Assembly (NCBI RefSeq): GCF_016097555.1
Contig: NC_054713.1
Location: forward strand, 40,850,793 to 40,914,792
Direction: 5' to 3'
Source: Gigantopelta aegis
Lineage: Eukaryota; Mollusca; Gastropoda; Neomphalida; Peltospiridae
DNA: 64,000 bases
A program made the translations under genes and the position numbers. Positions 1 to 64,000 of this stretch are shown piece by piece. Position 1 is the first letter of the stretch. Every line of letters begins with the position of its first letter. Under the pieces are notes generated by a model. The model did no database searches. It was not told the origin of the DNA and worked only from the letters and a program-made list of their open reading frames with translations.

Positions 1-265
1 TAGTGATTCGTTTGCAAACCTATGTAGCCGTTTGGCACAATGCTAAAATGAATAAATGTTATTATCCAGATTCGGGAATTTTCGTTTAATTCGGGCAAAA
101 ATGGGAGCCCGTACGTCTATGTTATATATCGAGGATGACTTTTTTTTAATATATATATTTTTAAAATGTAATTAAACAGGACACATCAAACGGGCGGCGG
201 TACACTGGATTCTCGTGACCTCCATAAAGATCCGCTAGTGACGTGTTTTGTATACGATTGAGAAA

Positions 266-648
266 GAAAGAAATGTTTTATTTAACGACGCACTCAACAC
301 ATTTTATTTACGGTTATATGGCGTCAGACATATGGTTAAGGACCACACAGATTTTGAGAGGAAACCCGCTGTCGCCACTTCATGGGCTACTCTTTCCGAT
401 TAGCAGCAAGAGATCTTGTATTTGCGCTTCCCACAGACAGGATAGGACAAACCATGGCCTTTGTTGAACCAGTTATGGATCACTGGTCAGTGCAAGTGGT
501 TTACACCTACCCACTGAGCCTTGCGGAGTACTCACTCAGGGTTTGGAGTCGGTATCTGGATTAAAAATCCCATGCCTCGATTGGGATCCGAACCCAGTAC
601 CTACCAGCCTGTAGACCGATGACCTAACCACTACTCACCGAGGCCGGT
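266..648 (-). repeat. Composite tRNA-derived SINE, full length
   Basis: Read on the minus strand it starts with a tRNA-like head (ACCGGCCTCGG..., B-box-like GGGTTCGGATCCC). It continues through a central domain found in many other copies here and ends in the tail GTCGTTAAATAAAACATTTC. Near-identical copies lie at 50394-50785 and 51756-52134 on the other strand, so this is one family. Short open frames inside it are not genes. Confidence 0.85.
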
Positions 649-768
649 GTATATGATTGAGAGACAATAGGGAAAATGCTGTTAGGCTGCGTTTCGTCGC
701 TATAGGAGTAAAAACGGGGCCGCGGTTTGGTGGGAGTCCTTTTTAATTCGCCCCTGATTAGGATATCA

Positions 769-1046
769 TTTTCATTTCATTTCAACGTATTTTCGTACTT
801 ATAGCCAAGTAAGGTTCAAGCACGCTGTCCTGGGCTAACACCTCAACTATCTGTGCTGTCTGTTTAAGACAGTGGGTTAGGTTGTTAGTTGGTTAGTGGA
901 TAGTGAGAGAAGAGGATATAGTGGCCTTACACCTACCCATTGAGCCCTTAAGAACTCGCTCTGAGTGGGAGCCGGTACCGGGCTGCGAACCCTGTACCTA
1001 CCAGCCTATATTCCGATGACTTAATCACTGCGCCACAGAGGACGGT
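769..1046 (-). repeat. tRNA-derived SINE, ACCGGCCTCGG-head / AAATGAAATG-tail family
   Basis: The tRNA-like head lies at the right end (minus strand) with a B-box-like GGGTTCGCAGCCC. The body includes GTCCTGG...CAGCCCAGATAG and the tail is an A-rich AAATGAAATG. Relatives in this window lie at 6918-7170, 9424-9692, 13411-13684, 59120-59362 and 59383-59615. Confidence 0.85.
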
Positions 1047-1283
1047 TAGGACATCAACGCAAAGCCTTCCAGCGTTAAAGCTGATCGTTAGACCACTACA
1101 TCACCGTGCAGGCAAGTCAAATCAAGAATTCAAGAGTTATTTCCCTCCAATTCGAGCTATAAACGTACAGATTATCTATATAAAAAGAAAACCCCCACTA
1201 AAATCTTCCTTGTGTTAAACCAAGCGCGATTCTGCCATCTGTTTAATTTTAGTGGTTGATTGCAGTAAATAAATCCAAATACT

Positions 1284-1312
1284 GGGGGGGGGGGGGGGGG
1301 GGGGGGGGGGGG
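1284..1312. repeat. Poly(G) run of 29 bases
   Basis: Uninterrupted G homopolymer about 130 bases upstream of the DHFR start. Its exact length may be a sequencing or assembly estimate. Confidence 0.9.
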
Positions 1313-1445
1313 TGCGATCGGCGAGTAGTGTACAAGGGTTAAATTATTTCATCGTATAAATGTGTGGAGCTCTAGAACACTAAAGGAAACAAAAACAAAG
1401 AAGCACAACAAGGGAAACAACTCTCAACTCTTTATTAAGAAAATT

Positions 1446-2000
1446 ATGACGGCAAAACAGCTGAACGTCATTGTCGCTGCGTGCAACAATCACGGAATAG
1501 GAATCGACGGGAAACTTCCATGGCGACTAAAGAAAGACATGGCGATGTTTAAAATGTTAACAACAAAGACAAACGACGAAAACAAACAAAACGCCGTCAT
1601 CATGGGCCGAAAAACGTGGTCCTCCATTCCGGAAAAGTTCCGACCTTTGGCGAACCGAGTGAACATCGTCTTGAGCACCAGCATGAAGGATTCGCCACTA
1701 GGGGCGCATTTGACGGGAAATTTCGAAGAGGCGATGAGGTTAATATCTGACGGCGATCTTTCGTCTGTGGTGGAATCCGTGTTTATTATTGGAGGGAGTT
1801 CCGTATACAGCGAAGCTATGAAGTGGCCGAAGTGTCGAGTTTATCTCACTCGGGTATTGTCGGATTTCCATTGCGACACGTTCTTTCCCGATATCAGTGA
1901 CGAGATATTCAAAAAGACGGACAACCCAGAGTGGCTACCAGACACTCCCCAACAGGACGGTGATATCACATTTGTTTACGAAGTGTACGATAAACTATAA
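1446..2000 (+). CDS. DHFR: Dihydrofolate reductase, intronless, 184 aa
   Basis: Reduces dihydrofolate to tetrahydrofolate with NADPH, feeding thymidylate and purine synthesis in the cytosol. The 184-residue product matches the usual DHFR length (about 186). Visible landmarks are VIVAACNNHGIGIDGKLPW at residues 8-26, MGRKTW at 53-58, the NADPH-binding IIGGSSVY at 114-121, and DTFFPDI and YEVYDKL near the C-terminus. The frame is open for 28 more codons upstream (to 1362), but that extension is Lys-rich and unlike DHFR, so I start at the Met before TAKQLNVIVA. The acidic active-site residue is Asp31 (LKKDMAMF), where animal enzymes usually have Glu; bacterial DHFR uses Asp. No intron interrupts the frame, although most animal DHFR genes are split. 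No clear poly(A) tail or target duplication was seen to prove a retrocopy. A TATA-like TATAAA lies near 1354. A TIR repeat starts about 20 bases after the stop. Confidence 0.93.
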   Translation: MTAKQLNVIVAACNNHGIGIDGKLPWRLKKDMAMFKMLTTKTNDENKQNAVIMGRKTWSSIPEKFRPLANRVNIVLSTSMKDSPLGAHLTGNFEEAMRLISDGDLSSVVESVFIIGGSSVYSEAMKWPKCRVYLTRVLSDFHCDTFFPDISDEIFKKTDNPEWLPDTPQQDGDITFVYEVYDKL

Positions 2001-2019
2001 TATTTGAAAGAAAAGGTTT

Positions 2020-2334
2020 AAAGTCGCAAATCCTAGTGTTTGAACACCTACCACATGTTCACTGCCATAATCGTTTTTGATAATTCAAAGTATTTTCGGT
2101 CATCCTTGTTACTGTATTTGTAATACCACGAAATTCATTTTTTACTATTTCTAAAAGTGCACGTACCTCTGAGAAGAAAAAGGTTATGGAGACCAGCTCG
2201 TCTATTTGTACGGGTATTTTCAACACCACAAACTTTTGGTTTCTTCTATAGTAATATGTTCAGGTATGTTACAGGTTTGTAGATTAATCAGGCTTGGTGT
2301 CCATGTTCGCGAGTTGAAACTAGGGTCTGCGATT
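2020..2334. repeat. Non-autonomous TIR element (AGTCGCA...CCTAGTTT family)
   Basis: Imperfect inverted termini: AGTCGCAAATCCTAGTGTTT at the left, and the complement of AATCGCAGACCCTAGTTTCA at the right. The interior resembles copies at 30170-30510 and 33074-33475 (shared CGGTCATCCTGGT and AATACCACGAAATGCATTTT). It probably supplies much of the DHFR 3' untranslated region. Confidence 0.65.
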
Positions 2335-3010
2335 TTGAGGTAAAAAAGGTGGATTGGTGGTATTCTGTACCCTCGGGTGATTTAGGTTTTCGGACATACC
2401 AAGTATTTTCTTCGTACTGACTGTTACAGATCACGTGACTGATCCCTAGTCCGTCTGTTCTGTGACGATAGACCTCTGGATGTTCCAGAAATCTGAGATT
2501 TTACGAAAAGCTTACGGTGGCCTTAAAGGCATACTGTCACAGATTTAAGGACCTTATTACTCTAAAAATGGATAATAAATAAAAATTACATTAATTGTTG
2601 GAAACCAAATCCAGCTATCGCATCACCTTAACTGAACCATGATGGAGTGAAATCCATGCCAACCCTCTTGGCAATTTTAGTTTTTGAATTATGGACCATT
2701 GCCATAATTCAATTATTTTTACAAAATACCATTAATAAATGGAGTATGTGGTTATGAAGATGGTTGAATAAAGTACATTTAGGGACAAATCAAATTATTT
2801 TGTTCAGGTAATACTTTGTTAGACCATTAAATAGGTCAGTGGTCTGTGACAATATGCCTTTAATCCATGATTTTTAAAGATTATGAAATATGTTCCGTAT
2901 GTTTTGTTTGTCATTGTTATCTTGTTTCATGCTTGATGTACACACATGTATATTATTATACAGTGTTCGAAATAAGCACTTGTACATTTTGTTCCAACAA
3001 GTACAAATCT
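2335..3010. other. No gene seen; AT-rich unique or decayed repeat DNA
   Basis: Nothing here is recognisable as coding. A fragment near 2960-2990 (GTTCGAAATAAGCACTTGTA) resembles the ends of the TIR element at 49016-50176. Confidence 0.4.
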
Positions 3011-3625
3011 GGACCCATATTCACAAAAAGGTGTAAAGTTACGTCTACGACTAGCACTTACGTCTGCCGTAGATTTAAGTTTACGTGCAAGAAGCACCTT
3101 ATTCTCAAAGACGGTCGTAAACGTAAACGTAACTTAGTTAGACGTAAATCTACGATTGTAACTCTGTAACCGGAGATTTTTTTATTTTTATTTTTTTTAT
3201 TATATTATTATTATAGAAAAATGGCTACCGGGTAAATATCAAATGCACAAAACACAATTTCGTTTGTCGTCTGCTAACAACATCGCGAAGGCCGAACCAT
3301 AGCATTTTGGTATTGGCAAGGATCCGCGTTTTGGTACGAACTTTAGGACATCTTTAAAAAGGAAAAGATAGCTCAGGACAAATATGGGCGAGTCGAAAAC
3401 ATCCGTTCTATCACCAATTTCTTTTATAATGTTCAATCCGTGAGCGTTCGCCATCGCGAACTGCTTCAGTTATTGGAAATGATCCATTTCCCACAAATAA
3501 TAGTAAATAACGGCGATCGTGCTCGATTTGTTATATGTACACGACTTACGTGCAGCGTTAGTTGTAACCGGAGGCATTTTAAATAAAAACGTCCATGTTT
3601 ACACGTAGTTTACGTTTACATTAAT
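3011..3625 (-). repeat. TIR element, truncated copy, inverted relative to 4368-4896
   Basis: Begins with GGACCCATATTCACAAAA. Its interior is the reverse complement of the copy at 4368-4896: the segments around AAAGTTCGTACCAAAACGCG and GACGACAAACGAAATTG recur in opposite orientation. The far terminus is missing or decayed. A 71-residue minus-strand open frame inside it (3239-3454) has no family I recognise. Confidence 0.7.
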
Positions 3626-3629
3626 TAAT

Positions 3630-4367
3630 TTATTTATTTAGCTGTTCAGCCGTCAGATAATTTACGTATTACGTTATTTATTATAACTACTAACTGATTC
3701 AGTAATGTACTATTATTTATCCTAAGTATTAAGAAGCAAAATAATATTGACATATAGTCTTAGAGAAGAAACCAGCTAAATTTGTTCCATTATTAGCAAC
3801 CTGGGATCTTTTCATATGCACCATATTATTATTATTAGGATATTATTATTATTAAACGCCTATTCCAGAGCAGTATCGTGGAAGAAAACTCGGAACCAGA
3901 GACGAATAATAAAATAGCCCGATTCCGCCAACAGTGGGGATTGATCCCAGATCGACCGCTCATAATGACCACAGACACCATATTCGAGATTTTTGTAAAT
4001 AACTGCACTACTGGATTAATGCATATCTCTCTCTCCCTTCCCTCCCTCCCTCTCTCTCTATTCTCTCGTCTCTCTAAGTCTCTCTCTCTCTCTCTCTCCG
4101 TCTTATAAATACCACAGAAAGCATTAACATATTTAAATAGCATATTTTGTTTAGATACTATTGTTTACTATTCACTGTCTATGTTTTGGGGGCAATAAAT
4201 CTTTAAAAAAAAAAAAAAATGGTTGTCTAGTGGACAAAAGAAAATGTTCACTGCAATGCAAAATATTGTGCTTGCACCTGAATAAAACAAACCATTTATT
4301 TGAACAAGAGATTATTACCTTAGCTTGTGTGTCGTACTGATTTTACGACACGAGTGTCAGAATTCCT
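3630..4367. other. No gene seen; contains a CT-rich microsatellite near 4027-4102
   Basis: AT-rich DNA with a (TCTC)n/(CCCT)n stretch, an A-run near 4205-4220 and ATT repeats near 3825-3855. I can support no coding region. Confidence 0.5.
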
Positions 4368-4896
4368 GGACCCATATTCACAAAACATCGTCAGTCTAGT
4401 TTTGCACGTAAACGTAAATCTACGACCGAAGAGCTATTCACAAAACAACGTAAACGTAAGTTACGTGTAAAATTGGACGTAAATATAAGAGCTCCTCTGG
4501 TTACAACTAACTTTTTTCTAAATTTTTTCTGTGATCGAACGGATGTTTCGACTCGGCCACAATTTTCGTGAGTTATCTTTTCCTTTTTAAGAATGTCCTA
4601 AAGTTCGTACCAAAACGCGGATCCTCACCAATACCAAAATGCCATAGTTCGCCATGTTATTGTTAGCAGACGACAAACGAAATTGCGTTTTGCGCATTTG
4701 TTATTTACCCGGTAGCCATCGTTTCTAATGTTTTTTTGTTTTTTTATTTCTCCGGTGAGTTTTACAATCGTAGATTTATGTCCAAGTTACGTTTACGTTT
4801 ACGAATAAGGCGCTTCGTGCACGTAAACGTAAATCTACGGCAGACGTAAGTGCTAGTCGTAGACGTAATTTTACACCTTTTCGTGAATATGGGTCC
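4368..4896. repeat. Non-autonomous TIR element, complete (529 bp)
   Basis: Starts GGACCCATATTCACAAAA and ends TTTTCGTGAATATGGGTCC, an inverted terminal match. The subterminal regions carry many ACGTAAACGTAAATCTACG-type sub-repeats on both sides. The first third and last third are themselves partly complementary. A second, truncated copy lies inverted at 3011-3625. Confidence 0.75.
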
Positions 4897-4930
4897 TGTA
4901 TTGTCCGAGCGAGAGCGAGGGTAATACTTT

Positions 4931-4986
4931 GAAATGTTTTATTTAACGACGCACTCAACACATTTTGTTTACGGTTATATGGCGTC
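4931..4986 (-). repeat. SINE tail fragment
   Basis: Only the last ~55 bases of the GTCGTTAAATAAAACATTT tail type are present. Confidence 0.7.
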
Positions 4987-4989
4987 GGC

Positions 4990-5825
4990 AAGGGTAATAC
5001 ATGCATCCTGACACGAATTTTGTAAAATCAGTACGATTCACACGCGAGTGTATTAATTTCTGTATTATCCACATTATCCATAATAATACATACAAATGTA
5101 ACAACTTAATAAAGTTGAAAATATTTATTTGTTTAAATATTTTTTAAACAATGATACAACGTGAAATGGCAAACAGAATTCTGAAAAAAACCCATGATTT
5201 ATGACGTCAATCGTCGTAAAACATGAGCCAGGCACCCCGGTGTGCTAGGCAAAAAGAATAGGGGAAATCCCAACCCGAAAGATAAATATGTTTGTCGGAA
5301 ACTCGCCAAGGCTCGTTTCTGACAAAACTGTTGTATCTCGAGGGTTGGGATTTCCCCGTCTTCAACAGCCACGAGTCTTTGATTAGTTTTCTTGCATACC
5401 TAACTAGTTTTTATAATATCAAAACAAAGGATCAATACATTTTTCTTACCCACTGGACTGAATTAGCCAGTATTGCACGGTGCTAGATTAATAGAATCTA
5501 TCCCCGTTGTGAGGTATGGATGAGGCAATTCGAACCCTCGGAACAAAACATTTCTTTTTTTTTTCTTTTTTTTTTGTGAGGGTCGAGGTTTTGTCCCGAG
5601 GCTTGCATTTTTATGTCGTTGCATAAATTGGACTATATTTTTCAGCGTATGATTAAATGAATTTTATTGTTTGTAGGTGAAATGTTTACGAATTACAACA
5701 ATAAACAAAACGTACGCCAATCACAATACAGAACACATCATTTTACAATAAAATTTAAAGATTATACGCTATCTACAGCTACATAAAATCATTTAAAAAC
5801 AAATTATTTTGTTTTCAAAAAGTAA
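4990..5825. other. No gene seen; AT-rich DNA
   Basis: Short open frames (for example 5292-5486) have no recognisable motif. Nothing supportable was found. Confidence 0.4.
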
Positions 5826-6148
5826 TATGGAAAGAAAGAAATATTTTATTTAACGACGCACTCAACACATTTTATTTACGGTTATATGGCGTCAGACATA
5901 CGGTTAAGGACCACAAAAATATTGAAAGGAAACCCGCTGTCGCCACTTCATGGGCTACTCTTTTCGATTAGCAGCAAGGGATCTTTTATATGCACCATCC
6001 CACAGATAGGGTAGTACATACCACGGCCTTTGATATACCAGTCGTGGTGCACTGGCTAGAACGAGAAATAGCCCAATGGGCCCACTGACGGGGATCGACC
6101 GCGCATCGGCGAGCGCTGTGCCACTGGGCTACGTCCCGCCCCTAAAAC
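5826..6148 (-). repeat. tRNA-derived SINE (GGGCGGGACGTAGCCC head), full length
   Basis: On the minus strand, the head GGGCGGGACGTAGCCCAGTG carries an A-box-like TAGCCCAGTGG and is followed by a B-box-like GATCGATCCCC region. The shared central domain (GGAACGAG...ATACCAC) and the GTCGTTAAATAAAA tail follow. Confidence 0.85.
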
Positions 6149-6149
6149 G

Positions 6150-6917
6150 TAATATGGAGGCCACAATAGCCAGATCCTGACTGTAGACCTATATTTCGTC
6201 CCACGTGGAACGCACTTTTTCTTACTATGGAATATACTACAAGTTATTTATTTGTTAGCTGATTGTTTTTTAACTTGCACAAACAATTTGTTTGTTTTTT
6301 TTGTTGTTTTTTTTTTGGGGTGGGGGGGTGTATTTGTTTTTGTTTTTGTTTGTTATTTGCAAGGCACTTTTACTTTTCTCTTTACGTCAAACCAAACTGA
6401 AATTATTCACCAAAAAACATTTTTATAAAATGATGGAACAATCTAGTAGCCCGTCGGACCACCGGCTTTGGAGAATATGGTAGCACGATATGGGTTTCGA
6501 AAGTCAAAACGCTAAGATCGAGTCCTCCAGAGAGCGATGCTGAGTTCAACCAGGAAATATTACGTACATGTTTTTAAAAAAAAAATTGTATGTGTCCTTT
6601 CTGATTTTAGCCAGTGATACTCAGGGAAACCATTGTGGCAGGTAATTACACTTTTGAACATCTCTATCTAATTATGCAAATATCGTGTGCGGAAACTTGG
6701 CAGTACCATATTTCTTTTGCCTTTAGGATAATAAACTTTGTTTTTAAAAATTAATTAATTAAAAACAAAATAATATTAATAATAATAAAAAATACAAAAT
6801 AATAACAATTAGCGGGGAGATGCGTGAGATCCATTATTTGTAGAACTTCACTGATCACAAGAAAACAAATGAGTGAAAATAGTGATATGTCACATGCAAC
6901 TGTGACAATGTATCTTG
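6150..6917. other. No gene seen; lies downstream of the secreted-protein gene
   Basis: AT-rich, with G/T-rich and A-rich low-complexity patches near 6290-6350 and 6740-6810. It may include 3' untranslated sequence of the minus-strand gene ending at 7181. Confidence 0.35.
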
Positions 6918-7170
6918 TTTTTCGTTTTATTTCAACTTATTTTCGTGCTTATAATCCAATTAAGGTTCAAGCACGCTGTCCTGGACAAATACCTCAGGTA
7001 ACTGGGCTGTCTGTCCAGGACAGTCGGTTAGTTGTTAATTGTTAGTGGTTATTGAGAGAAGATGGCGTAGTCGTTAAAACTCGCTCTGGGTGAGAGTCGG
7101 TACCGGGCTGCGAACCCTGTACCTCCCAGCCTTATGTCCGATGGCTTAACCACGACGTCACCGAGGCCGG
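6918..7170 (-). repeat. tRNA-derived SINE (ACCGGCCTCGG-head family)
   Basis: Same family as 769-1046, with a minus-strand head near 7170. It ends about 10 bases beyond the stop codon of the minus-strand gene, so it probably lies in that gene's 3' untranslated region. Confidence 0.8.
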
Positions 7171-7180
7171 TGGTGTATCT

Positions 7181-7440
7181 TTAAGAACATCCATATGTTC
7201 TGCTGGAAACGTCCCAAAAATTCCACGGACTCTGTTGTTGTGTACCTCCCTTCAGCCCCGCCAGGATCTCGCAGTTCTGCACGGACCGGGTGGAGTCGAA
7301 ATTCATCCCCCAACAGTTCTGTTTCTGCTCGCAGAGTTGTGCGCATGCCGTGATCGCATGTGCAGAGTACTTCAATAATGACGTAGCGAGACGTCGGGTT
7401 CCCACTTCCGGTTTTCCAAACAGCACAGATACCGAGGCCA
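7181..7440 (-). CDS. Exon 6 of the secreted protein: PAN/apple-like module and stop
   Basis: Acceptor TTGTTCCAG precedes 7440; the exon enters in phase 1 and stops at 7181. The 85 residues contain [19 protein letters not shown] and [11 protein letters not shown], a cysteine spacing typical of PAN/apple modules. They end YGCS. Confidence 0.8.
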
Positions 7441-9024
7441 CTGGAACAATAGATGAACAACAAGAGTATTTTTACAATTTATACTGTTGTACCAAATTTT
7501 ACTATGACCATAGCAACACGTCATCTAAATTAAAGAGGCAGTCTTAAAGATAAATTTACATAATGACCAAATATATTTATTAATTTATATTATAAAGTGT
7601 AAAGATTAGATTTTGAATGATATGCCCACAAAAATTAGAGCGCTACGAAATCGTAAAACCATCGTAGGTTCTGACGTCACTACAGCATAATGACGTCATT
7701 GCTTCGAAAATATGGGCCCTGAATATAATTATTATACTGAATCTTTTCGCAATAAGGTCACTTAAAGCCGCACACCCCAGTTTTTTCTCGAGTGCGCGCG
7801 GCATTTCAAGAAATAAAAAAAATGCATTTCGTGGTTTTACAAACATCAGGATTACCAAAAAGCACTTCAGGTGAATGGAAATGTGTATTCTAAATAATAA
7901 AATGTAAGTAAAGTGCAATTTTATTTGTGAGAAAATGGGTTTAATAGCGAAAAACAACGCCGTAATGGTTAACAACTAGCCGTAACTAGGGCGTGTCTGT
8001 TATTTCATTTACGTTCATCGGGGTATGAAAAAAATCAAATTTCCGCAAACTGTGTGAATCGGCGAAGACGTTCTCACATAAGTTTGCGGATGGTTTGTTG
8101 TTGTCGTTCATATCCAGATGAACGTAAAATAAATAAGACAATACTTAGTATTAAATTTGAACCATACTGGCCAATAATAACACTAAAATGTCAAACTTTA
8201 TTTTGAATTATTTGTTATCCATAAACAATAACGCTCAATAAGACAACTTGCCCATATAAAATGACGTCATCGGATATGACGTTCCCTGACGACGTACTTT
8301 TTACGTTCATCGAAAAATGAACAAACTCCCGTTGCTACGTCTGAACCAGTGGGATAACGTTACGTTGCAATGATTGAATGTAACAGAAATTTAATTATTT
8401 ATCTATAATTTTTTGAAAAAAAAATTCAAAAACATTTCAGGTATTTAGTTATTGCAACAAAACACTCTTAACAGCTATACACCACGCCCTGCCTCCCTCC
8501 CCACCCCCACCCATCTATCCTTGCTCATATTTAATGCCAAAAAAAAATTCCACTTGGCACGTGACTTGACTCAACTTTTACTTCCTGCCTCCCTTTTACT
8601 CGAAGTGGCCATATTGATGTCATCATGGTTACTAAAATACAAATCGTTTCAAATTCCTCCGCAAAATAATCATCGCACCCGATGTGTTTTACTGATAGCA
8701 TCAGGAAAGAAAGGTTTTATAGATGTTACCCTTGGTTTCGGAAGCCACCTCTGGTCTTAACATTAACCGTTTTGTGTGTGCGCACAAAAGGACAAACGAA
8801 TAATCAATGTATGTGTCACTTTACACCTGTTAACTTTCCCAAATGGCTAGTGGTTTTGTAGAAACGTTTAATTATCAATAATATTTAATTATCATTACTA
8901 TATCAATGACGTGAAGGTTTAAATGATCAATACATTAAAAGTATACAGTATAATCACCATATAGGGTGTATACCACCAAACCAAACCTAACAGACAATAA
9001 TAGTTATTATTATTATTATTTTAG

Positions 9025-9057
<33 letters not shown>

Positions 9058-9185
9058 CAGTATTGTGATTATTATTATTATTATATACAATCTTTACTTA
9101 TTAGAAGGTAGGTCAATTAGTTCCAGAGTATTCCATAATCATAACAATAATAATCATATATATTATTTTGAAAATAACATATATA

Positions 9186-9269
<84 letters not shown>

Positions 9270-10275
9270 GTATGACGTCATATTTAGCAGTTATTTAGCA
9301 GATCCTTTCTGAAGATAACATTGAAACATGTAAAAGGATCATTATTTCTTTAAATTGTTTTTTAAAATACATATATACTGTACACTTGTTTTCTTTTATC
9401 ATTTTTATTTATATATATATATACATTTCATTTTATTTCGACTTATTTTCGTGCTTATATCATATTAAGGTTCTAGCACGATGTCTTGGACAAACACTTC
9501 AGCTATCTGGGCTGTTTGTCTAGGTCAGTGGGTTGGTTGTTAGTGGTTAGTGAGAGAGAAGAGGGTGTAGTGGTTTACACCAAACCAATGAGTCGTTTAA
9601 AGTAATTCTGGGTGAGAGCCGATACCGGGCTGCGAACCCAGTACCTACCCGCATTATGTCCGATGGCTTAACCACGACATCATCGAGGCCGGTATATATA
9701 CAACCATAAAAGATATTGAAAACGCAGTAGAGAAATAATGTTTTTAAGAAGTGTTTGAGTTTTGTTTCTTAAACTAGTACTTTTTCAAACATATTTGTGT
9801 AAACTGTTCCAGAATTGAAAGCTTTCTTGTAGTGCTCCATTTTTGGTCCGGGACGGGATTTAGCCCAGTTGGTTGAGTGCTCGCTTAATATGCTTATGTC
9901 GCAGGATCGAACCGCCTCGGTGGATCCATTCAACTGATTGGGTTTTTATCGTTCCAACCAGTGCAGCAAAACTGGTCAAAGCCCGTGGTATGTGCTTTCC
10001 TGTGTGTGGGAAAATGCATATAAAAGATCCCTTGATGCATTAAGAAAGAATGTAGCGGATTTCCTTTGATGACTACGTGTCAAAATTAACAAATGATTTG
10101 ACATCCAGTAGCCGATGATTAATTAATCAATATGCTGTAATGGTGTCGTTAAACAAAACAAAATACAACATGTTCGGGAAGCAAACATATTTCCATTATC
10201 AATGGAAAGCGTCAATAGTAGCATGTGAGGTTAAAACCGCTATATGTAACGTTCCGATCAACGCGCGCACACGCA

Positions 10276-10327
<52 letters not shown>

Positions 10328-10598
10328 CAGAGAGTGTGAGAGAGAGAAAGAGAGAGAGTAAGAGAGAGAAAGAGAGAGAGTAAGAGAGAGAGAGAGAGAG
10401 AGATACAAACTGAGACATATAGAAACAAAGAGGCATAAAGAAACAGACTGATACAGAGACAGACAGACAGACAGAGAGAGAGAGATAGTGTGTGTGTGAG
10501 AGAGAGAGAAAGAGAGTGAGTGAGAGAGAGAGAGAGAGAGAAAGAGACAGAGAGAGTGTGTGTGTGTGTGTGAGAGAGAGAAAGAGACAGAGAGAGAT

Positions 10599-10636
<38 letters not shown>

Positions 10637-11066
10637 CATGAGCATGTATATAAAGATTACAACCCCTCACCATTAAACTACGCCAATGGTGCTATATATA
10701 TTACAGTCGAATCCATTATATTGCATATCGGTTTATACCATACATCGGTTATTTACATATTATTCTGCAGCATTAACCTTTTAGCATTAAACCAATACAA
10801 ATGATATAGCATAATTGAATATCTTTATAAAGACAAATATTGGTTAATTGCATACGAAAATCAAACAAAATCTGGAAAATTTCATCATAAAATGTTCAAC
10901 ACATCTTTAATATTTTACCAGAAATAATTATAACTGCACAGAGAAGAAAGCTGCATGGTGTATGTTGGTTAAAAACCAATGTGCACAGAGTGTGGCTTCC
11001 AGATAAAATATTTTCTATATTGTTATTACTTTAAACCATTTTAAATCGTTTTAAATGCTATTAAAA

Positions 11067-11107
<41 letters not shown>

Positions 11108-14100
11108 AAATGAAAAACTTAGCTATAGTTCATGTACTTACACTTGGATCCAATAATATTTCCAATCGAGTCGCAACACACGGCTTTTGTAGTGCCATTT
11201 ACTGAAAGAAAAACAATTATAAAATTTAATAAACAAACAAGCAAACAAACCACCCAACCAAGAAACAAACCAAACAATTAGCCAATTAACCATTCAACGA
11301 AAGAAATCACACAAGAAAAATTAAAAAAGTAAATAAAAAGTTAAAAAGAAGAAGATAAAAAAAATCTTCTTTTTTTTAAATTGTGTACATATAAATATAA
11401 TAAATGAATAAAATAAATAAACAAAATAAAATAAATACTAATTAAAACAAAATATATAAACAACATAAAATAAATACTAATTAAAACAAAATATATAAAC
11501 AAAATAAAATAAATACTAATTAAAACAAAATATATAAACAACATAAAATAAATTACTCACGGAAGAAAGTTCCTGTGCATCATTAAAATTTCAGTAAGAC
11601 GTATATTTTTAAAATTTAAAAATATTGTGTTTTACTTAGAAGTACTATTTATCTGTTAAAAGTAGAGTGATCTTCTCCTGTCTTCTGAACCTGACGTACG
11701 GTATACACAATGCTTGGTGCGCCGTCGATGACGATGTAACAGAATAGCGTATTGAAGTACTGTCATGGTCGTACTTTGTGATCACCTACTTGGATGCATA
11801 CAGTTCATCCACTGACTGGCCTTAATTCAGGGATGTATTGGGATGTTAAACTTGGAATTTTCAAATGATTCCATATGTTTACCCCCTTGATGTTGACGAT
11901 TTGTTAACGTGACGTCACGTGTCGACTCCCTAAACATGGAAGATCCGTAGTATCCCTAAACTGTCGAGAACATCTCCGCACACAGTGCATAGTTTTCTGA
12001 CGAACACCAATCAACACCAAAATTACCAGCAACAACGTTTGTGCCATTCTAACCTCAGTGACAGTCATACCCATCGTTCGAAGAAGTTAATTTTCGTGGA
12101 GGTGTGGCATCACACTGACGACGATCAAATACCAACAAAAGTATTTTTCTGAGTGATGAGAATCCATACAATAGTCCAATGATAAGAAAAATGTTGTTAA
12201 ACAGGAGCATCAGACCAAGAATGCTAGTGATGCAACTTGTGATCACAAAGCATGAATAGCTCGTTCAACTGACAGGACACCGCTTGAGTGATGAGAATCC
12301 ATACAATAGTCCAATGATAAGAAAAATGACGTTAAACAGGAGCATCAGACCAAGAATGCTAGTGATGCAACTTGTGATCACAAAGCATGAATAGCTCGTT
12401 CAACTGACAGGACACCGCTTGAGTGATGAGAATCCATACAATAGTCCAATGATAAGAAAAATGTTGTTAAACAGGAGCATCAGACCAAGAATGCTAGTGA
12501 TGCAACTTGTGATCACAAAGCATGAATAGCTCGTTCAACTGACAGGACACCGCTTGAATATTGAAGGGAGTGGTTACACGTTCATTTACTGAAATTTTTA
12601 TGACCAGATTCCAGGTATATTATATACTATATGCAATCATTTGGTGCACAGGAACATTTTTCCGCGAGTATATATGCGACACAAGCATATTAAGCGAGCA
12701 CTCAACCAACTGGGCTAAATCCCGCCCCGGACCAAAAACGGAGTACTACAAGAAAAGCTTTCAATTCTGGAAGAGTTTACACAAAGATGTTTGAAAAAAG
12801 TACTAGTTTAACTATATTTAAGAAACAAAATATACTCTTCAAAGAAAGTAGGGGAACCTGAAATATTAATGTTATACGTTTTGACCACAGACATCCTAGC
12901 AAAGAACGTTCAGGTCTGTTTATCAACACACCAAAACACATTACATAGTTTGCACATGCGTCACGCAGTTGCCCCGTACACGTGCGTGGGGTGTCATTCT
13001 CGATTTTGACTATGTCCAGGAATGTCCATTAATCACTGTGGAACATTATTTCTGTCAATCTTTTTCATTCTGTTGATCATACAATTGTTATTGTTTTGTT
13101 TTTAGTCATTTTTATTGTTTGAATTTGCGATTTACTGTTTAAAAAACGTCAACTTTCAAATTTCACTTCTGACCCTAATCTTCCTTCAAGATCTTTTGTG
13201 GTCATAAAACCTACTGTAATACTGAATTACCGGTTGTAATGTTTGCCCAATTAATTCACTATTATCATATAACCATTCCCCACAGCTAATATACTTTACA
13301 ATTTTGGCAATATAAACCGGACATCCATGGAACCAAATATTTGTCCGGCTCATAGAGATGTACGGTTTCCAGGTGTTTGCATTGATATAAAAACTTTTGT
13401 TGTACTCTGTCACCGACCTCGGTGAAGTTGTGGTTAAACCTTCGGACATAAAGCTGGTAGGTACAGGGTTCGCAGATCGGTACGGGCTCTCACCCAGAGC
13501 AAGTTTTAACGACTCAATGGGTAGGTGTAAGACCACTACACCCTCCTATCTCTCACTAACCACTACCAACTAACCACTAACTCGCTGTCCTGGACTGACA
13601 GCCCAGATAGTTGAGGTGTGTACCCAAGACAACGTGCTTGAACATTAAATGGATATAAGCAGGAAAATGAATTGAAATGAAATGTACTTTGTCGTTTGTT
13701 ACCGCTGGTACCTATTCATGTTCAGCTTTAAGTTGTATCAAACAGAAAATAATCCAATAAATAACCTTTAGAATATTTTAATGTGTGCTTAAATACTTTT
13801 AAAACTTTTAAAAGGACATTCCTGAGTTTGCTGCAGTTTTAATTATTGACTAACGATTGTAATTACATATTAACTATATTTTTCTGCATAAACAATTAGT
13901 GGCTGTATATTAAAAGTGTTTCTGATCGTTCTATTATGTGTATTAGGTTAAATTTCATTTTATTTGTTAAAATGTTTTTTTTGTCGTACGTACGAAATTA
14001 TTTGAAGACAAACTCTAATTTCGGCTTCTTGCAAATATTAAGATGACCAGAAACACATTGAATATACAGACACTGATATTCTAAACAATAAAATATATTT

Positions 14101-16611
14101 AATATGTAAGTTTAATCGTAGAAATATGTTATTAGTTGGAAACATCTTACAATGCACCAAACTCAGGAATGTCCCTTTAATGATTTTAAGTTTATCAGCG
14201 AGTGATTATTCGACGTTTAGCTGCACGTTCCATGTTGAAAAATCGATATGGCAATGAAAAGCTGCTGACATCCTATTTATTCCGCAACGGCAATATTACT
14301 TTTGCCTACTCTTTATATTGCGAAATAAACGGTTTTAAAGTCACATTCAAACAATAGGAAGACGGAGATTAAATTCATTGTTGTTTTGTCGATCGTTGAA
14401 GCAAACTATAAACATGTTTGCGAAGAATATCAAAGCTGCCACGATGTCATCTGTAATTACTAAATTGTTATTTGCCAAATGTACCAAGTCCCTTGTAACA
14501 GAGTCGGCCCAGGAAGTAGAAAATCCTATTTTGGTGTGTACCGGTAAGCCGAACAATAAATGTCCCGGGAAGTAGAAGGGTCTAATTGATTTGCATGTTC
14601 TTCATTGCTGTATGAGCCTTTTTTTCTTTAACAACGAAATGAGGAAGCGTATTCCCATTGGCATGATTTTGCAAGTAAGGTTTTGATTGGTCGAATGAAA
14701 GGTCAACTGGACATGAGCTCCAACGGACTGCTGTTAGATCCACATATAATAGTGGAGCTAATTTTAATTAGATTGCTTTTATATGCACCATCCCACAGAC
14801 AGGATAGTACATTTTGTTACACCAGTTGTAGAGCACTTGCTGGAACGAGAAATATCCCAATGGGTCCACCGACGGGGATCGATCCTAGATCGACCGCGCA
14901 TCAAGCGAACGCTTTACCACTGGGCTAGGTCCCGCCCCTGTCGGTGTCCAAATACCGCATTCCCAGTCTTTGATAACAGTTCATCAGAATAAACTGGGGA
15001 CCCCGGATCATAACTTAATATAATTGCGTGGTTAACATGGTGTAATGATGATGATGATGATGATGATGGTGGTGATGATAATTTTTCATAATAATAAATA
15101 ATGATGAATGACGAATATGATGATGATGATGATGATCATCATCATCATCATGGCAATGATGGTGTTTGTAAATATGATGATGGTGATGACAAGAATGATT
15201 ATGATATTGATGACGATGAAGATGATGTTATGGATGATGCTGATGACGACATGGATGATGATGTTATTGATGAAGACGAAGATGATAAGGATGATAAAGA
15301 TGATGATGATGATGATGACTGTGATGATGATCGCGATGATGATGTAAACATACCCGAGACTCCCGCACAGTCTTCATTGAATCTTCCATCGCCATCATTA
15401 TCTGAATGAGAAAAAAAAAAGATTATATTCAAAATGACGTCCTTCGTTATATAAAAAGTAACAGATTTATTTGAAGAACTGGGATGGGGCTGTTACATTT
15501 ACGGGCGTTCCTAAGGAGCCGGACCCAAGAGCAATTTCATGACCACAGACGTCGAAAGATTTCAGCAAACAGTGAGGCCAATAGTATATTACCACACCAC
15601 CATCCCCCAACCCCCAAACCCCACCCCTCGTTTTGCTTTCGACACCCATGCCCATCTACACTACTTCTCTATAAGTATTTAGAAGAATTTGTGCACATAC
15701 AAATAAGGCTCGGCATATATCTCAGTGGTGAAATTCTAGCTTACGGTACATTGACCCATTATTTTTCCCCAATCCAACCAGCAAAATTATCAAGATAAAA
15801 CTTTAAAATAAACAAAAAAGAATGGATAAAATGGCAAATTATTGAAATACCGGAGATTTTTCAAGATCATTCTTTGCTTTGCGAACTACGTACCAGCCGG
15901 TTGTAAGTTCATACAACATGTCTCTTCGTCAATCCGTCCATCACAGTCATTGTCGAGTCCATCACCCGGTACATTAGTGGGAGCTTCACATGACTGCAAA
16001 ACAGAACATATTAATTTTTCAAACGATTGTTATGGTATATATGTTTAGTCACACTTTACGATCACTGTATAGTTCCCTTAAGGCGGTATTTAGATCAGAC
16101 GGCAGAATGCAACCTTGATGACGTGCTTGAATAGTTGAATCGAACTCCCTCGATAAACCTATTCTCTGATTGGGTTTTTCCCGTCCCCTATGACTGGTAT
16201 ATCAAAGACCGTGGTATGTGCTGCCCTGTCTGTGGGAAAGTGTATATAACAGATCCTTTTTGCTATTATGGCCAAATGTAGCGGGTTTTGTACGTGTAAG
16301 AATTGTAAAATGGTTGTCATCCAATAGCCAACGACCAACTAGTGAATATGCTCTAAAGATTGTCGTTAAACAAATTGTTATCTTTTAGTATGGTATTGTG
16401 TCAGCGGCCCCACCAGATGCGGCATACTCATACCCAGATCCAGATTCGGTGGGTCTGAGGGAGGGGGGGGGGGGGGGGGGTGTTCGTTCTAAAGCATATT
16501 GGTGTCACATTTAGTAAACTGGGGATATTGTAGATACAGGACTTGGTGATTGCATGGTTATTGGAAATTGATTGCATGGTTATTGGAAATTGTTAGTTTT
16601 CATATATTATT

Positions 16612-16705
<94 letters not shown>

Positions 16706-17939
16706 TGACGATCAAAAGAAAGTATACCAATTATTTTTTCAAAGTATTAAAAACAACACAAAACACAAGTTGATGCAAATATTATATTTTGAAAGTATAA
16801 TAATTTGGCGATAAATAAACACGAGTATACTCAATAAAACCCATAAAATGATAATATTACAGTTCACAACAGCACTAGGGGTGAAATGTGCGATTTCATA
16901 AAGGACCACTCATAACCAAGGTGAATACATTTGACCACAAAGAACATGTTTCAATTGCGTGTATGTCCACCATGTGCAAGTATGCAAGCATGGACCCGAC
17001 GTCGGACAGATTTCCATCAATGACAGTAAGGTCTGTCCGCTGTTGGCCACAGATACCGCCCCAAACCATCACAGATCCACCACCAAACGGTTCAGTCTCC
17101 TGAACACAGCACGGAGCTGTTCTCTCTCCTGCACGTCGGTATATCCGAGTCCTGCCATCAGCTCTGAATAACTGGAACCTGCTCTCGTCAGAAAAGAGTA
17201 CACGTTGCCAGTTCCGATGTTGCCAACGTTGAAACTGACGTGCCCAACGTAAACGTCGAAGTCGATGTTGCCTCGTCAATGTCATCCCTCTGAATGGTCG
17301 ATAGGCCCTGATACCATGCTGTCATAGTCGACGACGTACAGTGTGACGACTGATGACATGTCCAAGGCCAGTCGCTGCAGATGACGTTATAGTGAGGAAT
17401 CTGTTACGTAAGTGTATGATGCGGAGATGGCGGTCCTCGTTGGCTGTTGTGACGCGAGGTCTTCCCCGTCATGGTCTGTCTGCAGTCCGGCCAGTCACCC
17501 TATAACGCTGTATCAACCTGGTGATCGGCAATTTTGTGCAATTCAGGAGTCTTGCCACATGGGCATAACTCGCACCCAACTGCACCATACCAATAGCTCT
17601 CTCGCTCTCTCGCTCTCGCTCTCTCGCTCTCTCGCTCTCTCTCTTCAGCAGTTAGCCTTGCCATGTTCTCTGGTATTTTACTGTTGACTGAGGCATGTTC
17701 TAAGCAATGGTATCCTTTTTTATACCCTTATGTGCACGAGTATCATGTTTCTCGTGCAGTATAAATTTGATGAATAAACTCATTTTGCACGTGCGGCATC
17801 GCCCAAACGCAGCAATGTAGGACTATTCGTCATTGATTGCATTATAACGAACAATACTGGAACCTATTTAACTTTCCATGAACGTGTATTGTGTTTATTT
17901 ATAATAAAAATAATTTGGTATACTTTCTTTTGATCGTCA

Positions 17940-18003
<64 letters not shown>

Positions 18004-18033
18004 CATATATATACATATATATACACACACACA

Positions 18034-18131
<98 letters not shown>

Positions 18132-18695
18132 TGGGTGGCCAGATTGGAGAAAGAAAGTAGAGGTGCGAAGCGTAAATAGTGTTGTGTAAAACAAATGTAC
18201 TTATAGTGTTAGTCGGCATTCAGTGTTTTATTTGTTAGTTACGTTCCGCCATGTTTTGACATCTGTAAAATACGTTGACCAACGTTACTTTGTTATTTAT
18301 ATATGTATGTAAATGCATTATTTTGCGTGGGTCTATTTGCCGAAGCACATATTTCAAATTCATCTGGGTTATATTTTTTTTTTATTTACTTACTTTTACA
18401 ATATACGCAAAATGAATGTACCACATGCGTCGAAGATGCCAACAGCTGGGGTGGGGTAGAATGGGATAAGATGGGTTGGCGTGGGATGAGGTGACTGATA
18501 TATTAATTCGCCTTTCAATTGGGGATGCATAGTCTTCATAGTTTCCAACCAGCTGCATTGCTGCAACCAGCTGCAATGCAGTTTCAAATTTGAACTCTTA
18601 TATATTAATTTCGAAAACTCGAACTCCCTGAAACTCGAACTATTTCTTCGTCACCTTCAAGATCGAGTTATGGCGTCGGACATATGGTTAAGGAC

Positions 18696-18752
<57 letters not shown>

Positions 18753-18819
18753 CCCGCTGTCGCCACTTCATGAGCTACTCTTATCGATTAGCAGCAAGGG
18801 ATCTTTTATATGCACCATC

Positions 18820-18897
<78 letters not shown>

Positions 18898-21219
18898 GAT
18901 CCCTTGCTACTAACAGATAAAGAGTATGTTAAAACAATAAAAGAATTAATAGAACATCTCAAACATCAATATGTTGTACCTGTATATAATAATTTAATTT
19001 TAAAATCGATTCCAATAGAAGAAATACAATTTATAATAAATGACCAGCTGTTTTTGGAAACATTACTGATGGAAATAAGAGGCAAGACAATAATCCAATT
19101 TTCCCTTTTAGGTTAAGACTTGTTTTGAAAAGTAAACAGGGATGTACGGACATGTATTGCATACTCAACCATAAATGCATAATCCCAAAAGCGCAGATAA
19201 AATATAGAAATCAAGGATTTAATTTTGACTTAAGTGATTGGGAACAATACTATGAATTACCTTTCCAAAGCATTAACGATACAACTTTATTATGGTTTCA
19301 GTATCGCATCCGTCATCGGATTTTAGCAACAAACACTTTTCTATATATGATTCATTATGTAGATTCTAATATGTGTATATTCTGTAATAACTTCCCAGAA
19401 ACTCTACAACATCTTTTCTATGAATGCACTCAGGTTAATACTTTATGGAAAGCTCTAGAAGACTGGTTTTTGTCCAGAACAGGAATTGCTGTCCACTTTG
19501 AAATTGAGAAATATATTTATTTCAAAAACTGCAACTATCAAAAGTTTAATAAAGAATGGGCACAATGGCTCAACCTTTTTATATAGTGAAAGAAAGAGAA
19601 AAAACCCATCACACTGAGATAACGATCTACTCAAAGGAAAAACTTTTTGTAATTGCTGTTCCTGTTATTATCATCCGTTTAATTCTGCTTCGTTACTCAC
19701 TATCAACTTTAGGTTTTTCTTCCTCTTCTTCTTCTTCTTCTTCTTTTTCTTATTCTTCTTGTTCTTCTTGTTTTCCTTCTTCTTTTTCTTCTTCTTCTCA
19801 CGTTGTTACCCTTTTTTTCTTTTTCTTTTTTTAAAAGTCTTGGACCATAAGGCGTGCATAAAAGGAAGTACTATTTTATTTTGATTTGTACCTGCATATA
19901 TCAGAATAGAATGTAATGTGAGTGCGTACGTGCGTGCGTGTATGCGTATGTATGTATGTATGTATGTGTGTATGTTTGTATATATGTATGTATGTTTAGA
20001 CATGTATGAATATTAATTTTAAGATAAATTGTAAGGCGGTGTATCAGGGCTCCCAAACCCTGGCACTGTCTAATGGTCTGGGGACAAGAAAAAAAAGAAA
20101 AAAAAAAGAAAGGGTGCAGAGATATGTATGACATTTTAAACTTTCAGTATGTAAAGCCAAAAGGACAGATAAAATATAGTAATGAAGGCTTCTTATTTGA
20201 ACAAACTGACTGGGAACAATATTATGCTTTACCATTTCGATGTGTGAAAGATTCTAGCCTTCGATGCTTTCAGTATAGATTACTGCAAAACATATTAGCT
20301 ACTAATACTTTTCTATACAAGATTCTGATATATGTAACTTCTGTAATAATTTTCCTGTAACAATACATTTATTTTTCGATTGCGATAAGGTACACACTTT
20401 ATGGGAAGCAGTAACAGATTAGATATTTACTCGAACAGGAACTATAATTCATTTTAATAAAATTATTATAATGTTTGGTTTGATAAATAATAATAAAAGC
20501 GATTTTATAAACTGGTTAATAATTAATATAAAATATTATATATACAGTATGAAAATACAAAAGAAATGTTTAAGTACTAACGCTGTGCATGGCATAATGC
20601 AACATAAATTTGAAATTGAAAGGTATATTCTTTTAAAAATACGATGTATTCTTTTAAAAATACGATGTATTTAATAATGAATGGGCAACGTGGCAAACAC
20701 TATTTTATTGAGACTTAAAGATAATCTAGACATGGAAACAGCTTGTTTGGAAACAAAATTCAGACTACATTTTAGAACAAATATAATACTTTTAATTTCA
20801 TCTCTTCCGTATATATTTCTGGTAGATGTGGGTACATCTGTGAATATATGTACATGTATAATATATATGTGTATGCATTTATGTATGTGGGTATCTCTAT
20901 GAATATACTGTCATATATGCGCAATTATGCACGAAGTAACTCGTTTCGTTTCTTTTTTCTTTCTTTTTTTTCTTTTCTTTTTTTCTTCTCTATCTTTCTT
21001 TTCAATTTAGGTCAGTGCCCTAGAGGAGTTTAAAGAATATTTCTTCATACTAGATATGTCTATGTAATTACCTGTATATGTTACTACTAATATATAAATG
21101 CTATGTATTGTCGTAGTGATTTGGGGCCCCAACCCTAACTACGTATTCTTCTGGGACAGTAAAAAAAAAAAAAAAAAAATCGAGTTATCGAAGTTTGACT
21201 GTGTATGTGTATATAGGCC

Positions 21220-21285
<66 letters not shown>

Positions 21286-23547
21286 TATTTAAAAAAAAAC
21301 ATCGCTGCTGCTACAATACAGGGCGCATACCCCCTTGTCCAACACTCACCGTTTTGTTAGCACCCAACGAGAATCCCAGAGACATCGCCTGTGCCTCACA
21401 ACTCGTGCCTGTGTGGAAGTATGCTACAAACGTCGCTGCGCCGCTGTGGTAGATGATGTGCTGTTTATAGTTGGCACCAACCAAGACTTGCGTCGCTGTG
21501 TAGCTGTCGCTCCCCTCCACCAAGAACCATTCCTGATCAGCCGGGAGCGGTTCGTGATCAAACATCATCCCAGCCTTGTCCTGTTTCAGCATCACAATCG
21601 TGACGTAGGAGAGTGTATACGAAGCGCGGGAAAACGATGTGCCGACATAGGCGCGCTCTATCGGTGTGAGAATAACAAGGCTTGGATCTCCGTAGGTGTA
21701 TTTGAAGTTTTCAACTGATACGCTAATATGCACCACAAACACCGGTTTCGTGGCAGTGACGTAGTAAAACGTAAACGGCGAGACGTACATCTCGTGGAAG
21801 TCGCCCCTTTTCGCCAGGTTTACGTTGGCGCTGTTTGGTACCGACACCACGGTGTCGTCAGTAGTCGCGACTATTCGGTAAACATCGCCAAGCTCTCGCT
21901 TCGGAAACGGAATCGTGACGTAACTCATCCCCGCTCGGTCTACCGGCGGCATCTGATCCAAAAGATGCGAGACACAACGAGTGTAGACCACGTCGGTTCG
22001 GTTGACGCCGCTGTAAACTGCTACGGGTTGGTCTGACGTTATGTACGCCCCAGTGAGATCGTGCTTGGACTGGATCTGCAATGTTTCCAGCGAGTTTAAC
22101 GACAGCGGGGCCGACTCTCCGGCCCTATACCAAGTCCCATTCAGCAAAACGCTCTCATTTCCGGTCCATGGCGGAAATGTGATCGACAGCTGAGTCTGGT
22201 CACTTCCGGTTCCGGCGCTGACGGTCAGAAATGCGAAAGCATCTTCTCTTTCAGACTCATACGTCACTGCCATATACTCATTTCCTAAAAACCTATTCGG
22301 TATTGCAAGAAACGCGTCGCCGTTAGAGTTGTATAAATTAACACCCACGACGTCTATTAGTCCAGACGCCGTAATGACCAGCGTTCGTGGTGAAATGCTG
22401 GTTCCAGCCGGCATACGAAATTTCTCATCAATTTCAAAATGTCGGGAGCTTTCAGGCAACAGCGCAAAACTGATGTTAACTTCAAAGTCTAAGAATTTCG
22501 GCGCTGTTATGTTTACTGTGACAATATGGCCGACGGTAGATGACACATACAAATCAATGGGGTCCGGCGTTTTAGGATATTTGTTGTTGGGGAACGATAC
22601 GATAAAATCTGTTCCAGAGTTTCCACTAGATTCTGAAATTAGTTAACAAAAGGGTATATTATTAGTTAAAGGAGCAATTGCCCAACTTCAAATGAAGACT
22701 GCCAATAGAACGGGTCTCACTACACATATGTTGTCTGCCATTGAAATCCATGTTAAAGTGCCCAACTTCAAACGAAGATTGCCAATAGAACGGGTTCTCG
22801 TTGGCACTAACAACATACACCATTGCGAACATACATTATATAAGCATTTATTTTCACTCCAAAATTGAGAACATTTCCGTCTAAGTTTTTTGCTATATGA
22901 CCGCATCTGGCTGTAGTACCGGTCCGAACAGGTGGTTCATTAAGCGATTCACTCCAGCTGTCTCTTGCGCTATATACCCATGTCCCAAAAGGTCGATGCA
23001 CAATATTACAAAATAACATGGGCAAAATACAGCCAGAAGGCTTACCATTAAACATACATATTGTTTTAATTCTTCACCATTTCCTAGAAGTGAATATGTG
23101 AACCATAACATGTGTCACAATTAGGAACTATAGTGGACCGTGATGAATGAACTCTCACCCGGAATTGATCTGTGTAGTGAGACCTTAGGAACTGTGCAGA
23201 TTTAGAGATTGAGTCTGGACCAAGTTTTATAAGCGCGGGCTTGTTATTTATAGATGAAATGTCACCTGGACATGGGAGTCCACACAATGCTGTTAGATCT
23301 ACTGGCGAGACCAGTAGAGCTAATTTTAATCAGATTGTTTACTGGCCCGATGAAACGACATTTTATCGCAACACATACTCTCACATTTATCACCAATGGC
23401 AGGACGGGTAGCCTCAAATGTGGGATGAACATTTATGTGCACCTCGAACTTTGACCTACTCGGATACAATGTGGTGTGCGGCTAGAACTTACCTGCGATC
23501 ATTACAACCCAAACTATGATGATTTGCGAGGCGACAAATTTCTTCAT
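7181..23547 (-). CDS. Secreted IgGFc-binding-domain / Asp-rich / PAN-apple protein, 6 exons, 601 aa
   Basis: My gene model joins 23493-23547, 21350-22632, 15894-15993, 15354-15401, 11142-11201 and 7181-7440 (minus strand). All junctions are GT-AG and all phases agree, giving 601 residues. Order: signal peptide [18 protein letters not shown] (1-18); IgGFc-binding-type domain (about 19-446) opening with [11 protein letters not shown] and containing [18 protein letters not shown] and [13 protein letters not shown]; Asp-rich motifs [14 protein letters not shown] and [12 protein letters not shown] (about 456-491); Cys-rich linker; PAN/apple-like module (about 535-601) with [16 protein letters not shown]. 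Family knowledge: this N-terminal domain occurs in secreted mucus and immune-related proteins, and PAN/apple modules bind proteins or sugars. The role (extracellular adhesion or recognition) is inference. Introns hold LINEs, a Tc1 copy, SINEs and a 135 bp tandem repeat. Extra small exons in the long introns cannot be excluded. Confidence 0.8.
7635..7722. repeat. Half-copy of a palindromic TIR element (AATATGGGCCC end)
   Basis: Shares GCGCTACGAAATCGTAA, CCATCGTAGGTT.TGACGTCA and AAAATATGGGCCCTGA with the complete element at 51352-51508. It lies in intron 5 of the secreted-protein gene. Confidence 0.55.
7764..7998. repeat. Interspersed repeat, related to 35265-35527
   Basis: Long matches to 35265-35527: the stretch around ATGCATTTCGTGGTTTTACA, and GTGAATGGAAATGTGTATTC through GCCGTAACTAGGGCGTGTC. 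The two copies are in the same orientation. The ends suggest a TIR element inserted near TTTAA. Confidence 0.7.
8000..8995. other. Intron 5 sequence, no further exon seen
   Basis: An open frame at 8452-8760 (+) has no recognisable motif and lies antisense within the intron, so I do not call it a gene. Confidence 0.35.
8996..9266. repeat. Microsatellites (ATT)n, (TG)n, (TA)n
   Basis: ATT repeats at about 9001-9083, (GT)n at 9187-9203 and about 30 TA units to 9266. Confidence 0.9.
9424..9692 (-). repeat. tRNA-derived SINE (ACCGGCCTCGG-head family)
   Basis: Full copy with its head at the right end and its A/T-rich ATTTCATTTTATTTC complement at the left, within intron 5. Confidence 0.85.
9850..10165 (+). 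repeat. tRNA-derived SINE, diverged, GTCGTTAAACAAAAC tail
   Basis: Head GGGACGGGATTTAGCCCAG with A-box-like TAGCCCAGTTGG, shared core (GTGGTATGTGCTTTCCTG), then the tail with TTGACATCCAGTAGCCGATG. More diverged than most copies, so older. Confidence 0.85.
10262..10636. repeat. Long (GA)n/(CA)n microsatellite
   Basis: About 375 bases of AC and AGAG/GTGT tracts. Both-strand open frames over it are low-complexity artefacts. Confidence 0.95.
11072..11105. repeat. (TA)n microsatellite
   Basis: About 17 TA units, 37 bases beyond the exon 5 donor of the secreted-protein gene. Confidence 0.9.
11142..11201 (-). CDS. Exon 5 of the secreted protein: short Cys-containing linker
   Basis: Acceptor TTTCTTTCAG, donor GTAAGT, 60 bases, phase 1 in and phase 1 out. 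It encodes [19 protein letters not shown]. It carries no domain name. Phase agreement with both neighbours and good splice sites support it. Confidence 0.65.
11398..11555. repeat. AT-rich tandem repeat, 39 bp period
   Basis: AAATACTAATTAAAACAAAA recurs at 11433, 11472 and 11511 in intron 4. Confidence 0.7.
12151..12556. repeat. Tandem repeat, three units of 135 bp
   Basis: GAGTGATGAGAATCCATACA recurs at 12151, 12286 and 12421 with nearly identical sequence between, so the duplication looks recent. It lies in intron 4 of the secreted-protein gene. Confidence 0.9.
12677..12737 (-). repeat. SINE head fragment
   Basis: Reverse complement reads GGTCCGGGGCGGGATTTAGC and continues through CCCAGTTGG, the head of the family at 9850-10165. 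Confidence 0.65.
12835..13313 (+). repeat. Right-truncated copy of the CTCTTCAAA TIR element
   Basis: Starts TA-CTCTTCAAAGAAAGTAGGGG and follows the complete copy at 55881-56411 closely, but the right terminus is absent. Confidence 0.75.
13411..13684 (+). repeat. tRNA-derived SINE (ACCGGCCTCGG-head family)
   Basis: Head CACCGACCTCGGTGAAGTTG, B-box-like GGGTTCGCAGATC, tail GAATTGAAATGAAATG. Plus orientation, in intron 4. Confidence 0.8.
13812..14176. repeat. TIR element with TTAA target duplication (365 bp)
   Basis: Inverted ends AAGGACATTCCTGAGTTT and AAACTCAGGAATGTCCCT, flanked by TTAA on both sides. This is the insertion signature of piggyBac-like elements. No transposase frame, so non-autonomous. 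A left half of the same family is at 29650-29760. Confidence 0.8.
14770..14940 (-). repeat. tRNA-derived SINE, tail-truncated
   Basis: Minus-strand head near 14940 with B-box-like GATCGATCCCCGTCGG, ending in the central domain at GTGCATATAAAAG. Confidence 0.8.
15041..15346. repeat. (GAT)n/(GATGAC)n trinucleotide microsatellite
   Basis: About 300 bases of GAT-type repeats ending 8 bases from the exon 4 donor. The Asp-rich plus-strand frame across it is an artefact. Confidence 0.9.
15354..15401 (-). CDS. Exon 4 of the secreted protein: DNDGDG motif
   Basis: 48 bases, acceptor TTCTCATTCAG, donor GTATGT. It encodes [15 protein letters not shown], continuing from a D split across the intron. The motif pairs with [11 protein letters not shown] in exon 3 and looks like an acidic calcium-binding loop (inference). 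Confidence 0.7.
15894..15993 (-). CDS. Exon 3 of the secreted protein: DNDCDG motif
   Basis: 100 bases, acceptor TGTTTTGCAG, donor GTACGT, phase 0 in and phase 1 out. It encodes [20 protein letters not shown] followed by [13 protein letters not shown]. Similar GxDNDCDGxxDEE blocks follow this N-terminal domain in other invertebrate proteins, from recall. Confidence 0.8.
16149..16385 (+). repeat. SINE, head-truncated
   Basis: Starts at TCTCTGATTGGGTTTTTCCC and runs through the central domain to GTCGTTAAACAAATTG, in intron 2. Confidence 0.75.
16459..16480. repeat. Poly(G) run
   Basis: Nearly pure G tract in intron 2; length uncertain. Confidence 0.8.
16618..16702. repeat. (TA)n microsatellite, left flank of the Tc1 copy
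   Basis: About 41 TA units running directly into the left end of the Tc1-like element. The matching tract on the right is 17944-17998. Confidence 0.9.
16703..17942 (-). mobile_element. Tc1/mariner-family DNA transposon, internally deleted
   Basis: Inverted ends ACTGACGATCAAAAGAAAGT at both sides, in a TA tract as expected for TA target preference. A minus-strand frame at 16896-17285 encodes transposase catalytic-core pieces: [12 protein letters not shown] with the first catalytic Asp-type region, and [11 protein letters not shown]. It lacks the downstream DNAPPH-type region and the N-terminal DNA-binding part, and 1.24 kb is short for a full element, so it is a non-functional relic. It lies in intron 2, in the same orientation as the host gene. 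Confidence 0.85.
17943..18125. repeat. (TA)n(CA)n(GA)n compound microsatellite
   Basis: TA to 17998, mixed CA/TA to 18034, then about 43 GA units. Confidence 0.95.
18126..18659. other. Intron 2 sequence, nothing recognised
   Basis: No exon-like signal or repeat family identified. Confidence 0.35.
18660..18915. repeat. SINE tail interrupted and capped by (TA)n, then an inverted SINE piece
   Basis: A minus-orientation SINE piece (ATGGCGTCGGACATATGGTT ... TTTATATGCACCATCCC) is broken by (TA)n at 18713-18748. It ends in (TA)n at 18823-18893 and is followed by AAACGATCCCTTGCTACTAA in plus orientation. Confidence 0.7.
18916..20100 (+). mobile_element. LINE 3' end, 5'-truncated (ORF2 C-terminus, L1/Tx1-like)
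   Basis: Frames at 18904-19113 and 19125-19586 encode the region after the reverse transcriptase: [18 protein letters not shown], then a Cys/His knuckle ([19 protein letters not shown]) and ALEDWF. This is typical of L1/Tx1-type LINE C-termini. A 3' region with TTC and TATG microsatellites and an A-rich end (about 20082-20112) follows. At least one frame break, and no RT or endonuclease domain, so it is dead. Antisense to the host gene, intron 2. Confidence 0.75.
20113..21178 (+). mobile_element. Second LINE 3' end of the same family, more decayed
   Basis: Starts [12 protein letters not shown], matching [12 protein letters not shown] of the copy at 18916. It continues [13 protein letters not shown] and [18 protein letters not shown], then loses frame. 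It ends at a poly(A) near 21161-21178 after CTGGGACAGT. It is directly head-to-tail with the first copy. Confidence 0.75.
21229..21288. repeat. (TG)n microsatellite
   Basis: About 25 TG units, 60 bases beyond the exon 2 donor. Confidence 0.9.
21350..22632 (-). CDS. Exon 2 of the secreted protein: IgGFc-binding-type domain
   Basis: 1283 bases in one exon, acceptor ACTAATTTCAG, donor GTGAGT, phase 1 in and phase 0 out. It encodes 428 residues opening [17 protein letters not shown]. Family landmarks are [58 protein letters not shown] and [20 protein letters not shown]. Beta-rich, with several N-x-S/T sites fitting secretion. The IgGFc_binding family assignment is from recognised motifs, not a search. 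Confidence 0.9.
22633..23492. other. Intron 1 of the secreted-protein gene
   Basis: Contains a short near-repeat (GCCCAACTTCAAA.GAAGA.TGCC near 22680 and 22760). Otherwise nothing recognised. Confidence 0.4.
23493..23547 (-). CDS. Exon 1 of the secreted protein: signal peptide
   Basis: ATG at 23547, donor GTAAGT after 55 bases. It encodes [18 protein letters not shown], a short basic start then a hydrophobic core. It joins exon 2 in phase 1. Confidence 0.8.
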
Positions 23548-23695
23548 TGTCTCAGCTGAAAGTTGTTAAACGATTCCCCATCTTGTTTAGATTCTACACA
23601 AAAAACAAACAAAAAACAATATGCTGTGTTGTAGTGTTTTGTTTTCCCCCTAAATGCAGCTGAACCTATTATATATAATTTAAAGACAAGGCAGG

Positions 23696-24022
23696 AAGGA
23701 AGGAAATGTTCTATTTAACGACGCACTCAACGCATTTTATTTACGGTTATATGGCGTCGGACATATGGTTAAGGACCACACAGATATATAGAGAGAGGAA
23801 ACCCGCTGTCACCACTTCATGAGCTACTTTTATCGATTAGCAGCAAGGGATCTTATATATGCACCATCTCATATATATATATATATAAACGATCCCTTGC
23901 TACTAATTTAAAACTGTAGCGGGTTTCCTCTCTGATACTATATGTCAAAATGGCATATCTTTGACATCCAATAGCTGATGATTAATAAATCAACGTGCTC
24001 TAGTGGTGTCGTTAAACAAAAA
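23696..24022. repeat. Two opposed SINE tails joined by (TA)n
   Basis: Left part: minus-orientation tail of the AACGACGCACTCAACGCATT type. At 23872-23886 it ends in ATATAT and is followed by a plus-orientation SINE piece (AAACGATCCCTTGCTACTAA ... GTCGTTAAACAAAA). Confidence 0.8.
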
Positions 24023-24373
24023 ACTAACTTTTTTTGGTAGCTTGCGATGGGTCGTACCCATCACAGGATTGATCCCCTTCGTTGAACTGAATGGGTTTTA
24101 TCCCATTCCAGCCACGACTGATACATCAATGGTCGTGGCGTTTGCAGTCTCTTCTGTGCAAAGTTTGTTCTGTTTAACGACACCACTAAAGCAATGTTTT
24201 GTTTAACGACACCACTAGAGCATATTGATTTATTAATGGCTGGAACGAGAATTTCTGTGAAAAAGGTGGAAATAAAATATTCAACGACACCATGGTTCCC
24301 TTTGTTTTACACCTTTGAATTCCATCTCATTTCTTTTCGATCTGGCAACTCCTATCTTTCAACTTATTTCGCT
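24023..24373. repeat. Fragments of SINE tails
   Basis: Nested pieces, including two copies of TTGTTCTGTTTAACGACACC-like tail starts at about 24165 and 24195. Confidence 0.55.
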
Positions 24374-24700
24374 GTATGGGCGGGATGTAGCCCAGTGGTA
24401 AAGCGCTTGCTTGATGCGCGGTCGGTTTAGGATCGATCCCCGTCGGTGGCCTCATTGGGCTATTTCTCGTTCCAGCCAGTGTTCCACGACTGATGTAACA
24501 AAGGCCGTGGTACGTACTATCCTGTCTGTGGGATGGTGCATCTAAAAGATCCCTTGCTACTAATCGAAAAGAGTAGCCCATGAAGTGGCGACAGCGGGTT
24601 TCCTCTCTATATATCTGTATGGTCCTTAACCATATGTCTGATGTCATATAACCGTAAATAAAATGTGTTGAGTGCGTCGTTAAATAAACATTTCCTTCTT
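24374..24700 (+). repeat. tRNA-derived SINE, full length (GTCGTTAAATAAA tail)
   Basis: Head GGGCGGGATGTAGCCCAGTG, A-box-like TAGCCCAGTGG, B-box-like GGATCGATCCCC, central domain, and GAGTGCGTCGTTAAATAAAC tail. Confidence 0.9.
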
Positions 24701-25179
24701 CCTTCTTGTTTCGCTGTCTACCTCCACACCCCAGTCCTTGTCTCTTCAACCGCGACAGGTGCTTGTCTCCGTGCTACATACCCGACATTCCCCATCAGCT
24801 TTTAGCTGTGGTCTAAGTCTGACCACTTGGGGAGTGTTCAGTAGTTACTTTGGCATTGTTAAGAGACACTTGTAACCACCTACTATGCTAAACTACTACC
24901 GGCGGTCGTTAGTGCCGTGGGTCAGACCAGCTTTATTAGCGGCAGAGGAAGAGAATGCCAGGTGGGTGCAGGGAAGTACACACCGACTGTACCCATGGAG
25001 GCAGTTGAGACAGGTAGGTGATGATGTGTTCAGGTAAGAAGACAGAGTCGGAGGAACGTGACAGAAAGAGTCGAAACAAATTGAAATCATGTGAGAAATT
25101 GGAAAGGTTATACATATATATTAAGATAATGAGAATGGTAGGCAGAGTGATAGATGAACAACCTATCCACTAGACCACG
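24701..25179. other. Intergenic, nothing recognised
   Basis: Upstream of the secreted-protein gene; no exon or repeat family identified. Confidence 0.35.
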
Positions 25180-25440
25180 GAATTATTATTTAACGACACC
25201 ACTGGAGCACATTGATTTATTAATCATCGGGTATTGGATGTCAAACTTTTAATAATTTAGACATAGTCTTAGAGAGAGGAAAACCCGCTACATTTTCCCC
25301 ATTAGTAGCAAGAGATCTTTTACACCATCCCACATACAGGGTAGCATATACCACTTCCTTTTGTAAACCAGTCGTGGTGCAATGGCTAGAACAAGAAATA
25401 GCCCACTGGTGTCCTGCAATGAGTGCATTATTCAAGGTGC
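25180..25440 (-). repeat. SINE, partial (GTCGTTAAAC tail type)
   Basis: Minus orientation tail plus central domain; the head is missing after GGGCTATTTCTTG. Confidence 0.75.
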
Positions 25441-25852
25441 TCGCTATAAACAAGTTCGTATTGGTACCTTCTGTTTTTGTTTTCCTTCTTCAAATGTAAG
25501 ATTCAAATGCCCGATTTAAAATGAATTTTTTTTTCAAAATATTTAAATTTAATTATGCTTTTCGGCTAAGATACATATATATGCTCGCTTTATATAACAA
25601 GAATTTTAGAAAGACTTCAACTTACCAGTTTGCAGGTGAAAAATAACAATCCATTTCCAGACTAGCTTATCGAATGAAAAGACATCAATGAATTCCAGGT
25701 TAGGAGGCGGAACTTCCAGTCATGATGTATTTCATTTGTGTCCATTTGTTACTCAAACATCGAGCGTTGCTATAAACTACTGTAAAATTGATTTATTGGA
25801 ATTAATATTCACTAGCTGTAGCTTGTGTGTTTGTGATTCGCCAAAGAGAGAG

Positions 25853-25854
<2 letters not shown>
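25441..25854. other. Intergenic, nothing recognised
   Basis: AT-rich spacer with no supportable feature. Confidence 0.3.
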
Positions 25855-25939
<85 letters not shown>

Positions 25940-25963
25940 TATACATATACACATATATACATG

Positions 25964-26023
<60 letters not shown>

Positions 26024-26068
26024 GAGAGACAGAGAGACGGAGAGAGACAGAGAGAGACACAGACAGAG

Positions 26069-26109
<41 letters not shown>

Positions 26110-26151
26110 TAGATAGAGAGGGGGGGAGAGAGAGAGAGAGGAAGGGAAGGA

Positions 26152-26212
<61 letters not shown>
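25855..26212. repeat. (TA)n(CA)n(GA)n compound microsatellite
   Basis: Two TA tracts, a CA stretch and long GA tracts. Five overlapping open frames across it are artefacts. Confidence 0.95.
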
Positions 26213-26213
<1 letters not shown>

Positions 26214-26282
26214 ATATGCATTAAAAGTAGTGTATTATTTACAACTTCTTCTTATTTTGTGTTTCTGTATACAATAATGATT

Positions 26283-26566
26283 TGTCTGTGGTCGATGCGC
26301 GGTCGGTCTGGGATCAATCCCCGTCGCTGGGCCCATTGGGCTATATCTCCAGCCAGTGCTCCACGACTGCTCTATCAAAGGCCGTGGTAATGCTATCCTG
26401 TCTGTGGAATGGTGCATATAAAAGATCCCAGGTTGCTACTAATGGAAAAATGTAGCGGGTTTCTTCTCTAAGACTATATGTCAACATTATCAAATGTTTG
26501 ACATCCAATAGCCCATGATTAATAAATCAATGTGCTCTAGTGGTATCGTTAAACAAAACAAACTTT
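26283..26566 (+). repeat. tRNA-derived SINE (GTCGTTAAACAAAAC tail), head-trimmed
   Basis: Begins within the head at GTCGATGCGCGGTCGG; complete from there to the tail. Confidence 0.85.
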
Positions 26567-26742
26567 AAACTTGTCTGTGGCGTTTTGCGTTCAGATATTG
26601 ATTAGTCTTCGTGTGGTTTCTATCTAAAATATAACAGAGTATTTCTTTTTGTTATTTTTCTCTCAGTAGAATGAATACTCGAGTGCATTTTCCTATTTAT
26701 TTTTCCGCTTATCAGCCAGTGAAGAAATAACATCACTGCTTC

Positions 26743-28189
<1,447 letters not shown>

Positions 28190-28480
28190 TCCGGAGGGAG
28201 CGGGATGTAACCCAGTGGTTAATCGCTCGTTTGCTGTGCGGTCGGTTTGGGATCGATCCCCGTCGGTGGACTATATCTTGTTCCAGCCAGTGCACCACGA
28301 CTGGTATATCAAAGGCCGTGGTAAGTGCTATCCTGTCCGTGGGATGGTGCATATAAGATCCCTTGCTATTAATGGAAAAATGTATCGGGTTTCTTCTCTA
28401 AAACTACATGTCAAAATGACCAAATGGTTGACATCCAAAAAATCAATGTGCTCTAGTGATGTCGTTAAACAAAACATTAT
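28190..28480 (+). repeat. tRNA-derived SINE (GTCGTTAAACAAAAC tail), full length
   Basis: Head AGCGGGATGTAACCCAGTGG, B-box-like GGATCGATCCCC, tail with CTCTAGTGATGTCGTTAAAC. Confidence 0.9.
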
Positions 28481-28884
28481 TTTTGTACAGTTCTTATTTC
28501 ATAGATGTAGATGCACTACAACATAAAACCCAGCCTACGCCAATGAATAATATTATAATACATTTTCTTTTTTATTAATTTTTACCTGATTTGTATGCTT
28601 ACATCTGATTCAAGTTCAGGCACGCTATCATAGACACACATTTCAGCCTTTTATGACAAACTTTGTTTCAGGCACATTGTTCAAAGTTGGCACCGGTTAA
28701 ACAAAAATAGGATATATATAAATATGTGTCATAAAAATAGATCAGCACTTTGAAAAATTATTAAATAACAAAATAATAACAAAATATTCCATAATCCTAA
28801 GCTTGCTGACATAAATAATTCAAAACATGATATTGATGTCACCGGATTGCAAGAGTTATACATCTTTAACAGTGCACAGTTTTT

Positions 28885-29089
28885 CAGTTAACTCGGGGGT
28901 TTAACGAAAACGCGGATCCCATCATCGGCTCTCATTACGGCAACAACAGTTATTCCCCTTTAATTCGGGGTTTTAACGAAAACACGGATCCTATCTTCGG
29001 CTCTCATTACGGCAACAATTATTCCCCTTTAACTCGGGGTTTTGAGAAAGCGCGGATCCCGTCTTCGTCTCTCATTACGACAGCAGGAG
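28885..29089 (-). repeat. Three tandem copies of the end of CYP4-A exon 11, past the stop
   Basis: Units of about 70 bases repeat the coding end GAAGATGGGATCCGCGTTTT through the stop region. The anchor ATTCGGGG/ACTCGGGG recurs at 28891, 28963, 29032 and 29103; the last lies in the genuine exon. They fall after the genuine stop and so would be in the 3' untranslated region. Confidence 0.85.
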
Positions 29090-29201
29090 TTATTCCCCTT
29101 TAACTCGGGGTTTAGCGAAAACGCGGATCCCATCTTCGGCTCTCATTACAGCAGCAACACATCGCCGGACTTCGTGTGTTGGGTCGACTTCCAGCGTGAA
29201 T
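29090..29201 (-). CDS. CYP4-A exon 11: C-terminus and stop
   Basis: Acceptor TCATCCATAG, phase 2 entry. It encodes [11 protein letters not shown] and [17 protein letters not shown], the last beta region of CYP4, then VKGE and stop at 29090. It matches CYP4-B exon 11 (AAVMRSEEGIHVFAKPR). Confidence 0.88.
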
Positions 29202-32200
29202 CTATGGATGAAAAACAAGACAATCGGTATGGAACAACGCTTCACAACATTAACAACTGGGTATATACCACCAAATCAAATCCCATGGACGACAATGGTA
29301 ATATAAGTGGCTAAAACTCCTACAACCGACATATACATAATGAATATAACTACTACCACCCCTCACCCTTAAAGTAAATTAGAAACAAAAATGGGGGTTA
29401 AGCTGCTCATTTCAGACATAACGAGTAGCGTTTATGACTGCACACAACTGGTCAAAGGCCGTGGTATGTGCTTTCCTGTCTGTGGAGAAAGTGTATATAA
29501 AAGATCCCTGCTGCATTAAGGAAAATGTAGCGGGTTTCCTCTCTAAGACTATATGTCAAAATTACCATGTTTGACATCCAATAGCCAATGATTAATAAAT
29601 CAATGTGCTCTAGTGGTGTCATTATACAAAACAAAATTTAACTTCTCTTAAAGGGATTATCCTGAGTTGTCGGCAGTTGTTAAGATTTTGTCGACTATCA
29701 GATAGTTTTTAACGATTGTAATTTACATATTAAATATATTTTTCATGTCAAAATAAGCCCACAGCTAAAGCTGATAGGAAATAGTAGGCGTGTGGCACAC
29801 AGACAAGCATATATCGCGGTTGAGAGACAAGGTCTGGGATGTGTAGGTGTAAAGAAGTTTACAGATAGGAGTTGTTAGATCGGGAAGAAATGACATAGAA
29901 TTCAAAGAAGAGAAAGGGAAAAAGGGCAGTGGGATTTAAAAAAAAAAATATAGTTAAGGTAGTTAAGGTGGTTAACATTTAGTTGTTAGTTATTAGTGAG
30001 TGAGATGATGGACTAGAGGCCTTACACCGGCAACTTATCGAGTCGATAAATCTCGCTCTGGGTGAAAGCCAATACTGGAATGGCTTGATCACTAAATTTG
30101 GTCTTGACACACCCTGCTTATAGAAGGTTTTAAACACTAAGGCATATTTTTCACTGTTAGTGCCGTTTAGGATCACTGAAATCAAACATTACTTATATTT
30201 TATTGTTTAGATTATCCATTTCCGTACAACCGAAGTGTTTCTGGTCATCCTGGTATTTCTAATACCATAAAATGCATTTTTTAAATATTTTTGAAACGCA
30301 TGTGCGTGTATGAGAAGTAATGGTTATGGAGTCGCGTTTTAGTCTATTTTTAAGGGTGTTTTGGTATCTTGTTTCACTCTGTTGTATCCAAATTTGTTAC
30401 AGGTTTGTAAATTAACCAAACTTAGTGTCCATTTTTATGGATTTAAACTAGGGTCTAGGTGAAAAATATGCCTTAGTGTTCCAAAATGAGGGTCTGTCCC
30501 TTTAAATGAATAAAATGAGTAATATCATATGCATGTCTTACGGCAATTATGATCCCATTTTCAAAATCATAACCCATGTTTATAAATGTGGACTCTTAAC
30601 TAATATTGCATGCTATTCCATATTGTGAACTAGTGCATACTTTTTCATTTCTTTGGTGTATTATTTGTTCATCGTTTTAGAAGAAGGTGACGGACTTAAC
30701 AGTTGTGTTAGCAGTATACATAACGGATGCCACCGGTGTGGCAGGATAGGCTCATCTTTCCCATACACCTGATATCATCCCTGTTATGACAGTGATTCAC
30801 GAGTGCATGTCATCACAGCTGTACTTATTCCAATGAGCTCTGTCCGGTTCTTGTTTTGATGTAGTAAACTTGTCTGGGAATGCAGTCCACTTTTTGACAG
30901 TGCAAGAGGAATGAAATCTCCAATAAAGGATCTACTCGGGAGTGGTTGTCCTCCTATAGACTAACAGAGATTAATGGAATCAACCATTATTTTGCCAAAT
31001 ACCAAGCACAGGACCACATATATTTCAGAGTTGATTTGTGTCAATGTAAATACAAACCTGTGAAGGATTCGAGACAGTACAACCTTTTCTTCGTTCATTG
31101 CGAAGTTCTGACCTATGCAGTTTCTGTTTCAAAAATAAGAGAAACAAAACATAAGGATCCGAGTTAAAAACAATTCTGCAAATTGCATTTAAAATATTGT
31201 ACACTTTTTAAAAAAAACCTATTATTCTCACATCATACTGACAATGTCAAGGTTGGGGAGTGATGAATCGTTGCCTACATATTGTATGGATTAGAGTTAA
31301 TACAACATTTTGTTTTATATAAAAATATACATTTTTAGTTTCCTTATAGAAAGAAAAAGAAGCGCATGGACTATTTTCGAAAATATAAATTTTCTTTACA
31401 TTATTGTGGCAGTGACAGATAAGTCATTCTAAAAGGACAAACATAAATGATTTTTTACTTATCTTTTTTTTAATATTCCTTTTTAGACACAAATGCTGTC
31501 AAAATACAAACAAACACTTCAAATATTTCATGAGTACTTGCAACCACTATTTTTTGTCAGAATATATCTTTATTAAGATTCGTTTAAAAAGTTGTCTATC
31601 TGACACCAGGGCTAGTACCTTTGACGTCACAACGACGCATGCCATTACCTATGACGGTACTATATCTTAGTATGTGTCGGCCCTGAAGCTAGAGCGTCCT
31701 CTTGCGTTATAACAGAATAACGAGTTAGAGCCTGGGCCTCGTTTTACAAAGCGATCTTAGCGCTTAGATCACCGTAACTACATAAGGCAGTTATCCATTA
31801 AATGTGATTTTAGCGCTAAGATCACCGTAACTACATAAGGCACTTAAAACGTAAAACGGGGCCCTGGTGATAGTGTTAACTTTCTTTACCTCGGACCTGC
31901 TGAGAAGGGGACAAAAGCGTAGTGGTCCTGGTTAACCATGTTCTCTGGCAGAAACCGGTCGGGTCGAAATTCCCACGGATCCTTCCAGACGGTTGGGTTG
32001 TGATGCAGGTGATAGATGCTTAGAGAGCAAGTGGTGCCCGCTGGTAACGTCTTGCCCGCCACCTCGATAGGCTGAGTTAACTCCCTTTGTATGAAGCAGA
32101 CAGGCGAGTGCATGCGCATTCCTTCTTTGATAACACGAGTCAGGTACTCTAACTTGGGCAGGTCGGTCCTTAGGATGAGGAAGAAAATGAAGAAGATGCA

Positions 32201-35200
32201 ACATGAATATTACCATGCTGTTGCTGCTGTTGCCGATGATGATAATAATGACGACGATGATGATAATGATGATGATGATGATGACGACTATGGTGATAAT
32301 GGTAATTATCACAAACAAGAGCAAAGGGAACAACAAGGTAAAGATGAAGATGAAGATGGGTGATGAAGAAGATGATGGTATTGTTGTTGTTGATGGTGAT
32401 GATGATGCTGGTGATGATAGAGGTGATGGTGGCGATGATGATATTGGCGATTGAGCAAACAATTTTGACGACGACAATTAACACTATTTTCAGCAATTAT
32501 CTACAATGCCCGTCTGTCCCATGCCCAGCTAAGTACTAGCCCTGCCAGAGACTGGGTGTGGGATGGACGTGCCTGAATCGTCATTGGATATAGGCACGTT
32601 AATCGAGTTTATACACACATACAATGCTCTTAGTTCTTGGAGAGAAACATTGGTCACAACTGTAGCTTGCAACTTCAAAATACAGGCTAAACAACTATGG
32701 GAGGGGGGACTTTCTTTTTTGACGTTCACCAACTATTTGTATGCACATGGTCTAAAGCAACCTACCACTCTATCTTGTCGACGTCCTTGTGTTCAAACAC
32801 CGCGTCCAGCTCCGCCTGAACCTGTTCCTGGATGTCCGGGTTGACGGCCAGGGAGTAGAGGATCCACGAGATGGCGCTAGCGGTGGTGTCGTGACCTGCA
32901 ACACAAACAACAGTCGTGGTGCACTGGCCTGGAACGAGAAATAGTCCAATTGGGCCCACCGACGGGAATCGATCCCAGACCGACTACGCATCAATCGAAC
33001 GCTTTACGACTGGACTAGCTACGTTCCGCCCCAATACAGATTAAAAGGGTGGTTTTGCGGGGTGTTTTAAATAAAATGTTTAAAGTCGCATACCCTAGTT
33101 TCAACTCGTGAAAATGGAAGCAAAGTTTGGTTAATTTACAAAACTGTAACACATTTCGATAACGTTACAACATAATGAAACAAGAGTCTGTGGCCCTAGT
33201 TGATAATCACTACAATGTACATTTCACTATTACAGCCATTTTTAATAATTGAAATCAGACATCGCTTAGATTTTCTTGCTTAAATTATTCGTATATCCGA
33301 AGTATTTCTGGTCATCCTGGTGTTTCTAATACCACGAAATGCATTTTTTTTAAAATGCACGTACCTGAGAGAAGTAATGGTTATGGAGACAAGCTCTAGT
33401 CTACTTTTTAGAGGTGTTTCCCCGTTTCAACGTCACAAACTCATGAGTTCAAACTGGGGTTTGCGACTTCACTATTTTTCGGTACTGTCTAGAATGTTCA
33501 CATACTATTGCTTCAACAAGAATTCAAAAGAGACCAAAGACTGACCTTCAAATACAAACGTATTCACTTCGTGTTTGATTTCCAAAGACTAACCTTCAAA
33601 TAGAAACGTATTCACTTCGTGCCTGATTTCCAAAGACTGACCTTCAAATAGAAACGTATCCGCTTCGTTTTCTGATTTCCAATGACTGACCTTCAAATAG
33701 AAACATATCCACTTCGTTTTCTGATTTCCAAAGACTAACCCTCAAATAGAAACGTATCCACTTCGTTTCTGATTTCCAAAGACTAACCTTCAAATAGAAA
33801 CGTATCCGCTTCGTTTTCTGATTTCCAATGACTGACCTTCAAATAGAAACATATCCACTTCGTTTTCTGATTTCCAAAGACTAACCCTCAAATAGAAACG
33901 TGTCCACTTCGTTTCTGATTTCCAAAGGTGTCAAGCCAACTCCATTTTCATCTTTCGCTGTCAGCAGGATGTCAAGGAAATCTAGATAGCGCTTTTCTGG
34001 TGGCCCTTCTTCTTCCTGTGGTTAAAATACGTTATCTTCTTCATTCGATAGGTCACTGAACATAATTCGTTATTTGTGAGAATTGAATTTCATCACACTA
34101 CAATAGATCTGTGAATCATGCAAATTCTAGGTAATTCGTATTTGATATCAGTTTGGGATTTTGTGTGTTTTTTTATGTTGATTTTTGGAAGGAAGGAAAT
34201 GTTTTATTTAACGACGCACTCAACACATTTTATTTACGGTTATATTGCATCGTACATATGGTTAAGGACCACACAGATATTGAGAGAGGAAACCCGCTGT
34301 CACCACTCCATGGACTACTCTTTTCGATTAGCAGCAAGGGATCTTTTACATGCACCATACCACAGACAGGATAGTACACACCACGGCCTTTGTTACACCA
34401 GTTGTGGAGCACTGTCTGGAACGAGAAATACCCCAATGGGCCCACCGTCGGGGATCGATCCTAGATCGATCGCACATTAGGCGAGCGCTGTACCACTGAG
34501 CTGCGTCCCGCCACTTGGTTTTTTTGGTTTTTGCTTGTTGATGTTTTTTTGAAGAGGATCGTTTTGGAAAATTATGAACTTTAGCCATTTGAATTGCACA
34601 TCCCGAGCTCATTAACATCTCCATAACCAGAGGGGGGCATGGACACCATGGCCCCTTCCCATAGGACAGTAATATTAAAGCCGCACACCCTAGTTCCATA
34701 AAGCGAAAATAAATTATAATTTGGTTAATCTACAAACCTGTAACACACTTAGATCACGTTGTTATCAAATGGAGTGAAAAAGCAGGTTTTATATCGATAA
34801 ATACCATGGGAATTCCCATGTCCCAATTGCTTGAAATAATTTTGAAAGTTAGTATTCTGATGTCACCGGTAGATGTCGCTCGAAGCACAACAATGCCTAC
34901 GTCACGACAAATTTCACAGAGTGCGCACAGACTTGTGGTGCGTTCTTTTCACCTCTCCTGGACATGTTCCAACTGTTCTGTCCTGGTTGTATCCCCTCTC
35001 CAGATATCGTAAGACTTAGCAAAATTATTGGTTTTAAGGGTTTGTAACGTTTTGTATTGAGACACTTACTTGTCTGAACTTTATTGTTACTGAAAATGTT
35101 CACGAACTGTGAAGAAAAATCTCACAAATGAACAACAAGCAAACGACAACAAATCAGATGTTGATTGCGCGAACCGTGCACGAGAAAACAAACCGAACCA

Positions 35201-37913
35201 AAAATGATAACGGTCACGTGGTATACCAACGTCTGTGACGTTTATACAGGAAGATTCGCTCTAAAAATAGATTGGACCTCGCTTGCTTAACGGTTTTTTC
35301 TCGAGTGCACGCCTGTTGTTAAGAAATACAAAAAATGCATTTCGTGGTTTTACAAAGATCAGGATTACCAGGATTACCAAAAAGCACTTCAGGTGAATGG
35401 AAATGTGTATTCTAAATAATAAAATGTAAGTAAAGTGCAATTTTATTTGTGAAAAAATGGGTTTAATAGCGAAAAACAACGCCGTAATGGTTAACAACTA
35501 GCCGTAACTAGGGCGTGTCCCTTTAAGGTATCCTAAATTATAACAAAAGAAAAACTAATGCTCAATGTTCCAATCTTAAACACGGCTTGTTCTTTCATTT
35601 TAATATGTTTATTCAAAACAACGAAAAGGAAGAAGAGCAATTTAAATGCATAGTTTTCAATTATTTCTATAAACTAAAAATAATATTTACTGGAAATGAG
35701 CGCTCGCTTGATGCGCGGTCGATCTACGATCGATTCCTGTCGGTGAGCCCATTGGGCTATTTCTTGTACTAGTAAGTGCACCACGACTGGTATATCAAAG
35801 GCCGTGGTATGTGCTATCCTGTCTGTGGGATAGTGCATATAAAAGATCCCTTCCTACTAGTGGAAACTGTAGCTGGTTTCCTCTCTAAGACTATGTCAAA
35901 ATTACCAAATGTTTGACATCCAATACCCGATGATTAATAAATCAATGTGCTCTAGTGGTGTCGTTAAACAAAACAAACCTTTTTTACTGGGAATGAAATC
36001 ATATGTATTGTGTTTCCCAGGTACAATACTACAATTAGGAAAAACAGGTTTTGTTTAGCTTTACATTTTGTTTTGGTATGTATATAATGTTGTGACTGGG
36101 TGTATTTATCTTTTAAAAAATTACCATATCTTAAAAATACGACCGTGCTATGTGCATTACTTCAAACTAAACGATATCCTACCAGAGTTTTCTTTCTTTT
36201 TTCTATTATCTCCTCTGATATGGAGTGCACAAATTTACACTGTTCCATAAACCGACGTCCATTCGCCGTCCGTCTGTAGATCCAGTCTAGGCAAAGGAGT
36301 GGATTCCTGAAGCAGAACAATGTAATAACCACAGTCAAATGATTAGATCCAGTCAAATAGTTCTTTACACAGAACAATACGGCCCTATTGCGTAATTCGT
36401 TAAAGTCACAATCGCAAGTATCATGAATGTTATTGTGCCATATTTTAAAGTCTGGAACTGACTATCAGTTGTTTGATAAAAGTTCTTATTATCAACTCCA
36501 TCGACCTGACTATCAGTTGTTTTATAAAAGTTCTTATTATCAACTCCATCGACCTGACTATCAGTTGTTTTATAAAAGTTCTTATTATCAACTCCATCGA
36601 CCTGACTATCAGTTGTTTTATAAAAGTTCTTATTATCAACTCCATCGAACTGACTATCAGTTGTTTTATAAATGTTCTTATTATCAACTCCATCGAACTG
36701 ACTATCAGTTGTTTTATAAAAGTTCTTATTATCAACTCCATCGAACTGACTATCAATTGTTTCATAAATGTTCTTATTATCAACTCTTGTAAAAATTTCG
36801 ACCTTGAAATATTTCAAAATGTCGACTCTCATAAACTTACCTTCCTCGATTAAACCACAGATGGGAGAGTTCATTGACAGCTTTCACGTACGGGTGACCG
36901 TCTCTGTAAATATATAAAATACAAATCTACAATATTTTTCTTAAATGAACCATGACGGGGAAAAATTAATAAAACGCGTATCAATTAGTAGGATTGTATT
37001 ATTGATATGCATCAATAACAAATATAACAATTCGGTGAACATTACTTGGTACTTGGTACTTGGTGCATAAAGCAGTAATATATTGTAGTACTACTGTGAG
37101 TTCTCAATGTATTGTTCATCTGTAGTATGCGTTACACTAGGTTAATGCACCAGCTGTGCATGGAGGGGGGAGGCGGGACGTTGCCCAGTGGTAAAGCGCT
37201 CGCCTAATGCGTGGTAGGTCTGAGATCAATCCTCGTCGGTAGGCCCACTGGGCTATTTCTCGTGCCAGCAGTGCACCACCATTTGTAAATTAAATACCGT
37301 GATATGTGCTATCCTGTCTGTGTGGTGGTGCATATATTGAGAATAATAATGGCGAAAGCGAGTTTGATACGTTTATAAATAACGAGTTGTAAAATAAATG
37401 GTATTTTAATTTAATCTAACGGACACGAATGTATTATTCTATTTCTTACATATGCGCAAAAAACAGGTTTCAAGCAAATTCTAACATCTTTTTCGATTAA
37501 AAGTTATTAACAGCCCTTGCATTTGTAGCTAACTTATGCGTCACAGGCAAATGAGTTTCAGGTTAACTATACGTCACAGTGTAATCGATTTCGATCGTGC
37601 TGGGTTTTTTTTCATTGGATGTATGGCATTGGTGACCTGATCATTACCTAGGAGCAGCCAGTCGTATGTCTTGAAATTATTAACACACGTACATGTGTAA
37701 ACAAGTTTGTGTTATCAAAAATAACGAATGATGTTCTCACCAACGGGTGTGTAAGAATTTTAATTTAAACAAGCATTATGAGAGTACAGCTAAAGCAATA
37801 CATGTCCCCTACCGGCTCCAAAACATGTTCGTATCTCCTAAGTTCAAAGGCCATAAATGGGTAATCGCCATGAAAGTTAAACTTGGTCTGTATCATAACA
37901 GTACATGATAAAG

Positions 37914-37961
<48 letters not shown>

Positions 37962-40900
37962 TCTCAGTATCTTCAGGCATTACAAACTAAAAAACGTCCG
38001 GAAAACACATTTTCATATCTCCTAAGTTCAGGGGCCATAACTATGTGCAAAATGGGTAAATCGTCATGAAAGTCAAACTTGATCTGTAACAGTAGATGAT
38101 AAAGCTATACACAATATTTCATCTCAATATCCTGAGGCATTGTGAAAAAAATCTATATGTCGGACAGACAGACGGATGCACTGACGGACAGACAGGACGG
38201 AGATGAAACATATACTCCCCTCCGGCTGGACCGGTAAAGGACTAAAAAAATAAATTTATATGTTAATTTTTGTTATTTTATTTTTACTTTACCCTTTAAG
38301 TTGTATATTATCGTTGTACGACATGGCACATTGCAGGATGATGTCAAACGTGCATAGACTGATCAAGCCGAACAGTTCGAAACTCTCTCCATTAATCGCG
38401 TGCTGCTCGACTTTATTCTGTAAAACAAAGCATTGTCATTGCAATTCATTCTGGGTGGGACCTGCCATTGATATGTGATCCTATAGCCCGAGTACTCTGA
38501 CTGTAAGGGAGCTGGACGGACATTTGGTTACGACGCTCTCATTACAGTCAGATAGCAAGCTATGTAATTTTTGCGCAATCGCTGCTCACTAAAGAGTAGT
38601 CAAAGATTCCCGCTGTAAAGAGAGCGTATAACCTTCCAAATGTCCGTCTAACTCTCTTACCGAGTACTTGGGCTAGCAAACTTAGTACCCATTACGATAA
38701 CTTAACCACTACGCCACAGAAGCCTCTTCGTATCTCGTGAGAGGGTGGAGAAAACTGTACCGAAGTCTGTTCGTACCTTTCAGGGGTGGAGAAAACTGTT
38801 CCGTCCCGACATTTATTTGTTTATTTGTACCTTTCAGTGGTGGAGGCAACTGCAACCCCCCCCCCCCCCCCCCCCCCCCAACCCCCTTGTCCTCCGAACT
38901 TGTATAGTCCTGAACAAATTATTTCGTTTTCTCAAATCTAATGAAGAAGTACTAATAATGACTACATGGGTCGAAAGAAGGAAGGAAGGAAATGTTTTAT
39001 TTAACGATGCACTCAACACATTTTATTTACAGTTATACGAGTTATATGGCGTCAGACATATGGTTAAAGGAATGCTCGCGCAAGGCTTTTGGACTGGTAT
39101 GCATATTCAACGATGTATAATGCACATTATTGTTTAATATCAACAAGTATAATAGTATAGTTAATTAATAAAACGGTTAAATGTGACTGCTATTATATAT
39201 TACGGGCGCAGCCAGTTTGTACCATCCCAGTGAATACGCCCTCTGGCGAGCAGGTGGTTACGTAATACTTAACGTGTCACGTCAGGAATTAGTTTAAGAA
39301 CTGAAGAAACAAAACATACCTGATTTTTGCGGATGTATCGCAATGTTCTGTAATAATATCCATCCCAGTAAGCCAGCAATAAGTATATATAATTTTTCAA
39401 TACAAAATAAACCACCATTCAATTGTCAAAGTGTCGAAATAACTGTATTATGTTTTGTCCATACAGTAAACCACGTACTGAAATGATAATCGGAGTGTTT
39501 TCTTAGTTAATTGATCTTTTCTTTCCGTGACCTGGACTTGTGGTTCCTGATTGGCAGGTGTATATTTTGGACGGTCACCAGTCAAGGTGTCTAGACACAA
39601 AAATATTTGTAAACAAAACGTGCCTGTTTATGAAGATCACAGGGTATTGTGGGATCACCTCTAAAATCGTAATGGACATTATCAGCCGTCCTGCTTTATT
39701 ACTGTAAATAATTCTGTAAAACCCTTGATTAAGTAGACTTTCCCATCAAATCTGACAAATTACGTAGTCCCAAAGAAAAGAAAATTATCACTTACGTGAG
39801 TGCTCCAACGTACCCTACCAATAGGCCTAATAATATGCATTTTTCTTTGGATTTTTTAAGAGAGAAAATACTATAACCCCATTTCGTTCTATTAATCCAA
39901 ATTCAAAAATATGTAGTCATTCATGTTGTTTTACAAGTCAGGTTGATAAAAGCGAAGCGCCTAGTCGTAAATGACTGCCTTTGTTTATACTGTGCATACA
40001 GGAGTTGGTCGGAGCTGGAAGGACCACACAGATATTGAGAGAGGAAACCCCCTGTCGCCACTTCATGGGCTACTCTTTTCGATTAGCAGCAATGGGTCTT
40101 TTATATGCACCATCCCACAGACATGACAGTACATACCATGATCTTTGTTATACAAGTTGTGGGTCCACCAACGGGGATCGATCCTAGACCGACCGCGCAT
40201 CAAGCGGACGCTTTACAACTGGGCTACGTCCCGCCCCACATGGGTCGAAAAATTGGCGTCCCGACCATTTTTTGCCTGTCAACATCCCCACGGACCAGGA
40301 GTTCTTTTTGCCTGCCGTCCCGTCGGATCAGCAAATATTTTGCTTTTATACTTCATGATCATGACTGGTCCGGCAGGTTTTGATCTGGTCCGGTGGAATT
40401 TGTAGCTTATAGGACCGAATGTGCGGCAGGAATTTCTGCCAATTTCAGACACCTGGACTACATCAACATTTCTCATTAACTAGCGGTCGGTGTGGGATCG
40501 ATCCCCGTCGGTGGACTCATTGAGCTATTTCTCGCTCCAGCCAGTGCACCATGACTGGTATATCAAATGCCGTGGTATGTTATCCCGTCTGTGGGATAGT
40601 GCATATAAACGATCCCTAGCTGCTAATGAAAATCTGTAGCGGGTTTCCTCTCTAAGACTATATGTCAAAATTACCAAATGTTTGACATAAAATAGCCGGA
40701 TATTAATAAATTTGGTGTAGTTAAAAAAACTTTCACTTTCTATAACAATTAAGTAACACTATTCTTAACAGACGACCCAGATAGCGGAGCGTGCTTGGAC
40801 CTTAATTGGATTTAAAAGTTTGTTTTGTTTAACGACAGCACTAGAGCACATTGATTTATTAATCATCGGCTATTGACATATCGTCTTAAAGAGGAAACCC

Positions 40901-43900
40901 GTTATATTTTTCCATTAGTAGAACGGTATCTTTTATATGCACCATCCTATAGACAGGATAGTACATACCACGCCCTTTGATATACCAATCGTGGTGCACT
41001 GGCTGGAAGGGTAAATATTAATAGGATATATCAAAATAAAATAAAATATATACGAACGACTACTATGTTGGCAGCCTTGTTGTAGACTTCAATATATGGC
41101 TTTAAGATGTCGAAGTGAAACGCTGGGGTCAGCAGACGTCGTGACCGAGCCCACCTCTCACCCCCTGCTAATAATAGACCTTCCCCAAGCCACGGTAGCG
41201 CCAGTTGGTAACTACCTAACAGTCCTCTGGGTTTGGGTTCTGCAAGAAAAGCAATGTCATACAGATTATTCATAACTGGTCCTTGTAACTTGTAGTATTC
41301 ACATTTACATGTATGGGTCATAATTTGGTTGACATATTTGCCTGTTGTGTTTTTAACAACATACGTTAACACTGTCGCCATAATGATATGTAGAATATAT
41401 ATATTTGAAGAATTTAACAGGTTTTCTCTGAAGACTTCGTGCCACAACGGCCCGTAGAAACCGGGTTTGTGCTTGTATGATGTATCCCACACTTGATGAT
41501 GAAAATGTACGGGGTGTTTTTCTTACTCTATGTAAATAAATATCTGGCTTGTGCCCACTCCACCACTAGAGACTGTGCCCGGTACATTAGAGAGTGTGCG
41601 CTGTCCCCACAAACTCCAGCTATCATTCCTACGTGCCTGCACAATTACCAAATATTTAACATCCAATAGCTGATGATTAATTAATCTGCTCTAGGGGTAA
41701 ACAAAACAAAGTGTTAACTGTCTTTAAAACATACTGACCTGCATCGTTGCAAGCCAAGGTACCAATCCGTATGGTACACATACTGCATTTCATATTATCT
41801 AGTATTCTGTAGCAGTCTATACGGAATGACACCTTGGCGTGCACAGATGACCAACTAGCCCGAGTACTCTGACTGTAAGAGAGCAAGACGGATATTTGGA
41901 CAGTTATGACGTTCTCATTACCGTCAGAGAATAGTGTATATAAAAATTGCGCAATCTATGCCTACCAAAGATTCCAACTCTAATTATACAACAATAATCT
42001 TATGTTTGACGTTAAATACCTTTACATTGATAATTTTTGAATTATCTGATAACACACTTTTCACATATTAACCACTAATACACACAATACATACTCGACA
42101 GCACCCCCTTTCAGGTCAAGTCAGGTCAGAGTGTTTAACGTGCACATTCAGAACAAGCTGTTGTAGCGCACGCCTGTCCTGGGAACAGGTACCGGCCTCG
42201 GCCGGCTCCTCCGTCCAGGACAGGGAAGGGGAGGGGTGGGTTGGAGGGTCCGTCTTGCTCTCTTACGGTCAAAGTACTGTCCAAATGTCCGTCTTGTTCT
42301 CTTACGATCAGACTACTGTCCTAATGTCTGTCTTGCTCTCTCACGGTCAGAGTACTGTCCAAATGTCCTGTTCTCTTACGGTCAGGGTACTGTCCAAATG
42401 TCCGTCTTGTTCTCTTACGGTCAGAGTACTGTTCAAATGTCCTTCTCGTTCTCTTACGGACGGAGTACTGTCCAAATGTCCGTCTTGTTCTCTTACGGTC
42501 GGAGTACTGTCCAAATGTCCGTCTTGCTCTCTCACGGTCAAAGTACTGTTCAAATGTCCTTCTCGTTCTCTTACGGACGGAGTACTGTCCAAATGTCCGT
42601 CTTGTTCTCTTACGGTCGGAGTACTGTCCAAATGTCCGTCTTGCTCTCTTACGGACGGAGTACTGTCCAAATGTCCGTCTTGCTCTCTCACGGTCAAAGT
42701 ACTGTTCAAATGTCCTTCTCGTTCTCTTACGGACGGAGTACTGTCCAAATGTCCGTCTTGTTCTCTTACGGTCGGAGTACTGTTCAAATGTCCGTCTTGT
42801 TCTCTTACGGTCGGAGTACTGTCCAAATGTCCGCCTTGTTCTCTTACGGTCGAAGTACTGTCCAAATGTCCGTCTTGCTCTCTCACGGTCAAAGTACTGT
42901 TCAAATGTCCTTCTAGTTCTCTTACGGACGGAGTACTGTCCAAATGTCCGTCTTGTTCTCTTACGGTCGGAGTACTGTCCAAATGTCCGTCTTGCTCTCT
43001 TACGGACGGAGTACTGTCCAAATGTCCGTCTTGCTCTCTCACGGTCAAAGTACTGTTCAAATGTCCTTCTCGTTCTCTTACGGACGGAGTACTGTCCAAA
43101 TGTCCGTCTTGTTCTCTTACGGACGGAGTACTGTCCAAATGTCCGTCTTGCTCTCTTACGGTCGGAGTACTGTCCAAATGTCCGTCTTGCTCTCTCACGG
43201 TCAAAGTACTGTTCAAATATCCTTCTCGTTCTCTTACGGACGGAGTACTGTCCAAATGTCCGTCTTGTTCTCTTACGGTCAGAGTACTGTTCAAATGTCC
43301 TTCTCGTTCTCTTACGGACGGAGTACTGTCCAAATGTCCGTCTTGCTCTCTTACGGTCGGAGTACTGTCCAAATGTCCGTCTTGCTCTCTCACGGTCAGA
43401 GTACTGTTCAAATGTCCGTCTTGCTCTCTCACGGACAGAGTACTGTCCAAATGTCCTGTTCTCTTACGGTCAGAGTACTGTTCAAATGTCCGTCTTGCTC
43501 TCTCACGGTCAGAGTACTGTTCAAATGTCCGTCTTGCTCTCTCACGGTCAGAGTACTGTTCAAATGTCCGCCTTGCTCTCTCACGGTCAGAGTACTGTTC
43601 AAATGTCCGTCTTGCTCTCTCACGGTCAGAGTACTGTTCAAATGTCCGCCTTGCTCTCTCACGGTCAGAGTACTGTTCAAATGTCCGTCTTGCTCTCTCA
43701 CGGTCAGAGTACTGTTCAAATGTCCGCCTTGCTCTCTCACGGTCAGAGTACTGTTCAAATGTCCGTCTTGCTCTCTCACGGTCAGAGTACTGTCCAAATG
43801 TCCGTCTTGCTCTCTCACGGTCAGAGTACTGTCCAAATGTCCGTCTTGTTCTCTTACGGTCAGAGTACTGTTCAAATGTCCTTCTCGTTCTCTTACGGAC

Positions 43901-46900
43901 GGAGTACTGTCCAAATGTCCGTCTTGTTCTCTTACGGTCGGAGTACTGTCCAAATGTCCGTCTTGCTCTCTCACGGTCAAAGTACTGTTCAAATGTCCTT
44001 CTCGTTCTCTTACGGACGGAGTACTGTCCAAATGTCCGTCTTGTTCTCTTACGGTCGGAGTACTGTCCAAATGTCCGTCTTGCTCTCTTACGGACGGAGT
44101 ACTGTCCAAATGTCCGTCTTGCTCTCTCACGGTCAAAGTACTGTTCAAATGTCCTTCTCGTTCTCTTACGGACGGAGTACTGTCCAAATGTCCGTCTTGT
44201 TCTCTTACGGTCGGAGTACTGTCCAAATGTCCGTCTTGCTCTCTTACGGACGGAGTACTGTCCAAATGTCCGTCTTGTTCTCTTACGGACGGAGTACTGT
44301 CCAAATGTCCGTCTTGCTCTCATACGGTCGGAGTACTGTCCAAATGTCCGTCTTGCTCTCTCACGGTCAAAGTACTGTTCAAATGTCCTTCTCGTTCTCT
44401 TACGGACGGAGTACTGTCCAAATGTCCGTCTTGTTCTCTTACGGTCAGAGTACTGTTCAAATGTCCTTCTCGTTCTCTTACGGACGGAGTACTGTCCAAA
44501 TGTCCGTCTTGCTCTCTTACGGTCGGAGTACTGTCCAAATGTCCGTCTTGCTCTCTCACGGTCAGAGTACTGTTCAAATGTCCGTCTTGCTCTCTCACGG
44601 ACAGAGTACTGTCCAAATGTCCTGTTCTCTTACGGTCAGAGTACTGTTCAAATGTCCGTCTTGCTCTCTCACGGTCAGAGTACTGTTCAAATGTCTGTCT
44701 TGCTCTCTCACGGTCAGAGTACTGTTCAAATGTCCGCCTTGCTCTCTCACGGTCAGAGTACTGTTCAAATGTCCGTCTTGCTCTCTCACGGTCAGAGTAC
44801 TGTTCAAATGTCCGCCTTGCTCTCTCACGGTCAGAGTACTGTTCAAATGTCCGTCTTGCTCTCTCACGGTCAGAGTACTGTTCAAATGTCCGCCTTGCTC
44901 TCTCACGGTCAGAGTACTGTTCAAATGTCCGTCTTGCTCTCTCACGGTCAGAGTACTGTCCAAATGTCCGTCTTGCTCTCTCACGGTCAGAGTACTGTCC
45001 AAATGTCCGTCTTGTTCTCTTACGGTCAGAGTACTGTTCAAATGTCCTTCTCGTTCTCTTACGGACGGAGTACTGTCCAAATGTCCGTCTTGTTCTCTTA
45101 CGGTCGGAGTACTGTCCAAATGTCCGTCTTGCTCTCTCACGGTCAAAGTACTGTTCAAATGTCCTTCTCGTTCTCTTACGGACGGAGTACTGTCCAAATG
45201 TCCGTCTTGTTCTCTTACGGTCGGAGTACTGTCCAAATGTCCGTCTTGCTCTCTTACGGACGGAGTACTGTCCAAATGTCCGTCTTGCTCTCTCACGGTC
45301 AAAGTACTGTTCAAATGTCCTTCTCGTTCTCTTACGGACGGAGTACTGTCCAAATGTCCGTCTTGTTCTCTTACGGTCGGAGTACTGTCCAAATGTCCGT
45401 CTTGCTCTCTTACGGACGGAGTACTGTCCAAATGTCCGTCTTGTTCTCTTACGGACGGAGTACTGTCCAAATGTCCGTCTTGCTCTCTTACGGTCGGAGT
45501 ACTGTCCAAATGTCCGTCTTGCTCTCTCACGGTCAAAGTACTGTTCAAATGTCCTTCTCGTTCTCTTACGGACGGAGTACTGTCCAAATGTCCGTCTTGT
45601 TCTCTTACGGTCAGAGTACTGTTCAAATGTCCTTCTCGTTCTCTTACGGACGGAGTACTGTCCAAATGTCCGTCTTGCTCTCTTACGGTCGGAGTACTGT
45701 CCAAATGTCCGTCTTGCTCTCTCACGGTCAGAGTACTGTTCAAATGTCCGTCTTGCTCTCTCACGGACAGAGTACTGTCCAAATGTCCTGTTCTCTTACG
45801 GTCAGAGTACTGTTCAAATGTCCGTCTTGCTCTCTCACGGTCAGAGTACTGTTCAAATGTCCGTCTTGCTCTCTCACGGTCAGAGTACTGTTCAAATGTC
45901 CGCCTTGCTCTCTCACGGTCAGAGTACTGTTCAACTGTCCGTCTTGCTCTCTCACGGTCAGAGTACTGTTCAAATGTCCGCCTTGCTCTCTCACGGTCAG
46001 AGTACTGTTCAAATGTCCGTCTTGCTCTCTCACGGTCAGAGTACTGTTCAAATGTCCGCCTTGCTCTCTCACGGTCAGAGTACTGTTCAAATGTCCGTCT
46101 TGCTCTCTCACGGTCAGAGTACTGTCCAAATGTCCGTCTTGCTCTCTCACGGTCAGAGTACTGTCCAAATGTCCGTCTTGTTCTCTTACGGTCAGAGTAC
46201 TGTTCAAATGTCCTTCTCGTTCTCTTACGGACGGAGTACTGTCCAAATGTCCGTCTTGTTCTCTTACGGTCGGAGTACTGTCCAAATGTCCGTCTTGCTC
46301 TCTCACGGTCAAAGTACTGTTCAAATGTCCTTCTCGTTCTCTTACGGACGGAGTACTGTCCAAATGTCCGTCTTGTTCTCTTACGGTCGGAGTACTGTCC
46401 AAATGTCCGTCTTGCTCTCTTACGGACGGAGTACTGTCCAAATGTCCGTCTTGCTCTCTCACGGTCAAAGTACTGTTCAAATGTCCTTCTCGTTCTCTTA
46501 CGGACGGAGTACTGTCCAAATGTCCGTCTTGTTCTCTTACGGTCGGAGTACTGTCCAAATGTCCGTCTTGCTCTCTTACGGACGGAGTACTGTCCAAATG
46601 TCCGTCTTGTTCTCTTACGGACGGAGTACTGTTCAAATGTCCGCCTTGCTCTCTCACGGTCAGAGTACTGTTCAAATGTCCGTCTTGCTCTCTCACGGTC
46701 AGAGTACTGTTCAAATGTCCGTCTTGCTCTCTCACGGTCAGAGTACTGTCCAAATGTCCGTCTTGCTCTCTCACGGTCAGAGTACTGTCCAAATGTCCGT
46801 CTTGCTCTCTCACGGTCAGAGTACTGTTCAAATGTCCGTCTTGCTCTCTTACGGTCATAGTACTGTCCAAATGTCTGTCTTGTTCTCTTACGGTCAGACT

Positions 46901-49900
46901 ACTGTCCTAATGTCCGTCTTTTTCTCTTACGATCAGGGTACTGTACTAATGTCCGTCTTTTTCTCTTACGGTCAGGGTACTGTCCAAATGTCCGTCTTGC
47001 TCTCTCACGGTCAGAGTACTGTCCAAAGGTCCGTCTTGCTCTCTTACGGTCAGAGTACTGTTCAAATGTCCGTCTTGCTCTCTCACGGTCAGAGTATTGT
47101 CCAAATGTCCGTCTTGCTCTCTTACGGTCAGAGTACTGTTCAAATGTCCGCCTTGCTCTCTCACGGTCAGAGTACTGTTCAAATGTCCGTCTTGCTCTCT
47201 CACGGTCAGAGTACTGTTCAAATGTCCGTCTTGCTCTCTCACGGTCAGAGTACTGTTCAAATGTCCGTCTTGCTCTCTCACGGTCAGAGTACTGTTCAAA
47301 TGTCCGTCTTGCTCTCTCACGGTCAGAGTACTGTCCAAATGTCCGTCTTGCTCTCTCACGGTCAGAGTACTGTCCAAATGTCCGTCTTGCTCTCTCACGG
47401 TCAGAGTACTGTTCAAATGTCCGTCTTGCTCTCTTACGGTCAGAGTACTGTTCAAATGTCCGCCTTGCTCTCTCACGGTCAGAGTACTGTTCAAATGTCC
47501 GTCTTGCTCTCTCACGGTCAGAGTACTGTCCAAATGTCCGTCTTGCTCTCTCACGGTCAGAGTACTGTCCAAATGTCCGTCTTGCTCTCTCACGGTCAGA
47601 GTACTGTCCAAATGTCCGTCTTGCTCTCTTACGGTCAGAGTACTGTTCAAATGTCCGTCTTGCTCTCTCACGGTCAGAGTATTGTCCAAATGTCCGTCTT
47701 GCTCTCTTACGGTCAGAGTACTGTTCAAATGTCCGTCTTGCTCTCTCACGGTCAGAGTACTGTTCAAATGTCCGTCTTGCTCTCTCACGGTCAGAGTACT
47801 GTTCAAATGTCCGTCTTGCTCTCTCACGGTCAGAGTATTGTCCAAATGTCCGTCTTGCTCTCTTACGGTCAGAGTACTGTTCAAATGTCCGCCTTGCTCT
47901 CTCACGGTCAGAGTACTGTTCAAATGTCCGTCTTGCTCTCTCACGGTCAGAGTACTGTTCAAATGTCCGTCTTGCTCTCTCACGGTCAGAGTACTGTTCA
48001 AATGTCCGTCTTGCTCTCTCACGGTCAGAGTACTGTCCAAATGTCCTGTTCTCTTACGGTCAGAGTACTGTTCAAATGTCCGTCTTGCTCTCTTACGGTC
48101 AGAGTACTGTTCAAATGTCCGTCATGCTCTCTTACGGACAGAGTACTGTCCAAATGTCCGTCTTGCCCTCTTTCGGACAGAGTACTGTCCTTATCTCCGT
48201 CTTGCTCTGGTACTCGGGCTAATGACTGACCTGAAGTCTTCATGACTTTCTTCATCGTGTCAGGATGGTGCAGGATAATCACGGGTTTGAAAGGCCCAAA
48301 CCAGAACCTCATTATCTTCGTGTACTTTAGCATCATCCCGTTGAAGTAGTTCAGACGCTCTTCGCTCACTTTGCTCAGCTTTTAAAACAAAACAAAAACA
48401 AAAACGATATACAGGAATTCCTCAGACCTACTTTCGGGAAGCATCTAAGATTAAAAGTTGACAAATCGGAGATGGTTTTGAAGTAGAGATGTAATACCAA
48501 TACATATATAGATAGATTGTGGCCGATTTTAGGTGAGTGGCAACTTTCTGGGGGTTGATACACACTCTCGCCCCCTCCCCGCCTCTGCTCATAGTGAATT
48601 TTCTTTTTAATATATTTTTCGGGGAGGTATGACTCGACCCCCTACCCTAGAATATTCGCTCGCCTAACCCTCCCCACCCCCACCCACCCCAACCGTTGAA
48701 TAAAATTCTTGCACACAACTTTTATAAAATTAAGATGGTTGCCATATTACTAAAATTACAATTTCAGAATCTTAGAAACAAAAATTCAAAGGCTATGACA
48801 AAGATCCGACGGTATGCTCAGTGGAAATATTTCCAATTTAACGTATGTATCTTTTGGATCATTGGACGTGTGTGTAGGGTGGGGGTGGGGGTGTGGTGCG
48901 GAAGTGGATCCTAAATCACCTCAGATCTAGAGACCATGTTGAGAAAATAAGGAAAGTTGCAAAGTCTGTATCGTGCTTAATTAACAGTCGAATCTATTAT
49001 AAACCATCAGTTTACAAGCCTTGAAATAAAACATTTTAGTGTACCTGACACAATGTCCTGCACCAATCAATTTGTGCCCGACATGAAAGAAATTGTACCG
49101 GTCACAAAACATTGTAAATAAAAATGAAATAAATTATGTTTTGTGTTGTTTAATAATTGATATATTTAATTACTAAATAACCAATGCAGCAATTACGGCA
49201 ATAGTCACCAAATGATGACATTTATTATTGTTACATACTTACTAGTCTATGGTGCATTAATATATGTCCTCTGGTAAAGCTGTATCCTAACCAGCCACGA
49301 GCTACATGAGCGATTATTTTAGAAATCATGGATTTTAATTGCCGTATCCTAACCGCACGCGTGCGACGCGACATATAAATCTGTCGCGTCGCGCGCGTAC
49401 TTAGGATGCGGCAATGGAAGTCAATGATTTCTAAAATAATCGCTCGCGGCCGGTTAGGATAGGGCTTAAGAAACCCATTAAACTGTTGTCGCTATCAGTT
49501 TGTGTTGAACTTTCAGATTCATGATGATCTGACTCAGACTCATCCATTTTTTTCAATGTCATCAGTGTCTTGTTTGTGGTAATATTCTATATTTTTGGTT
49601 GCCGAGTGATCTTTAGCATTTGACACACGCAGATTTGTGGACTCTTTGATCCATGCGGATACTGGGAACAGGGACAGTTGATTTGTTATTATCGGTACCT
49701 GTCTGTTCTTTTACAGCAAAGAATGAAGTTATTTTGTTCAACATCCTTTAATTGTTAACCACGAGGCAATCTGAATTGCAAACTTGAAACGAAAACGCCA
49801 CAGGAACTATACGCTAAGTACGAAAGGTCAATTACTAATATGCGTGACATCACTTTTCACAATGTAAGTTCCCGCAAAATCGAGACTATAAAAAATCCTA

Positions 49901-50264
49901 CTAAACAGGTACGCGGACTGTAGATGAACTTCGTGTTGGACTGTCAAGTGCCCCGCGAACCAGTTCGAATTCCACTGGTACACATTTGTATTTTTTCATT
50001 CGTAATCAATTTTTTTTTTAATCGGTGCATTAAGTGTATTTGACTCCAAAACAGCCGGCTTTTACTACAACGCGAGCTTCGGACATGGTGACCGGCGCAA
50101 TCAACATTGTTACTGACAAGTTACAAATTTGTACCGGACAATGACCGTGACCGGCCGCTTATTTCAAGGCTTGGTTTATTACTAAAACGTTTGTGTAATT
50201 TATTTTACATGTACTTAGGCACGGACTGAAATGCTTAATTCGTAACATACAAAAGCACACACAT

Positions 50265-50304
<40 letters not shown>

Positions 50305-53247
50305 TGATCAAAGCATTTTTATCCAATATAGCATCTTTTGATCACCTCAATGTTGCCCACCCATATCAGTTTCAGACTCTTTAGCTTTCTAACCGGCCTC
50401 GGTGGCGTCGTGGTTAGGCCATCGGTCTACAGGCTGGTAGGTACTGGGTTCGGATCCCAGTCGAGGCATGGGATTTTTAATCCAGATACCAACTCCAAAC
50501 CCTGAGCGAGTGCTCCGCAAGGCTCAATGGGTAGGTGTAAACCACTTGCACCGACCATGATCCATAACTGGTTCAACAAAGGCCATGGTTTGTGCTATCC
50601 TGCCTGTGGGAAGCGCAAATAAAAGATCCCTTGCTGCTAGTCGGAAAGAGTAGCCCATGTAGTGGCGACAGCGGGTTTCCTCTCAAACTCTGTGTGGTCC
50701 TTAACCATATGTCTGACGCCATATAACCGTAAATAAAATGTTTTGAGTGCGTCGTTAAATAAAACATTTCTTTCTTTCTTTAGCTTTCTTCTACTCAGTC
50801 GGTCGTTCTGTCCTATACGCTTCTTCTGGGGCGGGAAGTAGCCCAGTGGTAAAGCGTTCGCCTGATGCCCGGTCGGTCTAGGATCGATCTCCGTCGATGG
50901 CCCATTTCTTGTTCTAGCCAGTGCACCAGTATATCAAAGGCAGTGATATGTGCTATCCTGTATGTGGGATGGTGCATATAAAAGATCCCTTGTAACTAAT
51001 GGAAACATGTAGCGGGTTTCCTCTGAAAGCGTACATGTCAGAATTACCAAACGTTTGACATCCAATAGCCGATGATCTAGTGGTGTCGTTGAACAAAAGA
51101 AATGTTTAACATTAAATGTAGTTCATCGGCAGAGTTCGCCTGAGGTGTGATGGGATTAATTTGTGTTTTTCTCGTCAAAACATTAAACCTCATGGTATGT
51201 ACTGTTCTATGGGATAAGTGTACATACAAGTTTAGAAAGGTGTGTGTGTGTGTGCTCATCTCCATCTTCCCGAATTATTTCTTGAAATCCCAACCCAGTA
51301 TACAATCCTGCGGAGGCAGGCCCATAATGGCTAGAGGAGGGGGACACAAGCCAGGACCCATATTTTCGAAACAATCTTTGCCTACGAAATCGTAATACCA
51401 TCGTAAGCTATGACGTCATTATGGCTTGTGCTGTATTGACGTCACAACCTACGATAGTTTTTGCAATTTCGTAGCGCTAAGATGGCTTCGTAAATATGGG
51501 CCCTGATTTTTATATTTATTTATATAGAGATGGACAAAAAACCGTACATTTCCGTCCACGTGAGGCGGAGGGGACACAGCCAACTCCCCCCCCCCCCACC
51601 CCCGCCCCCTCCATCTGTAGAAGCCCGGTAGACCCTTATGGACCTATGTAGTTCTTCTATAGAACATGCAAGTATCACAAGTATTAGGCTATATAGGGCC
51701 TATACCTGGTTGAAATAGCGTTAGTATAAAATACTCGCTGAACTGTAACCAGGGGGACCGGCCTCGGTGGCGTCGTGGTTAGGCCATCGGTCTACAGGCT
51801 GGTAGGTACTGGGTTCGGATCCCAGTCGAGGCATGGGATTTTTAATCCAGATACCGACTCCAAACCCCGAGTGAGTGCTCCGCAAGGCTCAGTGGGAAGG
51901 TGTAAACCACTTGCACCGACCAGTGATCCATAACTGGTTCAAAAAGGCCATGGTTTGTGCTATCCTGCCTGTGGGAAGCGCAAATAAAACATCCCTTGCT
52001 GCTAATCGGAAAGAGTAGTCCATGTAGTGGCGACAGCGGGTTTCCTCTCAAACTTAACCATATGTCTGACGCCATGTTTAACCGTAAAATAAAATGTGTT
52101 GAGTGCGTCGTTAAATAAAACATTTCTTTCTTGTAACCAGGGGACACTATTTAAAAATCTTAGGTAACCGGAAGTCAGTTCACGTGAGTTTTACTTAGGT
52201 AACCGATTGTTCGGTTACGTGAATATAGTTCCCTTTCATTACTGATATATGGTACTTTTAATTTTAGAATGTAATTGTTCATCACGTAACCGATTGGCGG
52301 TTCTCGTGATTTTAAAGTTGCGTAACCGACACGCGAACAGAACAACGGTTCTGGTGAAATATTGTGCCTTGTGTAACGGTCTTAAAAGTTTAGGGTCAGA
52401 AAGCACGAAGGGCTAGTTTTCGGTTAACAGCAGCAGTGTAGCAGTTTTTTTAATCCACAAGCACATTGGTACATTAGATATCTCGACAACTGCCACTTAG
52501 CACAATGTAGTTAGTTTGCTTGACACCACTAGATTTGCTTGACACCACATTGATTTATTAATTGGCTATTGGATGTGAAACATTTGGTAAGTTTAACATA
52601 CCGTATAGTTTTAGAGAGGAAAACCCGCTACAAGTTCTATTAGTAGCAAGGGATCTTTTATATACACCATCCCATATGATTGGATAGCACATACCACGGC
52701 CTTTGGTGCACTGGTTGGAAAGAGAAATAGCCCATGGGCCCACTGACGGGGATCGATCTTAGACACAATAGCACAATATAGGTTACTAAGCATGTGCACA
52801 CATTAGCAGTTCCAACATTAATGAGGGGAGGGGTGGATAAATTAAATATATGTCTATCGCTGTATAGGGGCAGTGAAAAATGCTAGCAATGTATACTGTG
52901 TGCGTGTGTGGGGGGGGGGGGGGGGGGGAGAGAAGGGAGGAAAGACAGGAGTTGGGAGGTGCTTAGCGATAGATCGGTTATTAGGGGTGGAGTGGGAGGA
53001 GGTAAGAGTGTGTAGGAGGGGGTGTGTAATAACCACGGATATTTATGACACTGACCTTGTGGGCGTTACCTAGCAACCAGTGGAAGTCGGTTTCTCCTGG
53101 AATATTGTTGAAAAATACGAAGTATTTGTAGAACTTCCATACCGATGTTAATAATTTAACAAGTGAATACGTCACTATGACAACCCCTGCACTTTTTAAC
53201 ACTGGCGCCGAAATAGGTAAAACTAGACGATGTGTAGACATTTTCAC
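29090..53247 (-). CDS. Cytochrome P450, CYP4 type (CYP4-A), 11 exons, 514 aa
   Basis: My model joins 53056-53247, 48231-48378, 41064-41239, 38293-38417, 36841-36903, 36183-36306, 33886-34015, 32766-32895, 31890-32168, 31058-31123 and 29090-29201 (minus). All junctions are GT-AG, all phases match and the product is 514 residues, the normal CYP4 length. Motifs: N-terminal membrane anchor (about 10-48); I-helix FEGHDTTAS with the CYP4 Glu (E319) known in this family to bind heme covalently; ExxR at E378-R381; RPDRFLPEN; heme loop FSAGPRNCIG with Cys458. Expected role: ER-bound mono-oxygenase, typically omega-hydroxylating fatty acids, or metabolising xenobiotics; substrate unknown. A paralogue (CYP4-B) follows at 59707. 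Oddities: exon-end tandem copies at exons 7 and 11, and a 6 kb satellite in intron 2. Which CYP4 subfamily cannot be told by eye. Confidence 0.93.
29450..29636 (+). repeat. SINE, head-truncated (GTCGTTAAAC-type tail)
   Basis: Starts at CTGGTCAAAGGCCGTGGTAT; tail with CTAGTGGTGTCATTATACAA. It lies upstream of exon 11, in intron 10. Confidence 0.8.
29650..29760 (+). repeat. Left half of the TTAA-flanked TIR element
   Basis: TTAAAGGGATTATCCTGAGT resembles the end of 13812-14176; the interior shares TTTACATATTAAATATATTTTTC. No right end. Confidence 0.55.
29960..30090 (-). repeat. Fragment of the ACCGGCCTCGG-head SINE family
   Basis: Contains GTTAGTTATTAGTGAGTGAG and CTCGCTCTGGGTGAAAGCC in the order found in full copies. 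Confidence 0.6.
30170..30510. repeat. Interspersed TIR-type repeat, related to 33074-33475 and 2020-2334
   Basis: Shares GTTTCTGGTCATCCTGGTAT, AATGCATTTTTT and GGTTATGGAG with the others; the right end GTCCCTTTAA is like other elements here. It lies in intron 10. Confidence 0.6.
31058..31123 (-). CDS. CYP4-A exon 10: heme-binding loop
   Basis: Acceptor GAAACAG, donor GTTTGT (a weak but conserved donor, identical in CYP4-B). It encodes [20 protein letters not shown] and H; the Cys is the heme thiolate ligand. Confidence 0.92.
31735..31868. repeat. Small palindromic TIR element in intron 9
   Basis: Ends GGGCCTCGTTTTACAAAGCG and ACGTAAAACGGGGCCC are inverted. Inside, GCTAAGATCACCGTAACTAC is present twice. 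It ends about 20 bases from the exon 9 donor. Confidence 0.7.
31890..32168 (-). CDS. CYP4-A exon 9: ExxR to heme-loop start
   Basis: 279 bases, acceptor CCTAAG, donor GTAAAG. It includes [12 protein letters not shown] (ExxR), [20 protein letters not shown] and FVPFSAGP. Exactly the same length as CYP4-B exon 9. Confidence 0.95.
32190..32450. repeat. (GAT)n-rich trinucleotide microsatellite in intron 8
   Basis: GAT/ATG/GTT runs with four overlapping artefact frames on both strands. Confidence 0.9.
32766..32895 (-). CDS. CYP4-A exon 8: I-helix GHDTTAS
   Basis: 130 bases, acceptor TGTGTTGCAG, donor GTAGGT. It encodes [20 protein letters not shown] and [15 protein letters not shown]. The Gly of GHDTT is split with exon 7. 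Confidence 0.95.
32907..33035 (-). repeat. SINE head fragment, inserted 11 bases upstream of exon 8's acceptor
   Basis: The minus-strand head GGCGGAACGTAGCTAGTCC begins near 33035, and the B-box-like region is GATCGATTCCCGTCGG. It abuts the branch/acceptor region of exon 8. Confidence 0.8.
33074..33475. repeat. TIR element (AGTCGCATACCCTAGTTTCA family) in intron 7
   Basis: Left end AGTCGCATACCCTAGTTTCA. The right end complements to AGTCGCAAACCCCAGTTTGA. About 400 bp, with no transposase. Confidence 0.75.
33541..33880 (-). repeat. Seven tandem copies of the end of CYP4-A exon 7 with its splice donor
   Basis: Units of 48 or 49 bases, each repeating the exon end TTGGAAATCAGAAACGAAGT ... TTTGAGG and a GT donor (GTTAGT or GTCAGT). 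An eighth, genuine unit ends exon 7 at 33886. Copies 3-4-5 resemble 6-7-8, so a trimer was itself duplicated. Each unit carries the codons for [13 protein letters not shown]. Confidence 0.95.
33886..34015 (-). CDS. CYP4-A exon 7
   Basis: Acceptor TTAACCACAG, donor GTTAGT, phase 0 in and phase 1 out. It encodes [19 protein letters not shown] and [13 protein letters not shown]. It ends with the CYP4 I-helix Glu. Reading past the donor hits TAG at once, so later tandem donors would give a stop-containing extension. Confidence 0.93.
34187..34515 (-). repeat. tRNA-derived SINE, full length (GTCGTTAAATAAAA tail)
   Basis: Minus-strand head GGCGGGACGCAGCTCAGTGG, B-box-like GATCGATCCCCG, GGAACGAGAAATA core; in intron 6. 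Confidence 0.9.
34516..35264. other. Intron 6 sequence
   Basis: A short TIR-like start (TAAAGCCGCACACCCTAGTT) at about 34677. Otherwise nothing recognised. Confidence 0.35.
35265..35527. repeat. Interspersed repeat, second copy of 7764-7998
   Basis: Nearly identical over TTCGTGGTTTTACAAAGATC to TAACTAGGGCGTGTCCCTTT, with a duplicated ATCAGGATTACCAGGATTACC step here. Confidence 0.75.
35695..35978 (+). repeat. tRNA-derived SINE, head-trimmed (GTCGTTAAACAAAAC tail)
   Basis: Begins at GAGCGCTCGCTTGATGCGCG. Complete core and tail, in intron 6. Confidence 0.85.
36183..36306 (-). CDS. CYP4-A exon 6
   Basis: Acceptor TGCTTCAG, donor GTAGGA, phase 2 in and phase 0 out. It encodes [20 protein letters not shown] and [16 protein letters not shown], the F-G region of CYP4. 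Confidence 0.93.
36468..36786. repeat. 48 bp tandem repeat, about 7 units, in intron 5
   Basis: GACTATCAGTTGTTTTATAA followed by AAGTTCTTATTATCAACTCC repeats every 48 bases. It is stop-free in three frames because 48 is divisible by 3. It begins about 55 bases inside intron 5 and is not a copy of exon sequence. Confidence 0.95.
36841..36903 (-). CDS. CYP4-A exon 5
   Basis: 63 bases, acceptor ATATTTACAG, donor GTAAGT. It encodes [20 protein letters not shown], the conserved CYP4 HPYVxAVxEL segment. Confidence 0.92.
37168..37335 (+). repeat. SINE, tail-truncated
   Basis: Head GGCGGGACGTTGCCCAGTGG to GGTGGTGCATAT, in intron 4. Confidence 0.8.
37336..37764. other. Intron 4 sequence, nothing recognised
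   Basis: AT-rich, with no exon signals identified. Confidence 0.3.
37765..38245. repeat. Two diverged units of an interspersed repeat with CGGACAGACAGACGGA end
   Basis: TATCTCCTAAGTTCA..GGCCATAA and GATAAAGCTATA...CATCTCA occur twice, the first unit interrupted by (TA)n at 37916-37958. It ends GGACAGACAGACGGATGC and CCGGTAAAGGACTA, a repeat type I know from molluscs (recall). Confidence 0.75.
38293..38417 (-). CDS. CYP4-A exon 4
   Basis: 125 bases, acceptor TGTTTTACAG, donor GTAAAG. It encodes [20 protein letters not shown] and [20 protein letters not shown], a clear CYP4 C-D helix segment. Confidence 0.93.
38486..38673. repeat. TIR element with TA target duplication (188 bp)
   Basis: Left end GCCCGAGTACTCTGACTGTA..., right end the complement (ACCGAGTACTTGGGC), flanked by TA on each side. 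The inverted ends extend about 42 bases. The terminal sequence is the ancestor-like match of the 39 bp satellite at 42246-48219. Confidence 0.9.
38856..38880. repeat. Poly(C) run
   Basis: C homopolymer in intron 3; length approximate. Confidence 0.85.
38984..39065 (-). repeat. SINE tail fragment
   Basis: AGGAAATGTTTTATTTAACG to GCGTCAGACATATGG only. Confidence 0.75.
39070..40017. other. Intron 3 sequence, nothing recognised
   Basis: No exon or repeat family identified. Confidence 0.3.
40018..40238 (-). repeat. SINE, tail-truncated
   Basis: Minus-strand head GGGGCGGGACGTAGCCCAG at 40238, with a core deletion around TTGTGGGTCCACC. Confidence 0.8.
40484..40735 (+). repeat. SINE, head-truncated
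   Basis: Starts at the GCGGTCGGTGTGGGATCGAT B-box region. Diverged tail. Confidence 0.8.
40803..41010 (-). repeat. SINE, head-truncated (GTCGTTAAAC tail)
   Basis: Tail TTTGTTTTGTTTAACGACAG at the left, core ending at GTGGTGCACTGGCTGGAA. Confidence 0.8.
41064..41239 (-). CDS. CYP4-A exon 3
   Basis: 176 bases, acceptor TTTTCTTGCAG, donor GTAGTC (weak). It encodes [20 protein letters not shown] and [14 protein letters not shown], the C-helix W..R motif region that contacts heme. Confidence 0.9.
41858..48219. mobile_element. TIR-element termini bracketing a 6 kb satellite (composite)
   Basis: Left end TA-GCCCGAGTACTCTGACTGTA at 41858 and right end ...GGTACTCGGGC-TA at 48219 are the two inverted ends, with flanking TA, of the family at 38486-38673. 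Between them lie about 380 bases of other DNA and the whole 39 bp array. One reading is a single element whose right terminus expanded; another is two separate copies. Confidence 0.6.
42246..48219. repeat. 39 bp satellite array, about 150 units, with 1166 bp higher-order period
   Basis: Unit TCTTGCTCTCTCACGGTCAG followed by AGTACTGTTCAAATGTCCG. Variant blocks (GTTCTCTTACGG, GGACGG, CCTTCTCG) follow a fixed order. A 35-base unit lacking GTCT marks 42367, 43455, 44621, 45787 and 48045; the steps 43455-44621 and 44621-45787 are both exactly 1166 (29x39+35). The array ends 9 bases inside intron 2 from exon 2's donor. Huge stop-free frames on both strands arise because 39 is 13 codons. Confidence 0.97.
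48231..48378 (-). CDS. CYP4-A exon 2
   Basis: 148 bases, acceptor TTTTAAAAG, donor GTCAGT. It encodes [20 protein letters not shown] and [20 protein letters not shown]. Phase 0 in and phase 1 out. Confidence 0.9.
48379..49015. other. Intron 1 sequence
   Basis: C-rich (CCCCACCC) and G-rich patches near 48660-48690 and 48875-48900. Nothing coding. Confidence 0.35.
49016..50176. mobile_element. Unclassified TIR element, about 1.16 kb, non-autonomous
   Basis: Ends AAGCCTTGAAATAAAA and TTATTTCAAGGCTTG are inverted, with GTTTA possibly duplicated on both sides. Inner segments (GTACCGGTCACAAAACATTG and TGACCGGCCGC) also echo each other. No transposase seen. A nested hairpin sits at 49275-49470. 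Superfamily unclear. Confidence 0.6.
49275..49470. repeat. Nested palindromic element (about 195 bp hairpin)
   Basis: Left AGCTGTATCCTAACCAGCC and GCGATTATTTTAGAAATCAT are complemented by ATGATTTCTAAAATAATCGC and GGCCGGTTAGGATAGGGCT at the right. The centre is very CG-rich (GTCGCGTCGCGCGCG). Confidence 0.85.
50266..50303. repeat. (GA)n microsatellite
   Basis: About 18 AG units. Confidence 0.9.
50394..50785 (+). repeat. Composite tRNA-derived SINE, full length
   Basis: ACCGGCCTCGGTGGCGTCG head, B-box-like GGGTTCGGATCCC, shared core and GTCGTTAAATAAAACATTTC tail with (CTTT)n. Same family as 266-648 and 51756-52134, with little divergence. Confidence 0.92.
50828..51100 (+). repeat. tRNA-derived SINE (GTCGTTGAACAAAAG tail)
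   Basis: Head GGGCGGGAAGTAGCCCAGTG. The tail is shortened near GATGATCTAGTGGTG. Confidence 0.88.
51352..51508. repeat. Short palindromic TIR element, complete (about 155 bp)
   Basis: Ends GGACCCATATTTTCGAAACA and GGCTTCGTAAATATGGGCCC are inverted. The interior is also inverted (ACGAAATCGTAATACCATCG versus ACGATAGTTTTTGCAATTTCG), with TGACGTCA on both arms. Confidence 0.8.
51756..52134 (+). repeat. Composite tRNA-derived SINE, full length
   Basis: As 50394-50785; small internal deletion before AACCATATGTCTGACGCC. Confidence 0.92.
52510..52757 (-). repeat. SINE, partial (GTCGTTAAAC-type tail)
   Basis: Minus orientation; the core ends at GGCCCACTGACGGGGATCGA with the rest of the head missing. 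Confidence 0.8.
52909..52930. repeat. Poly(G) run
   Basis: G tract in intron 1, about 125 bases from exon 1's donor. Confidence 0.85.
53056..53247 (-). CDS. CYP4-A exon 1: start and membrane anchor
   Basis: ATG at 53247, donor GTCAGT, 64 codons. It encodes [19 protein letters not shown] (hydrophobic anchor) then [18 protein letters not shown], the conserved CYP4 proline-rich hinge (PGxxxHWLLGNxHK). MKMS offers two close starts; I take the first. Confidence 0.9.
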
Positions 53248-54321
53248 AAAACTGGGCCAAGTTCAACCAGAGCCGAAAAAACGTTCACCAACACTGGTTT
53301 AAGCACTTGGCGTTAAACCTAATAACCACTTCAACAACAAATAAAATCGTTACAGAACGTTAGCGTATTTTGCTTTCACTGAACGCAGAAAAAGTGTCAC
53401 AAAGTCAATCTACACGATGCGTCATAAAAAGCCACATGTTTTTGCTGGCAACGAAGTATTATAGTTGTTCAAGTTGTAGCCTATATGAATTCTTCGTCTT
53501 CTTCAACAGGTTTATTTAGGACGTTTGGATCTCACTAAACGAGAAGGTTCTGTAACAAACGAAAACACAACAACAGTGTCTTTGTAAACGTCGAAGCTGT
53601 CCGCTTTATAAAGATATTTGTATGAAAAGTAGGCCGACCAAAGGTGATTGACGTTTCGAAACCGCTGATGATAATGTTAGGTACGTGCTATAAAAAGAAT
53701 TAAAATGAAACGTTCTGTTTCTTGCATTCCGGTCCACTGGCGTCGCCAGGGTTTTATATTTGGGGTGGGGGTGAGGCACACTGTCTTTGTATTGTGCTAT
53801 GGGACGACAGGTTAATGTAAACGGTGGTGCCCCCCCCCCCCCCCCCTCCGATCACCCCCAGGGTTCCGGACTGCTTCTTTACGATTTAAGATTATGTTAC
53901 AAACAACGCCTGACAGTAGGCCTAATTACCGCTTTAATTTAGAAGCGGAAGGAATGCACCTTCCCCTTCAACTTATGGGCAGGTACAGCAGGCGCGTGTT
54001 CAAGGGGTGGGGTGGGGTGGGGTGGGGGTCTAAACTGTAGCGAGCGAAGTTTTTATGGGGGTCGGATCCTGCTCTACCAGACAAAAAAAAAAATGGTTAA
54101 GAAAAATGTTTTTGATTTCGACTTCCACCCTCTGAACACACGGCTGTGAAGGGGCGGTACGTGTTGACTAGAATATTGATACGTGTACTATAAACTATAA
54201 TAAATCACGAGAGATGGTACTTGGGCCTATTTCGCCACTAAAAGGTACCCCGCTAAATTCGGTCCTGCTCATCATTCCACCAGGGCCGAATTTAGCCTAA
54301 ATTATCTAGGGGTTGGACCAA

Positions 54322-54327
<6 letters not shown>
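53248..54327. other. Upstream of CYP4-A; no gene seen
   Basis: Would hold the CYP4-A promoter. I cannot point to a convincing core element. C-run at 53830-53845 and G-rich GGGGTGG tracts near 54005-54030. Confidence 0.3.
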
Positions 54328-54399
<72 letters not shown>

Positions 54400-54441
54400 A
54401 ATAAAAAAATAAAAAAAATAATAATAATAATAATAATAATA
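54328..54441. repeat. A-run, (TA)n and (AAT)n low complexity
   Basis: Poly(A) of about 23, then TA and AAT repeats. It may mark the 3' end of a decayed retroelement copy. Confidence 0.85.
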
Positions 54442-54799
54442 AAAAATAAACAACCACAGGGTTTTCGCTAGCTACACCAAAATGTCCCACGTTAATTTTA
54501 AAAGGGCATTCTATGGTATTTTTCGGGTTGGGGCGAGTAAATGCCCTCACCCAAGTACGACCCTGTCCATTGAATCATGACGCTGCATAGTACTTGATAC
54601 TCCGCAAGTAAACACATGAACCAGATAAAGGAGGAAAATGGGTCAGTTCAAATTGACACACTCGCAATGTCGCGGTAATCACAATTTAAAGGCACGTTCA
54701 CACTTTGTAATCTTAAAAGTAGATACTCCGGTAAAAACAATTTAAAATACAACTCTATGATCTCAGGTTTAGACTTAGTTAAGACTTAGAATAGAGAGC

Positions 54800-55200
54800 G
54801 TCAGGCCTACCTATCCAGGTTAAATCATTTAAATTTAAATAACACATTAATATATGGCGATCCCAAATTAACACTACAAGAAAATAGACTCATCTTCAAA
54901 GCAATCCATCATTTCATTGCTGAAAGTAAACGTTTTGACTGGTAAAACCGTACACCTTCTCCTTTCTTCTTTTTTCTCTGTTCTAATTTACATACAAATA
55001 TTTATATTTGACAGGTTAAAAATAAAATACTTTTACTTTTTTCAAAACTAAATGCACATCTTGTATTTTTCTCAACATGTCCATGTTGACCAGTTATTCC
55101 TTCAAGTGTATAATGTAGGGAAAGGTCTTAATATAGGCTGCGCCTGTTGGCCTATCCCATCTGTTAATATATAAACAGAAATAAATATTGTTTAAATCAA
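54800..55200 (+). mobile_element. LINE 3' end (ORF2 C-terminal tail)
   Basis: Reads LNNTLIYGDPKLTLQENRLI and FKAIHHFIAESKRFDW then stop at about 54945. This resembles the final residues of I/jockey-type LINE ORF2 proteins. The 3' part ends near AAATAAATATTGTTTAAATC. The rest of the element is absent. Confidence 0.6.
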
Positions 55201-55497
55201 GACTTAGTTTCTTGATTATAATTTTTTTTATTAATTCGTGTGAATCCAGTGTATTATTGGTTCTCTTAAAGTCTAATAATGATGACGTGCTGTTTGAAGG
55301 TATGTGTACAGTTTAAGTCACGTTCGAAAGCACTATTAAATATTGTACCATGATTCGATTGTTTTCCCCCACTGATAAAAAGTGTGCGGTAAATGTTATT
55401 AACCGCACTTTTTAAACACCACCTCTCACCGAGCCAAACTTCCTTATCGCGTCATGCCATGGTATGTAGATGCATGAAACAAGTCAGTTACAGCATA

Positions 55498-55570
55498 AAG
55501 TAGCTCAAGTCACCTGCAGCCTTCCCCTTATCGATATCAATAAGGGGAGGGATGGAGATGACTTGAGCTA
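55498..55570. repeat. Short hairpin (inverted repeat)
   Basis: TAGCTCAAGTCA and CCTTCCCCTTATCGAT are complemented by ATCAATAAGGGGAGG and TGACTTGAGCTA. Confidence 0.75.
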
Positions 55571-55820
55571 AGCATAAAGGTACTCATCATTACACATTGC
55601 TATGCATGGCTATTAGCGCAATTTCGATATTTTAATTGACAGCAAATAGATCATCGTGCTACAGTAACCAAGCACACCACCCGTACGTGTATGTATGTGG
55701 TAACTTTAAAATAAACCATAAGACTGTTGTAACGAAATAAATAAAGTTCTGTATTTATTGCAAATCATTATACAATGTCATCACATTAGCACTTCATAAA
55801 ACAGTATACAACACACACAC

Positions 55821-55823
<3 letters not shown>

Positions 55824-55880
<57 letters not shown>
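55824..55880. repeat. (TA)n microsatellite
   Basis: About 28 TA units, ending directly at a TA-targeting element. Confidence 0.9.
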
Positions 55881-55883
<3 letters not shown>

Positions 55884-56411
55884 TTCAAAAAAAAGTAGGG
55901 GAACCTGAAATATTAATGTTAGATAGAACATAAGTTTTGACCACAGACATCCTAGTAGAAAACGTTCAGGTCTGTTTATCAACACACCGAAACACATTCC
56001 ATAGTTTGCACATGCATCACGCAGTTGCCCCGTACACGTGCGTGGGGTATCATTATCGATTTTGACCATTTCCAGGAAGGTCGATTAATCACTGTGGAAC
56101 ATTATTTCTGTCAATCGTTTTCATTCTGTTGATCATACAGTTGTTACTGTTTTGTTTTCAGTCATTTTTATTGTTTGAATTTACCATTTACAGATAAAAA
56201 AAAACACGTCAACTTTCAAATTCCACTTCTAACCCCAATCGTCCTTCAAAATCTTTGGTGGTCATAAAACCTACTGTAATACTGAACTACCGGTTGTAAT
56301 GTTTGCTCAATTAATTCACTATTATCATATAACCATTCCCCACAGCTAATATACCTTACAATTTTGGCAACTGTAAATTCTTATTAGAGTTCCCCTACTT
56401 TTTTTGAAGAG
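55881..56411. mobile_element. Tc1/mariner-type non-autonomous TIR element, complete (531 bp)
   Basis: Ends TTCTTCAAAAAAAAGTAGGG and the complement of CCCCTACTTTTTTTGAAGAG, flanked by TA. A truncated copy is at 12835-13313. A minus-strand frame fragment ([20 protein letters not shown]) near the left end may be a transposase or leader remnant. Superfamily inferred from the TA target. Confidence 0.8.
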
Positions 56412-56422
56412 TATATACATGT

Positions 56423-56423
<1 letters not shown>

Positions 56424-56465
<42 letters not shown>
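56424..56465. repeat. (AC)n microsatellite
   Basis: About 20 AC units; a (GAAT)n tract follows at 56546-56573. Confidence 0.9.
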
Positions 56466-56466
<1 letters not shown>

Positions 56467-56573
56467 TGTAAACCACATTCATACTGTGATGTTTTTTTCA
56501 TCTCTTTTTTGTGTACAAGTTCGTTAAGAACTATTGGTATCTGCATGAATGAATGAATGAATGAATGAATGAA

Positions 56574-57616
56574 TGTTTACGGGCAACCCAGCATGAACAA
56601 TGCAACGACCAATGGGTACCAAATGTTTATAATAAATAATATGCACTAATTTCACCCACCCACCCCCCTCCTGGTTTACGTCAACTTTCCGTATAAAAAA
56701 TTGTAAAGAGACTCCTGAATTTTGATTCCATTACAAGAAGTTTCCGAACAACAGAGCATTTTTAACTAACATATGTTAAATACACGTGCTTATTACTTTT
56801 TAGAATATCGGTGTCTGCATATCCAATACAAATCTGGCCCATCCTAATGTTTAAAACAGCTAAAAATTTCATCTAGTGTCAGAAAAAAAAAAAAAGTTTT
56901 AAAACACTAAGGCATATTTTAATTACTGGCTATTGGATGTCAAACATTTGGTTATTCTGACATCTAGTGTCAAGAAGTCAATCCCACACTAGTTACTGAC
57001 ATTCAGTCACACATGACATCGTTTTGATTTCTATACATACCTTTGTTTGAGACCCCAATAGCCGATGAGTATATCTGTGCTGGGGGTGTCGTTAAACAGT
57101 CATTCATTCGTTGTAGTTTACATAGACGTTATGATGCAGGTTGTGACTTAAATTTAGTCTACAATACCAAATTGTCTCTTATTTTATATCTTTCAATATA
57201 TTTCTTCTTCTGGGTTTTCTTCTCTTTTTTTCGGGGGTGGGGGGCGGTATGTAAGATATTACATGCGTAGTAAATTCTAGTTTTAGCTTTGGATCTAAAC
57301 GTTTAAAGTTTTGTAAGCAAAGACCTCTAAAATTTGCGAAAACAATCGTTTCATTTGTACGTTCGCTCTCGCAAGCCTATTTTTGAATAAACCATTTTTT
57401 GTTTTGGGGATATGAAAAATTAAACAATTTCTGATGCTTGAAGCATGGTTGCATCCTAAAATAATCCAATGTATTCACCTTAGATAATAGCTAAACGGAT
57501 ACATGATTTGGATGTTATAAGTGCTGTTATACTAATTATAACAGGTTTCCAAATATTTGTCTAGCTCTCGAACAGTAGAATACTGGGGTCCACTCAGATA
57601 CCTGCTCTGGCCAATA
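56574..57616. other. Intergenic; SINE tail fragments only
   Basis: Fragments of the TTGACATCCAATAGCC tail near 56925-56960 and 57045-57100. No gene. Confidence 0.35.
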
Positions 57617-57910
57617 AGGGGGCGGGACATAGCCCAGTGGTAAAGCGCTCGCTTGATGCGCAGTCAGTTTAGGATCGATCCCCGTCGGTGGGTTCATTGG
57701 GCTATTTCTCGTTCCAGCCAGTGCACCACGACTTGTATATCAAAGGCTGTGGTATGTGCTATCCTGTCTGTGAGATGGTGCATATAAAAGATCCCTTGCT
57801 GCATTAGACAAAATGTAGCACGTTTCCTCTGATGACTATGTGTCAGAATTACCAAATGTTTGACATCCAATAGCCGATGATTAATTAATGAATGTGTTAA
57901 ACAAACTAAA
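57617..57910 (+). repeat. tRNA-derived SINE, near full length
   Basis: Head GGGGGCGGGACATAGCCCAG, B-box-like GGATCGATCCCC, tail with TTGACATCCAATAGCCGATG. Confidence 0.9.
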
Positions 57911-57977
57911 CTTTGTTACAAGAGAGAGACAGTTTTAGCAGGTTGATTCAAAATGTGATGCAGTGAAAGATGTAATA

Positions 57978-58151
57978 CAGTGAAACCCCTCTAAACAGAC
58001 ACTGTAAACCAAGATTCCCTAAACATCGGACGCTTTTTCACAGCCCCTTTTTAAATATCAGTACAGAATGGAACCTCCCTAAAACGGATAGCCCTTAAAA
58101 CCGGACTTGTTAATTGGTCCCAAGGGTGTCCACTTTAGAGAGATTTAACTG
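57978..58151. repeat. TA-flanked TIR element (CAGTGAAACCCCTCTAAA ends), 174 bp
   Basis: Left CAGTGAAACCCCTCTAAA and right TTTAGAGAGATTTAACTG are inverted with TA on both sides, as in pogo/Tigger-type elements. No transposase. Confidence 0.75.
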
Positions 58152-58439
58152 TATATTGAAGATACAATACTGCGAAAAACAGACAAAAAGAAACAAATGT
58201 TTTATTAACAATGTACCTATGTGTATGTGATGGGTCACTCATATTGTTAGTACTACATGTTAACGATGCCCGTCCAACACACTAATTATGAAAGAAGGAA
58301 TGTATGGCCCAGAGTGAGGTTTCCTAGGTAGCATTTGGATTTCAATTAGAGGCAACAACAAAATGGTAAAAGTTATGCAAACTCATGTACCTACTATGAC
58401 CCCAACAAATGGGTTGTCTCAACGCACCTATATCTGAAG

Positions 58440-58610
58440 TGCTATCCCGTCTGTGGGATGGTGCATATAAAAGATCCCTTGCTACTAATAGACAAACGTA
58501 GTGGGTTTCTTCTCTATGACTGTGTCAAAATGACCATATGTTTGACATCCAATAGCCGATGATTAATAAATCAATGTGCTCTAGTGGTGTCGTTAAACAA
58601 AACAAACTTT
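58440..58610 (+). repeat. SINE, head-truncated (GTCGTTAAACAAAAC tail)
   Basis: Starts at GTGCTATCCCGTCTGTGGGA and runs to the tail. Confidence 0.85.
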
Positions 58611-58611
58611 T

Positions 58612-59119
58612 TAAAAAAAAACTATATCTGAAATTCTGTATGTTGTGCCCATGCAATGCGTTCTCACCATGGGTATAAAAGTGTGCATGATTGCCATCCA
58701 CATATTCACGCACACTTCAGTGAAAATGCATCCTGTTTTTGACTTTCTTAATGCTGGTCCTGGTCTTTGTGCACAGGAAATGGATCCAGTCATTTGAAGT
58801 CGTTGCCTCATCCACCCAATCACACTTGACTGACATTAAAGTGCCTCACAACTTCTCGTTGACTGTGTTCAGTCTGTAACAGAACTACTCCATTGCCCTT
58901 CTCAACATTAGTCAAAACTCGATGCAAATGTGTACAACGAACTACTGCTATAACTAACTATCATGGTCCCTTCCAGGTCATTATAAGCGTACTTTACTCG
59001 TGTGTGTGTGTGTATGATGTTGATTCATGCTGCGACCCAATGCACCTCAGGAGAATACCCTACCCCTGTGAATACTCTATAACTGAAGTCTGGGAGGTCA
59101 GTTGTTCGGCTGTTCTTAC
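58612..59119. other. Intergenic between the CYP4 genes, nothing recognised
   Basis: No exon or repeat family identified. Confidence 0.3.
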
Positions 59120-59362
59120 TTTCTTATACTTATTTTCATGCTTATATTCAATCAAGGTTCAAGCACGTTGTCCTTGGCACACACCTCAGCTATCTGGGCT
59201 GTCTGTACAGGTCAGTGGCAAGTTGTTAGTGGTTAGAGAGAGAAACGTCCTTGTGGTGGTTTTACACCTACCCAATGATGAGCAGTTAAACTTGACCTGA
59301 GTGGGAACCAGTACCAGGATGTGAACGCAGTATCTACCAGCCTCAAGTCTGATGGTTTGATG
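59120..59362 (-). repeat. tRNA-derived SINE (ACCGGCCTCGG-head family), head-trimmed
   Basis: TTCAAGCACGTTGTCCTTGG and AACTTGACCTGAGTGGGAAC in family order. A second copy follows at once. Confidence 0.75.
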
Positions 59363-59382
59363 GTTTAACCATTACCCATTTC

Positions 59383-59615
59383 ATTTCATTTTCCTGCTTA
59401 TATCCAATTAAGATTCTAGAATGCTGTACTGGGCATACACCTCAGCTGTTTGGACTGTCCAGGACAGTGAGTTAGTGCTCAGTGGTTAGTTAGAGAGAAG
59501 AAGGTGTAGTGGTCTTGCACCTACACATTGAGTTGTTAAAACTTGCTCTGGGTGGGAGCCGGTATCGAGCTGCGAACCCAGTACCTACCAACCTTAAATA
59601 TGATGGTTTAACAAC
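59383..59615 (-). repeat. tRNA-derived SINE, same family and orientation as its neighbour
   Basis: CATTTCATTTTCCTGCTTAT to GAACCCAGTACCTACCAACC. Head decayed. Confidence 0.78.
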
Positions 59616-59706
59616 TACTCTACCAAAGAATTTGCAGCTATTTGATTACAGAACTTGTATCACAAGATTCATGTAAGAGTTACTGGACTTGTATCTTTAG
59701 CTAGAC

Positions 59707-59821
59707 TCAGTTATTCCCTTTAATTCGTGGTTTGGCGAAGACGTGAATTCCTTCCTCGCTCCTCATTACTGCGGCAAAGCGTTTCGCAACTTTATGACTT
59801 GTGTCAAGTTCTAAACTGTAC
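59707..59821 (-). CDS. CYP4-B exon 11: C-terminus and stop
   Basis: Acceptor TTATTTAAG, phase 2 entry. It encodes YSLELDTSHKVAKRFAAVMR and SEEGIHVFAKPRIKGNN then TGA. Present once only, unlike CYP4-A. Confidence 0.87.
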
Positions 59822-62341
59822 CTTAAATAAAAACAAAAAAGAAAAAATTAATACAAGAAATGCAGGGATTTATCCAATTTAGACAGCATCCAGTGTTTAG
59901 GAAGGAAGGAAATGTTTTATTTAACGACGCACAGAACACATTTTATCATTGATGAAAGAGGAAACCCGCTCTCGCCACTTCATGTGCTACTCTTTTCGAT
60001 TAACAGCAAGGGATCTTTTATATACACCATCCCACAGACAGAAGAGTACCTACCATGGCCTTTGTTACACCAGTTGGGGAGCACTGGCTGGAATGAGAAA
60101 TAGCCCAATGGGTCCACCGACGGGAATCGAGCCTAGATCGATCGCGCTGTACCACTGTCAGTGTTTAGAGAGTCACATTTTAGAATTAAGACAATTTGGG
60201 AACATTAAATGTGTCTGGTTTTGACATGATTTCAGTTTGTTCAGGGTCCAGTTTATACAGGTTTCATTGTAATAGTACAGCACATGGATTATAGGGAGGG
60301 AGATAGTTCACTTTTTTTTATCAACATTTTCATGAGTATACAAACTGTACAATGGGAAATGGAGGTGGGTATACTGGGATTTGTAACATCTGGTTTATAA
60401 AAAAATCTGCCCCCTTTCTGACACCAGCCTATCCATATTATCACATATTGATTTAGTGGTGTACACCCAGTGTTTATGTGCATAATTGTATGGGACTTGT
60501 CAACATCAAATAGGCTGAAAATTAGTTTCGTCCCTCCACAAAAAAACATAATAAATAATTTGAAAAAAAATAATTTAAAGAATTTTTTTTATTTAATTCT
60601 CAAGACAAGGGATGTACACCCTACTCACATAGTCTCTACAGGTGGCCCCTGTCTAATTACAACCAGGTAGTAGCAAGTAGCAAAGCTTGTGTATTGAAAC
60701 TCTAAACGACCAAACAACTACAGTGCGAGTAAAATTCTTAATTAATACAAACCGGTGAAGAATTCGGGCCAGAATTACTTTCTCCTCATTCATAGCAAAA
60801 TGTTGCCCAATGCAGTTTCTGAAAGAAAAAGGAGAACACCTTTTAAAATTCAACAAAAAACACACAGGGCCAGATTAACAAAAACTTTATATTTTATTTT
60901 ATATTTATTTATATAGAGTAGGATAAACAAATGTACATTTGTGACCCCCTTTTTTTAACAATGGGTTTACCATTTTTATTTCACAGAAGTCAAACGTTTA
61001 TTGAAGAGCCCTTGTGTCATTAATCCCCTCCTAAATATTTATCCTGGGTCTGCCCAAGCAGCTCAGCTGTGCCCAGGACAGTGTGCTTGAACCGTACATG
61101 GATATAACATGAAACAATGTTAAAAAATCAATCAATCATAGCTGGGCCTGGCTAAAAAATGGCAGAAATGCATAATGTTCTTTGATAATGCTGTGGATAT
61201 TGAGTCGTGCTTGGAACTGGGATAGGACAGAATATTGTTGCAAGCTACATCTAGATCTGATTTTTCGCAATAATATCCTGTTCGCATTAATTTCCTGAGT
61301 AATTAAATCATACCTGGGCCCCGCTGAAAACGACAGAAATGCGTAATGATCTTTGCAGTTTGTATTCCGAGGCAGAAATCGTGTGGGTCGGAGCTGGGAA
61401 GGGACAGAAGATTATCGTCGGCTGCATCTAGACCCATGTTTTTTGCAATAAATTATGATAAAAATGCCAGAAACGCATAATAGTTTTCAGTGGCATAGCG
61501 TGGGTTGCCAGCGCCCGGGGCAAGGCAAGTATTGTGCCCCCTAACCAGTGGACCGTTAGCACTCCCCCGAGTCCCTTCTACCAGTCCAGAATTTTGCACC
61601 CTGGGCAACCGCCCACGCTATGCCACCAATGGTTTTTGATATTGGTATTCTGTGGAAGAATAATGGGACAGAATATTATCGCAAACTACATCGATACGTT
61701 TTGCAGTAACATCTTATTAGCATTAATTTCCTAAGTAATGAAACATACCAGTCTTTGCATTTTGAATTCTGTGGCAACCAATTCGGGGCGGAACTGAGCT
61801 GGGACAATATTACTACAAACTACATCTAGACAGTCCTTTTTGCAATAACATCTTGTTCGTATTAATTTCCTACGGTAAGTAAATAAATCATACCTGGCCC
61901 CAGCTGAAAATGGCAGATATGCGTAATCGTCTTTGCTATTTGTATTCTATGGCAGAAACCGGTCGGGTCATAAATAGGATGGGGCAGAATATTATTGCGA
62001 GCTATATTTTTTTTTTCTCAATAATATCCTGTTTGCGTTAATTTCCTCAGTAAATATCATACCTGGGGCCAGCTGAAAATGGCAGAAATGCATAATGATC
62101 TTTGCTGTTTGTATTCTGTGGCAGAAACCGGTCGGGTCGGAATTCAGACGGATCTTCCCAGACCGTGGGGTTGTGGTGAAGATTCATTATGTGAGCGGAA
62201 CACATCGTCCCCGTGGGGATCGTGATCCCATCAACCTCCAGCGGCTCCGTGAGGTATCTCTGTACAAACGGAACCGGGCAGTGCATGCGCAGTCCTTCCT
62301 TTATTACTCGAGTCAAGTATTCAAAGTGAGACAGGTCATTC
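59707..62341 (-). CDS. Cytochrome P450, CYP4 type (CYP4-B), last three exons; partial at window edge
   Basis: Exons 62063-62341 (279 bases), 60753-60818 (66) and 59707-59821 (115) match CYP4-A exons 9-11 in phase, splice positions and, for the first two, exact length. It encodes ExxR (RVIKEGLRMHCP), [32 protein letters not shown] and a C-terminus ending FAKPRIKGNN. Exons 1-8 are not visible in 62342-64000 and presumably lie beyond the right edge. Same family role as CYP4-A (ER mono-oxygenase). The pair is a head-to-tail duplication. Degenerate copies of exon 9's end fill intron 9. The gene is intact over what is seen. Confidence 0.9.
59897..60162 (-). repeat. tRNA-derived SINE, with internal tail deletion
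   Basis: GGAAATGTTTTATTTAACGA tail, core GGGATCTTTTATATACACC, head decayed near CGATCGCGCTGTACC. In intron 10 of CYP4-B. Confidence 0.82.
60753..60818 (-). CDS. CYP4-B exon 10: heme-binding loop
   Basis: Acceptor TTCTTTCAG, donor GTTTGT. It encodes [20 protein letters not shown] and H. Confidence 0.93.
61120..62062 (-). repeat. About five degenerate tandem copies of the end of CYP4-B exon 9 plus donor and intron start
   Basis: Copies near 61137, 61309, about 61450-61640 (interrupted), 61744 and 61888 repeat the genuine block at 62058-62140: donor complement ATACCTGGGGCCAGCTGAAA, the TGGCAGAAA.GCATAATGATC stretch and the intron stretch CAATAATATCCTGTT..CATTAATTTCCT. Spacing is about 145-172 bases. 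Copies contain stops and frame shifts, for example a stop after DRFLP in the 61888 copy. Confidence 0.88.
61487..61627. repeat. Palindromic element inserted into one of the exon 9 copies
   Basis: Left AGTGGCATAGCGTGGGTTGC and right GCCCACGCTATGCCACC are inverted. About 140 bp, splitting a duplicated unit. Confidence 0.75.
62063..62341 (-). CDS. CYP4-B exon 9: ExxR to heme-loop start
   Basis: Acceptor TTAATATTCAG, donor GTATGA. It encodes [20 protein letters not shown] and [20 protein letters not shown]. Identical exon length to CYP4-A. Confidence 0.95.
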
Positions 62342-63189
62342 CTGAATATTAAGAAAATAACAATGAAATATCAGGGCTCAAATTTAATGGAGCTGGGCAG
62401 TGCATGCCCAGTTCTTCCTTTATTACAACAACAATGAAATATCATGGCTTAAATTTAACAGCAGGAACAACAACAGGAACTGCTATAGCTGCTATATTAC
62501 TCGGGTCAAGTATTCTAAATCAGGCAGATCATTCGTGAATATTAAAAAATATCAGCAACAATTTAACAGTGGCACCTACAGCAACTACAGCAGCTGTGAT
62601 ATGAATTGCTGTAGGTAACAAATTCTGAATTTCAAGCCCTGAACAATTAAACCACTTAAAGCTGTTGACATTAGTTTCTGAGGAATGTACCTTTTTGTTT
62701 AGCATAAAAGTAATTTTGAACTACTATACAAGGCTCAAACTTAAGAATTTGTCTCCCTTGGCAATTTCTTAAAGAATTGCCATGAGTGAAACGGCCCACC
62801 GATGGCAAGTATGAGCCTGGTTCTGGCATTTTTTTTTAAAGTGACATTTGCAGCAAATAAACATGACTGAAAGGTTATGTTACTGTATGTAGACATATTT
62901 CAAATGTGCAAATGTTAAATACTGGCAGATAATGTACACTAGGTGTATACACTTCACCATTGTTGAGGAGCTTTACTAATGGCACAAAATGCTCTCTACC
63001 TACTGCAATTTATATCTCAATGACAGCAATTGCCGTCAGTGCCATCGTTAAGTTCGAGCCCTGCTATAAATACTAGGATGCCTAGGAACACATTGGAGTT
63101 GCTAATACAGACAATTTAAACACAAAGTTGTAAGTAATATGTATGTTAATGATATTAAAAAGCTGTAATAGATACACAGTATCAGTGCA
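62342..63189. other. Intron 8 of CYP4-B (within window); short local duplications
   Basis: Pieces of exon 9's start recur: near 62385-62425 (GGGCAGTGCATGCCCAGTTC and TTCCTTTATTAC) and near 62500-62545 (ACTCGGGTCAAGTATTCTAA). These look like partial copies of exon 9's 5' half and acceptor (GTGAATATTAA). No exon 8 seen. Confidence 0.5.
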
Positions 63190-63262
63190 CATTGATTTAT
63201 TAATCACTGGCTATTGGATGTTAAACATTTGATCATTCTGACATGTAGTCTCATAGGAAACA
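63190..63262 (-). repeat. SINE tail fragment
   Basis: GCACATTGATTTATTAATCA to TCTCATAGG. Confidence 0.7.
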
Positions 63263-63287
63263 TGCTACATAGAGATGAGCACTCTCC

Positions 63288-63288
<1 letters not shown>

Positions 63289-63322
<34 letters not shown>
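63289..63322. repeat. Poly(C) run of about 34
   Basis: C homopolymer; length approximate. Confidence 0.85.
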
Positions 63323-63323
<1 letters not shown>

Positions 63324-63477
63324 TTCTGATCTTGCATATGCATGTATCCAATAAACAGAAGAGTACTTACCATGAGGTTTAATCTACCAGTCATGGTCAG
63401 TTTTTTGAGAAAAACAAAAACCAGTCCCATCACACCTCAGGCGAACACTCTACCGATAAACACATTAACAGTTAAAT

Positions 63478-63806
63478 TTTGTTTTGTTTAACGACACCAC
63501 TAGAGCACACCGATTTATTAATCATCGGCTATTGGATGTCAAACATTAAGTAATTCTGACATATACTCTTAGCGAGGAAACCTGCTACATTTTTCCATTA
63601 GCACCAAATGATCTTTTATATGCACTTTCCCACAGACATGACAACACATACCACAGACCTTTGATATAACTGTTGTGGAGCACTGGTTGGGATGGGAAAA
63701 AAACATCAATTAGAGAATGGGTCCACTTAGGTGATTTGATCCTATGACACAAGCAGTCGATCCCAGACTGACTGCGCATCAAGTGAGCGCTTTACCACTG
63801 GGCACA
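63478..63806 (-). repeat. tRNA-derived SINE, near full length
   Basis: GTTTTGTTTAACGACACCAC tail at the left, head near 63806 (CCCAGTGGTAAAGCGCTCAC on the minus strand). Confidence 0.85.
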
Positions 63807-64000
63807 TTATTAATCATCAGCTACTAAATGTTAAACGTTTGGTACTTCTGACATGTAGTGTTAGTGAAAAACCTTCTACATGTTGTTTCATTAGTATTAG
63901 GGATATTTTATATGCACTTTCCCACATACATGACAGCACATACCACAGGCTTTTGACATACCACTGGTTGGAATGGCAAAACAAATCATAATTGGAGAAT
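63807..64000 (-). repeat. Second SINE copy, running off the window
   Basis: ATTATTAATCATCAGCTACT tail and core up to the edge. It follows the previous copy in the same orientation. Confidence 0.75.

Follow-up and report, generated by a model that had tools for sequence, protein, structure and literature searches.

The window (the whole stretch of 64,000 nucleotides that was analysed, from the hydrothermal-vent snail Gigantopelta aegis; Neomphalina, Peltospiridae) contains an intact CYP4 gene on the minus strand, gene A (29090..53226), whose neighbour, gene B, is a paralogue. Our splice model placed exon 2 of gene A at 48378-48231, exon 3 at 41239-41058, exon 4 at 38417-38293, exon 5 at 36903-36841, exon 6 at 36306-36183, exon 7 at 34015-33886, exon 8 at 32895-32766, exon 9 at 32168-31890, exon 10 at 31123-31058 and exon 11 at 29201-29090, all on the minus strand, while a probable exon 1, placed by a 46% match only, lies within 53226-53053 on the same strand. 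The nine introns between exons 2 and 11 all carry GT and AG at their ends, and joining these exons gave 452 amino acids without an internal stop. Exon 7 (130 bp) has a CCACAG acceptor and ends in GAG G|GTTAGT, a phase 1 donor at which a glycine codon is split.

The RefSeq name of the product of gene A is 'cytochrome P450 4F1-like'. Comparison with the deposited protein P0121 ('cytochrome P450 4F1-like isoform X2 [Gigantopelta aegis]'), whose first coding exon is at 41793-41740 (minus strand), showed 100% identity over 89% of the query, with zero mismatches over exons 3-11. P0121 covers the exon 7/8 junction and joins the exon 7 donor given above (donor 1) to exon 8, P0121 itself being a predicted model, of a kind that may favour an open frame. 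Both marks of the P450 domain are present in gene A, the I-helix segment FEGHDTT, the Glu of which we take to be the residue linking the heme, and the heme loop FSAGPRNCIGQ; PF00067 was found on P0121 and on the other hits listed in the protein search. The CYP4 identity, the orientation, the exon boundary and the frame logic that a first-pass annotation of this DNA had proposed are correct.

The boundary between exon 7 and intron 7 lies in a tandem array of eight units of 48-49 bp and the partial start of a further unit (minus strand). The units span 33926 to 33539, and the limits given by TRF are 33534-33927, with a period of 49, 8.1 copies and a score of 627, or alternatively a period of 146 and a score of 704. 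Each unit consists of 41-42 bp of exon 7 sequence followed by GTYAGTC. Unit 1 (33879..33926), the functional one, joins the terminal 41 bp of exon 7 to the first 7 bp of intron 7. The last exonic bases of the eight donors are at 33886, 33837, 33788, 33740, 33691, 33642, 33594 and 33546 of the minus strand, which corresponds to spacings of 49, 49, 48, 49, 49, 48 and 48 bp in gene order. GTTAGT is the donor of units 1, 3, 4 and 7, GTCAGT that of units 2, 5, 6 and 8. The exon 7 end and its 5' splice site are thus present eight times in tandem, with seven copies behind the genuine exon end, as had been claimed, and this repetition is far beyond chance.

Alignment of the units showed that units 2-8 differ from unit 1 at 5, 5, 1, 5, 6, 5 and 7 columns, respectively. 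Pairwise comparison of units 1-3 (33781..33926) with units 4-6 (33635..33780), both on the minus strand, gave 1, 0 and 1 differing columns, and blastn gave a match of 95.2% identity, 249 bp long and displaced by 146. This is the duplicated trimer described in the first-pass annotation, where it was counted along the plus strand as units 3-5 and 6-8, and it upholds the view that amplification took at least two steps. Divergence is greatest in units 7 and 8 (33539..33634, minus strand), on the intron side, which differ from units 1-6 at 4-8 columns. Since units 1-3 are nearly identical to units 4-6, the trimer duplication was the latest large event, and it included the functional exon end. The array shows a pattern of concerted evolution from which the edge units 7 and 8 are left out.

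The claim that each unit repeats the codons of the exon end along with the donor held for the donor, GT being retained in 8/8 units, whereas the peptide is exact in units 1 and 4 only, so that one of the seven extra copies (unit 4) has kept it. An extra A in units 2, 3, 5 and 6 causes a frameshift; when this base is ignored, units 2 and 5 show a T-to-M change and units 3 and 6 a V-to-A change. Units 7 and 8 carry N-to-H and D-to-N changes, to which unit 8 adds R-to-K and L-to-V.

A false expansion of a single unit, or of a shorter array, during assembly would be one explanation of this structure, tandem repeats being a usual site of assembly error and the array being known from a single assembly. 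However, the array is shorter than 400 bp and its units differ from one another by up to 8 columns, which makes a false array unlikely. PacBio Sequel long reads, Illumina correction and Hi-C were used for this assembly of 1.15 Gb in 15 pseudo-chromosomes, according to the accessible text of PMC7895826. We therefore consider an artefact very unlikely. The weakest point of this argument is one trimer more or less, the trimer copies differing at only 2 columns.

We then compared the quality of the eight donors. Four CYP4 genes of G. aegis supplied 33 donors for a matrix (a small set that includes donor 1 and leaves out 6/39 rows, those of gene X), on which donor 1 scored 9.2 and the copies scored from 8.2 to 9.6. 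The calculated U1 pairing was -6.1 kcal/mol for donor 1 and for the donor of unit 4, and -6.5 or -6.7 kcal/mol for the others. By sequence, the copies are approximately equal to donor 1, and the choice of the first donor is thus not encoded in the donor itself. The variable columns of the array amounted to 2/9 in the donor and 10/40 elsewhere (Fisher p = 1.0, a test of low power on eight related units); the array donors are no more conserved than the remaining columns.

Splicing of donors 2-8 to exon 8 would add 49-340 nt to the message. A TAG lies in frame behind the first donor and every later donor meets it, as the first-pass annotation had stated; its position is codon 45 of exon 7. This stop falls before the heme-binding region, and several exon junctions lie downstream of it. 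Messages with such an early stop are expected to be degraded under an established rule. Because the TAG is included from every later donor, no longer protein could be made, and protein variants of the type produced by the human IFI6 gene are ruled out, barring readthrough. IFI6 (6-16) has a minisatellite that contains several splice donors (Turri 1995), two downstream units of which are reported to be used, giving three mRNA species (PMC4526556). The likeness between the two loci is one of geometry, a minisatellite supplying several donors at an exon end; in IFI6 later units are reported as donors in use, whereas in gene A their use would bring a stop codon into the message. With the TAG included from 7/7 later donors, productive use of the repeat units, giving several mRNA species and isoforms, has next to no chance of being the explanation here.

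The same stop is central to a second functional explanation, in which the seven extra donors would compete for U1, use of a later one would lead to the TAG and to destruction of the message, and the copy number would set the amount of enzyme. It is consistent with the retention of GT in 7/7 extra donors, with their scores, which are like those of used donors, and with the one early stop reached from all seven. Against it, the donor columns are without excess conservation, and the copies have accumulated changes in their coding part. The peptide of exons 2-7, used as a query at E <= 1e-100, gave no truncated protein ending at FLFEG, P0121 being the sole match (one of the two members of the P0121 cluster was inspected). 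Truncated, unproductive products are seldom deposited, which makes this negative a weak one. The comparison with the paralogues also counted against this rheostat, as did the lancelet splice-site duplications discussed below.

A scan for near direct repeats (within 2 kb) covered the surroundings of 74 exon matches from seven CYP4 genes in 264 kb. None of the six paralogous exon 7s had such a repeat, and when the sequence around the donor was read, gene B and four other paralogues each showed a single donor at exon 7. The array is absent from the six paralogous exon 7s. In the seven genes, 6/148 boundaries lay inside a near direct repeat (the A7 donor, the A11 end, the B9 donor, the B9 acceptor, the B3 donor and the X11 end), a count to be read with the exon ends outside gene A being approximate (that of B3 is 22 bases off, with the true donor still within the repeat), so that a short boundary repeat could escape. 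The X11 end was dropped as an array, since it is a lone 76% match 1.35 kb off.

Intron 3 of gene B (G000:C15:40921383-40925158, beyond the end of the window) contains 62 exact copies of the octamer TGGTTAGT, mostly at a spacing of 53 bp. The first is the true exon 3 donor, the next is exactly 53 bp behind it, and a TGA is in frame behind the first donor. The GT is lost in 4/67 related units. The mean conservation of the donor window of this array was 0.93 against 0.86 elsewhere, which ranked it 11 of 45 windows, but this value is biased upward because the units were chosen by a motif that covers the donor. Extra donor conservation in the intron 3 array thus has no support either way. In the exon 9 region of gene B (62554-61130, minus strand), where 5 near-repeat matches were obtained, decayed copies of the exon end are present: CAG|GTATGAT is found at 62062 (the true donor), 61893 and 61313, and a fourth copy near 61141 is mutated to CAG|CTATGAT. 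Partial copies of the start of this exon lie upstream within 62554-62386.

Gene B intron 3, with its 62 octamers (the true donor included) and a stop in frame after the first of them, is a point in favour of copy number setting the amount of enzyme. Taken together with the overall evidence, such a rheostat in gene A is nevertheless unlikely. A broader version of the proposal would make donor arrays a recurring regulatory feature of the CYP4 cluster, the A7 array (8 donors) and the B3 array (62 octamers) having arisen independently, each with the true donor first and an in-frame stop next, and with copy number tuning unproductive splicing and the enzyme level; we consider this quite unlikely.

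We determined how common such repeats are in the surrounding genome. In five random 10-kb stretches (50 kb), minisatellites covered 7.6% (0-16%) and near direct repeats 12.7% (2-25%) of the sequence, while four CYP4 segments gave 3-11% and 6-18%, respectively. In-register copies of the donor were found in 3/66 introns of the seven CYP4 genes (A7, B9 and B3). Enrichment of arrays over splice sites was rejected, both for genes A and B (3/20; P = 0.19 at a coverage of 7.6% and 0.48 at 12.7%) and for all seven genes (3/67; P = 0.89 at 7.6%, with 67 entered for 66 introns), the coverage used in these tests resting on five stretches with a minisatellite range of 0 to 16%. With minisatellites covering 7.6%, the presence of 3/66 donors inside arrays needs no special cause. 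Clustering of arrays at donors was likewise rejected: 6/17 intron arrays in the 66 introns of the seven CYP4 genes were closer to the donor than to the acceptor, and 7/17 fell in a single intron of gene X.

Tandem repeats that span exon/intron boundaries, on the donor and on the acceptor side, have been named mirages in lancelets (PMC3087553). The accessible text of that paper describes mirages of the globin genes BflGb6 and BflGb9, with units of 150-160 bp, 6 versus 3 units in two haplotypes and concerted evolution, and it cites a mirage of Adh3 with units of 10-72 bp (Canestro 2002). RT-PCR on the globin genes suggested undisturbed splicing, with use of cryptic sites allowed as possible (PMC3087553). 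PGBD5, with imperfect repeats, and troponin C were added to the series in PMC3902484, where the accessible text reports no aberrant mRNAs from the duplicated splice sites of Adh and troponin C, a further point against the rheostat. The gene A array is like these mirages in that every unit combines coding with intron sequence, in its intact authentic exon and in its concerted evolution; it is unlike them in its host, a gastropod CYP4 gene, in its eight donors and in its units of 48-49 bp. Length polymorphism and RT-PCR have been reported for lancelet mirages, whereas the G. aegis array is known from the sequence of one assembly. In its structure, the array carries the marks of a mirage minisatellite. 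In general terms the first-pass annotation was fair in judging such repetition unusual, but the kind had already been named in lancelets, and further cases occur in the neighbouring gene B.

Available portions of PMC2812944 describe internal tandem repeats at exon-intron boundaries in human genes of segmental duplications. The gene A array resembles these in being a minisatellite at an exon-intron boundary of a recently duplicated gene; new introns or alternative transcripts have been reported for some of the human repeats, whereas the gene A array is known from DNA. A related possibility is that the array is raw material for a new intron or exon: given a newly arisen acceptor, a copy could turn into an exon, a course of events suggested for the lancelet globins. 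The mirage model of intron gain (PMC3087553) and other listed reports of intron gain through tandem duplication are in its favour. However, P0121 is without such an exon and 4/8 copies are frame-shifted, and we regard this outcome as highly improbable. Single units as micro-exons were dropped as candidates, the units having neither a pyrimidine tract nor space for an intron between them.

The array of gene A is, in our judgement, probably a neutral mirage minisatellite of which the first donor is used; we infer its origin by slippage, its neutrality and the use of the first donor in the animal. The starting event would have been a short tandem duplication that by chance included the donor of exon 7 and the 3' exon end before it; CTTTGG, a motif of exon 7 that recurs downstream of the last donor, may have primed it. 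The array may then have grown by slippage or unequal exchange, the trimer duplication being the most recent large step. Splicing from the first donor would remove copies 2-8 with the intron, which would make the copies close to neutral, and a message from a later donor would run into the stop at codon 45 and be removed as unproductive. The open frame, the use of donor 1 in P0121, the protein search without a truncated match, the six paralogous exon 7s that lack the array, the drifted copies, the local abundance of arrays and the undisturbed splicing reported for lancelet mirages argue for this neutral reading. Against it are the donors of the copies, approximately as good as donor 1, and P0121, which is only predicted; published counterpoints are the cryptic use allowed in PMC3087553 and the IFI6 units that serve as donors (PMC4526556). 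Of the two proposals of the first-pass annotation, neutral slippage is the better supported, while a decoy switch is without sequence support (donor columns 2/9 versus 10/40; paralogues lacking the array).

No mollusc mirage was found among the literature matches listed (titles and abstract openings, most subscription papers lying outside this scope), so the gene A array may extend to gastropods a kind seen in lancelets and in human IFI6. An abalone paper among them was rejected, since it describes an ordinary intron minisatellite and not a mirage. Mirages themselves having already been described in lancelets, we would see in gene A a new case of this kind in an intact gene, most likely a neutral one. 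Such arrays offer a natural experiment on how the splicing machinery, faced with eight or even 62 near-identical donors in succession, selects the first. Minisatellite-rich genomes may harbour many further cases, and gene annotators should anticipate them.

Other features of gene A and of the window were also recorded. At 33364 (minus strand) in intron 7, TACTTCTCTCAG|GTACGTG is the top-scoring GT of the intron (10.0); this motif resembles a recursive splice site (zero-length exon), although the intron is just 990 bp long. At the coding end of gene A (28888-29159, minus strand), the last 70 bp including the stop are repeated about 3.8 times as a 71-bp unit that runs into the 3' untranslated part, and the deposited C-terminus comes from the first copy. 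Intron 2 contains 153 copies of a 39-bp unit (42248-48208), the first of which is 22 bp behind the donor, and the consensus includes a donor-like CCGTAAGAG on the gene strand. Intron 5 (534 bp) contains a 48-bp unit repeated 6.9 times (36455-36786), with no match to the adjoining exons. Elsewhere in the window, a 135-bp unit is present three times at 12150-12557, with 98% matches.
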